Shown here: positions 1 to 64,000 of the stretch, piece after piece | Layout of the letters: every line of letters begins with the position of its first letter | Numbering within the stretch: position 1 is the first letter of the stretch | Origin: Zingiber officinale | Taxonomy: Eukaryota > Streptophyta > Magnoliopsida > Zingiberales > Zingiberaceae | DNA length: 64,000 nucleotides | Direction: 5' to 3' | Assembly: GCF_018446385.1 (NCBI RefSeq) | Contig: NC_056002.1 | Span: 10,178,894-10,242,893 of the forward strand | The notes under the pieces: generated by a model | Told to the model about the DNA's origin: nothing | Seen by the model: only the letters and a program-made list of their open reading frames with translations | Databases searched by the model: none | Position numbers and translations under genes: made by a program

Positions 1-646
1 CCGGGCCCTCATGATGATGATATTATGTTCAAGTATTAAAAGATATGTATAAAGACATTTTGCACTCAACATGTCATATGTTTTAAAAAGGCATTTTGCA
101 TAATGCACCCCTCCTTATATGATATGTTTCTTTCCATGTTCATGATATGTTATGCTTCTCATGGTTTACCTCATATGATTACTTTGTTTATGATATGTTA
201 GAAACATGATTCATAATAATATGTTATGATAAGAATTCATGCTCACATAGTGATGATTATGTTATTTGTTCATTGATGATATACTTGTATGATTATGCTT
301 GAGATACAGATTTTTGTGAGTAGGAAAGAATCTTACTGAGCCCGTGTGCTCATAGCTTACTTCCTTGTACCACAGATAAAGGCAAGGGATGGATGACCTA
401 GGGGAGCTACAGGAGAGGCAAGGAGGTGTGTGTGGCAGTGGCTCGGCTGGGATGAATAAGACCTGCTATAATGCTTTGTTATGTTTGACATGAACCATTG
501 TATTTATGTTACATTCCAGTATAACTCTATGACATTTCCGCTGCTTTAAGTTATAAGAAAGAATTTTTGAATATGTATGTATCCTGGAATGGTTAAGTAA
601 GTAAGTAGCCCCGTCCCTTTGAGAAGCAGGGAGGGCGGGCGTTACA
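1..646 (+). mobile_element. 3' part of an LTR (gypsy-like), cut by the window edge
   Basis: Non-coding AT-rich sequence ending in a CA terminus (GGGCGTTACA at 637-646), directly before the tandem repeats of the Tat element. Around 330-420 there is a run typical of the R/U5 part of gypsy LTRs (a 'cttactgagcc' block followed by 'taccacagataaaggcaag'), which puts the LTR on the plus strand. The 5' end is outside the window, so a target duplication cannot be tested. It may be a solo LTR or the 3' LTR of an element to the left. The whole-LTR reading is an inference. Confidence 0.5.
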
Positions 647-669
647 GTCGCTCGACGATCTTCAATGAT

Positions 670-1075
670 GAGCTTATAGCTCGGATAATATACTTCTGGC
701 CTAACGGCACGGGTTCTTCTACATCGAGCATTTAGCTCGGATAATACACTCCCGGCGAACGGCTCGGGGTCTTCGCCATCGAGCATTGGGCTCAAATAAT
801 ATACTCCCGGCCGAACGGCTCGGGGTCTTCGTCATCGAGCATTGGGCTCGGATAATATACTCCCGACTGAACGACTCGGGGTCTTCACCATCGAGCATTG
901 GGCTCGGATAATACACTCCCGGCAGAATGGCTCGGGGTTTTCGCCATCGAGCATTGGGCTCGGATAATATACTCCCGGCTGAACGGCTCGGGGTCTTCGC
1001 CATCGAGCATTGGGCTCGGATAATACACTCCCGGCCGAACGGCTTGGGGTCTTCGCCATCAAGCATTGTGCTGCT
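670..1075. repeat. 56-bp tandem repeat array (about 7 copies)
   Basis: A unit starting GAGCATTGGGCTCGGATAAT recurs at 670, 726, 781, 837, 893, 949, 1005 and, partly, 1061. The spacing is 56 bp (once 55). It lies just downstream of the gypsy integrase reading frame on the minus strand, so it belongs to the 3' untranslated part of the Tat-type element. Open frames across it are products of the repeat, not genes. Confidence 0.9.
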
Positions 1076-1166
1076 ACTCGCTTGGTGTGCCAGAATCATG
1101 CCTTTGTTCTTATAGCTTTCATTCCTGCAACCAAATAATACATCCGAACAGAATATTCAAAATATA

Positions 1167-2246
1167 TTACATCAGCGCACCTTTCATCCAGCTCGCCCGA
1201 TAGGGCTGGAGGTGGTTTGCGCTCCACGACCTCTCTAGCCTTCGTCCATCCTCATCTTCCAAGTAATAAGCTCCCGATCGGAGCTTCTTGGTGACTTTGA
1301 ACGGTCTCGCCCAGGGAGCCTCCAACTTGCCTACATCCCCGACCGGCTTCACCTTCTTCCAGACCAAGTCGCCCACCTAGAATGCTTGAGGAATCACGCG
1401 GCGGTTGTAGTTCTGCTTCATTCTCTGCCTATAGGCCATCAGCCGGACGAACGCTTTGGCTCGTTCCTCATCGATCAAGTCCAACTCTAGCTGCCTCCGC
1501 TCGGCATTATCTTCGTCGTAGTCCTGGATCCGGGCGGACTCTACGCCGACTTCGATTGGGACGAGCGCCTCGCCTCCATACACCAGATGGAAAGGTGTTA
1601 CTCCCGTTCCCTCTTTAGGGGTCGTGCGGATGGCCCACAAGACTCCTGGCAGCTCGTCCACCCAGCTTCCTCCCATGTGATCGAGCCGAGCCCGAAGAAT
1701 TCGGAGTATCTCCCGGTTGGCTACTTCGGCTTGACCATTGCTTTGGGGATACGCCACGGATGTGAAGTGTTGCTCAAAGTCGTATCCCTTGCACCATTCC
1801 TCGAGCTGATTTCCGACGAACTGTCGTCCGTTGTCCGACACGAGCCGACACGGAATGCCGAACCGACAGATGATGTTTTGCCAGATGAATTTTTTGACCA
1901 TGCGCTCGGTTATCTTGGCCAATGGCTCAACCTCCACCCACTTGGAGAAGTAATCTACTGCCACTAATAGAAACTTCCTTTGTCCGGTCGCCATTGAGAA
2001 GGGTCCTACGATGTCCATGCCCCACTGGTCGAACGGGCAAGACACGGTGGATGCTTTCATTTCCTCCGTCGGATTAGGCGAGAAATTGTGATACTTCTGA
2101 CAGGAGAGACACGACGGTCCGAGCGGCGTCCTCATGTAGCGTTGGCCAGAAGTATCCGGCCAGCAGGATCTTCCTAGCCAAAGATCGGCCGCCCGGATGA
2201 CCTCCGCAAGATCCTTGGTGTACCTCCTGGAGAATGTACTCTGCAT
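1167..2246 (-). pseudogene. Gypsy integrase core and C-terminal domain (broken)
   Basis: Reading from 2246 down, the frame has the rve integrase core with its three acidic positions: D in 'WGMDIVGPF', D in 'LVSDNGRQF' and E in 'GQAEVANREI'. The usual 'GVTPFHLVYG' block follows. The C-terminal module starts 'GDLVWKKVKPVGDVGK' and ends near 'LERSWSANHLQPY'. One in-frame TAG at 1377-1379 separates core and C-terminus where relatives usually have a Gln or similar codon before VGDLVW, fitting CAG to TAG decay. In the cell the enzyme would join retrotransposon cDNA to chromosomes; this copy cannot make the full protein. Confidence 0.9.
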
Positions 2247-2532
2247 CTTCCGAGCTGACGCATTTCAGCAGAGGTCGGGAGAACGCCTTTTTGTAAAGTT
2301 GATCTCCGACGAGCATGAACCGGCCGGCTCTCCTCCTCAGCAGCTGGGCTTCCTCCCGATCGGACGGCATGACACCCGAGCGCAAAAACTCCATTATGGT
2401 TGTTCTCCAATCGCTCGGGAAGGCGAGGCCTTCCATCCGGTCCTCGTGTGCTATCAGAGATACTTGCTCGATTGGTTGCTGGATGACGACCGGTGATATT
2501 AAGGTTGCTAGCTTGGCCAATTCATCTGCCGC
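2100..2532 (-). pseudogene. Gypsy integrase zinc-binding region (frameshifted from core)
   Basis: The frame ending near 2100 carries the H2C2-type region ('EVHQGSCGGHPGGRSLARKIL', then 'GYFWPTLHEDA'), which in gypsy integrases precedes the core. A frameshift around 2100-2130 puts the next Cys pair ('SCLSCQKYH') in the frame of the 1377-2246 segment. On the other side, an in-frame TAG near 2533 breaks the link to RNase H at 'RAEN-stop-AADELAKL'. What I see is one ancestral reading frame in pieces, not separate genes. Confidence 0.8.
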
Positions 2533-3459
2533 CTAGTTCTCCGCTCGGGGTATCTTCTGGACCATCACCTCGGTGAAGTTAGTCTTGAGTTTCTCAAAAG
2601 CCTCCGCGTACAACTTAAGTCTTGCATTGTTTATCTCGAAGGCGCCCATGAGTTGCTGAGCGGCAAGTTGGGAATCCGAGTGGATCACGACCTGACTAGC
2701 TCCCACATGCCGTGCGGCTTGCAATCTAGCTATGAGGGCTTCGTATTCCGCCTCATTATTGGTTGCCCGATAATCTAGCCGGACGGATAAATGCATCCGC
2801 TCTCCCTGAGGCGACAGTAGCATGATCCCAATTCCGCTTCCGAGCTGAGTGGACGATCCGTCCACATATATTTTCCATGTAGCTTCAGGCTCGGGCTTTT
2901 GTACTTCGGTCATAAAATCCGCCAAGGACTGTGCTCTGATCGCCGAGCGGGGTTGGTATTGGATGTCGAATTCGCTAAGCTCCGTTGTCCACTTGATGAG
3001 CCGTCCGGATGCTTCAGGGTTCAGGAGTACCCTTGCGAGCGGGCTATTTGTCATCACAATAATGGTGTGCGCCAAAAAGTAAGGACGCAACCTCTGAGCG
3101 GCGAGCACCAGGGCGAAAGCTAACTTCTCAAGACCAGTGTAGTGAGACTCGACATCTTTTAAGATATGGCTTAAAAAGTACACTGGCTGTTTTTCACCGC
3201 TCGGCCTTACTAATGCTGAGCCCACAGCATGCTCAGTTGAAGATAAGTATATTCGGAGCGGCTCACCTTCGGCTGGTTTCACCAACACGGGTAAGGAATT
3301 CAGATAAGTCTTCAATTCTTCGAATGCCCGATCGCACTCCTCGTCCCATTGGAACTTGGTGGCTTTACGGAGAATCTTGAAAAATGGCAAGCTCCGGTCG
3401 GCGGTCTTGGAGATGAACCTTGACAGCGCCGTTATCCGACCGGTCAGACGATGTACCTC
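2533..3459 (-). pseudogene. Gypsy RT end plus two RNase H domains
   Basis: From high to low coordinate: the RT thumb region ('KATKFQWDEECDRAFEELK'), a first RNase H ('LRIYLSSTEHAVGSALV', 'YTGLEKLAFALVLAAQRLRPY'), then a second, archaeal-like RNase H with 'IYVDGSSTQLGSGIGI', 'NNEAEYEALIARL' and 'IHSDSQLAAQQL'. The D-E-D pattern of the second domain is intact. This duplicated RNase H is a known mark of the Tat lineage. A TGA stop at about 3460 ('PRNL-stop-EVHRLTGRI') separates it from the RT palm; CGA to TGA would explain it. Confidence 0.85.
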
Positions 3460-4445
3460 TCATAGATTTCTGGGAGGCGACATGTCCTGCAGTGCCTTTA
3501 TCTTGCTGGGGTTCGCCTCTATACCTCGTTCGGTCACAATGTAGCCCAGGAAGCGCCCGCCTTTTGCCCCGAACAGACACTTTTGAGGGTTAAGTTTGAC
3601 GCCATACCTCCTCAACATTTGGAAGGTCTCCTTCATGTCCGCGTAGAGATCGGCCGCCCGGAAGGATTTGATAAGTATGTCGTCCACGTACACTTCCAAA
3701 TTGCGTCTGATCTGCCCCCTGAAGACCTTGTTCATCAGACGCTGATAGGTGGCTCCCGCGTTCTTCAGCCCGAACGACATGACATTGTAGCAATAGGTGT
3801 CGCCCGCCGTGATGAAGCTGACCTTCTCTTGGTCTTCTTGGGCGAGCGACACTTGATGGTAGCCTTGGTATGCATCCAGCATGAATATAGCTCGCACCTG
3901 GCCGTGGAGTCCACCAGCTGATCGATCCGGGGAAGGGAGTAGAAGTCCTTTGGGCAAGCCTTGTTCAAGTCCCGGAAGTCGATGCAGACTCTCCACTTGT
4001 TGCCCACCTTGGAAACCAGGACCACATTTGCAAGCCAACTTGGGAATTGTACTTTCCTTATGTGGCCGACCTCTAGAAGCTTCTCAACCTCCGCCCGGAT
4101 GATCTCATTTTGCTCTGCGCTAAAGTCCCTCTTCCTTTGCTTCACCGGACGAGCGTCCGGCCGGACATGAAGTTCATGTTGCGCTACGCTCGGCGAGACC
4201 CCCGGCAGCTCATGGGTCGACCAGGCGAAGACGTCGCAGTTTCGCCTCAAGCATTTGATCAACTTCTCCTTCTGCTTCTCCTCCAGATCGGATGCTATGA
4301 AGGTGGTGGCCTCCGGTCGGGATGGGTCAATCTGCACCTCCTCCTTTTCTTCATAAACTAAAGAAGGTGGCTTTTCAGTAATAGCATGTACCTCGACCCG
4401 CGACACTTTCCGACCGGACTTGGCTTCGGCTCGGACCATCTCCAC
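3460..4445 (-). pseudogene. Gypsy reverse transcriptase palm and fingers (frameshifted)
   Basis: Two overlapping frames together give a gypsy RT. The upstream frame (4445-3905) has 'PSWLANVVLVSK', 'WRVCIDFRDLNKACPKD' and 'LPRIDQLVD'. The downstream frame (about 3905-3460) has 'AYQGYHQVSL', 'FGLKNAGATYQRLM' and the catalytic 'YVDDILIKS'. A frameshift near 3905 separates them. The enzyme copies element RNA into DNA; this copy is broken. Confidence 0.9.
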
Positions 4446-4447
4446 GT

Positions 4448-5168
4448 AGCATCTCCGAGCGGCCAGCTAGTCTCCCCGCACCTCCCCTACTTGATCCTCC
4501 ACCGGGAATTTGATCTTCTGGCAGAAAGTGGAGATGACCGCCCGGAACTCGTTGAGAGCCGGTCGCCCCAGGATGACGTTGTATGCAGAAGGAGCATCGA
4601 CCACGATGAAGGTGGTGGTCCTTGTCCTTCTGAGCGGCTCCTCACCCAACGAGATAGCTAGTCGGACTTGGCCGACCGGCAAGACTTCGTTGCCCGTGAA
4701 TCAGTAGAGGGGGTCGTCATCGGCAGTAGTTCGGCTCGGTCAATTTGTAGTTGGTCGAAGGTCTTCTTGAAAATTATGTTGACTGAGCTGCCTGTGTCAA
4801 TGAAAATGCGGTGAATAGTATAATTGGCTATTACCGCTCGGATGATTAGGGTGTCATCGTGAGGGACTTCAACTCCTTCGAGGTCCCTGGGCCCGAAGCT
4901 GATCTCTGACCCGCTCACCCTTTCCTTGCTGCAGCCGACCGCATGGATCATCAACTGCCTTGCGTGGGCCTTTCTGGCTCTGTTGGAATCTTCGCCGGTC
5001 GGGCCCCCGGCGATGATGCTGATTTCTCCCCGAGATGTGTTGTCCCTATTTTCCTCCTCCCGAGCGGAAGGTCGAGGTCGTTCATTTGACGCTCGGTGGT
5101 GGGCTCCGTGCTGCTGACGGTGATGCTGCTCGGGGGATCGCCTTTCTGTCCTTTGCATAGGGCTCCGT
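4448..5168 (-). pseudogene. Gypsy protease region and gag-pol linker
   Basis: An aspartic protease active site 'IFIDTGSSVNIIF' lies at about 4770-4810 on the minus strand, followed after a frameshift near 4690 by 'PSAYNVILGRPALNEFRAVIS', the flap and hinge end of retropepsins. A TAG near 4467 ('GEVRGD-stop-LAARRC') cuts the frame from RT and fits CAG to TAG. The upstream part ('RTERRSPEQHHRQQHG') is the linker that continues the gag frame found at 27056, beyond the 21.9-kb insertion starting at 5169. Confidence 0.8.
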
Positions 5169-8100
5169 TGTCACGCCCCGAGGGAGTCTCTGTCCGAATA
5201 AAATTTCGACAACATCTCCCCTGTACGGGTGACAATCTGAGGCAAATCTACATACAAAATATACATCAGCCACAAGCGGCTGGAATATACACACAACCAC
5301 GCAGTTTATATCATCAGTCCACTCGGCTGGAACAAAATAAACAACCACGCAGTTATAAATATATTTAACAGCCTATTCAGCTGTACTAAAACCAAAAACA
5401 CAGCGGAAAAGGACAACACATACAACCCAAAACTAAAACTGCTAGCCGTCTAGGCTTACACAACACAACAATATAACATCTCCAGAAACAAAATCGGAAT
5501 ACAACTCTAATTACACCAATTATAAATACCGAAGTAAAAATACACAAAAACGTAGACATGTCTTCGGATGTGATGTGGGGACCAGCAGCCAGAATACTCC
5601 AAGCGTCTCTATAAACAATCTAGTACCTGAAAAAAATAGTGTCCACGGGGGTGAGTTCAACAACTCAGCAGATACCTAGTTGACATGTATAGTAAACTAT
5701 AACAAATAGTAATAACTATGGAGTACAGTCTCCTGATCAAAAGAAGGTAATGCATAATGGAAAAGGGCTGATGAATACTGTACTCACCAGGGCCACCTAT
5801 CAGAATAATCAGGTCGTCAGACCGAAAGTGTCATAAATCCTGTATGCATGTCAAACATATGCATCCATCCAAATGCAGCATATAAGTGCAGCAAACACAA
5901 GCAGTAAATGCATAAATGCATATGATGCCAATGATGCGTCCTGGTCACCCCTGACGCCAGTCAGTCATCTCACACACAATGGTGAGACCGAGTGGGTAGG
6001 GTTGTGACAACCGTGCACTCTACTGTCACTATACCTGACGAGTGACTGAGTGGACGGGATGCTATCGGAGTACTCCTGTCCTCTGACCCCAAATCATAAA
6101 TGGGGGAGCTCAATGCTCTCATCTCCCGGTACACGATAATGGGGGAGGTATCTCTGCCGGCTACCACGCTGAGTCACCTGACCAATGGAGCCAAACAGAG
6201 TCTACCGTCTGTCGGCTACCACACTGCTACACTAAATGCCAGCGGAGCCAAACAGAGCGGAACTGTCTGCCGGCTATCACACTGAGTCACCTGACCAACG
6301 GAGCCAAACAACAGAACCGCCACACACCTGCCTGATATACCACTAATCCATGAGTGGTGGTGTGTGCAGTACATGTAACTGGCGATGTGCTCAACCATAG
6401 TGGAGCCGACAATTGCGTAGCATGCAATCATGATGCATGACACTAAGCATAGCAATCAACTGATCAACATAACCATATCCATATATATAAAATGAGTACC
6501 GTAATATTGATGATCAAATACCAAGATCTCAAGTACACAGGTCAGATAGGATATCAAAAACCTAGGTCCTGAGCATAATAAAGCATGATTTGTCACTACC
6601 TCTAAAATCATATATATAATCATGTGAGTATTAATATATAATGCATAGCAGGTGAGCAAACAAGCATGTAACAAGTATCCGGTAGTGACATATTGAAACA
6701 AGGATGAACATAATTATTACTAAGGTTATAACCTACTAAACATATCAACAAGACATATCGAAAAGATAAGTCAAGGTACCCGCCTCCGATAAGAGGATCG
6801 TATCCGGTCCAATCCGATGTCAAGATACTCGTCTCGCGTCAAAGTCCTGTGTCACCAATATAAATACATTTTTATTTAGCTACAACTCAAACGAATAGCT
6901 AAATAAAAATCCTTAAGAACAATTTAGGAAAAAACCCTAATCGATATAAACATTAACCCTAATTAAATCATCCATGAATCCTTTAATCTTTCCAAGACAC
7001 TCCACATTTTATAATCAATTCAATGATTATATCGTTCATAAACTCTTCTATTAATCACAATGTCAATTTAATTAACAATTCATCATAACAAATCATGATA
7101 CTAATCCCATAATCCTATAATTGATCATGTGACCTTCTACATCAATCAACACCAAATGATCATAATGAATCCACTCCAAAACTTACCCAATCTCAAGTAG
7201 GTGGCTGGTAACTCACAATTAAAGGAATCCATAACCAGAAATAGGTTGTTCAAATCTGTGGATTGTCCTCAACAAAGATGGCCGGAGCTACAAAAGGGTC
7301 AACCAAGACAATTAACACAACCTTCCATTCAGAAATCAGAATCTAGATCTCTACCACCCAAATCAAAATGCCTTACCACCATCTCCTATCAGCAGATACC
7401 AATCTGACAGAGCCCAACCGAATGTGACTGTCGAGACAAGTGAAGAAGGAACCAATGGTAGCTAGCGCAGTGGAAACCGCTCGAGTGAAGAAGGCAATGC
7501 GATCCAGGGATGGGTAGTGAATCCAAGCTAGCGCACAGAGATGGTGTAGCATCAGCCCAATCAAGCGACGACACTAAGCATGAATCTGAGGAAGAGGAGG
7601 TGCTAGGGCTGAGGAAGACGGTTGGCGCTAGGACTGAGACGCGGTCTGGCGCAACCGATGTAGGGTGAGGGCTCGACGCTGGCAACGGGTGCTCGGAATG
7701 CATCTATGCCGGTGATCTACGCTGCGATTCTTTGATGGTGCGGCCGCAACTCACGAAGAGGGAGAGGATCGGCAGTGGCACGACTGTGGTGCTAGGGCAC
7801 AGGTGAGGATCGGCCACTGGGATCTCCCCGGCGAGTGGTGACGACGTCAGCAAGGCACAGTGTTGGCGGCCGGTGGCTCGACTGGGCAGCGAAGCAAAGA
7901 TTAGGGCACCGAGAGGGAAGAGGGAGAGGAAAGGCGAAGCTCAGCCGCCGGCTCTCTGGTCCCTGGCGTCGTTGGCGTCGGCAGAGGAGAGGGAGGAACC
8001 GACGGTTTGCGGCGCCGGTTAGGGCACGCGTGAGGGAAAAAAAAGAAAGCTCGGGGGGGGGGGGGGGGGGGGGAAAAAGAAAAATGGCGTGAGAAGAGGA

Positions 8101-8297
8101 AATAAGAAAAAAAGAAAAAAGAGTTAAGAAAATAAACATTTCCTCGCTAAAATAGGGTAGCCTAAACTGGCTTTCCTGGACCCTTTTTTTTTATCCCCGT
8201 AAACTCGTCCATACGAGCTCCGAAAAATTTTCAGAAAATTTCTAAAAATTCCGGAAAATTCCCATATCACTATTCGCCATTTTTTCGGTATTTTACA
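5169..8297 (-). repeat. 3' LTR of the 21.9-kb gypsy element
   Basis: 3129 bp, matching 23966-27050 along its whole length with few substitutions. It differs by an extra block of about 48 bp near 5305-5355 that looks like a local duplication around 'accacgcagttata', and by a longer G run at about 8051-8073. On the minus strand it reads TGTAAAATA...GTGACA. It is non-coding; all open frames in it are shadows. Confidence 0.95.
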
Positions 8298-8309
8298 TTC
8301 TCCCCTACT
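8298..8309 (-). other. Polypurine tract of the 21.9-kb gypsy element
   Basis: On the minus strand AGTAGGGGAGAA lies directly upstream of the LTR start TGTAAAAT, the usual place of the plus-strand primer. It fixes the element's orientation together with the primer binding site at the other end. Confidence 0.8.
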
Positions 8310-8564
8310 AATAAAAATTTAGTCCCCAAATTTCGTTATCGACTATCAGCAAATACTAACATCAGGTAAAGAGTATAAATGCTGAACGGTAAATTAAATC
8401 ACATATCTCAAGTGAAAAGGTGGGGTTATCGAGCTCGGATAGTATCCTCAAGCTCTTAAGTAGCCTCCTCGTCTGAATGATGCTGTCATCCGACTTTAAC
8501 CAGCCGGATAGTCTTGTTCCGCAATTGACGTTCTTTCCGGTCGAGAATCCGTACCAGAATCTCC

Positions 8565-8897
8565 TCATACGTGACGACAGGCAAAAAGGGAAACTGAGAT
8601 ATCTGTCAACACATGTGCTGGGTCAGCTACGTATCTCCTCAGCATAGATACGTGGAATACGTCATGAACGCCCGGGTGGATCGCAAATCGAGAGCGATGA
8701 GCCTCCTGAAGTAGCTCCTGTAAGACCGGATGAGACTGAGGTACGCATAATCTGCCTCGGAAGTATATAATACCCTCCTCATCTCGGGTGAACTCGGTCT
8801 GCTGCCCGGAAGCTATCTGGCTGCCAATGAACTGCAAATGCTGATCACCAGCCTGAGCCTCTCGGATCCTCATCCTGATCGACGACTGAGTAACCAT
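8565..8897 (-). pseudogene. Integrase remnant: zinc-binding end fused to C-terminal end
   Basis: The minus-strand frame starts with the integrase HHCC-side region ('LCVPQSHPVLQELLQEAH', 'FAIHPG') and then jumps straight into 'VHDVFHVSMLRRYVADP', the conserved C-terminal block of chromoviral pol. The whole catalytic core that should lie between HPG and VHDVFH is missing, and the join keeps the frame. Integration would be impossible. This is a deletion derivative. Confidence 0.85.
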
Positions 8898-9139
8898 GAT
8901 ATCCAGAATACCCTGCTCTGTCTGTCCCTACCCCTCAAGATCTAACTCAGAAAAACCCTGAACCAAGTCTGTAACTGAAACTCGGTGGCAAGCCGAAGTC
9001 CCTTTGGACTTCCTGCTGAGTGCATCGGCAACCACATTAGCTTTCCTCGGGTAATAGCTAATGGTACAAATCGTAATCTTTCAGGAATTCCATCCTTCTT
9101 CTTAGCCGGAGATTAAGTTTCTTTCTCAGTGAACAGATA

Positions 9140-9600
9140 TTAGCGACTCTTATGGTTAGTGAGAATCTCAAATGTAACGTCATATAAACAATGTCGCCAA
9201 ATCTTCATGGCAAAAATAATGGCGACTAGCTCCAGATCATGTACAGGGTAGTTATTCTCATGCTCCTTCAACCGACGAGAAGCATAGGAGACTACTCTAT
9301 CGTGTCGCATCAGAACAGCGCTCAAATCCTGAATAGATGCGTCGGTGTAGAGGACATATCCGTCCTCTACAGAAGGTAAAACCAAAATCGGAGCCGACAC
9401 TAGTCTCCGCTTCAGCTCCTAGAAACTGGTCTTGCAATCCTCAGTCCAAGTGAACTTCACGCCTTACCTGGTTAGGCGTGTAAGTAACATAGCAATCCAT
9501 GAGAAACCCTCAACGTATCTCTGGAAATATCGAGCCAAACAAAGGAAGTTGCGAGCCTCTTCTATAGACTCCGTCTACTCCCCACAGTAACAACCTCGAT
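9140..9600 (-). pseudogene. Gypsy RNase H and RT tail remnant
   Basis: 9400-9140 encodes '[19 protein letters not shown]', '[22 protein letters not shown]' and '[12 protein letters not shown]', a chromovirus-type RNase H start, ending at a stop. Upstream (9400-9600) broken frames still show RT thumb traces such as 'RNFLCLARYFQRYV' and 'GFSWIAMLL'. Further upstream the RT palm is too decayed to follow. Confidence 0.75.
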
Positions 9601-9989
9601 CTCCTGTGGAACCATGGTATACTCCTACCGGTCACCATGTGTCCCAAAAATCTCACAGAAGACAATCCCAAAACGCACTACTGAACTTCCCATATAGATG
9701 TTCCCATCGAAACATATCTAGAACTATGCAAAATAGTGTGCGTGACTCACCGTGGATCCGAAACAGATCACAACATCGTCAACAAAGACAATGGAAACCG
9801 ATCCAATCATTCTGGGAATACCAAAATTATCAAGTCTCTGAAAACATCTAAGGCTCCGCAAGCCCAAATGGTAAAACTGAGACACATAATGTCCATATCA
9901 CAGACATTCCTAACCATAAGATCTCTGATAATAAATCGGAAATCTAATCACCAACAACATAAATCACCTAAGAATATATCCTCTAGTGT

Positions 9990-10215
9990 GAGAGCAACGC
10001 TCCATCACACAAAATACCACATATATGGAAGCAACGCTCTACCACAAGAAATCCTCCATATGTGGGAGCAACGCTCAACCACAAATAATCTGAAATAGGT
10101 ATCTGTAATAAATATGAGAGCAATGCTCCGCTACAAACAATCCAAAATATGTGGGAGCAACGCTCCACCACAAACAATCCATAACATGTGTGGGAGCAAC
10201 GCTCCACCACAACCA
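9990..10215. repeat. Minisatellite, unit about 37-39 bp (6 copies)
   Basis: The core GGGAGCAACGCTCCACCACA recurs at about 9991, 10028, 10065, 10117, 10154 and 10192, with spacings of 37, 37, 52, 37 and 39 bp. Each unit contains the short palindrome GAGCAACGCTC. It sits in the decayed interior of the 21.9-kb gypsy element. The intact frame across it is an artefact of the repeat. Confidence 0.8.
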
Positions 10216-11741
10216 ATACATAAGTGCCCAAGGCACCTAACTATCCAGCTAGAGACTGCACGATATCTCTCTACCACAGATCACTGTAGGTAGCCTAGGG
10301 TATAACACCCAGTAAGCAAATCAAATCCATAGTCAACTCTATCATCAACCTAGTGGGTCGGTCACTTACTAATAGGAGAATTAGTTGACAGGGTAATACC
10401 GCAAATGTTCTAATGTAGACATTCAATATTCTACATTCAACACAGGTAGAATCATCATGATGCTACCAACTATACATCTGCCACACGTGCACACACAACA
10501 TAGGTATGATCGACATAATCCTCCAATTAGTACACATCAAACATACTCACAACGAAGGTACAAACGATCGTGATATCTCAACAAAACACTCAAACACATG
10601 TGTACATTTCACAACATAGATTTAATCGACAAAATACCTCCAATAAATCAATCAGACCACTCGGGTATAATCCACACGAAACCTACAATAACCCTAATTG
10701 AACATGTTTACACACCGCCTATAAATGGACAGTCTAACATAGGACTCGTACTACCACAGAGTCTATATCTAATGAAAAAAAAAAATTATTATCATATATT
10801 TTAGTGAAACAAACCAATCATGTTCTCACATATTTAACTCCTAGTGATCCATTTTTCATCATACCGGGTACCAAATATCCAAAAGATACGAGTATAAAAA
10901 CTCTACTAATCCTATCCAACAATGTCTAAGAGTATGTCAAATCTCATCTTTTAGATATTCAAATATCCACAATTAAAGAATCACAATCCAAATTTATAAC
11001 CAACTTACCACGTTTCAAAGTAGTGTAGTGTGATATTCACAATGGTCGCAATAGCAAAAACAAACATACATATCTGAAATTGATGAAAGTCACGTACAGA
11101 ATTCGAGCACTTAGATATATTACTAGAAGCACTTTTACTTGAAGCAATAAACAAATTCAAGACTGATATTATTCTGTTTAATCTAGATATCTTCCCTTCA
11201 TATATGAGATTTAGTGCTTTTAGGGGCATTGCCGTATAATTGAAGTAACACTGTGGAATGGCCAGCTATCCATCCATGGGCCAAAGTCAAAAGAGAAACA
11301 AATAAATCCCACAACCTATCCAATATATATCCTACCAAAATTAGTTTAACTAAAAACAAACTTTCCAAGGTCCAAGGGGTCATGACATACAAATTTTAGT
11401 GAAATCCATATACCAAATCTCTACATTCTAGTAATGATCTGAATTGGTCCTTTCAGACCTTTGATTTAAACTATTCCACCACTTCAATCCTCCCCTCCAT
11501 CACTTATCAAAAAGCAAAAGAATTATACCTTGCGTAATTTATGAATTCAAAACCATGATTCTATCAAAATTTCGGTTGACTTATTAAATGCCCTATAAGT
11601 CAGAGTATTTCTACTAATAATGTCACGACCTGCTAAACAAGAGAACTGTAGTCTATTGTCTATAGATTGAATGCCCTCAACTAAGCATTATTGCTTAGGC
11701 CACAATATATATTGCAAATTGTAATGAGTGCGATTGCTTAC
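10216..11741. other. Non-coding interior of the gypsy element
   Basis: AT-rich sequence without a recognisable protein, RNA gene or terminal repeat. By position it is the former RT/protease/gag part of the element, but too decayed or replaced to confirm. It ends at the duplication CTTAC of the TR-GAG insertion. Confidence 0.4.
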
Positions 11742-12603
11742 TGTTGGTCCCTTTGGAGGTCGGCAAGAGGGGAGGGGTGAATTGCCCTACAAATTAAAAC
11801 CAAAAACCCTTCTCGGATATTCAACTAACTTAAAAAAACTTGTAATTAAAAAGGCAGAGACTAAGTAAAGAAAAACAGACACCAGAGTTTTACTTGGTTT
11901 GCAATCAGGGGATTGCTAATCCAAGGAATGTAAGCGCACTATCTGATTCTCCTCTGGGCGGAGTAGCCTCTTACAGCGTTGAACGTACAAGAAGAAAAGT
12001 AAAGCACACAGAAGTTGATTACAAGTTCGTCGTTCTTATTAATTGATTTTGGACCAAGGCTATATTTATAGCCTTGGTCGGGCGCCTGGAAGGGTTCCGG
12101 ATAGAGGATAAACTTTATCCTCTTCAGGATCGAGTTTGACTCGATCTGGTCAAAACTTCATTCCAGGCGCCCCGGAGGCCAAGTCGATATGGTCCGGGCG
12201 CCCGGACCCCAAAAGTCAACTCTGGTTGACTTTTTGTCTGGTCCCCGCTCTGGTTCAGCTCGTCTTGGTCCGGGTCTTACGCTCGGCTCCACTAGCTTAG
12301 GTGATCTCGGCCATCCGAATAGGGCTCACCCGAACCCATGTTCCGCCTTCTCCTCGAGCAGCCTTCCTTCCGGTTTCTCGTCCCTCGAACGCCGCGCGCG
12401 TTCTTCTCGCCCACCGGTGTACTCTTCGGGACACCTCGTCCCTCGGACGCACCGTCCTCTCTCGTGCCGTCCTTCTCGCTAGCCGCGTCTTCCGCTCGAC
12501 TTCCTGTGTTCCTAAGTTCCTGCACACTTAGACACAAGGGTTAAACAACGCAGGACCTAACTTAACTTGTTTGATCACATCAAAACACCTCGGGGTTCCA
12601 ACA
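11742..12603 (-). repeat. 3' LTR of the TR-GAG element
   Basis: 862 bp. It matches 14617-15457 closely, with several small indels. The segment 12225-12540 is GC-rich and pyrimidine-rich against AT-rich surroundings. On the minus strand it starts TGTTGGAACCCC, preceded by the purine-rich AAAAAGGGGGAGATT. Confidence 0.9.
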
Positions 12604-13166
12604 ATCTCCCCCTTTTTGATGTGAGCACCCCAAGTTAAGCTAGGGAAAAACAGATGCAATAAAAACAATTTATTTGTAATTAAGTCCAAAGATATTTCAT
12701 AAAAAAAAGTTTATATACCTCCCCCTAGACTTAACATTCTTCTCCCCCTTTGATCACATTAAAAATAGGGGTTCTTTAAACAAGTCTAAGGTAAACAAAA
12801 TTTAAGTGAATTTTCATAAAACTTTCTAAGGCAATTTCTAAGGCAATGTTTCAAAAGAGAATATTTAGTAAAAAAAATTCTAAGTCAATAATTTTCAGAA
12901 ATTTTCTAAGTCAATTCAAAAAAAATTATTATAAATTATATAAATTGAATAACTCTTTTAAAGCATTAGGTAAATTAAATTAATGCTTTTTCAGTTAGTC
13001 AATTAAACTTTTCATTTCGATACTTGGCTTCCAGGTCGTGGCGAGACACTAGGCCTTCTTGGTTATTGGAGCAACAACCACTTCCTTAGACAAAGCCTCA
13101 TAATGAAATTAGTCGTTTAATTTCCTTGCTGAAAATGCTAAGTTAAATTAAACAGGTTTTTGGAAC

Positions 13167-14156
13167 CTAGTAGAGGTTCCTACTTACAGGGTTAACCAAG
13201 TATTTCCTAGGTACATAGATTTTTGATATATTTCTAATTTGACTTTGATGAAATCTATAATACCAATTTAAACCTCTATAATTTCTAAAAGTAGAAATAT
13301 TTGAACTTTTATATTTTTTCAATCTTTCTATTTCTTCTTTTAGTTTTTCATTGTGAATTTTCAATTTATCAAAATCCTCTATTAGACATGATTTTGTTAA
13401 AATTCCTTTTGTTTCCAAAATTTCATTTTTTAATTTGGCATTTTCTTTTTCTAATTTATACATGGATTTAGTCATTGCCTTAATGCCAGAGTAAAGTTGA
13501 TCAGGGGGTAAGAGGCATACCTCACTTACCATGTCAGACTTAAAGCCTGAATCTCCCCCTGCTTCGCTGCCTTCATCCGAGGTCGCTCCCTCTTCATCGT
13601 TGCTCGATTCTGATATACTTTGTCCATCGTAGCTTGCCATCAGTGCTATCCCGGCGTATTCTTGAGCTTCTGATTCAGATGAAGAAGTGTCATCCCAAGT
13701 TGCTTTTAGGTTGTGTTTCTTGGGAGACTTCCTTTTGTCCTTTTTGAGTTCTGGGCAGTCTTCTCTTATGTGTCCCTCCTTCTGACACTGGTAGCATCGC
13801 ACCTTTCTTCCTCCTTTTTGATTCTTTTTATTCTGCATTTTAAATTTATTAGACCTAAAGAATTTTTTAAAATTTCTTACCATGTGCGCTTCTTGATCGT
13901 CTTCGGAGTCTGACTCGAGTTCATCCTTCTGAGTTGTGTTCAGCGCTATAGTCTGGGTTGTATCCTTTGTCGTTCCTGCACATCTAGTTTCGTGTAATTC
14001 AAGAGTAGAAAAACATTCCTCTAATGTACTTACCTCCAGGTCCTTTGAGATGTAGTAGGTGTCGATGATTGACGTCCACTCGGAGTTCGGGAAAGGCGTT
14101 GAGTGCGTGGCGTAAGGCGTCCGATTTGTTACCGTTTCAAGGGTTCTCGAGACCAA
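13167..14156 (-). CDS. Gag-like protein with CCHC zinc knuckle (TR-GAG)
   Basis: 329 codons open. In order: a UBN2-type gag end ('DLEVSTLEECFSTLELHE'), an acidic linker, a zinc knuckle 'CYQCQKEGHIREDC' (CX2CX4HX4C) about one third in, a Ser/Glu-rich stretch, and a Lys/Glu coiled-coil ('KLEKENAKLKNEILETKG', 'KLKEEIERLKK'). Role in relatives: RNA packaging into virus-like particles. The N-terminal part continues in other frames to about 14500 ('TDGLLITKELWKKFLELH'), so the true gag was longer and this copy is frameshifted there. No pol follows; mobilisation would need another element. Confidence 0.75.
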   Translation of the reverse strand: MVSRTLETVTNRTPYATHSTPFPNSEWTSIIDTYYISKDLEVSTLEECFSTLELHETRCAGTTKDTTQTIALNTTQKDELESDSEDDQEAHMVRNFKKFFRSNKFKMQNKKNQKGGRKVRCYQCQKEGHIREDCPELKKDKRKSPKKHNLKATWDDTSSSESEAQEYAGIALMASYDGQSISESSNDEEGATSDEGSEAGGDSGFKSDMVSEVCLLPPDQLYSGIKAMTKSMYKLEKENAKLKNEILETKGILTKSCLIEDFDKLKIHNEKLKEEIERLKKYKSSNISTFRNYRGLNWYYRFHQSQIRNISKIYVPRKYLVNPVSRNLY

Positions 14157-14500
14157 GTAACTAGTTCTTTTACCTTTGCATGTGAGACCGACTACTTTCT
14201 CACCTTTCTCAGCGGATGTTCATTAGTTTGTTTCGGAGGATGTCCCTTCTAGCGATTCGCTTCGGATGTGCCTTCGTGGAGTTCTAGAAACTTCTTCCAA
14301 AGTTCTTTAGTGATGAGTAGCCCGTCGGTTTACTTCTGGCGATGTCGCTTAGCGGTGATGTTCACTACTGCTTGCTACTGAACTCATTCTGCTCTTTTTT
14401 GTCCAATTGCTTTCTTCTTTTCTTCACCGTTCTGATTTGTTGGAGCTACAAAACCGTATTTCATAATAAAATAAATTTCAATCTCGGTTTTTAGAAATAC
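14157..14500 (-). pseudogene. Frameshifted N-terminal part of the TR-GAG gag
   Basis: In shifting minus-strand frames I can read 'KYGFVAPTNQNGEEKKAI' and 'LLITKELWKKFLELHEGTS', which fit a gag N-terminal region leading into the open frame below 14156. Several stops and shifts are present. Exact boundaries are uncertain. Confidence 0.5.
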
Positions 14501-14602
14501 CTCCATCTGGCTTCCTGTGAAGTTCCTCGAATTTTGGTGGAACGATGCTTGGTCCGCCATCTTTATTGCTTCGATAGGCGGTTAGTCCTCCTGAGCGTCC
14601 TT

Positions 14603-14614
14603 GCTCTGATACCA
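14603..14614 (-). other. Primer binding site (initiator tRNA-Met type), TR-GAG
   Basis: Minus strand TGGTATCAGAGC, the common plant retrotransposon primer site complementary to the 3' end of initiator tRNA-Met, two bases inside the 5' LTR end at 14617. Confidence 0.9.
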
Positions 14615-14616
14615 CT

Positions 14617-15457
14617 TGTTGGTCCTTTGGAGGCCGGTAAGAGGGAGGGGTGAATTGCCTACAAATTAAAACCAAAACCCTTCTCGGATATTCAACTAAC
14701 TTAAAAAACTTGTAATTAAAAAGAGAGACTAAGTAAAGAAAAGCAGACACCAGAGTTACTTGGCTTGCAATCGGGATTGCTAATCCAAGGAATGTAAGCG
14801 CACTATCCGATTCTCCTGCAGGCGGAGTAGCCTCTTACCGTTGAACGTACAAGAAGAAAAGTAAAGCACGAAGTTGATTACAAGTTCGTCGTTCTTATTA
14901 ATTGATTTGCTCGGACCAAGGCTATATTTATAGCCTTGGTCGGACGCCTGGAAGGGTTCGGCGCCCTGGGGATAAAACTTTATCCCCCAACAGATCGAGT
15001 TTGACTCGATATGGTCAAAAACCTCATTCCGGGCGCCCCGGACCCCAAAAGTCAACTCTGGTTGACTTTTTTCGTCTGGTCGCTCCGCTTCGGTTCAGCT
15101 CGTCTCGGTCCGGGTCTTCTGTTCCGGCTCCACTAGCTTGGGTGATCTCGGTCATCCGGAATAGGGCTCACCCGAATCCATGTTCCGGCCTTCTCCTCGA
15201 GCAGCCTTCCTTCCCGGTTTCTCGTCCCTCGAACGCCGCGCACGTTCTTCTCGTCCACCGGTGTACTCTTCCGCGGACACCTCGTCCCTCGGACGCACCG
15301 AGCCCGTCGGCTCTCCCGTGCCGTCCTTCTCGCTAGTCGCGTCTTCCGCTCGACTTCCTATGTTCCTAAGTTCCTGCACACTTAGACACAAGGGTTAAAC
15401 AACGCAGGACCTAACTTAACTTGTTTGATCACATCAAAACACCTCGGGGTTCCAACA
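14617..15457 (-). repeat. 5' LTR of the TR-GAG element
   Basis: 841 bp, the partner of 11742-12603. It has TG/CA ends on both strands and lies next to duplication copy CTTAC at 15458-15462. Confidence 0.9.
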
Positions 15458-15462
15458 CTTAC

Positions 15463-16138
15463 AACCTCATCCAGGATAAGTCACATCACTTAAGGCTTAT
15501 TCCTCATAAATATATTGAGTTTTAGAAGTGCAATCAGAACTTAATTAAATTCTCCATCGCCAAATTTATGGTTTGAAAATTTCAGCTTGTTTTTGTTTCT
15601 ATCAAATTGGTAAATTGAACCATGTCTACTATTAACACTATCCTTGAAAGGATGCCTGCGTGCAATTTATTCCCCTGCCTAAGAAACTCTTCCACATAAA
15701 CACAATGAAGGAAAGACTTTCCATCCAAGCAAGTGAAACACAATAGAAAAGTTAGCGAGTGAGTTTAGACATAAGGTCTAAAGATAGAATTCAAGAGAAC
15801 TTAAATGATGGAGAGGAAGCTTGAGTGATGAAAAAGAGAGACGGATCTTTTCTTAGTGCTCAGTATTAAGTCATGCTAAGCTTGTTTTGCTTAGTAAGAA
15901 TAATACAAAGGTGATCGTAGGCAGCATGAGCAAAATGACAAATTCTGCCCAGGATGCTTATTAGTTATATGAAGACCTGGTCAAATGTGATGTATCACTC
16001 TTATCAAGCTACAGATTGCTACAGATTGCTGACTGAGATATTAGGATCTATCCCTTCGCTACTCATTCCCAACATCAATAGTCTGACACTAGTCTACGAG
16101 TGGACTCTCCGAATGCCTATTGATCGCATGCAATATAT
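15463..16138. other. Gypsy interior between TR-GAG and CACTA insertions
   Basis: AT-rich, no gene or repeat recognised. Part of the 5169-27050 element by position. It ends with the TAT that is duplicated by the CACTA insertion. Confidence 0.4.
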
Positions 16139-16159
16139 CACTACAAGAAAAAAGCTAAA

Positions 16160-16560
16160 CAACAACGCTTTTTTGGCGTTGTCGTATGTACTAAAAAAGT
16201 GATGTTGTAGATGGTGTTGTAGAAAGTCATATCAAAGACAACGCTTTAAAAGCGTTGTGGTTGGTCACAAAGACAACGCTTTTTAAGCGTTGTCTTTTCG
16301 TTCTTAAAAAGCGTTGTTATAGATGCTGTTGTAAAAATGCACATATCAAAGACAACGCTTTAAAAGCGTTGTGGTTGGTCACAAAGACAACGCTTTTTAA
16401 GCGTTGTCTATTCATTCTTAAAAAGCGTTGTTAAAGATGCTGTTGTAAAAATGCGCATATCAAAGACAACGCTTTAAAAGCGTTGTGGTTGGTCTCAAAG
16501 ACATTGTTTTTTAAGCGTTGTCTTTTATTACTTAAAAACGTTGTCTTTTTAAATTTATAA
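16160..16560. repeat. Left subterminal repeats of the CACTA element
   Basis: A unit of about 115 bp starts near 16232, 16347 and 16463. Each contains two near-perfect palindromes of the form GACAACGCTTT(n)AAAGCGTTGT. These are candidate binding sites for the accessory transposition protein, as known for subterminal repeats of Spm-type elements. The same motif recurs near the right end. Confidence 0.85.
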
Positions 16561-16794
16561 AAAATAGTGTTTTTTAAATAGCAAAATTATAAAAATACTC
16601 AAAATTTACATATAATTGAATATCCACAACCACAATCATTTTTATAATAAGACTATTTAACAAATAAATAAAACTTTATATTATACAAACAAAATGTATA
16701 CATATTGATCCACAAATTAAATTTGTATCATACAAGTTATCCTTAACTTCATGACAATAATTTTTCAAACACACAAGTTTTACAAAACCTCATC

Positions 16795-16930
16795 ATTGAC
16801 TAACCGCTGTTGTTGGTGTCCATCGCATGGAATTGCTTCTTTAAGTCCAACAATCTCTTCTTCTGAAAGGCTTTCAGCTATCACTCTTAGAGCCATCTTC
16901 TTCAACTTGTCATCAGCACACCTGGGGTTG
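16795..16930 (-). pseudogene. Captured exon of a calcium-dependent protein kinase (CDPK)
   Basis: Minus strand, after an acceptor-like 'caaccccag', reads 'DKLKKMALRVIAESLSEEEI' and then 'VGLKEA'. This is the autoinhibitory junction of plant CDPKs leading into the first EF-hand. After one frameshift the DNA continues into 'AMDTNNSG', the start of the EF-hand loop. In CDPKs this region holds the kinase inactive until calcium binds. Only this exon is present: no kinase domain lies nearby, so it is a captured fragment. Confidence 0.75.
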
Positions 16931-17269
16931 TAGGCAATCAAGAAATTTTGTATGAAAACTTTCATACATGTAAATCTCGTACTAAATAATATGTCAATGT
17001 TATATATACATGTAATTCATACCGTAAGTGTGTTTATATCGTAATCGACAAGTTTTCTTTAGGGCCAACTTCTACTCAAGCTCTTTAAACACTGCATCAA
17101 AATAAAAAAATTGGCATTAGTTATGTGCTAAATGAAAATCATATTTAGAGGAAAAAGCGGGAGTGTTGTAGATGGATATATTAACCAAGCATATTAATGT
17201 TTGACCTGTCTTTACAAGTTCTAAGCATATATATTAACCAAGCATATAACCTAAGAGGAATAAGTTACA

Positions 17270-17530
17270 AAATGCTACTTGATGTTTGACCTGTCTTTAT
17301 TGGATTTTGCGGCCCCGGTCTTCTTGTAGCCAGGCACAATGTAATACTTGATGTTGACTCTACCTTTGCAGTTGTTTCGGCTTGAGGAGTGGCAAAGAAT
17401 GGTGGAGTAGAGGATGGATTTTAGGTATTCATCCGTGCCATCGAGGAAATGACTCCAGTAGGTGACTAGCATGTTGACCAGGGCATGCTTGGAGAAGATG
17501 ACTTGTTTCAGAAGCTTTTTAGATCAAAGA
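17270..17530 (-). pseudogene. Captured gene fragment of unknown identity (1)
   Basis: Minus strand reads 'KLLKQVIFSKHALVNMLVTY' and on through 'WSHFLDGTDEYLKSILYST' to 'RVNIKYYIVPGYKKT'. The composition and codon pattern look protein-coding, but I do not recognise the family. It sits between the CDPK and Ycf23-like fragments inside the CACTA element, in the same orientation, so capture from a host gene is the simplest reading. Confidence 0.45.
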
Positions 17531-17639
17531 TACGAAGTGCATTGTTATAAAACTAGATGCACGAACACTTGCTTATACGGTTCTTGAAATAAAATACATT
17601 CGTAACCGTCACTAGCCCAAGCTCAATAAGGAAAATTCA

Positions 17640-17840
17640 CGGTAAATGTGCATAGTATACCTCAGATACTGCAGATGATAGGGAAGGCCAGAAGACAGTT
17701 TGATGCAAATATTGAGATTGCCCAAGCCAATCCATGGTACTAATCCTGACAGCTCCTCCAAATCGCACTGACTTGATTGTGTCCACCCATCCTTGTTCAT
17801 CAGCTTGGAACCTTTGAAATGAAAACTGCATTGGGTACAT
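17640..17840 (-). pseudogene. Captured gene fragment of unknown identity (2)
   Basis: The minus frame reads 'QFSFQRFQADEQGWVDTIK' and 'VRFGGAVRISTMDWLGQS', a plausible exon body rich in conserved-looking aromatic and Gly residues. Family not recognised; it may belong with fragment 1. A second frame over the same DNA is open too, so even the frame choice is an inference. Confidence 0.35.
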
Positions 17841-18130
17841 GGAAAAAACAACAAAAAGGGAGGATAAATGATAGCCACCAACCTAATTGTTCACAAATAT
17901 CTGTATAAGTTATTAAGGGTGTTCATAGAAGTTGATCCTTTAGCCGTGTCTGTTAGATGGTCAAATCTAGGCGCCAACTCAAAAATGTTGGCGTCCAAGT
18001 GTTAGTGTTCAACTACTTCTGACAATGAAGTAGTAGCAGATAATCAAGAACACAAGAGAATCTGAAAGAGTCTATATTTCTTTCACTAGTAGCAGATAAT
18101 GATTAGATTAGAAAGCAAAAGAACGCATAC

Positions 18131-18960
18131 CACACCAGCTGCTCCTGCTGTTAAAGCCATAGGTGCAGTGACAGCGCTTAATCCAGATGAGCACATAACT
18201 GGAATCTGAACTGCTCGGGAAATGGAGTATGCAGCTGCTAGCGTTGGTGTGGCCTACATTTTAAAGAGGAAAAATATCACATTTTTCATCACAAGTGTGC
18301 TAAGATTTCTTATTCGTACTGTTGTTACCTTCTCGATCAAACCAAGGACACCAGGTTTTGATGGACTTGAGTATTTCCCTCCTTCAGTTTGGATTATATC
18401 AGCACCTTCCTGTTCCAGCAACTCTGCTAGCTTCACCTTTTTAAATTGAACAAAAAACAACGAGAGATTGTGTTAGTGACAAATCTCAGTTTACGAGGAA
18501 ATAAATGAGCTACCTGATCAGGGAGACTAAGCATGTGTGGCACGGTTACAGACAGTGTAATGGATGGAAGAATCCTTCTAGTTTCTCTAGTGAGCTTTAG
18601 AATCTGACAATGGCACCACAGAATAGTGACGAGATAGAAATAGCTGAAAATACTCGAGGAACTGCAAGGAAAAGTACGATCATGATTCATATACCTGTTC
18701 AGGGGAAAACTGAATTCCCATCTCGTAGAAAGAATCATAATTTCCAATTTCCACCTGCATTTAGCACAAGGATTTTAATGTTTGGTATGACAGACAATCC
18801 GATCGAAACCAGTCAAGTTCATCGCATCCTAACCATTTGGGCACCTGCTTCCACTGCAGAAGGAAATGCCAAAGGGTCCACAGAGGAAACACAAATCTGC
18901 AAGAACAAGATCATCATAAGAAAGAAGAGCTGTGGAACTCTGAAAATGCGAGCTACTGAG
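18131..18960 (-). pseudogene. ycf23-like: Captured Ycf23-like gene segment, exons and introns
   Basis: At least five collinear exons with GT-AG borders on the minus strand: about 18900-18838 ('ICVSSVDPLAFPSAVEAGAQM'), 18754-18697 ('VEIGNYDSFYEMGIQFSPEQ'), 18606-18515 ('LKLTRETRRILPSITLSV'), 18436-18331 ('VKLAELLEQEGADIIQTEGG') and 18253-18131 ('ATPTLAAAYSISRAVQIPVM'). From memory this is the Ycf23 family, a (beta/alpha) barrel protein of plastids and cyanobacteria of unclear function. Neither start nor end of the gene is present. Intact introns show DNA-level capture, not retroposition. Confidence 0.75.
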
Positions 18961-19613
18961 GCAGCGAGCAATCTGCTTGAACAAGGTAATCATGCAGTGT
19001 TGGAACTCTGTCGTGAGCATCAAAGACCAAATATTACCAAATATTAAGATCACTGACAAACCAAATAATACCTTATTTTTAACAGCTATCTAGAGGATCT
19101 GGCTTTTTGACTTGAAGCTGGTTCAAAGAAGACAAATCAAATATACAAATACTAAGATGAAAGCATAATGAAGTAGTTAACTTTTTCTACTTTACCTGAT
19201 TATAAGATCTACAGCTTCTTGCTCAGTATTTTGCTGCACGAGTAATTATTAGAAAAACAAACCCAATAGTGGAACAAAAGCTAGATAAAGAAACTAGATA
19301 ATTTACACTGACAGAACTTTACATAATAACATATAATACAGTGCTTTGTACTTGCATATTAATCCAGAAAACATCCTTTCACCTAAGTGACAATTTTTCC
19401 AAAACATCATCATTCACAAAACATCATCATTCACTAAAAATTTTCACAAGTTTTTAAACTTCAATGACAACTTTTCTTTGGGGTCAACTGCTCAAGGTCG
19501 ATCTGGTAACTATGCACTGCATCAAAAAAATTGGCATTAACTATGATTCCACCAAAAACCACCATTCCATGAACTTAAATCTAAATAGAATTATGGCAAC
19601 TATCATTCCATAC

Positions 19614-21931
19614 CTATTCATAAATATGATCTTGTATGCACTCCGCCAACTCGGACCGAACCTCATCAATTTGTTCACGAGAGTACCCTATTTTTGTGAA
19701 CTGTGAGCATACACAATTTATGTTAATGGAAAAATAATCAACACTGATCACTTTGCAATTTTAAATAGTTTATGTCAAATAATTTGAGATAAGCTAAATA
19801 ATGTTACTATTGATTGTGAATCTCTCTCAATAGTCTCAACTTCTTCAATAATTTCTCTCATAAATCGCATCACAAAAAAACCACATTGTTTCGCATCCGG
19901 TTGTTGAGGAGCCTATATATAGTAATTAGAGTCAAATTGTTAATGAAAATTATACACATTACAATATATGTTAAACAAAAGTACACATACCTTAACTACT
20001 TCCCACTTAACATTTTTCCTACCTTTCCTTCCCTTGGTTGAATTAAACAATTTTAAGGCCCTTCATACGTTAAGAATATTTGTTAAATAAGATTTTTATT
20101 ATAATAAATATTTACTAAAAGAAATCTGAACTCACATTTCCATTACGTATTTTGAATCATCATCGCGAATGTGGCAACTTAGGGAATCCAGCAGGTAAAT
20201 AGCATCCTTGTAAGGTTCAATAACACTAAGATTCCAATGGAAACTAGGCAAATACATAGGATTAGATCATAAAATTGAATAAATTATCGAAAGGAAGCAA
20301 TTGAAAGTGATGTTTTACTTCTTGCTTACCCGACATTACATGGCACTAACACTAGTTGATCTGTTGATGCACTTGTCAGCTTATCTGCTAAAAGAGTTGC
20401 CCTTTGATTCAGGGTTTCAAGCTTAACTGATTTGTCTTGTGCCATTTTTGCCAGATATGGGAGTTTGTGAGGATTCATAAATCTGAATTTCTTTGTCTTG
20501 GTATCTTTCACCATCTTTTTATACAGACACCTATCATTGCAAAGAAAAAAATATTTAGATACTAAATAATAAAATTTAGATACAAAACACTCATAATAAG
20601 TTGGAAAAAATAATGATCACTCATAACACTAAGTTATGGCTGATGATAGTAACATCCATACATGAGAACTTACTATGAACAGTCTTGCATATTAAACATA
20701 CCAGAAATGTATACATGCAAATTCTTTTATTTCTTGAGGACAAGCACATTTAAGATACTTAAAAATATACAAGAAAAAGATATGAGCAAAGTACTTCCTG
20801 TCTAGAAGAACAAATGGCAGAAGGCAAACATTAAAGGCCGGTTGAAAATGAATGAGCTATATTTATGTAAAGTGTACCACATCAATTGATATTAGTAAAC
20901 CTCTCAATAGAAATGATGAACTATTAACTTAATGAGAATAACATGGTATGAGAAAATTACTAGAAGTTGAATTTTCAAGAGTAAACTTGTTCACACAACA
21001 ATATTAGTAAACTTCTTGCAGTTCAAATCAGGGATTTTCTGTCTTGCTAGATATTAGAATTTCCCAGCAAACATAAAGCAATGCAGTAATTTCCCAGCAT
21101 AAGTAAAGCAATGCAGTTGCAACTGAGAAAATAATATTTAGATACTAAATAATAAAATTTAGATACAAAACAATCATGTGGATTAAAAAATAATGATCAC
21201 TCATAATAAGTTGGTGAAATTGTAACAATAAACCATAATAAGTTGCTAAAATTGGGAAGCAAACATGTGATGAAAAAGTTGCTGAAATTGCTTAAATAAA
21301 CTTACTTACCATATGTAGGCAACGATCAAATTTCCTGAAATTGACTCCAAATGATACAAAGAATTGATGTCCTCAAGGTCAAGAAAAAGTTCACAATCTT
21401 CATCAAACACTTCATTATCTAAGCACATTGATATACATTTTCCTCCATCTAGAGCATGCTTACTGTAACAATATAACATATGTAATGCTCTTGGGACACT
21501 TGTTGACAAAGTAGGTTTTGATTTTTTTTCGTTCAAACTTCTTCCTTCTAGGCTTCTAATAATTTCAAATATAAACAAGTTAGATATAGCTAGGTTGAAT
21601 AATAATAAAGTGGCAATATAATTAGAAATATAATAATAAAGTGACAATATAATTAGAAATATAATATCTCATATACCTCATCTTGCTTCACAATCTGCTG
21701 TTCAGGCCAAGCCACAACAGTTCCTATGGCATCACCAATTACTTCACATTCACTTGGAATTGGATATGGCAAAGGAGCGGATTTGTCCACTGCTTGATCA
21801 ATGGAGACTCGAATGCAATTCTTGGGAAATGGAATACCATGAAGCATTTTTTCCATGCCATTGAAACAAACAATTGTACCATATGCAGCAATATTTGAGC
21901 AAGATTCCAATGTCAATGCAACTGATTGACC
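19614..21931 (-). CDS. Ulp1-like cysteine protease gene (C48), CACTA-borne
   Basis: Seven exons with GT-AG borders on the minus strand: 21931-21677, 21555-21310, 20530-20330, 20243-20136, 20060-19991, 19912-19808, 19700-19614 (stop TAG). The first has a DUF8039-like region ('CEVIGDAIGTVVAWPEQQI'), found in plant transposon proteins. The last five form the Ulp1 fold: 'DQLVLVPCNVG', catalytic His in 'FHWNLSVIEPY', Asp in 'YLLDSLS', Cys in 'DAKQCGFFVMRFMREI'. C48 enzymes cut SUMO-like modifiers; for transposon-borne copies the substrate is unknown. Upstream, the frame may join the FG-rich exon, but a TAG at about 22050 stands between them unless spliced out. Confidence 0.7.
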
Positions 21932-22082
21932 CTAAAATATTAAAAAAAAAACATGTTGATTATATTGAGTTTATAATGCTATAATAATAATGAATATCAC
22001 TATAACTTATATTTTACCTGTAAAACTTCGTCTTTACCCACAATCTATACGTCATCTTCTTCAATATTCTTCTGATGAAACT

Positions 22083-23172
22083 TCACCGAGCAACTGCCTT
22101 TGTCATCAATTGAATTGTCCCATGCACCCCAAATCCAAATGACAGAGTTGAAGGCTTTGCAGCAGTAGGAGCGGAGAACATAGATGCACTGGAGGGAGTT
22201 GATGTAGCAGCATTGGTAAACCCAAAGGAAGGTTGGGACACAGCAGATGTCGGAGTCGCAAAAGAAAAGCCAGTTGCCAAGGTGGACGTGGTAGTAACAG
22301 GTGAGGACGAAGTAGTACTACCAGACGACACGGCATCGAACGAACTCGGAGCAAAGGAACTGCCACTTCCAAAGGAGAAAGGAGAGGTCGAAATGCTGGT
22401 GATGGCAGGAGAGGAGGTAGCGGTAGCAGAAGAAGAGAATAGAGGGGACGCAGAGGAGGAGGCAGGAAACGGGGATATGAAGGATGGAGCTGGAGCAGAC
22501 GTCGTCGGCACAGAAAAGGCGGGGGGAGATGAGGACGTAGCAAACGAAGGCACCGAAGGTGCGGCACTAGCTGACGAAGCAAACAGTGTCTGAGCCGAGG
22601 ACAAGGCCGGCGCCGGAGGGGAAGCGGAAGTACCAAACAACGGAGAGGCAGCAGTGGAAGACGAACCGAAGCCGAAGTTGGGAGTCGAAGCCCCCAATCC
22701 AAAACCAAAATTAGGGCTTGAGGAAGCGGAAGGTGCGGCGGATGCTGAGGGAAAAGGGATGGGTTTGGGAGAAGAGACCGCCTGCGAGGAAAAGAGACCG
22801 GGGGTAGTAGAGGCGGAGGATGGAGCAGATGGCGAGAAAAGACTAGAGGTAGTAGAGGCGGAGGATGGAGCAGATGGCGGGAAAAGACTGAAGGTAGAAG
22901 CGGCGGAAGATGGAGCAGACGTCGAGAAAAGACTGGAGGTAGAAAAGGCTGAGGATGCGGCCGATGAGGAGCCAAAGGTTGAGAGGCCGACGAGAGATGG
23001 GGAGGAACCGGCGGAGGAAGAAGCGCCTAGGGAGAAACCAGTGGCGGAAGATGAGGCGGCGCCAGCGGCGGTGGGAGCGAAGGAGAAGGGGGAGGCGGAG
23101 GAGAGGGAGAAAGAGGAGGAAGCGGAAGAGACTGAGGGTTTGGGTCGACTTGGAGGAGTTGGGCTGGCGTGA
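22083..23172 (-). CDS. FG-repeat, nucleoporin-like first exon (captured)
   Basis: A long minus-strand frame of low-complexity Ser/Ala/Pro/Thr with recurrent FG and FGFG motifs ('NFGFGLGAS', 'TPNFGFGSSS', 'FSFGSGSS', 'SFGFTNA', 'LSFGFGV'). It resembles the N-terminal FG region of Nup62-type plant nucleoporins, which line the nuclear pore channel. GC content is far above the surroundings. The frame is open above its first ATG (22697) to about 23172; no start can be fixed. It lies just upstream of the Ulp1-like exons and may be fused to them, or be a separate capture. Low-complexity similarity is weak evidence, so identity is tentative. Confidence 0.45.
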
Positions 23173-23209
23173 GGAGTTTTGCGTGAGGAGTTTGGGTCGA
23201 GATTAGGGT

Positions 23210-23345
23210 TCAGAGGAGATCACGCGGCAAGGAGAGGAGAAGGCGCTCGTGGAGAGGAGAAGGCGCTCGTGGAGAGGAGTGGAGAGGAGAAGGCACTCGT
23301 GGAGAGGAGTGGAGAGGAGAACTCGTGGAGAGGAGTGGTGAGGAG
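23210..23345. repeat. Short GAGGAGAAGGCGCTCGTGGA-type tandem repeat
   Basis: Five or so copies of a 20-28-bp purine-rich unit inside the right part of the CACTA element, just before its right subterminal repeats. By position it could be leader DNA of the minus-strand gene. No function can be read from it. Confidence 0.6.
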
Positions 23346-23414
23346 AAGGCGCGCGCGCGTTGAGGGTTTAGAGTTTAGCAAAGCGAGGGCTGCGAATTTA
23401 TTTTAAGTGAGTTT

Positions 23415-23640
23415 AGGGGAAATATACACAACACTTTAAAAAACGTTTTTTAAAAAAATGTTGTCTTTGACCATAAACAACAACACTAAAGAAAACACTT
23501 CATTAAAAACCGTTGTCTTTAGTAAAAAGTAAATACCATAGACAACGCTTTTCACTAAAAGCGTTGTAAAACAAAGAACGACAACGTTTTTATTAAAAAG
23601 CGTTGTCTATTGGGTGTTGTTGAATGCAAAAATTCTTGTA
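23415..23640. repeat. Right subterminal repeats of the CACTA element
   Basis: Several inverted copies of the AACGCTTTT...AAAAGCGTTGT motif seen at the left end, leading into the terminal inverted repeat ending at 23643. Confidence 0.85.
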
Positions 23641-23947
23641 GTGTATGCTACAACCAAATAGACAGGTGCAAAAAGTGTATTAACACATGTCATAACTATA
23701 ATAGACAAAAAAAATGCATATACCAATAGAAATGCACGATAACAATATACCAACGTACCTCCTATAGCTTGGAGATGTCCTGCCGCTGCCAGGTCCCAAA
23801 ACCCGAAAAAAAAATCACATCGAGAAGACTAAAACACGGAATCCGAAACACAGGAAAATAAGACTCGTAAGCCGAGCTCTGATACCAAATAAATTGGTAT
23901 CAGATAAATCTTGAAAATCCAAAACACATAGCAAGTATCATATACCT

Positions 23948-23959
23948 GCTCTGATACCA
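23948..23959 (-). other. Primer binding site (initiator tRNA-Met type), 21.9-kb gypsy
   Basis: Minus strand TGGTATCAGAGC, six bases inside the 5' LTR (which ends at 23966 on this strand). A second 'ctctgatacca' with an inverted partner lies at about 23877-23902. Confidence 0.9.
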
Positions 23960-23965
23960 CTAAAT

Positions 23966-26900
23966 TGTCACGCCCCGAGGGAGTTTCTGTCCGAAGAAAT
24001 TTCGACAACATCTCCCCTGTACGGGTGACAATCTGAGGCAAATCTACATACAAAATATACATCAGCCACAAGCGGCTGGAATATACACACAACCACGCAG
24101 TTATATATATATTTAACAGCCTATTCAGCTGTTCTAAAACCAAAAACACAGCGGAAAAGGACAATACATACAACCCAAAACTAAAACTGCTAGCCGGCTA
24201 GGCTTACACAACACAACAATATAACATCTCCAGAAACAAAATCGGAATACAACTCTAATTACATCAATTATAAATACCGAAGTAAAAATACACAAAAACG
24301 TAGACATGTCTTCGGATGTGATGTGGGGACCGGCAGCCAGAATACTCCAAGCGTCTCTATAAACAATCTAGTACCTGAAAAAAATAGTGTCCACGGGGGT
24401 GAGTTCAACAACTCAGCAGATACCTAGTTGACATGTATAGTAAACTATAACAAATAGTAATAACTATGGAGTACAGTCTCCTGATCAAAAGAAGGTAATA
24501 CATAATGGAAAAGGGCTGAAGAATACTGTACTCACTAGGGCCACCTATCAGAATAATCAGGTCGTCAGACCGGAAGTGTCATAAATCCTGTATGCATGTC
24601 AAACATATGCATCCATCCAAATGCACCATATAAGTGCAGCAAACACAAGCAGTAAATGCATAAATGCATATGATGCCAATGATGCGTCCTGGTCACCCCT
24701 GACGCCAGTCAGTCATCTCACACACAATGGTGAGACCGAGTGGGTAGGGCTGTGACAACCGTGCATTCTACCGTCACTATACCTGATGAGTGACTGAGTG
24801 GACGGGATGCTATCGGAGTACTCCTGTCCTCTGACCCCAAATCATAAATGGGGGAGCTCAATGCTCTCATCTCCCGGTACACGATAACGGGGAGGTATCT
24901 CTGCCGGCTACCACGCTGAGTCACCTGACCAACGGAGCCAAACAGAGTCCACTGTCTGTCGGCTACCACGCTGCTACACTAAATGCCAGTGGAGCCAAAC
25001 AGAGCGAAACTGTCTGCCGGCTATCACGCTGAGTCACCTGACCAACGGAGCCAAACAGCAGAACCGCCACACACCTGCCTGATATACCACTAATCCATGA
25101 GTGGTGGTGTGTGCAGTACATGTAACTGGCGATGTGCTCAACCATAGTGGAGCCGACAATCGCGCAGCATGCAATCATGATGCATGACACTAAGCATAGC
25201 AATCAACTGATCAGCATAACCATATCCATATATATAAAATGAGTACCGTAATATCGATGATCAAATACCAAGATCTCAAGTACACAGGTCAGATAGGATA
25301 TCAAAAACCTAGGTCCTGAGCATAATAAAGCATGATTTGTCACTACCTCTAAAATCATATATATAATCATGTGAGTATTAATATATAATGCATAGCAGGT
25401 GAGCAAACAAGCATGTAACAAGTATCCGGTAGTGACATATTGAAACAAGGATGAACATAATTATTACTAAGGTTATAACTTACTAAACATATCAACAAGA
25501 CATATCGAAAAGATAAGTCAAGGTACCCGCCTCCGATAAGAGGATCGTATCCGGTCCAATCCGATGTCAAGATACTCGTCTCGCGTCAAAGTCCTGTGTC
25601 ACCAATATAAATACATTTTTATTTAGCTACAACTCAAACGAATAGCTAAATAAAAATCCTTAAGAACAATTTAGGAAAAAACCCTAATCGATATAAACAT
25701 TAACCCTAATTAAATCATCCATGAATCCTTTAATCTTTCCAAGACACTCCACATTTTATAATCAATTCAATGATTATATCGTTCATAAACTCTTCTATTA
25801 ATCACAATGTCAATTTAATTAACAATTCATCATAACAAATCATGATACTAATCCCATAATCCTATAATTGATCATGTGACCTTTTACATCAATCAACACC
25901 AAATGATCATAATGAATCCACTCCAAAACTTACCCAATCTCAAGTAGGTGGCTGGTAACTCACAATTAAAGGAATCCATAACCAGAAATAGGTTGCTCAA
26001 ATCTGTGGATCGTCTTCAACAAAGATGGCCGGAGCTACAAAAGGGTCAACCAAGACAATTAACACAACCTTCCATTCAGAAATCAGAATCTAGATCTCTA
26101 CCACCCAAATCAAAATGCCTTACCACCATCTCCTATCGGCAGATACCAATCTGACAGAGCCCAACCGAATGTGACTGTCGAGTCAAGTGAAGAAGGAACC
26201 AATGGTAGTTAGCGCAGTGGAAACGCTCGGGTGAAGAAGGCAATGCGATCCAGGGATGGGTAGTGAATCCAAGCTAGCGCACAGAGATGGTGTAGCATCA
26301 GCCCAATCAAGCGACGACACTAAGCATGAATCCGAGGAACAGGAGGTGCTAGGGCTGAGGAAGACGGCTGGTGCTAGGACTGAGACGCGGTCTGGCGCAA
26401 CCGATGTAGGGTGAGGGCTCGATGCTGGCAACGGGTGCTCGAAATGCATCTACGCCGGTGATCTACGCTGAGATTCTTTGATGGTGCGGCCGCAACTCAC
26501 GAAGAGGGAGAGGCTCGGTAGTGGCACGACTGTGGTGCTAGGGCACAGGTGAGGATCGGCCACTGGGATCTCCCCGGCGAGTGGTGACGACGTCAGCAAG
26601 GCACAGTGTTGGCGGCCGGTGGCTCGACTGGGCAGCGAAGCAAAGATTAGGGCACCGAGAGGGAAGAGGGAGAGGTAAGGCGAAGCTCAGCCACCGGCTC
26701 TCTGGTCCCTGGCGTCGGCAGAGGAGAGGGAGGAACCGGCGGTTTGCGGCGCCGGTTAGGGCACGCGTGAGGGAAAAAAAAGAAAGCTCGGGCACGAGGG
26801 GGGGGGGGGAGGAAGAAGAAAAACGGCGTGAGAAGAGGAAATAAGAAAAAAAGAAAAAGAATAGAAAAGAAAAAGGAGTTAAGAAAATAAACATTTCCTC

Positions 26901-27050
26901 GCTAAAATAGGGTAGCCTAAACTGGCTTTCCCGTACCCTTTTTTTATCCCCGTAAACTCGTCCATACGAGCTCCGAAAAATTTCCAGAAAATTTCTAAAA
27001 ATTCCAGAAAATTCCCATATCACTATTCGCCATTTTTTCGATATTTTACA
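23966..27050 (-). repeat. 5' LTR of the 21.9-kb gypsy element
   Basis: 3085 bp, partner of 5169-8297, with TG/CA ends and target duplication TCCGT directly outside at 27051-27055. The close match between the two LTRs suggests a fairly recent insertion compared with its Tat-type host element. Confidence 0.95.
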
Positions 27051-27055
27051 TCCGT

Positions 27056-28195
27056 TGTCGATGTTGCCGATCTGGTGAAGGCGATCGGCGGCGGTAACTC
27101 CTTGGTGCGGGATGAGCGATGGGGGGGAGGCTCCGACAGTCGCGGGTATTGTGGGTGGCCGACTGATGGAGTGAACAGAACATCGGGGTCCATACATTCC
27201 CCTTGTGTTTGGGCCGATCAGCCGCGACTTGCTGGACTGCGTGCGGCCGAGCGTGCTGATGAGGACGGGCGGCTTCGGCTCGCGGTCCTCTAGGTGGCTG
27301 GTGACTAATGGGTTGCTTCCGCTCGGCGGGAGCTGGTTGGTCGCTCTGGGCTTCTTTTCTTCTCGCCGCCTGGGCTTCCTCCACATTGATGTATGTGTTG
27401 GTTTTATGCAGCATGTGGTCGTAGTCCCGAGGCGGCTTCCGGATGAGCGATCGAAAGAAGTCCCCGTCCACGAGCCCTTGCGTGAACGCGTTAACCATTG
27501 TTTCCGAGGTGACCGTTGGAATGTCCATGGCCACCTGGTTGAAGCGCTGAATGTACGCTCGGAGCGACTCCCTTGCGCCTTGCTTGATTGCAAACAAGCT
27601 GACGCTTGTCTTCTGGTGGCGCCTACTGCTGGAAAAATGATGGAGGAACGCCGTTCGGAATTCCTTGAAACTTGTGATGGAGCCGTCCAACAGTCTTCGA
27701 AACCACCGATGCGCCGATCCCGAAAGCGTTGTGAGGAACACTCGGCATTTCACACCATCTGTGTACTGATGCAGAGTGGCGGTGCTGTCGAATTTACCCA
27801 GGTGGTCGTCTGGGTCGGTTGTCCCGTTGTACTCCCCGATCGTAGGGGACACATAATGCCTCGGCAGTGGATCGCGAAGAATGACGTCTGAGAACTGCCG
27901 GTTGGTCCGCTCGGGAGACGCGTCTGAACGGGGAGCCTTTCCTTTTCTGACGTCCCGGACGGGTGCCTCGTCTGATGAGGATCCCTTGTCTTGATTGGCT
28001 TGCGCCACCTCCGAGGGCGTCTGGAACAGGGCCCGATGAAAAGGTATCGGGGCGGGCGGCGCCCCCATCTGTGTACCGGCCGACCCCTTGTTTTGCCCCC
28101 ATATTGAGAGCTGCTCCTGCCTGTCTTCGGGTGGTGCTCGGCCCCCTGAGGCTGATGTTGCCTGCCGGCAGGACATTGGAAGGCGGACTGTCCTC
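27056..28195 (-). pseudogene. Gag of the Tat-type gypsy element (cut at both ends)
   Basis: The minus-strand frame is open over about 380 codons. It has a retrotransposon gag core ('YNGTTDPDDHLGKFDS', 'CRVFLTTLSGSAHRWFRRL', 'FKEFRTAFLHHFSSSRR', 'ESLRAYIQRFNQVAMD') and an Arg/Gln-rich basic tail. It ends at the TCCGT duplication of the 21.9-kb insertion, and its frame resumes at 5168 as the gag-pol linker. On the upstream side it runs into copia sequence near 28196-28220, so the true N-terminus is missing. Confidence 0.88.
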
Positions 28196-28251
28196 GTAGG
28201 AACCAAAACAAAGGTATATCTCATACTCCAGTTGTTGAAACATGTTTACCG

Positions 28252-29532
28252 GTGTTATCTACCAGCACCTGGTGTGTAGATACGGGAGCCACTGATCATG
28301 TCTGCAATTCCTTGCAGGGGTTCCAGGAAACCCGACGACTATCTGAAGGAGAAATTACCGTCTACATGGGCAATGCTACTAAGGTGGCAGCTGTTGCAGT
28401 GGGAAACGTCTACTTATCTTTTAGTAGAAATAGAAATTTGATTTTAAGAAATTGTCTTTATGTACCCAGTTTTAGAAAGAATTTAATTTCAGTTTCTAAA
28501 CTGTTTTTAGATGGATATTCAGTTTCTTTCAGTAACGATGTAGTTATTAAAAGAAATAAAGTGATTATCTGTTCTGGTGCATTAGTTGGCAATTTGTATA
28601 CTTTAAATCCAATTTCTTCCACAAAGCAAAACATGGAAATTTATAACTCATCTTCTAACTCTAATAAGAGAAAAGAACCTTCGGAGATGAACCAAGCATA
28701 TCTTTGGCATCTAAGGTTTGGTCATATTAACTTAAGTAGGATTCAGAGGCTTATAGCCGATGGACTTTTGAGTTCATTTGAGTTGGAAAATTTTCCAACT
28801 TGTGAATCTTGCTTGGAAGGTAAAATGACCAAGAGACCGTTCAAGGCCAAGGGGTATAGAGCCAAAGAAGTGTTAGAATTGATTCACTCTGATTTGTGTG
28901 GTCCTATGTCTGTCCAGGCAAGAGGAGGTTTTGAATATTTTGTCTCTTTCATAGACAATTATTCAAGATACGGATACATTTACCTAATGCGGCGCAAGTC
29001 CGAGTGCTTTGATAAGTTCAAAGAATACAAGGCTGATGTGGAGAAACGATTAGGTAAAAGTATCAAGACACTACGATCTGATCGTGGTGGCGAATACCTC
29101 TTAGGAGAGTTTAGGAATTACTTATCAGAGGCTGGGATTCAATCCCAATTGTATGCACTTGGAACACCCCAACAGAATGGTGTAGCAGAACGAAGGAATA
29201 GGACTCTTATGGAGATGGTTAGATCGATGATGAGTTATTCAGAATTACCAAATTCGTTTTGGGGATATGCTCTGGAAATAGCAGTATACGTTCTGAACTT
29301 AGTACCTTCTAAATCAGTTTCTTCTACTCCCATAGAATTGTGGAATGGGCGAAAACCCAGTCTAAGACATATTCGGATTTGGGGTAGTCCAGCACATGTG
29401 CTGAAACCAGATGCTGATAAGTTAGAATCTCGTACAGAAGTTCGCGTGTTTGTAGGATATCCCAAAGGGACGAAAGGTGGTTTATTTTATAGTCCTAAAG
29501 ACCAGAAGGTCATTGTTAGCACCAATGCCTAG
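28252..29532 (+). pseudogene. Copia protease and integrase part of pol
   Basis: In order: protease active site 'WCVDTGATDHVCNS', the pre-integrase HHCC domain ('LWHLRFGHINLSRIQRL', 'CESCLEGKMTKRPF'), and the integrase core with D in 'LIHSDLCGPM', D in 'LRSDRGGEYL' and E in 'NGVAERRNRTL'. The frame stops at a TAG (29530-29532) where relatives continue into the linker; the next frame restarts without shift at 'FLEEDYIMD'. The frame is open upstream of the protease ('VVETCLPVLSTSTW'), so the element once extended further left. Confidence 0.9.
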
Positions 29533-29833
29533 TTTTTAGAAGAAGACTATATAATGGATCACAAGCCCAGTAGCAAAGTTATTTTAGAAGAACTTAGAGA
29601 GGACATGTCTACTTCAGTACCAATAGTACAAGATGAAGTACCACAAGAGACTGCAACACGTGTCACACAACCACAGACAATGCCTCGTCGTAGTGGGAGG
29701 GTTGTAAGGCAACCTGAGAGATTCATGTTTTGGGAGAGTCTTGGACTTGATCCCGGTAAACATGAACCCGATCCATGAACATATGATGAAGCACTCCAAG
29801 ATATAGATGCATCTTGGAAAAAGGCAATGAATT
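29533..29833 (+). pseudogene. Copia pol linker between integrase and RT
   Basis: Same frame as the integrase part after its TAG: variable linker with 'RRSGRVVRQPERFMF', the usual basic stretch before the RT. A TGA at 29776-29778 and a one-base loss near 29834 ('KKAMNS') separate it from the RT frame. Confidence 0.7.
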
Positions 29834-31349
29834 CGAAATAGAGTCTATGTACTCTAATAAGGTCTGGGAGCTTGTAGAACCACCTGATGGTGTAAAAGCC
29901 GTTGGATGCAAGTGGATCTACAAAAGGAAAAGAGGGATAGACGGGAAGGTAGAAACCTTCAAAGCTAGGCTTGTTGCGAAAGGGTACACTCAGAAAGAGG
30001 GAATCGATTATGAGGAGACCTTTTCACCAGTGGCCATGCTTAAGTCTATCCGGATACTCTTATCCATTGCTGCTCATATGGATTATGAGATTTGGCAAAT
30101 GGATGTCAAGACAGCTTTCCTTAATGGAAGTCTTGAAGAGAACATCCATATGAAGCAACCAGAAGGGTTCATTGAAAAGGGCAAAGAGCATCTAGTGTGT
30201 AAGCTCAATCGGTCCATTTATGGACTGAAGCAAGCTTCAAGATCTTGGAACATCCGGTTTAATGAAGTAATCCAGTCATATGGATTTATTCAAAGTCCGG
30301 ATGAGTCTTGTGTATATAAGAAGTGTAACGGAAACGTGGTGGTATTTCTTGTACTATACGTAGATGATATTTTGTTAATTGGCAACAATGTCAAGGTATT
30401 ATCAGACGTAAGGGTATGGTTGTCCAAACAATTTGATATGAAGGACTTAGGAGAGTGTGCACACATTCTTGGGATCAAAGTGATAAGGGATCGCAAGAAA
30501 AGAATGTTGTGTCTGTCCCAAACTTCATATATAGATACAATCCTTGCTCGTTTTAGTATGCAGGATTCCAAGAAAGGTTTCTTACCTTTTAGGCATGGAA
30601 TAGCTCTATCTAAAGAGATGTCTCCTAAGACATCAAAGGAGATAGAAGACATGAAAGCAGTTCCTTATGCCTCGGCTGTAGGAAGCCTTATGTATGCAAT
30701 GCTATGTACGAGACCTGATATTTGTTTTGCCGTGGGTATGGTCAGCAGATATCAGAGTAACCCTGGACAAGGACATTGGACTGCGGTAAAGCATATATTA
30801 AAGTACCTGAGAAGGACTAGAGATTATATGCTAATTTACCAAGCAGACGATTTGCTCCCTGTGGGTTACACGGATTCAGATTTCCAATCAGATAGGGACA
30901 ATAGTAAGTCTACATCAGGCTATGTGTTTACTTTAGGAGGTGGAGCCATTTCATGGAGGAGTGTTAAGCAGAAATGCGTATCGGACTCAACCATGGAAGC
31001 TGAGTATGTAGCAGCCTCTGAGGCAGCTAAAGAAGCAGTATGGCTCAGGAACTTTCTAATGGACTTAGATATGATTCCTGGTTTGCCCAAAATTATCACA
31101 ATTTATTGTGATAATAGCGGTGCAGTTGCAAACTCGAAGGAACCACGAGCTTATAAGGCAAGTAAACATATAGAGCGCAAGTACCACCTGATACGAGATA
31201 TCGTGAAGCGAGGAGAAGTTGTCATCGCCAAGATTGCATCAGCGGATAACCTGGCAGATCCTTTCACTAAGGCCCTTCCGGTGAAAGCTTTTGATCGACA
31301 TGTGGAGGGAATGAGAATCAGATGTGTGGTAGAAGATATGGCAGCTTAG
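29834..31349 (+). pseudogene. Copia reverse transcriptase and RNase H
   Basis: About 505 codons open. RT: 'VGCKWIYKRKRGIDG', 'FKARLVAKGYTQKEGIDY', 'QMDVKTAFLNGSL', catalytic 'LYVDDILLIGNN'. RNase H: 'YTDSDFQSD', 'TMEAEYVAASEAAKEA', 'YCDNSGAVANSKEP', then the C-terminal 'DNLADPFTKALP'. All catalytic motifs are intact, so this segment decayed little, but with the breaks upstream no complete polyprotein can be made. Confidence 0.92.
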
Positions 31350-31357
31350 TCATTAGT

Positions 31358-31370
31358 ATAAGTGGGAGAT
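31358..31370 (+). other. Polypurine tract of the copia element
   Basis: Purine-rich AAGTGGGAGAT directly before the LTR start TGTTGGAGTG at 31371 and just after the pol stop codon. Confidence 0.8.
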
Positions 31371-33769
31371 TGTTGGAGTGTATACTGAAAGCCTAAGCTT
31401 TTGTAAACATTTGTCTTGAATAAAGAATCACATTTGGTCAAATTATTTACATTTGTTTGTAGTTGTTCAATTAATTTATATTGTAGATAACATAGCATGT
31501 GGTGTCATATGCAGAAGATAATGTTATCAGTACCTTATAAATTATAAACAGTAGCTCACGACCAAAATGGAAAGGAACAAACCATTAGAAGGTCGTAGTG
31601 TAATTAGGTATCAGTTTATCTTGACTGTATAATTACACTAGTACACTTAGAGTGTATTGAGTAGGATCATTTGAGGTCGTTTCTTTTATACTGATTTTAT
31701 AAAGAAACAAAGACCTCGGTTATTATGGAAGTGTGTGCTCTTAATCCTAATATAATAACAAGCACATATATTTGATATTTATTTCTTTAATTTATCAATG
31801 GGTGAGATTTAGTTCGATGAATCAATAAGCCCGATAAGTTGGGAAATGGTATCACTTATAGTGTGTGTTGTTGATTATAGAAGGAAACTGTGTCCTAGAG
31901 ATACTAGGTTGATAATGTCCCCAAGAGGAGCTCATAAGGATTGTCATGTTAAACTGCAGGTGGACTTAGTAGTGGACGATAAGGTTGAGTGGTACTACTC
32001 TTGGACTAAGATATTAATTAAATGAGTTGTCAGTAACTCACTTAATTAGTGGACATTCGATATCTTAAACACAGGGAGACTAACACACTTATAATAAGAA
32101 GGAGCCCAAAAATGTAATTTGGGATTGGTGCGGTAGTTCAATGATAGTTCTCTAGTGGAATGAATTATCATTGATAAAAATAAGTTGTGTGTTCGGGGCG
32201 AACACGGGATGCTTAATTTTATCGGGAGACCAAAACCAATTCCTCCTCTCGGTCCCTATCGTAGCCTCTTATTTATAGAGTTCTATACCCACCTATACCC
32301 ACCTTCTATACCCACCCAATAGGGGCCGGCCAAGCTAGCTTGGGAACAAGCTAGGGCCGGCCTAGGTATAAGAGTCGGCCCTAGCTTGAACCCAAGCTAG
32401 TAGGGCCGGCCAAAATAAATTAAAAAGAATTTTAATTTTAATTTTTATTATGTGGAATAAATAATTTATTAAAGAGAATTTAAATTAAATTATCTCTCTT
32501 GTAAAATTTACAAAAGATTAAAGAAAGAGATTAGATCTCTTTCCTTATTTGTAGATTGGTGAGATATTTTATTTTCTCTTTAAAAATTATTCACATGTTG
32601 TAAAATTAAAATTATAGAAATTTCTTTTATTAACCATGTAGAGATTTTTAAAGAGAAATTTTAATTTTAAAATTTCCGGAAACAAATTAGGAAGTTTTAA
32701 TTGTTGATTGAAACTTGTCCAATTTGTTCTCCAATGATGTGGCCGGCCAAAGTAGATTTAATTGGGAAATTTTATTTTATTTTATTTTTCTCAATTAAAT
32801 CATGTCAAGGAAATTGAGAAAAATTTTATTGTAATTAAATTTCCTAATTTGCCTAGGCTAAGGAATATAAAAGAATGGGTGAGGGTGCCTTCAAGAAAAA
32901 CAACATCTATTATTTCTCTCCCTCTTTTGTTCCTTGGTGTGGCCGGCCATCCTCTCCCTCTCTTCCTCTTGTGGTGGCCGAACCTCTCTCTCTCCCTTGG
33001 AGCTCTTGTGGTGGCCGGATACTACTTGGAGAAGAAGAAGAAGAAGGAGAGAAAGCTAGCATCTCTTGGAGCTTGGTTTGTATTTTGGTTTTTCTCCTTG
33101 GTGAAGTTTTTCCTTTGTGGCCGAACCTTGCTTGGAGGAGAAGAAGGTGGTTGGTGGTTTCTCATCTCGGTAGATCGTTGCCCACACAACGTCCGAGGTT
33201 AGAAGAGGAATACGGTAGAAGATCAAGAGGTTTTTCTACAAGGTATAACTAGTAATTTTTATTTCCGCATCATGCTAGTTATTTATGGAAATAATACCAA
33301 ATACAAGAGGATTATGTTCTAGAATTTCGAATATGTTTTTTTGATGTTGTGTTCTTTTGTTTTTTCTTTTCCTTGTGATTTGATTGTTCTCTTTGGTTAA
33401 CCTAAAGTTATTTTAGGAAATTAAATATTAGCTTTCTATAAAAGGTTTTGTCTAGTCGGTGGTGGTTGCTCCCATATCCAAGAAGGCCATGTGCCTCGCC
33501 ACGTCAGTACTGGGAACCAATTATGGAAATTAATATTTAATGGAATTAATAACTTAAGGAGACTTGGGTCGAACGTGTAAAGTTCCGCAGGAGATCCAAG
33601 TCAAAACCTAAAAGAACAAATAGATTAAGTTTTGGATCAAACGTGTTAAGTTCCGCAGGCGATTCAAAATTTAATTTAAAAGAACACATGGTAGCTAGGA
33701 AAAGGTTCAGACCTTTATACAAAATTTGTGTACAGTGGAACCTATAGGTTTTCCGAGTAGCAACCAACA
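31371..33769 (+). repeat. 3' LTR of the copia element
   Basis: 2399 bp with TG/CA ends. It contains repeated palindromic GGGCCGGCC blocks with 'aagctagctt' at about 32325-32410 and AT-rich stretches around 32400-32700. The frames seen at 32762-33252 are low-complexity shadows. Confidence 0.85.
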
Positions 33770-34394
33770 GTGTGCATACCTTCGTCGATGTCTGGGGTCT
33801 TTATATAGGACCTCGGGGGAGCGCGGGCACGTTTCCCGATGCGTGCACGCTTCCCCAAACATACCTTAACAAGCCTGTGTCAGAAAAGTACCTCTGGCGC
33901 CATTCCGCAATCGTCCGAGCATATTCCGGATGTGACGGTGGAAGCTTCCGCCGTATGATTCTGTGTACGGCTCGGCCGCCAACTCTGTTGCCTGTCGGCG
34001 GCAGGTGTCTCGAGGATGATGTTATTCCTTGTCTCCTTTGTCCTTTTGCGTTCCTTGTCTGTTCCGGAGCCGAGCGGATCGGCCGCTCGGCAGACATATC
34101 ACTTCTGCGTCGGTCATATGCTCGGATGAGACTGCTCCTGCCTGTGTTGCCTTGTGTACCGACCGAACGGACAACCTGCTCGACCCTTGAAACCTTTTTA
34201 CCTTGAGCATCGGAAACCCGCCCCCTAGTCAGGTTGTCTTTCATTCGGTTCGGAGGATTCACGGCTGGTCGGCCCTCGGGGCTCTGTCGGTAGGCCTACC
34301 TCGTCCGATCGGCCGGTCTCCGGGTTGACTATCTTGACCTTTGACCTCCACGTGTCGTTGACCCCCCGCCGACGAGGGTCCCCCGTCCTTATCA
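33770..34394 (-). repeat. U3 of the 5' LTR of the Tat-type gypsy element
   Basis: GC-rich sequence reading on the minus strand from TGATAAGGACGGGGGACC (34394 downward), a Tat-like LTR start. A TATA box (TATATAAAG, minus strand) lies at about 33799-33808, some 30 bp before the copia boundary. The rest of the LTR, the primer site and the leader are missing. 34395 onward is unrelated flank. Confidence 0.65.
33799..33808 (-). promoter_or_regulatory. TATA box of the gypsy LTR promoter
   Basis: TATATAAAG on the minus strand within the GC-rich U3. Transcription would start near the present copia boundary. Prediction by motif and position only. Confidence 0.5.
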
Positions 34395-34639
34395 CCGAAT
34401 CAATTCTCATTAAATCCATTGGATTGATATCCATCCCCATATTTATACTTATTATATTCTGTAAACAATAATTTTTCTTCATATTATATATAGATATAGA
34501 AAAAATAAAAAATAGATTAATTATTTAATCGGATCTTAAAAAAAAAAACAGCAAATACCATCTTCAAAATATTGAATTCTCCGTGAATTTGGGATGGACT
34601 TATTTAAGTCGTGTGGTTTATTTAGATTAGTAAAATTTC

Positions 34640-35130
34640 ATGAGATCATTTAAACCTTTCCCCGTCCTCTGCCCACCCCCGAGCCTGCCCCCTCTTCCAC
34701 TCCTCACTTCCCGATGCCCCCGCCCCGGCCTCCGCACGCGTGCGACGCCCATCAGGGCCGCTGGTAACCGGAGAACCTCTTCTCCTCTCTCCGGTGCATC
34801 CTTTGCCCTCCCCTTCTCCCTTACTCTTCCTCTCCCTCACTTATCCCCTCTTCCTCGTCTCGTGACGTTCCCCTCCGGAGCGGCACTGCACGGTGAGCTG
34901 CCCAAGCCACCGCCGCAGGACGGAGGAATCGTTATTTCCCTACGGAAACCCTAGTCTTTTGTTCCCACTTTTTCTCTCTCACTCCTGTCTCCTCGTCACT
35001 CCGACCCACCTCCTCTCGAGCGGGTGGGATCCCGACGTCGGCGAAGCCCCCTTTGCTACTCCCATTTCCACATTTGGAACTGATCCGTTGGCCTTTTGGA
35101 TCGCAGTGCAAACGATCACAATCAGCTTGG
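34640..35130 (+). other. Possible 5' UTR exon of a host gene
   Basis: A C/T-rich, GC-rich block (34650-35060) in AT-rich surroundings, typical of plant promoter-proximal 5' leaders. It ends in a good donor ('cagcttggg|ggtaagg', near 35132). A 104-codon ATG frame at 34640 is low complexity and probably not a protein. The next plus-strand host coding exon in the window is the YTH gene at 45449, whose ATG directly follows an acceptor, so this could be its non-coding first exon. Transcript data would be needed. Confidence 0.3.
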
Positions 35131-35132
35131 GG

Positions 35133-36015
35133 GTAAGGACTAAGGATGCGGTGAGCGTTTTCCTCCCTTGTATTGTTGAACGATTATTTACGATCTAATA
35201 CCTGTTATTTATTCATATCTGATTGGTTCAATATTTCTCCATCATCGTAATCTTATCTATTGTTTTCTTGTTAAGAAAAGTATTAGGTAGTATCTCTCGC
35301 TTTTATTTCTATTTTAGGCTTGGAATGGTGAGATTATTGATGTTGGCTTTGTTAAATTGGGTATTTAGGGATTGTACATCCATGGCCTCCTTGGTTGAGG
35401 AAATTATTGGGTGAGAGTGTATACCACTTTTATTTATATTTTAGAATTGAAATAGCGATATTATTGATGTTGGCTTTGTTATATATTGAAAATTCAGGGG
35501 TTGGTTGTTAATATAGTGTGTTTGCTGTGAAATAAATGTTAAAAAAATGAATATACCAAACCTAAAGTAAAAAATTTCTTTCGAGGTTGAGGCAACTATC
35601 AATCAATCATTAACTATATGGATGATAGTTCATGTGAATATATCCATACTGATATATTCACATTAACTATCAATCAATCTTTCGAGGAGCACCTAACTTT
35701 CTAAATTGATTAAAAGGTGTATCACACTTTTGTAATTACCAAATGGTGCATTAATATATCTAATCTTCTTTTTTTACCTCTCCTGACAATTTTAGGTCAT
35801 GTAGATTTTTAAAATTGCAAGGAATCTAAATATTCTCACCATTATTATTTTCTTGACTTTACTAGGTGTAGTCCAAAGGGTTTAAAAAAAAAATGTTTTT
35901 TTTCTTCTTTTTTCATGGCATGATATGGGGAGATATCGGACCCAATGTGAGCTTATTCTTCCATCACAGGTCTAAGGAATAAATTAAATAAAAAACGAAG
36001 ACATTTTTTTTTATT
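35133..36015. other. AT-rich intron-like sequence
   Basis: No gene seen. A stretch at 35770-35885 is a third, direct copy related to the right arm of the fold-back repeat at 36016-36285. Confidence 0.4.
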
Positions 36016-36285
36016 TTTTTTCAAAACTTTGAATCACCACTATGAATGCCAAAAATAGTAATGGAGATCATATTTAGACTCCTTGTAATTTTAGAAATTC
36101 ATAGGACCTGAAATAGTTACAATCCGAGGTATGTGGATTTCGGTCGAAATCCACTAATTGACCTAGAAATATTAGATTGTAATTATTTCAGGTTCTGTGG
36201 ATTTTTAAAATTGTAAAGAGTTTAAATATGCTCTCCGTTATTTTCGGCTTCACTAGTGGTGGTCCAGAGATTTTAAAAAAATTTA
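36016..36285. repeat. Fold-back (inverted) repeat, possible MITE
   Basis: The arm 36016-36136 ('ggacctgaaatagttacaat' at its inner end) and the arm 36170-36285 are imperfect reverse complements over about 100 bp, with a central stretch containing 'gatttcggtcgaaatc', itself palindromic. No clear target duplication was found, so the class is open. Confidence 0.6.
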
Positions 36286-37827
36286 ATTCATATTGAATAA
36301 AATTCCACAGGTGAGAGAAAAAAAGAAAGAGATTGAATTGCTTTCCACGAGTGGAGATGTCTGGAGGGGTAAAACAGGAATATTAGATATATTAGTACAC
36401 CAAAAAGTAATCAAGAAATAAAAAAGGGGAAGGATTAAAAATTAAACAGGGAAAAAACGAGAAGCAGTTAGATTTATAAAACTGACGGTAGCGAATAAAA
36501 CAAAGGTGATTTGACAAATTTTAAAAAATATATATACAATTATATAATTTAAAAAAGAGAGATGACAGAAAAGGATTAAAATGTGATAGATCCAATGTTT
36601 TTATTTTTTATAATCTTCTTTAATTTTTCTTCTTTTGTTTCTTGTACGTTCATATTATATCTTTTCATCTTTTAATGATTATGATTATGCTTATTATGAG
36701 ATTTATTATTGTTTGTTTTTTTTCCCCAATATTTCGCCTCTCAAGAACCTGATGCCTTCTCCTTGTCTTGGATGAAATGATGGACTACAGTCTCATCTTG
36801 ACATTTCTTTCATAAAATAGATGATTGCAACTTTTGATCTTACTTATGGCTTTACTGGTTGCATGTTGATGAGTAGATACTAGGGCATTAACTAGTTGCC
36901 TCGTCTTTTGAAGTAATATCAATGCAAAGGAAATAGAATTAGATAAATAAATTGGCGAATAATTCTAGATTGACACATCTACATTTAAAGGAAGCAAATT
37001 GGAGAATAATTGGGGATTGAGATTTTAAATTTGATTTTTATCATTTGGCAAATTGTCACATTAATTTGGTAATTTAAAGTTATCACATTTTTCTCCTTTG
37101 ATAATTAATTATTCACAACTATGGTCTAACGTGATTTCCTATATTGGGATATGTATTTCCAAGTTTTTTAGAGTTGGATTTATTAAAAAAGAAGTCCCTA
37201 AAATTGTAATAGTGAATAATAATTTCACTTGATTTTCTCTGTGCGAATTTCTTTTGTGTGCGGTTCATTACTGTGCTACATCAAATATCGGACTTTACAC
37301 AACTTTCTTCCATATTAATTCCTCATCTCAAGAATAGAGATAGATGTTGAATCATAATCCATATCTTTCACTCCATAACCTTTGCAAATTCGTGATCTTT
37401 GCTAACTTCAGATCTTGCATTGTCTTTAAAATTAAGGGGACTTTAACTGAAGGGGTGCCAACCAAGCTGCATTATTAGTTTCATTTGAATAACTTTGGCA
37501 ATTGTTGGTGCATCCAGACGTTGGATTCCAACCATGCATATGTGGTATCTATGGATAACATTTGGCACCTCATCTAGAGCTACCTCATCAATCAAACGAC
37601 GATGATTGTCTACCCCTTGTCTTGAACTTGGTGTTGTAAAAATTGATTTGTGTTTCCAATTTTCCCCTAAGCTCTTCCAGAATTGATTGATAATCTGGGT
37701 ATCACAATATGAAGATCAAAGAAGTCCCTGTAAATGCACGTTCTCCTCGAAGTAAAGATGAACAATCTTGACAACATCTATAGTCTTCCTGGAAGCTACA
37801 AAATAGGCCATTAGAATATAAGGTTTG
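36286..37827. other. AT-rich sequence without recognised genes
   Basis: No convincing coding frame, RNA gene or terminal repeat. May be intron or old transposon debris. Confidence 0.35.
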
Positions 37828-38589
37828 TCAGTCGCGGAGTAAACCCATTGCTTCTTGTTCACCAGCCGCTAACTGATAAATCCCCGCAATGCTATTAGTA
37901 GGAGTAGTAGTATCAACAAATTCATTTTCTTCATTGAGAGCAAGTAATGACTCGCCATTGTTTTCATCAATTAATGGATCAAGAGTGTTAGCTTCGAGGT
38001 AGGCACTCCTGAAGTCTTCAATGACATTGCATGATGTTGCATCGTCATTGATCTCGTCCGGAAGCTGAGTCAGGTGTGGGTGTCGATGACAGGGTAAGAA
38101 CGTTAACAGGGAGAAGACCTGGGCCTGGGACTTGAGGGTATGCCACAGGCTTTTCGCCTTCCCACAGAGGGGGACGATCGGAGCTAGGACCACGAACCTG
38201 CAGACACCACAGACCAAGAACTCGGGAGTGTTAGTGCGAGAATCAAGGAAGAGGTTCCAGGCGCAGACACTTCAACACTCAAGTCATGAGCAATACCCAG
38301 CGAAAAATGCAGGAAGAAGATGAACAGTAGTACTCTAGTAGATACGTGTGTGCGCGCGTACTTGAAAGAGGACCTCCCTTTTATACTCCCTTATAACCTC
38401 CGTAATTATGAGACATCAGAGAATGTCGGATGTCAGGGTATATTGGATGAAAGAGGATGTACAGCGGACTCCCATTAGGTAGGGGAAGGTTCCGCTTTAT
38501 GCATGTGGCAAAACATCGGAATATTCTCTAACGAATAGCTACTATTCTTTGACAAGTAGTTGTGATTTCTTGACAATATTGTCTCCTAG

Positions 38590-39139
38590 CAATAGTCTGA
38601 CAGGTGTGGAACCGACCGGTAGTAGATTAGGAGCTGTGCCCATGAGAAATGAGGGGACTGTGCCCTAGGATCCGAATAGCGTAGTGCCAGCCAAGAGTAG
38701 ATTGGGAGTGGGGGATTGAGCCCTAGGGTTCAACCGACATGGAGCCGACTGGGAGTTGTGCCCAAGAGAAGTGGGGGGACTGAGCCTTGGGGTCTGACCG
38801 GTATGTAGTCGGCCGGGAGTAGACTGGGAGTTGTGCCTAGGAGTAGGGGGACTGAGCCCTGGGGTCCCACCGGTATGTAGCCGGTCGGGAGTAGACTGGG
38901 AACTGTGACCAGGAGAAGTGGAGGGATTGAGCCCTAGGTTCGACTGACATATAATCGACCGGGAGTAGACTGGGAGCTGTGCCCAAGAGAAGTGGGGGGA
39001 TTGAGCCCTGGGTCCGACCGACATGTAGCTAGCCGAGAGTAGACTGGGAGTTGTGCCCAGGAGAAGTGGGGGACTGAGCCCTCTGTCCGACCGACATGTA
39101 GCTGGCTGGGAGTAGACTGGGAGCTGTGTCTAGGAGAAG
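38590..39139. repeat. Tandem repeat, unit about 72-74 bp
   Basis: Seven or more copies of a unit with GGGAGTAGACTGGGAGTTGT and 'ggggactgagccct'. For example the 'gtatgtag' mark is at 38801 and 38873. Further copies continue after the hAT insertion (39740-39773) and, diverged, after the solo LTR (41624-41710), so the array was continuous before those insertions. Confidence 0.85.
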
Positions 39140-39739
39140 TAGGGATGTAAATGAACCAAACGGTTCGCGAGCTATTTGGAGCTCGATTCGGTAAAAAGTT
39201 CATTCGAATTCGTTCGTTTATCTTATCGAGCCGAGCTCGAGCTCGAGCTCGATTTCGAGCTCGACAGTTTTATCGAGCCGAGCTCGAGCTTAAGGATATT
39301 CGGCTCGTGAGCTTGCGAACATGTTCGTTTATAGGCTCGCGAGCCAACAAAATGAGCCTTAATACGAGCCTTAAACCGAGCCAAAAAAAACGAGCTCTAA
39401 AACGAGCCAAAAAAACGAACTCTAAAACGAGCCTTAAAATGAGCTTTAAAATGAGCCAAAAAATGAGCTTTAAAATGAGTCAAAAAACGAGCTCTAAAAC
39501 GAGCTCTAAACGAGCCCGAACTCGCTTAACGAGTTAGGCTCGTTAACTTTGATAATCGAGCTAATAACGAGCCGAGCTCGAACTGTTCGCGAGCTTGATA
39601 ATTCTAAAACGAGCTGAGCTCGAGCCTTGTGATAAAAGCTCGATTCGAGCTCGAGCCGAGTTCGAGCCCGAATATAACTTAAACGAGCCGAGCTTGAGCC
39701 TAATACTGTTCGGCTCGGTTCGGCTCGTTTACATCCCTA
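39140..39739. mobile_element. Non-autonomous hAT element (GAGC-rich MITE), 600 bp
   Basis: Terminal inverted repeats TAGGGATGTAAATGA and TCGTTTACATCCCTA, flanked by a perfect 8-bp duplication AGGAGAAG (39132-39139 and 39740-39747), as expected of hAT. The interior is built of short GAGCCGAGCTCGAGC-type and AACGAGC(C/T) repeats. No transposase. A diverged relative with the same design lies at 58451-59216. Confidence 0.93.
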
Positions 39740-39773
39740 AGGAGAAGTGGGGGACTGAACCCTGTGTCTTGAC

Positions 39774-41623
39774 TGTTGGGATATGCCTGATGTGGTGCGT
39801 GCTAAAACATGTTTCGTAAACATGTGCAGCGAAAAATAAAACAATAATAATTCCTAAATTATTACATCACTCGCACTACACGCATACAAGGATACAACGT
39901 ACCAAACATGATCGCATGATTAAATTTTTACGGAAAATAAATTTACGCTAGGTGTACCTTACGGATGACCTGTAACGAGAAGGACATCAACCGTAGCGAC
40001 ACTATTGAACCTCGCCTCTATTCGTATCCACGCCGAGCTCCTCAAGACAACTCCTTGAGTACAAGCTTTTCCTTCGGAAGTTACTAGCTACGAGCGAAGA
40101 AGAGGGATCAAGAGGAAGAGGAGCACACAAGAAAGAGATTTCTTCCTTGTGGTGGTCACAGCAACAAGGGGAAGGGCTTCCCCTTGTTGGCGGCGACAAA
40201 GAGAGAGGGGAGAGGGAGAGGAGAAGAGAAGTTGGGTTAAGATTTTCCAAAAACCTTACAAGCCAATTAATGATCTCATGTGTATATTTTCTCTCAACCA
40301 TATCAATATATATAGCTCTCATTAATGAGTTGGATTAGAAAGCTCAAATCGAACCCATTATCTCTTAACAAAATATTAGCCCATTAATCCCTTGGTTTGG
40401 TTCACAGCTAAACCAAGTTGGTTCATGACTAATTCATAATTAAACAAAATATGGTCCCACTCTTCCATAAGAGATGTGGCCCATCCGCACTTCTATTGCG
40501 ACAAATATTTCCATATTTGTCTTATGTATGGTTCAACCAAACATTTATCTCTTAATCTAAGAATTTTATTCTTTGACTTGTTTTACGTCTTTTAGAGACT
40601 CGTTAGTGCGTGTGACCCGATAGGTTCTCGGTTTATTTTGGCCGTCCATAATTAATTACTTAATTACAGAACGATCATGAGTGACGCCTAGTAGTACATT
40701 ATGATCGCCAATTAGTCGTAAAATCATATTTGATCTTAGAATTAATTCTAAACCCTTCAGCAGTGAGTCGTGCCTCGTTTCTTTCACTCGTCTTATACCC
40801 ATTTGGTTCAGGACATGACCTTCGTGTCTTGTTCTCACTAGGCTGACTACGTCACACCTAGCCCAAGTAATACTTCTTCGTTCTGCGGATTCAAATTACT
40901 TGTACATGTGTACAAGAGTCTCGCACTCTTAACATATGATGTTTTGGCCAAAGACTTTGAGTAATAATCCTAACGAGTGACCATAGGGTATACTTCTCCT
41001 TGCAAGGAGCGATGAATCCTCTGTGGGCTATCCAAAGATATTCGGGCACTTCAACTTATACTCAATCATTCCGGGTCCACACCTTAATGAGATGCTTGCT
41101 TAAGATGTCAAAGTGTAAGTTTCTATGACCAAGATGACTTGTATACCTTAAGTCGAAGGAAACTTGCACTCGTGTTGCATTAAGAACTTCACAGACATAT
41201 TTATATATATGTAGAGAACCATATGAAATCTTACAGCGAGCCATTCCAATGAACTAGTTACCATAATTAGCATCCACGTTTAACTCTCGACATCCCAATG
41301 CCTCCAGCCAGTGAGAAAACAGCTGATTGGTCGAACCAAGGAGTATAATCCGTGCTAATCTTACAGAATTGATGATATCCGAATACATCAATTTGACGAC
41401 TAGGGAAATTTCAATATATTCATAATTGCACATGTAGAGATAATCACTAGTTGCGATCCAACCATAAATTCTCTTATGCTATGAATTATATTATGGATAT
41501 TCAGTAAATGAGTTTAAGACAATCAAACATATAATATGCATTCAAATAGTGAATATATACTTATCAAATAAATAGAAAAAAATCGTAAGGCGATTGCCTT
41601 AGGACATTCCTTAAATTCTAACA
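39774..41623 (-). mobile_element. Solo LTR of a copia-like element
   Basis: 1850 bp. On the minus strand it starts TGTTAGAATTTAAGGAATG and ends CCCAACA. There is no pol on either side. The 5-bp flanks (ttgac and cacta) do not match, so either the ends have decayed or flanks were lost; solo status is inferred from the absence of internal sequence. Confidence 0.65.
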
Positions 41624-41776
41624 CACTAGGGCCTAGGTTGGTCGGGACTGGATTGGGATTAGTTATGCGGTGTGGGGGACCAAGTTCCAGGGGAACCCTG
41701 CCCGCGACTGCCACCTAGACCACCACATCAACTTGACTATTGACCTCCTCATACTCCTAGGGTCCTCCATTATACA

Positions 41777-42430
41777 CCATATCAATCATAAATTTGATTG
41801 TTAGGAACAACACAAATTTTCATAGCTTCTGCACCAGTATCCAAAGGTTTCTCTGTCACCTCAAGGCTTCCTACTTCGCCAATTTCTTCGGTACCTTTAA
41901 TCTTCTAGTCCTTTGCATCCGTAGATTGAAAAACCACAAGTTTAGAATTTTCCTCTACTTCAAGAGCCTTCTTGTTCGCACTATCCTCCAATATGGCATG
42001 AATTGCATCCTCAAACAACCCACCATCCGGAATCTTACCTTTCTCCTTGTCTTGGACAGAACCCAAGGATGAAGGTTCTTACTCTTCAACTTTTCCGCCA
42101 ATGACACCTTTGTCAGGGAAATTATTAGTGCTCAAAACCTACAACACGCCGTCGTCATCAACCTAGATAAGGTTCGATACATCATGAGCCGAGATAGATT
42201 TCCTATCTCCCTCAACTGAAGAAGGAACTGTGCCACCTACGCCGGCTAAACTCACAATATCCGTAGAGTCCTCATCTTCTACAAGATATGCTGGGTCTCA
42301 TACCCCAATCTAATCATCAAGAATGAAGGTTGAATGTAATCAAAGGGAAGGAAGTGACTCTTTCATCTTCTCCCAATCTGTGATCTTGGTCTTGCCATGT
42401 TTCTCTCGTGAACGCCGCAACTGTCCCACC
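41777..42430 (-). pseudogene. Decayed coding relic, identity unknown
   Basis: A minus-strand frame with a few stops still reads like protein: 'GTVPSSVEGDRKSISAHD', 'IPDGGLFEDAIHAILEDS' and 'KKALEVEENSKLVVFQS'. I do not recognise it. It is acidic and lacks gag or pol motifs. It lies next to the LTR remnant and could be host- or transposon-derived. Confidence 0.35.
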
Positions 42431-43239
42431 ATGCTGATGCTTGGCCCCTAAGTTTGACAACAACCAATTTCATTTTCACACAACAGGTACTTCCTCATAA
42501 TAAAAAATCCTCTCCACAACGTACAAGAAAACTAGGGAAGATCAACTAGAAATCCGAGATGTCCGTACCATTCTTCTCAACCATGGCTTTCGCGATTGTG
42601 ATAGGGTTTTCAAAAATGGAATTAGAATTAAGATAAGGGAACTTACGACCTTCAAGGTCTTGCGCTGCCAGATGTTGAGTTAATTTTGTGACTTGTATCT
42701 CATCCTATACGCTATGATCATGGTGTAGGGCAATCGAATCCTTTCTCAATTGGATCCTGCCTGTTGCGACCATGACCACGACCATGACGACCATCCATTT
42801 GATCTACTAAGCTCTAATATTAATTGATGCCGGACATAATAGCGATTATTCTGGAGGCGGAAGTTAGAGAGAAACTGTAGAGAAAACAAGACACGAGAAA
42901 TTGACTAACGAAGAGAAATCATTGTTTGTAGGTTTTATCGAAAAAAGAGTTTGATTGAATAATAAAGATAATGTCTAAAACAACTAAATAGTCGTTTAAA
43001 TAGACCCAAAATCCTAACTTGCAAAAGACGGAAATATCCTTGAATCCTAGAATGAAACTTATTAAAAATAGTAATAAAAATGTCCGAAGCCTTCAAAAAG
43101 GCTCTAAATGACATTTTTTTTTTACCCAAAATTGGTTGGTTACGGGTTCCACTCGGTAATAACTATGAATCTCTAAACAATCTTCGATTTAGTTTGTAGA
43201 ACATCTCATTCTGATACCCGAATCAAAAGTTATGACCCG
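42431..43239. other. Unassigned, possibly old LTR-element debris
   Basis: Around 42805-42835 'aagctctaatattaattgat' resembles a decayed primer-site region (gctctgatacca), but no partner LTR was found. No gene seen. Confidence 0.3.
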
Positions 43240-43415
43240 TTGAAGCTCGACCCCTCCTGCATTAGGTGCTAAGGGCAGTCCGGTGCATGAAGCTCTTGCT
43301 AATGCGGGTCTCGGGGAAGGGTTCACAACCTTACCATGCTTTGCGAGAGATTGTTTTTGTGACTCAAACTCATGACCTCTAGGTGACACAATAACAACTA
43401 AAGGGGTGCTTAGTA
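43240..43415 (-). mobile_element. SINE, Au-like, minus strand
   Basis: The reverse complement has the tRNA-like head ('GAGGTCATGAGTTTGAGTC', a B-box remnant), 'CTCTCGCAAAGCATGGTAAGG', and the tail 'GACCCGCATTAGCAAGAGCT' followed by 'CATGCACCGGACTGCC', the layout of plant Au SINEs. It is more diverged than the copy at 58614. Ends are approximate. Confidence 0.7.
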
Positions 43416-43669
43416 AAAAAAATATATCGAGTCTATTGAAGATTGTCACTGTCGCCATTTTTTAAGATGTCTCTTTAGGATTATCACATACCTTAGTCTA
43501 GAGTGTCATGTTGTTGAAGTTTCTTTGTTTCTACTTTAATCATCGCCATGTTCCTCACATGTCTAGTTTTTTTTTTTTGTGAAATTGTTTATTTATGCAA
43601 CGTGCTAGATATAACATAGTCTCAAATGGGAGGAACGGTAGAGTTCATGGCCATCCATTTATGCAATAT

Positions 43670-44760
43670 TGTAATCTGCTGCGACAGCGACGTAGACAAG
43701 CAGCGAAGAATCGAGGCCTGAGGGACGAGCAATCCTACTATCTACTGCGACGTTGAGACCGGGTAAACTACCGAACCTAAAGCAGTTCTAAGCAACATTG
43801 TAGTTTCCCAGCCGGATCTAGGTATCGTTTCGCTTGTGCTTATTTCGACGGGATTCTTTTCCCTCAAGCAAGTCGTGAATGGGTAGAGATTCAAAACGTA
43901 GAAAGAAAAGATTACTTACTTTTTCAGGGCCCTGCAACAACAGGTCGAATATCTAAATGACACACATACCATAGTCGTAAATGGTGTACCATTTACTCTT
44001 TTCATTCACGACTCTAGCTTATGAATAACCCTAAAGACCATGAACTCTACTCATAAGAAGATGCAGTCGTTCATTCCAGTCCATGAAGATATTCGACTGT
44101 AGCGGATAGCCATTCACTCTAACCATTCACGCGACGGAAGAAGATGGAGGATCCAGAATCACTTGTTAGGGAATGGGGAAAGAGTAGAGTCTAGAGTCTG
44201 TCTGCTCTGAGGAAGGAATATCTCCTCAACTCAGGATTTCTATAGCAGAATGGAATGGATATAGTTTTCGCTTTGACAAGGAAGGATTCATTCTATCTAA
44301 TAGTTGTTTGAAGTCCGTTCAAACCTCTTCTATCTGTATAAGAGAGAGACTCAATAAAATACAATCGTCTTATTCTGTATATGAGATTGATATGCGCGGG
44401 CCTCTATCTATATGAAGGTTGGACGAACTTGGATACTGATTCTAGAATGAAGATAACCTGTGTCAGATAGAATTGACATTGATCCCATGTCTTTATTGCC
44501 TAAAAAGCCTCTTCCCATTGATACTTAGAAAGCCCGCCTTAAGGAACGTGCGTGGGCAGATAAAAGAACTAGAAAGCCCCTCGACTAGTCAATTAATTCA
44601 AGTTCTTTTGGTTGCGTACCTTGACTTGACCTTCCTTAGCCAGCTAGTCCACGGATCCGGTATACTTTCGTGGATCTTCCAAATGATCTCTGACAAGAAT
44701 AGTCGAGCCCTCTTCTTGGAAAAGTGTGAAAAGAGCTCAATCGCATCCGTCTGACATCCA
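43670..44760. other. Possible organellar (mitochondrial) DNA insert
   Basis: This kilobase has a more even base composition than its surroundings and word use that reminds me of plant mitochondrial spacer DNA. It has no transposon ends and no convincing gene. This is an impression, not a match. Confidence 0.25.
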
Positions 44761-45448
44761 AATGCTTAAGAGATTGCGATCAAATATCTATGATCAGCTT
44801 GAGGGTTATTTGAGTTACTAAGAGTTAATAATTATTTGAGTTACTAAGAGTCACTAGTATGGATTTGATCACACATGAGGTATTATTTTATAGCATGTTA
44901 TGTTTTTATCCGATATATGTAATAGTCCACTTTTAGGAATAACAATATAATTTTCTCTCTGCCAACTAAATGAATAATGGAATCAAATTAAGATTAAGTG
45001 TGCTTCCAGAGTTGATACAGTTGGAGAAAACTTGAGAGTAAAATAATATTTTATATCAATGTTGAATAAGTAATCCAGGCGTGAGTTTACTAGCCTATTC
45101 AGTATTGCCGTTTATAGAGAAGATCATGTTCTCTTCTCTCAAGGACGCTAGAGATTGGTGGATCTATTGTAATTGCCTGCGAAGTACTGCTCACCCATGG
45201 ATGGTCCCGTGTGTATGGCATTGCCTCAAGTTTACTTTTTACACTCAGCAGCATTTGCATTAATTCAACAGTTATCTAGGATACCTTATGACGCACTGAG
45301 GCTGTTCAAAAGATAGACTTGGATGTAAATATTTTATTGTCAGTAAGTGAGGATTTGGAAGCAAGCATGCCTCACTTATGCTTAAAAATATGTTGTATAA
45401 CGATGAAGCCTTATTGTTTACTTGGTGACAATTCTCTTCCTTTTTCAG

Positions 45449-45787
45449 ATGGACCGCGATGATCATGCTGAATATATTTCTGGATACCATGTGAAGCCAG
45501 GGCAAGAAATCCCTTCAGAATTAGACAGTCTTTCTCAGCCAAAGGGGGATTTGTCATCCCATCTTCAGCATACTGGGCCTGTAGAACAACTGAGCAGAAC
45601 TGGATCTCCTGGCGCAATAACAACCATGATTGGGTCTTCAGTATCCTTATTGCGTTCTACAGGCCCAAAATCTACAAAAGGAAATAACAGAGGTGATTTA
45701 GCAGATTCTGCGAACATATTGAATCTGAAACCAAATTCTTCTTCCCGATGTAACTTTTCTGGTGAAGCTAACCGACATGTTCACAAG
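45449..45787 (+). CDS. ECT-like gene, first visible exon
   Basis: 113 codons from ATG after a strong pyrimidine tract and CAG to the donor 'cacaag|gtataa'. Polar, Ser/Gly-rich, unstructured sequence without a known domain. The frame stays open to 45422, so the ATG choice is an inference. Confidence 0.75.
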
Positions 45788-48700
45788 GTATAAATTGTGT
45801 TTCTACAGTTTTACAAACTTAATTTTAGTTTCTGTCACTCATCATTATGCTGCTGTATTTGCTTATAGTGCTTCACATAATACAATGTTGAGTAGTATGC
45901 AAGGCAAACAGTTGATTATTTGCCCACAGAGCTAAACAGTTGAATAAGTGGTTATATTAAAATTTAGAATATTGTACGTATCTTCTGTGTCTTTGATGTG
46001 CACAACCGGTTTATCTAATAATGTTCTAGTTGATGTACATATTGTACATATTAGGCACATTCATCTATTAGTACAGACAACTATTCAGCGTATCCCAGTT
46101 TAATAAGTAAAGGTTGTACATTAGTTGACATTCAGTTTTTCAAATCAAGATTGTTTATACAGTTTGGCTTTTGTGTCTTATGCATTTTGCCTTCTAATCA
46201 AAGCTCTTGGTGTTTCAATCTCTTCTTTGAAGCTAAAACACTTCATATTTGTCTCAGGCTCAAAATCTGACTTCTCGTTCTCAGTCCATTGAAGCCATTC
46301 GAGGTCATTATAACTCACAAACAATCACTTCAATTTCTCATGAGCGACAGGTTGGGCTTCTTAATAAACAAAATCATACTAAACCAATAGGGACCAAAGA
46401 GACTGTCTTTGGCTATCAAAAGTTTGGAAGGAGTAGTAATTATGGATCATACAGAAACACTCGAGATTCAAGTGAGAATGTTTGGGGTCCACGGGCTAAC
46501 AGAGACACATACAAGAGGTCTTTTGGCTCAACGAATGGAAAATTGTATGCAAATCAGCTTGTGTGCAGAAATAAATATAATAAGCCAGATTTTCAGAGTA
46601 AACATGACAAGGCCAAATTCTTCATGATAAAGTCATTTAATGAAGATGATATTCACAAAAGCATCAAATATAATGTGTGGACAAGTACTCCACTAGGTAA
46701 TGAAAAGTTGGATGCTGCATTTTGGGATGCACAGGGATTAATGGAGAAGGGTTCAAAGTGCCCAATTTTCCTGTTCTTCTCTGTGAGTAACTAGACCAAT
46801 ATTTTTTTGAAAAACATTTACATTTAGATTCTGTAATGTTTTTCAACTAAAAACAATTTCCCTTCATACATCTTTAGGGATTAGACATGCCACAGGGCAT
46901 AACTTAGAACAGTTTGCTAATAATTATTATATTGTATTGCATCTTGTTCTATTATTAATCCTGCCATAATTAATTTTCTATATTGTTTGAATAATTTTGC
47001 TTCTGCAACCACATTTCCATTACCTGATTTCTGTCTTGATTCTTTTTCTATATGAATTGCATATAACTTGTCTCAGAATTATCTTTTTCATTAATGAGAC
47101 TCCATTTCTTCTTTTTAGTTTAAACAAAGCTTATAGGGTTCAGATAAAGGTTATCAGTATTGCTTAGATGATTCTCTGATTGAGTACTCATGGTTCATTC
47201 TTGTCATTGATTACAGGTTAATTCCAGTGGCCAGTTTGTTGGGTTGGCTGAGATGCTTGGACCTGTTGATTTTAACAAGAACATGGATTTCTGGCAGCAG
47301 GAAAAATGGAAAGGATTTTTGCCACTCAAATGGCACATTGTAAAAGACATACCAAACCAAATGTTTCAGAATATTACACTTGAAAACAATGGAAACCATC
47401 CTGTAGTTTTTAGCAAGGACACTCAGGAGGTATTACTTTCCCAAAATTTTATAAACATAAAAATAAATGTCCTTGTTTTGAAACCCTTTCAGATATGAGA
47501 AGCATCTGATTAATTAAACAACTTAATCTAGAACTGCATGTAGAAACTTTTTAATACTTGTATAAACTGTAACATTGGAATTTACCATTTCTAATTGACA
47601 GTCTTCATTTGGAACAAGTTATTTCAGGTTGAGAAGGTTAATAGAGAACGTTAATTGCAAAATAAATTATAATATGTATTTAAGATGCCAACGGTAATCT
47701 GCACAAGTGGTTTTGGTTATTAGAGATTTCCTCGAGAGAACCCTTTTTAAGTTAGTGAGGGCAAAATAGAAATATTATATTGTATCGTATTTATTAAGAG
47801 ATAATTGTTGCACTATAATGTATAATATAAAAGATTGGGTCATAACATTTGATTACTAAATACTCACGTGAAATTAAATTCGTAACACATATAATTGTTA
47901 GCTCTAATAATTCCAACACATTCCTTGGAGTTGGAGCATAATATTGGATGCCCAACTTGTTACATCAAATAAAAGCTATTGCGAAAGTAATAAATAACTG
48001 ATAAAAATGCTCGACTTAGATGAAAACTGAAATATTGTTGTAGTGGTTCAGAAACTTGATGGTTGATTATGCTCTCAAATGATCTTCAATGAGAAAAAGT
48101 TGACAGTTGGACCTTTTGAACATGCAAGTTGATCAGCTCTTCAAATAATTGAAACAATCTTTACCCTTAGCTCATTGAAACTGAAGACTGAGAGTTTGAA
48201 GTTTAAGAATGTAAAAGATCATGCATATGAAATAACGAAAAAGACAAACTCAAGATGTTAATTGATGGTGAAATTTGAACATTTAACTTGAGGTGAAGAG
48301 GAAAGGATTTTCCTTGTTACTGCAACTTTTCTTTTTATCCAGATGTGCCTCTGCCTTTATGGATTTTGCGCTTCTGTTAAAATTGCCCCTTCTTTTATTT
48401 CTTTAAATAGGAATATGCTCTTTTTGAAACAGAGAATTTCTTCCTTTTCGTTGCCAAATCTGATCCAACTGAAGGCAGCGAAGAACCATCTTTGAATTCA
48501 AATTTTTTAGTTCAATAAAAGTTGACAAACATCGTCTTTTGCTTGTCCTTGCCTTCAGTCAAAGAGTTGATCGTGTTTGAGTGGGTGAAACCATTGAAGA
48601 TGGTGAAAATATGGATTATAAGGATGGTGGAGACTAGAGTAATTACAGAACTGGTGATGGCGCATAAGGTGGTTTGGATATTGCAAAAGAACAAACTTAA

Positions 48701-51700
48701 GTGAATCTGGATGATGCTTGACCATGGAGGATGATTAAGAGAGAGGTAGATCATGACAGATCCGATAATTAAAGTGAACATGTTGAGGCAGAGGATGCAA
48801 GCTTTAGAGTAGGCATGGAATGCCTTATCAATATTGTTGGTGCAAGCTTCCTTGGGTCAAGGTTAATCAGGTTAACTAAGCTCGGGTTGACACGAGCTTG
48901 AGTTTCGATGTTTGGACAATATGTGTGAATGAGAAGTCAAGTAGGTCAAGGTTGACCGGAGACTTGACTGGCAAAGTCATAACTAAAAGTTAGACAAACA
49001 AGAAGTCCTAATTAGAGGTTAGGCAAATGGAAGTCCTAGTGGGTCTAAAGTGGATTAGCAGGGAGCTAAACACTTGGCACGAGAGAAGTCCTAGTTGGGA
49101 ACTAGGTAAGGGAAAGTTCAAGTTGGTTAAGGGTTGATCTAACACTTGGTAAAGAAGTCCTGGTAGGTCAAGGATGATTGTATGCTAGGCAATGGGAAGT
49201 CCCAACAACTCATGGAAGGCTTCAGGTTTGGGCAAAGGAACCCTAAAACCAGGTTTAGGGGATTAGGGCTGGGCAATCGATTGGGTAATCGATCAAGCCA
49301 AAGTCAATCGATCAGGTAATCGATTGAGAGTTTTTCCTCACAAAACAGAAAGATTCTAGATCAATTGGGTAATTGATCAAGGACAAAGTCAATCGATCAA
49401 GTGATCGATTGAGAGTATTTTTTCATAAAAACAGAAAGGTTCTGGATCAATTGGGTATTGATCACGATTATCTCCAATTGATTGGAGTGTGATTTTCGTG
49501 AAACATAGTGTGCTGAATCGATTAGGAAGATGCCCAATAGATTGAGTTGTTTGCGAAGAGACCGAATCGATTGAGAGTTTGACTAATCGATTGGTAAGAG
49601 TTCGCAAGCGAACAGTAGACTTTTGAAGCAATTGGTCAATCGATTAGAAGTTGCTGAATTGATTGATATGACTCACCAATCGATTTGAGGTTTGAAAAAA
49701 GAGTTGTTTTACAGGTGTTCGAATGGTCGACTGACATGACAATCGATTGGGGAAAAGTTGAATCAATTGGCGGCGTCAAGTACCCTAGAGAAAAGGGTTT
49801 TCGCAAAGGTTTGAAGGCACGGCTTGAAATCACTATTCACGCCAATTCTTGAGGGTTTGGAAGAAAAGTGTTACTACACTTCTAAGCATCAAGAGGCTAT
49901 TCCAAGTAAGAAATGGGCAAGCAAAGCAAAGTTCATTGTTGTAATTGTTTTCGATTTCTTATGTAACCTAGGTTGCATTTCTTGTATTCAAGTTTGTACA
50001 AGGCTTCTCCACCTTCGGGAAAAAGGTTTCATAGTGCATCTGTAAGTGAAGAGTGGACCCTTGGATTAGTCATTTCAAGGAGGTGAAGACCAAGTAAAAT
50101 CCAATAAATTAGCATTTGCTTCAAGTTTCCGTTGTAGCAAATTATCAACGAAGTGATTGTAGATAATCACCCCCCTCTAGCTCTCTACATGTCTTAACAA
50201 GTGGTATCAGAGCGAGGCTACTCTTCATTGGACTAATCGCTGAAAGAAGCAAGGGCTAGAGGAGAAGAAGAGGAAGTTGAAGTTTTGAGCCCTAAATTTC
50301 AACAAGTGAAAAGACTATTCATCAAAGGAGCTCAACTTGGAAATAGAATTCTGAGATAGATTCAGATATGACATCTGAGTGCTTCCACCTTTCGGATTGG
50401 GAGGCTTCGACCAATGGAAGGCTAGGGTTGAGAATTTCTTCTTGATGAACATTGAAGAATGGTTCATCTTAATGGAGGGATTTGAAGCCCCAGTTGATGG
50501 TCAAGGAAGACTCCTCAAGAAAAAGAAGTGGACCAAGGAGCAACTCCTAAAATCCGGGACAAACGACAAGGTAACCAAAATTTTGGTTAATTTAATCCCT
50601 AACTACATCTTGTGTAAATTAGGGGATTACAAGAGTGTAAATGAATTATGGAGCAAATTGGCTAAGCTCCATGAAGATTTATCCTCAACGGAATGTAACG
50701 AGAGAGGCAAAGAGGGAAAGTCTTTGTTTCATATACAAGAGGATTCGGAGGTTGAGAGATGTTCAACATCCGAGGAGGAAATTGAAGAAGCATTCACCTT
50801 AAGTATTAAGGGAGAGAGACCATTGACACCGGAACGAGAAGAAGTCTCGACATCCAAAACAATGGAGAAGAATTGTGCTCAACTTATACAAGTCAAGGGA
50901 GTAAAAATTGCGAAGGTATATCAGCTTCAATTTACAAAACTAAGTCACATCATATGCTTTGAGTGTAGGAAGAGTGAACATTACCAGAGTAAGTGTCCCA
51001 ATTTGATGAAGAAGAAGACTCAAATGACTCTCAAGATGAAAGAGAAGCCAAAAGAGGTCAGTCCCATGATACGAAAGGACAAGGAGCACATTGTGTATTT
51101 CTCTTACAATAATGTCCAAAGGGAAGGAATTCGACCAAGAATAAAGGAAGAAGTTTAAGTCAAAGGGGAACCTCCAAGGGCAAAACAACGGTACCACTAG
51201 TTAATGGCAAGGTTTAAAATCTTGACCCATGCCGTGGTTTTTGTCTCAGACTGGAACGATACAGTTTCTGTATCATATCGTGTCGTGCCGATATAGTTTC
51301 AATAGTTTTTAAATATAAATATAAATATATATATTAATATTTGATTATTAAATATATTTTATATTTTGAGATGTTGAATTTATATTTTAATATTTTCTCA
51401 TAAGATGAACTCCGCCCATGATGACCGGTCATGGCCGGTCCCAAGTCCGGATAAAGGAGGAGGGTTGCGTTAGGTTGCCAGCCAAACTATGACAAATATT
51501 CAATGAATGAATTCATTAAACTATTGTGCTAATGCTAGGTTGTTCCCCGGAAGGAACGCGTTGCAAGGTCTGACTGTAATGTTTCGGCAAGGACCGCTAC
51601 ATCTCCAGAACTCGGGTGTAGTGATAAATATGCAAGAGTTCGCGTTACAGGGTCCGACTGTAACGTCTCAGCAAGGACTGCTACATCTCCATAAGAACTT

Positions 51701-54700
51701 GGGTGTAGTGTTAAATAGACAAGAGTTCTCACACCATAGGTTAGATAAGAACAAATATGATAGGAAAACTAATAATCTAAGATTTGAAACATGGAATATA
51801 GGAACTCTCACTGGTAAATCAATGGAGGTAGTAGATATGATGATTAGGAGAAAAATTAGTATTTTGTATGTACAAGAGACAAAATGGACAGGCGAGAAGA
51901 CAAAGATGATAGAGAACTCGGGTTTTAAGTTATGGTATATTGGAAAGAGTAAAGCAAGAAATGGAGTGGGTATCATTGTAGATAGTTTGTTAAAGGACGA
52001 AGTTGTAGGAGTAGTTAGAAAAGGGGATAGAATTATAGCCCTTAAGATAATAGTGGCGAAAGAAACTATGAACATAATTAGCGTATATGCACCACAAGTA
52101 GGATTAGATGAAGCTACCAAATCAAGGTTTTGGGAGGACTTAGATGAAATATTACAAAATATTCCACCAAATGAAATGATTTTAATAGGAGGTGATCTAA
52201 ATGGGCATGTCGGAGTGAAAAATGAGGAATATGAGAGAGTACATGGGAGTTATGAGTTTGGAACGAGGAATGAGGAAGGGAAAACTATATTAGATTTGCG
52301 ATAGCATATGACCTTATATTAGCTAATACGTTTTTTAAGAAAAGAGAAGAACACTTAGTCACATTCAAAAGTGGGAATAATAAATCGAAAATTGACTTTC
52401 TTATGGTTAGGAAGAAGGATAGAAAGATTTGTAAAGATTGCAAAGTCATCCCTGGAGAAAGCTTAACTACCCAACATAGGGTAGTAGTGTTGGATATACG
52501 CCTCAAACATAGTATCAATAGAAAGAAAATATATACAATTCCTAGAATTAAGTGGTGGAAGTTAAAGGATGGGAAACAAAATATATTTAAGGAGAAGGTA
52601 GAAATACAAGCATTAGGTGAAATATACGATAACTCTAATACATGGGATAAGATGGTATCAAAGTTGAAAATAGTAGCTAAGAGTGTACTCGGTGAGTCAA
52701 AAGGACATGCATCACTAAGCAAAGAATCTTGGTGGTGGAATGAGAAAGTACAAGAGAAAGTGAAGGAACTGAGAGATTTAAATATTTAGGATCATTTTTA
52801 CAAAATGATGGAAGGATTGAGAGAGATGTCTTACATAGAATACAAGCAGGATGAGTGAAATGAAGGGGAGCGTCGGGTGTTTTATGTGACCGTAAAGTAC
52901 CTCTTAAACTTAAAGGTAAATTCTATAAAATCGCAGTTAGACCTGCTATGTTATATGGAGCTGAAGGTTGGGCTATGACTCGAGTACATGAGCAAAAGAT
53001 GAGAGTTGCAGAGATGAGAATGTTAAGGTCGATGTGTGGACATACGAAGATGGATAAAATAAGAAATGAGAGCATTAGAGAGAAAGTCGGAGTTGCATCT
53101 ATTGAGGAAAAACTCCGAGAGACACGTTTAAGATGGTACAGACATATACTTAGACGACCAATAAATGCTCCAGTTAGGCGATGTGAAACTATGATAAACA
53201 TGCATATCAAACGAGGAAGAGGAAGACCAAAAAAGACTTGGTTAGCAACAATAAAATAAGATAAAATTTATTTAAATATAGATGATGATATAATAGGAGA
53301 TAGAGCTCAATGACGTAAAAAGATTCATACAGCCGACCTCACCTAGTGGAAAAAGGCTTTGTTGTTGTTGTATTTTCTCATAAGATGATGCCTAATAAAT
53401 TTTTATAAAAAATATTTTTAAAAATAAGTAATTCTTAAAATTCAAAACAATTTAAAATTATAAAAATAATTATAAAATTATTTGAAAATTTTAAATTATT
53501 TTTTTAATGTATTTGTAAATTTTATATTTTAAAAATGATTAAGAATTATATATTTTTTTAAATTTTTTTAGATTTTTTAAATTTATGTTTAATTTTAAAA
53601 TTATTTTTAAAAAAATTAAATTATGTTATAAAATATTTATTAAAATTTAAAATTATTTTAAAATTTTGAAATAATTTTTAATATTTTATAATTATTATTA
53701 ATAATAGTTTATTTATAAAAAAATTAAAAATTAACAAAATAAAAAAACTAAAAAAATTGTGGTTGTGGTGATCCACGGAGACCATCGCTACACGCGATCC
53801 TTGTGGAGGGTTTTAGGAATATATAATATTTTATTAAAATTTTAAATTAGTTTTTATATATTTTAAAAAATATATTTGATTATTTATTTAAATTAAAGAT
53901 AATTAGATCATTAAAAAAATAATAACATAACTAATAAATAAATAATTTATTATATATTTTTAAAATTAAAATAAATAAAATATTTAATTAATTAGATAAT
54001 GTTATTAGTCTTTCATTAAGCCTTTTTGAACTATCCTCATCCACCTTGCGAATTGTTTTTATTTAAAAAATATTTAATTAAAAACATAAAATCGATCGCG
54101 ACCCCAGGCGCAACTGCGGGGTCGTGCGTCCCTCTGACGCGGTCGCGGGGTCGCGTGGCCCCTTCAACGTAGCTGTGAGGGTTGCGTAACCCCTCTGGCG
54201 CGGTTGCGAGGGTCGCAGGACCCCTCCGGCGCGACCGCGATGGTCGTGACGCCCCTCCTGTGTGACTTTGGGCGTCGTGACGCCCCTCTTGCGCGGCTGC
54301 GGGCGGTGCGACGACCCTCTTGAGTGTAGCCGCGGGTGTTGCGACACCCCTCTTGCGCGGCCGCGAGCGTCGCGACGCCCGTTTGACGCGGCCACGGGTG
54401 TTGCGACGCCTCCGCGGCTTCCACTAGGACTGGTGCTGGATTTGTGCCTATGCTTGTCGGTCAGCGGAATGAAATGTTTCGCCTGTTTCAACTGGCTCGG
54501 CACAAGATCTCAATCCGTAGTTAATGGTACTTCTTTATTTTATGATAACAAGCATGTTAGAAATAATTTTTATCATCTTAATATTAGTTATCATGAAAAT
54601 AGAAATTATGATAATTCTAAGGAAAATTATAAATCATTTCATACTAGAACTACCTTACCTAAGTATAGTAAGGTAGAAAACCATTTAGGCAAAAACTCTA

Positions 54701-57700
54701 AGAAAATTAGACATATGTCTAAAAAGACAAACATCAAAGGCAATAAGGAAAAATCCAAGTTTGAGGATTTAAGGATGAGAAATCAAGACTTGAGGCAAAT
54801 ATTTGATAAATTAGAGAAGCCCCTTAAGAAAATGACAAATGAAGTTATAGGGTCAACAAAACAAAACCTAGGGTTAGACAAGATTCATTCAATGTTAAGA
54901 GAGGTTTGGGATACAAATCAAATGCAAAAAAGAATGTGTCATTTTACCATAGAGTTTCACATAGGTATGGAACTAGCTTTAGATCTAAAAGTCAAGTCAA
55001 GGTTTCAAGAGAAGTTATCCCTAAAGTTAACCTTGAGAAGACTAACATGACTAAGACTTCTAAGAAATCTAAGAAAGTTATTAAAAAGTTTACAAGGGAG
55101 GTTATCCCTAGAGTTGACTTTAAAGTGACTAAGACCTCTAAGAAGTCTAGGAAATTCATCAAAAAGGTGTCTAGGAAGTTATCCTTAGTAAAGACCTAGA
55201 ACATCCAAGGAGTACCAATAGATTTTGAGTTCCTATGAGTGTGTTCGCTACACCCTAGGTGGGTTAGAGTGTGTCAACTATAATGGGAAGGGTAATTAAC
55301 CCAACAATGGTGAAGTTGACACTTTAGGGCATTTTCATGGTATTGCGATACCTTAAAAAAGAGAAATTGATCTTTACTCTTGAAGAGTAAAAGTGTGTCA
55401 ATCAAAATTTCTAAGAATTGAGCTTGATTAAATTGACACAAATATAATAGAATTCAAAGAAATGTCAAGTTGTGTGGCATTTTCTAAAGAGATGAGGGCA
55501 ACTTAGGTTTATTTTCAACTTAGTGGTTAGTTGATGATACTCTTAGATAGAAAATTTAGGTATTTTCTTTATGCTAAAATTACCATGATTGGGTGCCCTA
55601 TCATATGTCATGACATCATGATATACACATTGAAATTACATCTTATCGTGATATTTAATACATGTCATATCATACATGCATCATTATTTATGAGAGTCTT
55701 TCTTTTAAAAGTATACATTTGATGTATGTTATGATCATTATCATGCATAAATTAATAATTCATTGTAATTAACGACAATGACGTTAATTGACATCCTATG
55801 TTGGATGATCAAAGTTTAAATGCCTAGTTAAAAATGCATGATCTCTTAGTTTAGGGAAAACTTAATTTACATCTCATAAAAAATCATAAGGTTGACTTGT
55901 ATGTGTATTGAGACACATTAAATACAAATGATATGTTAGGAAGATGAATAAAACTCAAGATGTTGATTTAGTGCATCTTTTTGAGTTTTAGTATCATCAA
56001 AACAAATGATTATGTGAAGTCCAATCAGGGGGAAAACAAATGTATAAGTCATGTGCACGTAGCCCAAAGATCATGGTTGGAAATTGTTTTATAAAATCAT
56101 TTCAAAATTATTTTGGAAAACCTGGGTGAAGTTTATTTATTGATAGGAGTCACTATTGATTAGTTAGACACTAAGATTGAAGCATTGAGATTTTTAATGA
56201 TTTCTAATTTTGTGTCAATCTTTAAAAATGAGATATATTTTCATGGAAAACTATTTTTCCTTGATAGTATATGATATAAGTAATGTCTACATAAAATTTC
56301 ATGATTTTTCAATAATTGTAGAATTATTTATGAGTTTATGAAATTGAATTCAGAAATAAAAAACTTCAATCGATCGGGTGACATGGCATAATTGATCAGG
56401 TGATCAATTGATAGTGAATTTTTAACGAGCAGAAGCTCGTTGGATCGATCAAGTGATCGATTGAGAGTGGCGTAATTGATTAGCATGGCCATAATCGATT
56501 AGTATCTAAAACCAATCGATTGACGATGTTGTTTTCGACTGGAATAGTCGTTAACCCTCTGAAATACTTGTATAAGTATATCAGGCTAATTTTCTTGGTG
56601 AAAATGAAAAGGGGGTGGTTTATGGTGAAAAATGTGGAGTTAAGAGGGGGAAAAGGGGGGGGGGGGGGTTAGATTTAAGATTGAATCTCTAACCTCATGA
56701 CTTCATCTTGAGTTTTCCTAATGATTTAGGAAATTAAAATCATTGTTGGTGCAATGATAGAAATTGGAGCATGCTTGAGGGGGAGGTTTGGCTAAAATGC
56801 ATAATTTTTTTATGATATGGATGAGGATACAATGGAAGGTTGGAAACTTTCATTGTGATGAATGCTCAAGGTTGAACATATGAGACAATGAAAGGCATGA
56901 GATTTTCATTGGGTCCCTTTGAACAAATTGACTATCGGGGAGAGTTTTTTATGTGTCAAAGGAGGAGAAATATGGGGTTTAGGTTAGAAACTATCATTCA
57001 TGCTTTGGCATGGGATGAAGATGGAAGTTGGGCTGATGGGTTAGTCTAACTTAAACATATTGTCAAATATTAAAAAGGGGAAAATGATTGATGTAATCTT
57101 CCTTGGGTTAAGGTTGACTAAGTTCAGGTTGACTCGAGCTTGAGTTTTGATGTTTGATGTTTGGATAATATGTGTGAATGAAAAGTCAAGTAGGTTAAGG
57201 TTGATTGGAGACTTGACTACAAAGTCTTAATTGGAAGTTAGGCAAACGAGAAGTCCTAACTGGAGGTTAGGCAAATGGAAGTCTTAGTGGGGCTGGGCAA
57301 ACCTAGTTGGGAACTAGGTTAAGTCCAAGGTGGGTTTGCTGGGAGCTAAACACTTTGCATAAGTAAAGTCCTAGTAGAACTAGGCAAACTTAATTGGGAA
57401 CTAGGTTAAGTCCAATGTGGGTTAGCTGGAACTAAACACTTGGCACAAGTAAAGTCCTAGTGGGACTAGGCAAACCTAGTTGGAAATTAGATTAAGTCCA
57501 AGGTTGATTAGCAAGGAGCTAAACACTTGGCACGAGAGAAGTTCTAGTTGAGAACTAGGCAAGAGAAAGTCCAAGTTGGTTAAGGGTTTATCGAACACTT
57601 GGTAAAAAAAGTCTTGGCAAATCAAGTTTGACTGTATGCTAGACAACAGAAAATCCCAACAAGTCATGAAAGGCTTCGGGTTGGGCAAAGGAACCCTAAA

Positions 57701-60546
57701 ACTATTAGGGGATTAGGGTTATGCAGTCGATTAGGTTATCGATCAAGGCCAAAATCAATCGATCAAGTGGGAGCTTTTCCTTGCGAAATAGAAGGGTTCT
57801 TGATCGATTGGATAATCAATCAAGGCCAAAGCCAATCGATCAGGTGGGAGTGTTTCCCTATGAAAGAGAAAGGTTCTAGATCGATTGAGTAATCAATCAA
57901 GATTATCTCCAATTGATTGGAGTGTGATTTTTGCAAAGCACAGTGTGCTGAATCGATTGGGAAGGTGCCCAATCGATTGAGTTGTTCGCGAAGAGGCCGA
58001 ATCGATTGGGAGTTTGCCTAATCGATTGGTAAGAGTTCGCGAGCGAACAGTAGACTTTTGAATCGATTGGTCAATCAATTAGAAATTGTCGAATCGATTG
58101 GTATGACTTATCAATCGATTCGAGATTTGAAAAAAAGGTCGTTCTGCAGTGTTCGAATGGTCAACTGATGTGACAATCGATTGGAGAAAAGCTGAATCGA
58201 TTGACGACGTCAAGTGAACCTTAGAAAAGGATTTTTATGAAGGTTTGAAGGCAAGGCTCGAAATCACTGTTCACGCTAATTTTTGAGGGTTTGGAAGAAA
58301 AGTGTTGTTGTACTTTCCAAGCATCAAGAGGCTATTCCAAGCAAGAAAACAGCAAGTAAAGTAAGGTTCATTGTTGTAATTGTTTTCGATTTCTTGTGTA
58401 ACCTAGATTGCATTTTTTGTATTCTAGCTTGTACAAGACCTTTCCATCTTTAGTGCTATAAATGAGCTAAGCCGAGCCGAGCTTTGGGGTGTTCAAGTTT
58501 GTTTGATAAGGTAATCGAGCCGAGCCAAGCTGAGCTTAAAATGAACCAAATTTTTTAAATGATTGTTTAAGCTTGGCTTGGTTTATTTTTTATAAGCTTG
58601 AGCTTGTTTGAAGAGGGGAGCCTTGGCGCAACAGTAAAGTTGTTGCCATGTGACCAAAAGGTCATGAGTTCGAATCCTGGAAACAACCTCTTGCAAAAAG
58701 TAGGATAAAGCTGCGTACAATGGATCCTTCCTCGGGACCCCGCATAGCGGGAGCTTCGTGCACTGAGCTGTCCTTTTTTTTTTGAGCTTGTTTGAAGCTT
58801 GACTTGAGCTTGGTTTGTTTAAATGTTATCACGTTCTTAATTCAAGCTTGGCTTGAGCTTGATTCGAGTTTGGTTCATTTAAATGTTTTCGAGCTCTTAA
58901 TTCAAGCTTATTTGATTGTTTGATTAATTATTGGGTTTGATAATTTAAACTTATTTGTTTATTTTATTTTATTATTTATTTAGCATATTAGAAAAAAATT
59001 TATTAATGAACATGGTTCGTGAACATTGTTCACAAACGTTGTTCATGAATGTTAACGAGCTGAATACATATGTGTTCAAGCTTGTTTGTTTAATTTGACG
59101 AACTATTCAAACTCGTTTATTTAATTAATCTTGTGTATATTGAATGAACATAAGCAAGCTCTTAGCAAGCCGCACACAAAGCTTGTTCACTAACGCTTGG
59201 TTCATTTACATCCCTATCCACCTCTGGGAAGGAGCTTTCATAGCGCATCTGTGAATAAGAAGAGCGGACCTTTGAATTAATCACCTCAAAGAGGTGGAGA
59301 CTAAGTAAAATTCAACGAGTTAAGATTGCTTCAAGTTTCCGTTGAAACAAATCATCAACGAAGCGATCGAAACTAATCATCCCCCAGCTCTCTATATATC
59401 CTAACAAATATCATTGCACAATTGAGATCAAAAGAACAATCTGCATTGGGCTAGGTTCTTGATGCAGGTTCTGAACTAGCATATCTTTTACGTTGGTGGC
59501 TGAGTTGGCAACATGACTAGGAAGTCGCACTCAGTGTTGAATGGGAGAGAAGTGAGGCTGAGGAAGAAGAAGAAATACGATCAACTTCGCCCGTTGATAT
59601 TCTACATGAGTGGGGGATGCCCAGTAGATTATTGAAGAAAACCTTAGATAGCACTTACTCTGATATCCAGTAGATTGTTTTTATTTATTTATTAATAGAA
59701 AAGCAATATTATATTGCATGGGAGTCGAGACAGCCATGACATCTGATTACTAGTCACTAACGTCAATTGTGAGACTAAACCCATATCATATGACTTGACT
59801 CCAAGAAACTTACATAGCAGCCTATGCTATAAACATACACTTGCGGCATAAACCCATTACTGATATGGACATTTGTTTGATTTTTTCTCAGTATCAGTTT
59901 TAAATCTCCGTCATCGTGCTCAAACTCAATCAAAGATAATCTCTTTCATGACAGGTTGTGTTCTGCCTGCTCTTCATTCTATATATTCTCATTTTCAGAT
60001 TTAAATGCTAATTGTTTGGGGAACATTTTATGATTCTTGACATTCAAAATTTCTTTGCTTCAGACTTTTATGTTAGAAATATCAAGATATTTCTACATGA
60101 CCTTTTTTGCACATTGGTTCTTGTAGATAGGGCTTCCACAAGGTCTCCAAATGCTGCAAATTTTCAAAAACTACATTCCAAGAACTATGCTGCTTGATGA
60201 TTTTGAGTTCTATGAACAAAGAGAGAAGTCACTGCAGGCTATTAGGAGACGACGATCTGCAAGGATGAATTCTGATAGAGAGTTTTATGGCAATAGCAAT
60301 CATGTGGTACCTTTTGCATCCTTTGCTCATCTCACTGATTTTTTCACCAGTGTTTCTAATTTTCTGATCGAGAAATATGGTTGATCTTATTTTTTTATTA
60401 ATTTTCTTTGTTAATTTAAAATTTTGGCCAATTTTTTCACTCAGAAGCACGTGGAAGAGGCAGCCAGTAATCTGAATGTGACTGGGAAGTCCAGAAACAG
60501 GTTTGATCTTCCCTCTCCGTCCAACGGCAGAAGATTTGGTTCATAA
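45449..60546 (+). CDS. ECT-like: YTH-domain m6A reader, ECT family
   Basis: Five exons, all phase 0: 45449-45787, 46258-46782, 47217-47429, 60127-60306, 60445-60546 (stop TAA); 452 codons. The YTH domain begins at 'KFFMIKSFNEDDIHKSIKYN' and runs to 'PRTMLLDDFEFYE'. The three cage tryptophans that hold N6-methyladenosine are present in 'YNVWTST' and 'DFWQQEKW'. ECT proteins bind m6A in cytoplasmic mRNA. The ATG at 45449 directly follows an AG acceptor; it may be the true start with a non-coding exon upstream, or N-terminal exons may be missing, since the Tyr-rich N-terminus usual in ECTs is not seen. The fourth intron here (47430-60126) holds 10.6 kb of transposons. Confidence 0.88.
46258..46782 (+). 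CDS. ECT-like gene, exon with start of YTH domain
   Basis: 175 codons between 'tttgtctcag|gct' and 'ttctct|gtgagt'. Contains the linker before the YTH domain ('NVWGPRANRDTYKRSF') and YTH strands up to 'KCPIFLFFS'. The first cage Trp is in YNVWTST. Confidence 0.9.
47217..47429 (+). CDS. ECT-like gene, middle YTH exon
   Basis: 71 codons, 'gattacag|gtt' to 'caggag|gtatta'. Reads 'GQFVGLAEMLGPVDFNKNM' and 'PLKWHIVKDIPNQMF'; cage Trp residues in DFWQQEKW. Confidence 0.92.
47430..48834. other. Intron sequence before the LTR insertion
   Basis: AT-rich intron DNA. No coding frame of note and no terminal repeats recognised. It ends with AATAT, duplicated at 59407-59411. Confidence 0.5.
48835..50199 (+). 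repeat. 5' LTR of the intronic TR-GAG element
   Basis: 1365 bp. Between about 49265 and 49760 it is packed with forms of AATCGATTG(G) in both orientations. It ends at '...cttaaca' before the primer site. Confidence 0.9.
50202..50213 (+). other. Primer binding site (initiator tRNA-Met type)
   Basis: TGGTATCAGAGC, two bases after the LTR end at 50199. Confidence 0.92.
50369..51158 (+). CDS. Gag-like protein with CCHC knuckle (intronic element)
   Basis: About 260 codons. N-terminal gag signature 'LPPFGLGGFDQWKARVENF', the UBN2-like 'KILVNLIPNYILCKLGDYK' and 'VNELWSKLAKLHEDL', acidic linker, and a zinc knuckle 'CFECRKSEHYQSKC' (CX2CX4HX4C). The usual start just upstream (ATGACATCT at about 50368) is in another frame, so a frameshift lies near 50378. 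The frame ends in a stop at 51158; a later gag-tail piece lies at 54480-55199, after the LINE. Confidence 0.75.
51507..52789 (+). pseudogene. LINE endonuclease and N-terminal part of the RTE ORF
   Basis: The EEP endonuclease is clear: 'LRFETWNIGTLTGKSMEVVD', 'ILYVQETKWTGEK', 'NIISVYAPQVG', 'MILIGGDLNGHVG', then in another frame 'LVTFKSGNNKSKIDFLMV' and 'KVIPGESLTTQHRVVV'. A stop/frameshift near 52300 splits it. The frame stops at 52789, where the RT should begin. The enzyme nicks target DNA to prime reverse transcription in intact relatives. Confidence 0.85.
52790..53340 (+). pseudogene. C-terminal remnant of the RTE LINE ORF
   Basis: 'RFKYLGSFLQNDGRIERDV' is followed after a stop by 'AMLYGAEGWAMTRVHEQKM', 'VGVASIEEKLRETRLRWY' and 'RGRGRPKKTW', the conserved tail of plant RTE ORFs. 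The catalytic RT (with the YADD-type motif) between the endonuclease and this tail is missing. Confidence 0.85.
53389..54085. repeat. Extremely AT-rich stretch
   Basis: Long runs of A/T with simple 'aaaattattttaaa' words and almost no G or C, except a short island at 53757-53815. It continues, across the LINE, the AT-rich sequence at 51300-51390. No coding potential. Confidence 0.8.
54090..54425. repeat. GC-rich tandem repeat, unit about 40-45 bp
   Basis: Variants of GGTCGCGACGCCCCTCTTGC followed by 'gcggccgcg' repeat about eight times. It directly follows the AT-rich stretch. Open frames through it on both strands are repeat artefacts. Confidence 0.75.
54480..55199 (+). pseudogene. Gag tail of the intronic TR-GAG element (frameshifted)
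   Basis: Lys/Asn-rich coding-like sequence: 'KFEDLRMRNQDLRQIFDKLE', then, after a frameshift near 54905, 'SFYHRVSHRYGTSFRSKSQ' and a roughly 30-residue repeated module ('VIPKVNLEKTNMTKTSKKSK', 'VIPRVDFKVTKTSKKSRK'). It probably continued the gag frame before the LINE and the composition-biased block came between. Confidence 0.55.
55200..57088. other. Non-coding 3' interior of the intronic LTR element
   Basis: No pol and no gene seen. A run of about 15 G lies near 56655. It ends in the purine tract before the second LTR. Confidence 0.5.
58451..59216. mobile_element. Diverged hAT MITE, second copy, containing a SINE
   Basis: Ends resemble those of 39140-39739 (TAGTGCTATAAATGAGC and TTCATTTACATCCCTA). 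The 8-bp flanks TCCATCTT (58443-58450) and TCCACCTC (59217-59224) match at 6 of 8; the uninterrupted 5' LTR has a matching site at 'tccacctt'. The interior is GAGCT/AAGCTTG-rich. A SINE is nested at 58614-58783. Confidence 0.8.
58614..58783 (+). mobile_element. Au-type SINE
   Basis: tRNA-derived head with 'GGGAGCCTTGGCGCAAC' (A-box side) and 'GGTCATGAGTTCGAATCC' (B box), then 'CTGCGTACAATGGATCCTTC' and 'GACCCCGCATAGCGGGAGCT', ending in a T run as Au SINEs do. The 14-bp duplication GAGCTTGTTTGAAG lies at 58600-58613 and 58784-58797. It is not a functional tRNA gene. Confidence 0.93.
59412..60126. other. Intron sequence after the LTR insertion
   Basis: AT-rich, ending in the pyrimidine-rich acceptor of the C-terminal YTH exon. 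No other feature recognised. Confidence 0.5.
60127..60306 (+). CDS. ECT-like gene, C-terminal YTH exon
   Basis: 60 codons from 'cttgtag|atagg' to 'catgtg|gtacc' (an alternative donor 3 bp earlier keeps phase). Reads 'IGLPQGLQMLQIFKNYIP', the conserved C-terminal YTH helix, joining in phase to the exon 12.7 kb upstream. Confidence 0.88.
60445..60546 (+). CDS. ECT-like gene, last exon
   Basis: 33 codons and TAA, after acceptor 'cactcag'. Short polar tail 'KHVEEAASNLNVTGKSRNRF', as in other ECT C-termini. Confidence 0.75.
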   Translation, partial: KHVEEAASNLNVTGKSRNRFDLPSPSNGRRFGS

Positions 60547-60951
60547 TAGCACATCCATTTATCTTTCACTACTAGTTGCCTTAAGCCAAATTGTAGCTCC
60601 TTCGTTATCTTATTTACGTTTCACAAACTGTAGCTTCTCTGTCAATCTTTTTTTACACATCGATACTCATTGATTGCATCGATGTCAAGGAGAAATATGA
60701 GAAATTGAAACTTTATGTCAAAGAAACCGTTTCCTTTGGTTTTCTCTTTTAACCAGCCATCATTCTTTCACTTGATCAAAGTCCCCAAATGTCAATCTTT
60801 TATCGTCTGTTGTAATGTTGATTCATTCCTGAAGTGGATTTTCTCACTTGCCAATGTGACCAGGGGACTTCATATTCTCCACTGCAATTTTTTAGGTATA
60901 ACTTGTCTATTCATATTTTTCCAAAAGCTTATGATTTTTCTTAAAACCTTA

Positions 60952-61540
60952 CACCATGTTTGAAATCCTATGGAATTGAATTCCTATGATAATTGGAATT
61001 CAATTTCATAGTTTGGAATGAATTTTTGATATAGATTTGATATGGAATTCAATTCCAATTTCATTCAAAACGTGAATAGTAAATCAGATATCAAATGGTC
61101 AGATTTGGATAGGGATTTACCATGAACAACTAAAATTACTTAATTGCTCTTTTAACTTAAAATTTTTTTTTTCCATTTGCCGACTCTCTTGTTTTCTCCT
61201 GCCTTTTTTCCGTACGTCGTTTCTCCTTGTGTCGAAAACTTCTCCTTGCACTGTTTCTCCCGTGCGCCACCTTCTTCATATTGCTATCTTAACTGTGCGA
61301 TCCCTTCTTCCTATTCTCTAATACTTAATTTGATTATTAAATGATTAGTTATGAGGATAAAATGATAAATGTATAAGAATGGAATTCAATTCAAATAGAT
61401 TTCAAATTAAGGAATTCAATTCAATTTTATTCTTCACTAATCCATTCCAAACATAAGAATTGAATTCAATTCCTGTCAGAATTCAATTCTTAATGGAATT
61501 CAATTTAATTCCTTCACTTAAGTTGTTTCCAAACAGGATG
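60952..61540. mobile_element. MITE, PIF/Harbinger (Tourist)-like
   Basis: Inverted ends CACCATGTTTGAAA and (rev. comp.) CATCCTGTTTGGAAA, flanked by TTA at 60949-60951 and 61541-61543. The interior has many 'ggaattcaattc' words in both orientations. Non-coding. It lies downstream of the ECT-like stop codon. Confidence 0.65.
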
Positions 61541-61543
61541 TTA

Positions 61544-62195
61544 ATGTTTTATTGAGCTAATTTTTACATTCAAATTAACGTAGTTAATTTGCTTTCTGGA
61601 GTCCACTGTTGGAAATGATGTCGTAGTTCTCAATTTAACAAGGACCTCTTAAGCGTTTGAAAATTAATAAATTTATTAGTCACTATAAATTAGAGTAAAC
61701 ATATGATATCGGTCTACTATCGTCGGTCTCATGATAGCAAAAAAGCGAATACGTTCGTCCCTAACGTCTCCGTCAATCCATCTCAGGACTAACACGGAGA
61801 AAGTAAATTACAGACGATTACTAGTCTTTGGAATAGTGACTAGCACATAAAAGAACCATCATTGGTCTCACGGTAAAATATAATAATGGCATTTTGCCAA
61901 ATAATTTACAATAATATACCAAATTTGATATTTTGTCATTCATAATCCTAATTAAATTATCATGTCCTATTATATATAATTACAACACAAACCAGTTTAA
62001 TTATTATAACGTATTTTGTCATACTCAGCGTTGAGAGTTTATTCACGTTTGAAAGATGAAAAATGAAGAGATTATAAACATGTGTAAATGAATAATATTG
62101 AAAAAAAATAAAAAGAACAATCCTATACGGAATCAAATTTATTCTTTTAAATCATCTGCACCTTCATATAAATTTTTTGAAAAAAAAAATCAATA

Positions 62196-62230
<35 letters not shown>

Positions 62231-62472
62231 CCATCTCTCTTTCTGCAAATTATTTACACTTTTAACTTATCCATCTAGCTTGCTTGAAAAAAATATTGAA
62301 ACCAAATCAGTAAGAAGAATTGCAATCTTCGAAATGTACAAAATTTCGGAAAACACACATGTTCCACCGAGAGTAGGAATGTAGATTGCAGGTGCTTCTA
62401 GTGCTCTCATTTCGCTAGACAAAATGGAACCTCTACGAGTTAGCTATTTAGAAGTACTATGCACTAGCAAAA
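61544..62472. other. Intergenic region between convergent genes
   Basis: No gene seen. Contains an (AAT)n microsatellite at about 62200-62228 and AT-rich DNA. 61690-61910 resembles old repeat DNA without clear ends. Confidence 0.5.
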
Positions 62473-63090
62473 TTAACAACCCCTATTACTGCAGTTTGTT
62501 GAATCACTAAATGATAGGTCCTTTATGCGAGATAAGAGAACCGATATCTCTCTGGATGCAAAATCCAACCTCTCTTTGGACTTTGATGCTTCGGATACCA
62601 GAGTTGAGACCATAGACTGCAGCGCCTGCACCTGTTCAGCCTGCTCATTCGAACTGGAACCAATTCCTTGCACCAGGTTTGATGGCACAAAATTAACACG
62701 GCGCCATCGGATGAGTAAATAGCGTTCTGGGATCTGAAAGAAGTTTAGCGTTGATAGAACTCGAAGAGCATGTCTGCAGAGAATTCCTGAAAATTCAAAT
62801 GAGTTGCAATTGCAAGAAAGAAGCTCTTCATGTGGGATCCACAGCACTTTCTGCCCACCGTCCATCTTTGTGTGGTGTCTAACAAGAAAAACACCTTCTC
62901 CCATGGGAACTGAGGCATAATGTGCAGCCAAGACAAGCTCATCTTGAAGCTTACTGAAGGCAAATGGGGTGAGAACTGAGGCTGCATGAGCTTCCATTGG
63001 AGTACCTGTTTTGAGACAGATATTCTGCAAGTTCTGTTGCATGATCTGTTGCTCCCCCATTTGATCTCTGAAGTCAACAGCTACTGCAAC
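62473..63090 (-). CDS. FRS-like gene, last exon with SWIM zinc finger
   Basis: 205 codons and TAA after acceptor 'TTCTATTCAG'. SWIM motif CXC...CXH in 'CNCNSFEFSGILCRH', then 'IPERYLLIRWRR' and a C-terminal helical region. Confidence 0.9.
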   Translation of the reverse strand, partial: VAVAVDFRDQMGEQQIMQQNLQNICLKTGTPMEAHAASVLTPFAFSKLQDELVLAAHYASVPMGEGVFLVRHHTKMDGGQKVLWIPHEELLSCNCNSFEFSGILCRHALRVLSTLNFFQIPERYLLIRWRRVNFVPSNLVQGIGSSSNEQAEQVQALQSMVSTLVSEASKSKERLDFASREISVLLSRIKDLSFSDSTNCSNRGC

Positions 63091-64000
63091 CTGAATAGAA
63101 ACAATATTAATTTTTTATAAAACATAATAAATAAATGATCCTAGTGGATTGGATTCAGTGATTTTAATGGAACAGATATTCTTCTTCACACAATGTCATC
63201 AGAAATAACTAAGTCTGCCTCATTCTTCATGCAAATTCAAAACAAGCATTCGAAAAATGCAACATATCAAACAAAATAAACGAGCCTGTAAAGAGTCATA
63301 CTTGTTCCACAAAATGAGCAAGACGTGACTGTGCACTCAAAAACCTCTGAATGAATGCATTTACTGACTTTGATGTGGTTTTTAAAGTCAATCCTACAAG
63401 GAAATGACTTCTGAGGTATGGCAATGCCCATTGTGTTCGGAGAGTGAACAAGTTTGCTATATGTCTATTGCTATGAAGTCCAAAGGAGCTAACCATTTCC
63501 CTCCATCCGTGCTCAAAATCATCTGGTCTTTCCAAGTTATATAGTCGATAGAATTCAACCTTCCACTCATTATACCGCTCTCCAAGAACTGAATTGAACC
63601 ATGATGGGAACTTTGCCATAGTTAGCCACACACAAAGCGCATGTTTTGTTTTTGGCATCTCAACAGATATTGCTTCTCTAAGACACGTATTCTGGTCAGT
63701 CAAAATTGTTCGTGGAGCTTTACCATTCATGAAGTTTAGAAATACCTGTTCCAAACAACAGTGTTAATAGCATGAAGAGAAACAAAATCAAGATTTTGTG
63801 TTAGCACCTTTAATGCCCAAGTGAAAGATTGAACATTCTCCTCCTGTAAAAGCACACAACCAAAGAAGCAGGGCATTCCATAGTTGTTCATGCCAACCCA
63901 AATTCCAAGTGGCAAATCAAAAGCAGCCAACCGATGAGTTGTGTCAAATACAACTGCATCGCCGAAAATCTCATATGACTGGACTGACGAAGCATATGAC
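62473..64000 (-). CDS. FRS-like: FAR1-related (FRS) protein, 3' part, cut by window edge
   Basis: Three exons on the minus strand: beyond 64000 to 63808, 63745-63302 and 63090-62473 (stop TAA), with GT-AG borders. It encodes a MULE-type transposase domain, with acidic residues in 'FGDAVVFDTTHR' and 'TILTDQNTCLREAI', then the SWIM zinc finger 'CNCNSFEFSGILCRHALRVL', then a short coiled-coil tail. FRS proteins are transcription regulators descended from MULE transposases; FHY3/FAR1 act in phytochrome A signalling. The N-terminal FAR1 DNA-binding domain would lie beyond the window. The frame is unbroken and intron borders are clean, so it is probably a working gene. Confidence 0.9.
63302..63745 (-). 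CDS. FRS-like gene, middle exon
   Basis: 148 codons, phase 0, from 'VFLNFMNGKAPRTILTDQN' to 'RLAHFVEQ'. Holds the second half of the MULE transposase domain. Confidence 0.9.
63808..64000 (-). CDS. FRS-like gene, transposase-domain exon (partial)
   Basis: Reads 'FGDAVVFDTTHRLAAFDLPL' and 'GIWVGMNNYGMPCFFGCVLL', ending in 'TWALK' at the donor AAAG|GTGCTA. Continues past the window. Confidence 0.88.

Follow-up and report, generated by a model that had tools for sequence, protein, structure and literature searches.

In a 64,000-nucleotide stretch of Zingiber officinale DNA (contig NC_056002.1; hereafter the window), we describe a 7,505-bp CACTA element (16139-23643) that is real, has been active recently and has spread pieces of two host genes to dozens of places in the ginger genome. 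The element is very probably a non-autonomous Pack-CACTA that belongs to a CACTA-ULP family, and comparisons with the parental loci indicate that its Ycf23 and FG-rich pieces are recent DNA-level captures, whose source genes were found. A first-pass annotation of the same DNA had described a transposon that combined several unrelated genes by DNA-level capture; this description holds for the Ycf23 and FG pieces, which have parents elsewhere and, in the case of Ycf23, retain their introns, but not for the Ulp1-like gene, the CDPK piece and the coding-like pieces B and C, all of which are family-wide.

Ends, copies and movement of the element

As the annotation had claimed, the element possesses CACTA ends, inverted terminal repeats and a TAT duplication. 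The perfect terminal match comprises 11 bp, CACTACAAGAA at 16139-16149 (plus strand) and its exact complement at 23633-23643 (minus strand), flanked by TAT at 16136-16138 and 23644-23646; further in, there is no long perfect inverted repeat. Subterminal ACAACGCTTT/AAAGCGTTGT repeats occur at both ends, with three 114-bp tandem units of these palindromes in the left subterminal region (16150-16570), and the right subterminal region (23145-23632) is common to the three architectures read. CACTA terminal inverted repeats, a 3-bp duplication and subterminal repeats place the element in the CACTA (En/Spm) superfamily. MULE ends are accompanied by target-site duplications of about 9 bp, and the 3-bp duplications and CACTA ends found here are not those of a Pack-MULE. 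An ArfA match in ORF 16195-16434 of the terminal repeats was dismissed as chance (Pfam 24.9 bits, below the cut-off of 25.5), and neither Rfam, searched over the whole window at gathering thresholds, nor a plasmid collection returned a match.

Transposition of a unit with these ends took place many times. Including that of the window, 17 full-length copies are present in the genome at 98-100% identity, and both ends were found at 19 of the 20 loci fetched; hence, other copies with the same ends, which the annotation had suggested looking for, do exist. Perfect 3-bp duplications flank 17 of the 19 two-ended copies, with 12 different sequences among those 17, and no matching duplication was seen in the remaining two. 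Given both ends at 19 of 20 loci and identical 3 bp in 17 of 19 copies, the duplications are not due to chance (3e-29, assuming 1/64 per copy). Moreover, the joined host flanks matched six related empty sites, which span the junction and contain one TAT. Over 5,782 clean columns of 18 copies, divergence from the majority amounts to a mean of 2.45 substitutions per kb, which points to a recent burst. On the scale of the assembly, about 500 ends of this one CACTA family are present: at no more than two mismatches, 505 genome-wide hits were counted for the 30-base left-end pattern and 466 for the 32-base right-end pattern, with no occurrence of the reversed-pattern control for the former or of the control for the latter.

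Captured host pieces and family-wide pieces

The region that separates the left end from the Ulp1-like gene contains a captured internal segment of a host DUF561 gene, which we take to be Ycf23 (18037-18936, minus strand; the BLAST match extends to 18942). This 906-bp piece comprises five exons (18896-18834, 18754-18695, 18603-18514, 18436-18329 and 18253-18131), each in phase 0 and bounded by intact splice sites, and the four introns between them, in agreement with the annotation, which had noticed at least five Ycf23-like exons with introns in place; once spliced and translated, the piece matches Pfam DUF561 at 4.3e-56. Two parental loci, L030 on contig C9 and L032 on C10, are colinear with the piece in their introns and junctions, both of its borders fall within the parent's introns, and, apart from these parents, at least 62 places match it. 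It occurs in three or more different architectures among the copies read, here called types A, B and C, and the 804-bp middle of type B had no match in the libraries searched. An exchange of the Ycf23 cassette between diverged lineages was considered and dropped in view of the near-identity of type C to the type-A majority (3 differences in 607 sites on the left, 1 in 1,098 within the cassette and none in 494 on the right); the apparent divergence of the ends had been inflated by repeat-unit offsets and by private changes of the window copy. Of 749 candidates for a pre-capture member with joined Ycf23 flanks, 40 were scored and none proved to be one; all 40 matched the left flank only and lay at known Ycf23-bearing places.

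In the 18 type-A copies, the Ycf23 piece holds, in exons and introns alike, about one third of the expected mutations, which is not predicted for plain passenger DNA. Gene conversion from the Ycf23 parent was rejected as the cause of this cold spot, as all 20 copies compared depart from the two parental loci at the same seven sites. We consider it unlikely that the segment is more than a passenger, held nearly free of mutation through three or more architectures; if it were, it might provide gene-like, unmethylated chromatin that shields the element from silencing, or its sequence might be under selection as the element spreads.

The other capture, a 1.02-kb piece (22128-23144, minus strand) from inside one FG-rich host exon and without a start codon, occupies the position of TNP2 in the larger relatives. 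It corresponds to an FG-rich ORF at 22083-23219 (minus strand), and one parental locus, at 97%, lies at C6:42638-43645, which was read, and a further one at C49:533238-534251, seen as a match only. The annotation was thus right as to the FG-rich exon; its term nucleoporin-like is based on composition, since the ORF had no match in Pfam and the parent's exon none in Pfam or PDB. The parent gene is presumably Nup62-like.

The remaining pieces, all on the minus strand like the captures, were likewise recognised in the annotation. The Ulp1-like (Peptidase_C48) gene at 19614-22060, with about eight exons by eye, is the core gene of the family; a spliced model of it matches Peptidase_C48 at 1.4e-13, and SENP1 was matched at an E value of 8.9e-6. 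The CDPK junction-domain piece (16780-16930; PDB phmmer E 5.9e-9 over 29 residues) and the coding-like piece B (17275-17523) are common to the family, while for piece C (17637-17840), queried jointly with B, matches next to those of B were seen in some places; neither B nor C has a match in Pfam, NCBIfam or PDB. Among the matches listed on contigs C1-C4, 27 of 33 Ulp1-exon places and 20 of 30 B/C places are inside paired family members, and 36 of 40 CDPK-piece places sit 0.62-0.80 kb from a listed left end. As all of these pieces recur across the family, we rejected the notion that they are captures of this element alone. The search for parent loci, proposed in the annotation, succeeded for Ycf23 and FG but not for the CDPK piece, because the best 150 of its 469 places, which were those scored, all proved to be copies at 98-100% identity.

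No transposase was detected in the 20 ORFs of the window element scanned of 80 listed; in particular, these contain no Transposase_21, the gene of its own that would mark an autonomous element. TNP2 (Transposase_21) is present in three paired 16-18 kb relatives with the same ends (C4:127250184-127266185, C1:158483041-158499213 and C2:122569811-122587803), and the Ulp1 exon is also listed in the first and the last of these. Captured host coding DNA with source genes elsewhere is the mark of a Pack-CACTA, and a Peptidase_C48 gene together with Tnp2 in one family that of CACTA-ULP. Since the Ulp1, CDPK, B and C pieces are found throughout the family and TNP2 is present in some of its members, we regard the element as a 'Pack' derivative of a CACTA-ULP family.

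Alternative readings and proposed history

The inverted repeat, which past 11 bp is not long and perfect, and locus L025 on C6, where a right end abuts internal element sequence, could suggest that the two ends come from different, adjacent or nested elements. However, 17 full-length copies share these ends in different places, and the duplications and related empty sites likewise refute this reading, to which we assign almost no probability; the terminal motifs belong to one element, as the annotation had supposed. Nor do we see any realistic chance that the Ycf23 and FG pieces arose as processed retrocopies or are what is left of real genes that stood here: their frames are open in the Ycf23 copies compared (a 444-nt frame in 19 of 19) and stop-free in 10 of 18 copies for FG, but the four retained introns, the borders inside parental introns and the many places that carry the Ycf23 piece contradict it. 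Ulp1 domains in plant transposons have been called transduplicated host sequences in two reports (PMC13317346; PMC2528002), which would fit a recent host capture of the Ulp1-like gene by this element. This is nevertheless highly improbable, as the first Ulp1 exon is matched in every one of the best 150 of 1,354 candidates, the ones that were scored (in 92 cases with identity over all 85 residues), occurs within 13-26 kb members without the Ycf23 piece, and no host Ulp1 gene stood out among the matches listed.

The annotation had also raised the prospect of fusion proteins in the event of transcription from the right end. Read in this way, the element would be a working chimeric gene with an FG-Ulp1 or Ycf23-containing product. 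The single strand of all pieces, the phase-0 Ycf23 exons with their splice sites and open frame, and the stop-free FG frames would favour it, as would the codon changes between the FG piece and one parental locus, which lean synonymous (12 synonymous and 9 nonsynonymous of 335 codons); on the resulting ratio of about 0.32 we base no claim, because it includes the host branch, which may account for it. The FG piece, however, lacks the parent's ATG, its in-frame ATGs are late and internal, opening at most 32 codons, and its frame stops out of frame with that of Ulp1. In addition, the Ulp1 frame of the window copy is interrupted by a TAG stop (22045-22047) and shifted by an extra base within exon 21311-21560, neither of which occurs in 15 of 18 copies. 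Hence, the suggested fusion proteins found no support, and a working chimeric gene is very unlikely. We favour instead a Pack-CACTA whose captured pieces would be passengers without protein function. They may have been taken up through DNA repair while the element excised aberrantly or a gap was filled, by analogy with the proposal for Pack-CACTA, and TNP2 of the larger relatives would move the element in trans.

Relation to known elements and significance

Gene-carrying CACTA elements are already known, with Tgm-Express1, Pack-CACTA and CACTA-ULP as precedents. Tgm-Express1, a CACTA element of the soybean wp allele (Zabala and Vodkin, 2007; PMC1947982), similarly encloses between its CACTA ends exon-intron pieces from five unrelated host genes (5.7 kb), with introns kept. 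It resides in a gene intron and its exons were shown to be spliced into host transcripts; unlike Tgm-Express1, the ginger element retains the family Ulp1 gene and is accompanied in one genome by many copies, parents and transposase-bearing relatives. Pack-CACTA elements of Arabidopsis and other plants are likewise non-autonomous CACTA elements with captured host coding DNA, including pieces from more than one locus (PMC8903248; PMC13317346). By comparison, the ginger element keeps the Ulp1-like gene beside its captures and has at least three architectures, and the tandem-insertion mechanism proposed for Arabidopsis is only hinted at here by L025. The grapevine CACTA-ULP families, with like proteins in rice, also combine Tnp2 and a Ulp1 domain in one CACTA family (PMC2528002), and Peptidase_C48 was reported in a CACTA ORF2 (PMC8978399); the window copy differs in its acquired host pieces and in that none of its scanned ORFs revealed a Tnp2. 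Host-piece capture or Ulp1 carriage is found also in Pack-MULEs and Ulp1-bearing (Kaonashi) MULEs (PMC13317346), but these belong to another superfamily, and the ginger element has CACTA ends and 3-bp duplications.

The ginger element leaves the known picture of gene-carrying transposons unchanged. Here, however, one genome displays the source genes together with relatives that bear a transposase and with several rearranged versions, so gene capture, transposase loss, burst and re-shuffling are all open to study in one assembly. This makes the family a good test case for how CACTA elements take up genes, and for the effect of captured genic DNA on the silencing or mutation of an element.

The element and its CACTA family

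The element at window positions 16139-23643 (7,505 bp) is a mobile unit: it carries CACTACAAGAA at one end and the exact complement at the other, is flanked by TAT on both sides and has palindromic repeats in its subterminal regions, among them three tandem units of 114 bp. A whole-element search of the genome (3.09 Gb, 211 contigs; 20 of 3,966 candidates scored) returned, counting the window copy, at least 17 full-length matches of 98-100% identity and three further matches that were incomplete or interrupted. The haplotype-resolved ginger assembly is described as 3.1 Gb in 11 chromosome pairs (PMC8342452). Both ends were present in 19 of the 20 fetched loci, and 17 of these 19 show a perfect duplication of 3 bp, with 12 different sequences represented (the exceptions are L017 and L022). 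A few copies have mutually similar flanks, as would be expected from insertion into related repeats. When the host flanks of the window copy were joined with one TAT, at least six other places matched across the junction at 85-98% (40 of 2,956 candidates scored); since the window insertion sits in a repeat, we regard these as related empty sites. Eighteen copies of type A, the architecture of the window copy, lie at a mean distance of 2.45 per kb from their majority sequence (5,782 columns away from gaps), which at 1.3e-8 substitutions per site per year corresponds to an age of about 0.2 million years.

The left-end pattern occurs 505 times in the genome and the right-end pattern 466 times (up to two mismatches), while the reversed patterns, used as a control, gave 0 occurrences. 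Pairing drew on the first 100 of the 505 left ends and the first 96 of the 466 right ends: 87 of the 100 listed left ends have a correctly oriented right end within 30 kb, defining members of 4.1-26 kb that form size clusters by eye. At least three paired members contain matches to Transposase_21, the CACTA transposase TNP2 (C4:127250184-127266185, C1:158483041-158499213 and C2:122569811-122587803; 150 of 6,544 candidates scored), and the Ulp1 exon is among the matches listed for those on C4 and C2. The distances from the right end at C3:62886506, for which no partner left end is among the matches listed, are 2.5 kb to TNP2, 7.9 kb to Ulp1, 12.0 kb to piece B and 12.6 kb to the CDPK piece; hence, the order there is TNP2, Ulp1, B, CDPK piece. 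In the window element, the FG piece occupies the place of TNP2.

Other features of the window, recognized by eye, are long retrotransposon-like ORFs at 1377-5170 (minus strand), 27046-28245 (minus) and 28156-31349 (plus), of Gypsy-like and Copia-like appearance, ORFs like a LINE endonuclease and reverse transcriptase end at 51507-53259 (plus), and ORFs like a FAR1/FRS- or MULE-type protein with a SWIM zinc finger at 62473-63763 (minus).

Parts native to the family

The Ulp1-like gene (19614-22060), the CDPK piece (16780-16930) and pieces B (17275-17523) and C (17637-17840) are components of the family. All 150 scored candidates, the best of 1,354, matched the first, 85-residue exon of Ulp1, 92 of them at 100% identity, and 27 of the 33 places listed on C1-C4 fall inside paired members up to 26 kb long. 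Similarly, all 150 scored candidates (best 150 of 469) matched the CDPK piece, and for 36 of its 40 places listed on C1-C4 the distance to a listed left end is 0.62-0.80 kb. Pieces B and C gave at least 166 matches (150 of 695 candidates scored), 20 of the 30 places listed on C1-C4 being inside paired members. Given its homology to CDPK junction domains, the CDPK piece could derive from an ancient capture; no host parent emerged among the best 150 of 469 candidates, because the listed matches were full of copies. At 16830-16922, 12 of the 14 changes among copies are of the C-to-T type.

The spliced Ulp1-like model bridges a frameshift of one base in the window copy; it matches Peptidase_C48 (1.4e-13) and SENP1 (E 8.9e-6), with histidine, aspartate and cysteine at the expected places by eye. 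The exon at 21311-21560 is one base longer in the window copy than in 15 of 18 type-A copies, and the TAG of the window copy at 22045-22047 is CAG in 15 of 18. Grapevine and rice CACTA elements are known to carry Ulp1 with Tnp2 (PMC2528002), and a CACTA ORF2 with Peptidase_C48 has been reported (PMC8978399).

Two host gene pieces acquired at the DNA level

Our analyses revealed that two host gene pieces were acquired at the DNA level. A PF04481 genome search (150 of 195 candidates scored) placed the piece of the Ycf23/DUF561 gene at at least 62 sites, 24 of them read as fetched loci and the remaining ones by position only, in addition to two more complete loci, L030 (C9) and L032 (C10). We take L030 and L032 to be the two parental alleles, because they are similar to each other beyond the piece (94.6-95.7% identity) and carry additional exons on both sides of it, absent from the element. 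The segment measures 906 bp by BLAST (18037-18942), with identity stopping near 18936 by eye; both boundaries lie within parental introns, and identity to L030/L032 is 98.3-98.7%. In every one of the 20 copies compared, seven sites in its body depart from the sequence of both loci; five more differences lie at the capture edge. All 19 copies of 19 keep every splice site of the five phase 0 exons and an undisrupted spliced frame of 444 nt, which in the window copy shows zero amino-acid differences from either parent. Among paired family members, the piece is found in 16 of 87, every one shorter than 7.6 kb.

The Ycf23 segment is also a mutation cold spot. Across the 18 type-A copies, positions 18037-18904 hold 7 singletons where the rest of the element predicts 23.8 (Poisson 6e-5) and 0 shared variants where 6.2 are expected, in a test set up after the pattern had been seen. 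The coldest block of this size, 17930-18797, overlaps most of the segment, and its count was reached in 0 of 2,000 permutations. Introns and exons are equally cold (3 changes in 5,904 bases and 4 in 7,884, respectively), a pattern that argues against selection on the protein; reduced methylation could account for the cold spot. No such deficit is seen in the FG capture.

For the FG piece (22128-23144), a protein-level search (120 of 175 candidates scored) returned two loci that match it at 97% identity and have longer open frames of 528 and 534 residues (C6:42638-43645 and C49:533238-534251), along with many element copies and three weak matches. At the C6 locus, whose sequence was read, the exon begins MAFSFNSSFSS; the element matches its interior over 1,023 aligned bp (23 mismatches, 97.07%) and does not include the start codon. 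The searched libraries (Pfam, PDB) did not identify this parent, which we presume to be Nup62-like. Relative to the C6 locus, 12 of 335 codons carry synonymous and 9 carry nonsynonymous changes. The FG frame, read inwards from the right end, has its first ATG at an internal position (22181), which opens 32 codons; the frame is stop-free in 10 of 18 copies, and in the window copy it is closed by a TGA and is not in phase with that of Ulp1.

Alternative architectures and overall reading

At least two other architectures occur among the loci read. Type B (L027, 5,456 bp, and L040) has element positions 1-3292 and 6171-7505 in common with type A, and about 804 bp of other sequence replaces the Ulp1 region; in L027 these 804 bp contain a coding-like stretch (ICQWLVFQTACSTKVTRRFGIAMATW...) with no match in Pfam or PDB. 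In L040, fetched without its left end, an insertion of 766 bp (reverse-complement positions 689-1454) separates element positions 993 and 1022. In type C (L041, 4,144 bp and flanked by a matching 3-bp duplication, and in part L037), the left 0.7 kb adjoins the Ycf23 segment; Ulp1 and FG are replaced by 1.9 kb of different sequence (L041 reverse-complement positions 3310-5234), apparently another capture, which contains MKFLDWYLKIGAVSALIGASMEVFMIHTGF. Since type C keeps a cut-off CDPK piece, it probably arose from an A- or B-like element via internal deletion and replacement. In the common non-repeat parts, types B and C differ from the type-A majority by substitutions at 0-0.5% of aligned sites; hence, all architectures among these loci are recent. 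An FG match lies within 6.5 kb at 52 of the 62 Ycf23 places, at distances whose clusters fit types B and A, and is absent within that range from the other 10. Element-type FG matches with no Ycf23 match within 6.5 kb were seen at C16:105027287 and C18:23364404.

At L025/L029 (C6:38075998-38092900) the left end is missing and a right terminus directly adjoins element position 673. This adjacency of right end and internal sequence in L025 resembles the starting configuration of the capture model described for Pack-CACTA elements (PMC8903248, PMC13317346). More right-end fragments lie near the junction.

A term search found no 'CACTA' in the main text of the ginger genome papers, and no description of the family was found in the literature searched, which leaves out most subscription journals. 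The closest precedent is Tgm-Express1, as described in PMC1947982. Collectively, the element is best read as a non-autonomous Pack-CACTA within a CACTA-ULP family, which would be moved by the TNP2 of its larger relatives and whose captured pieces are probably without protein function.
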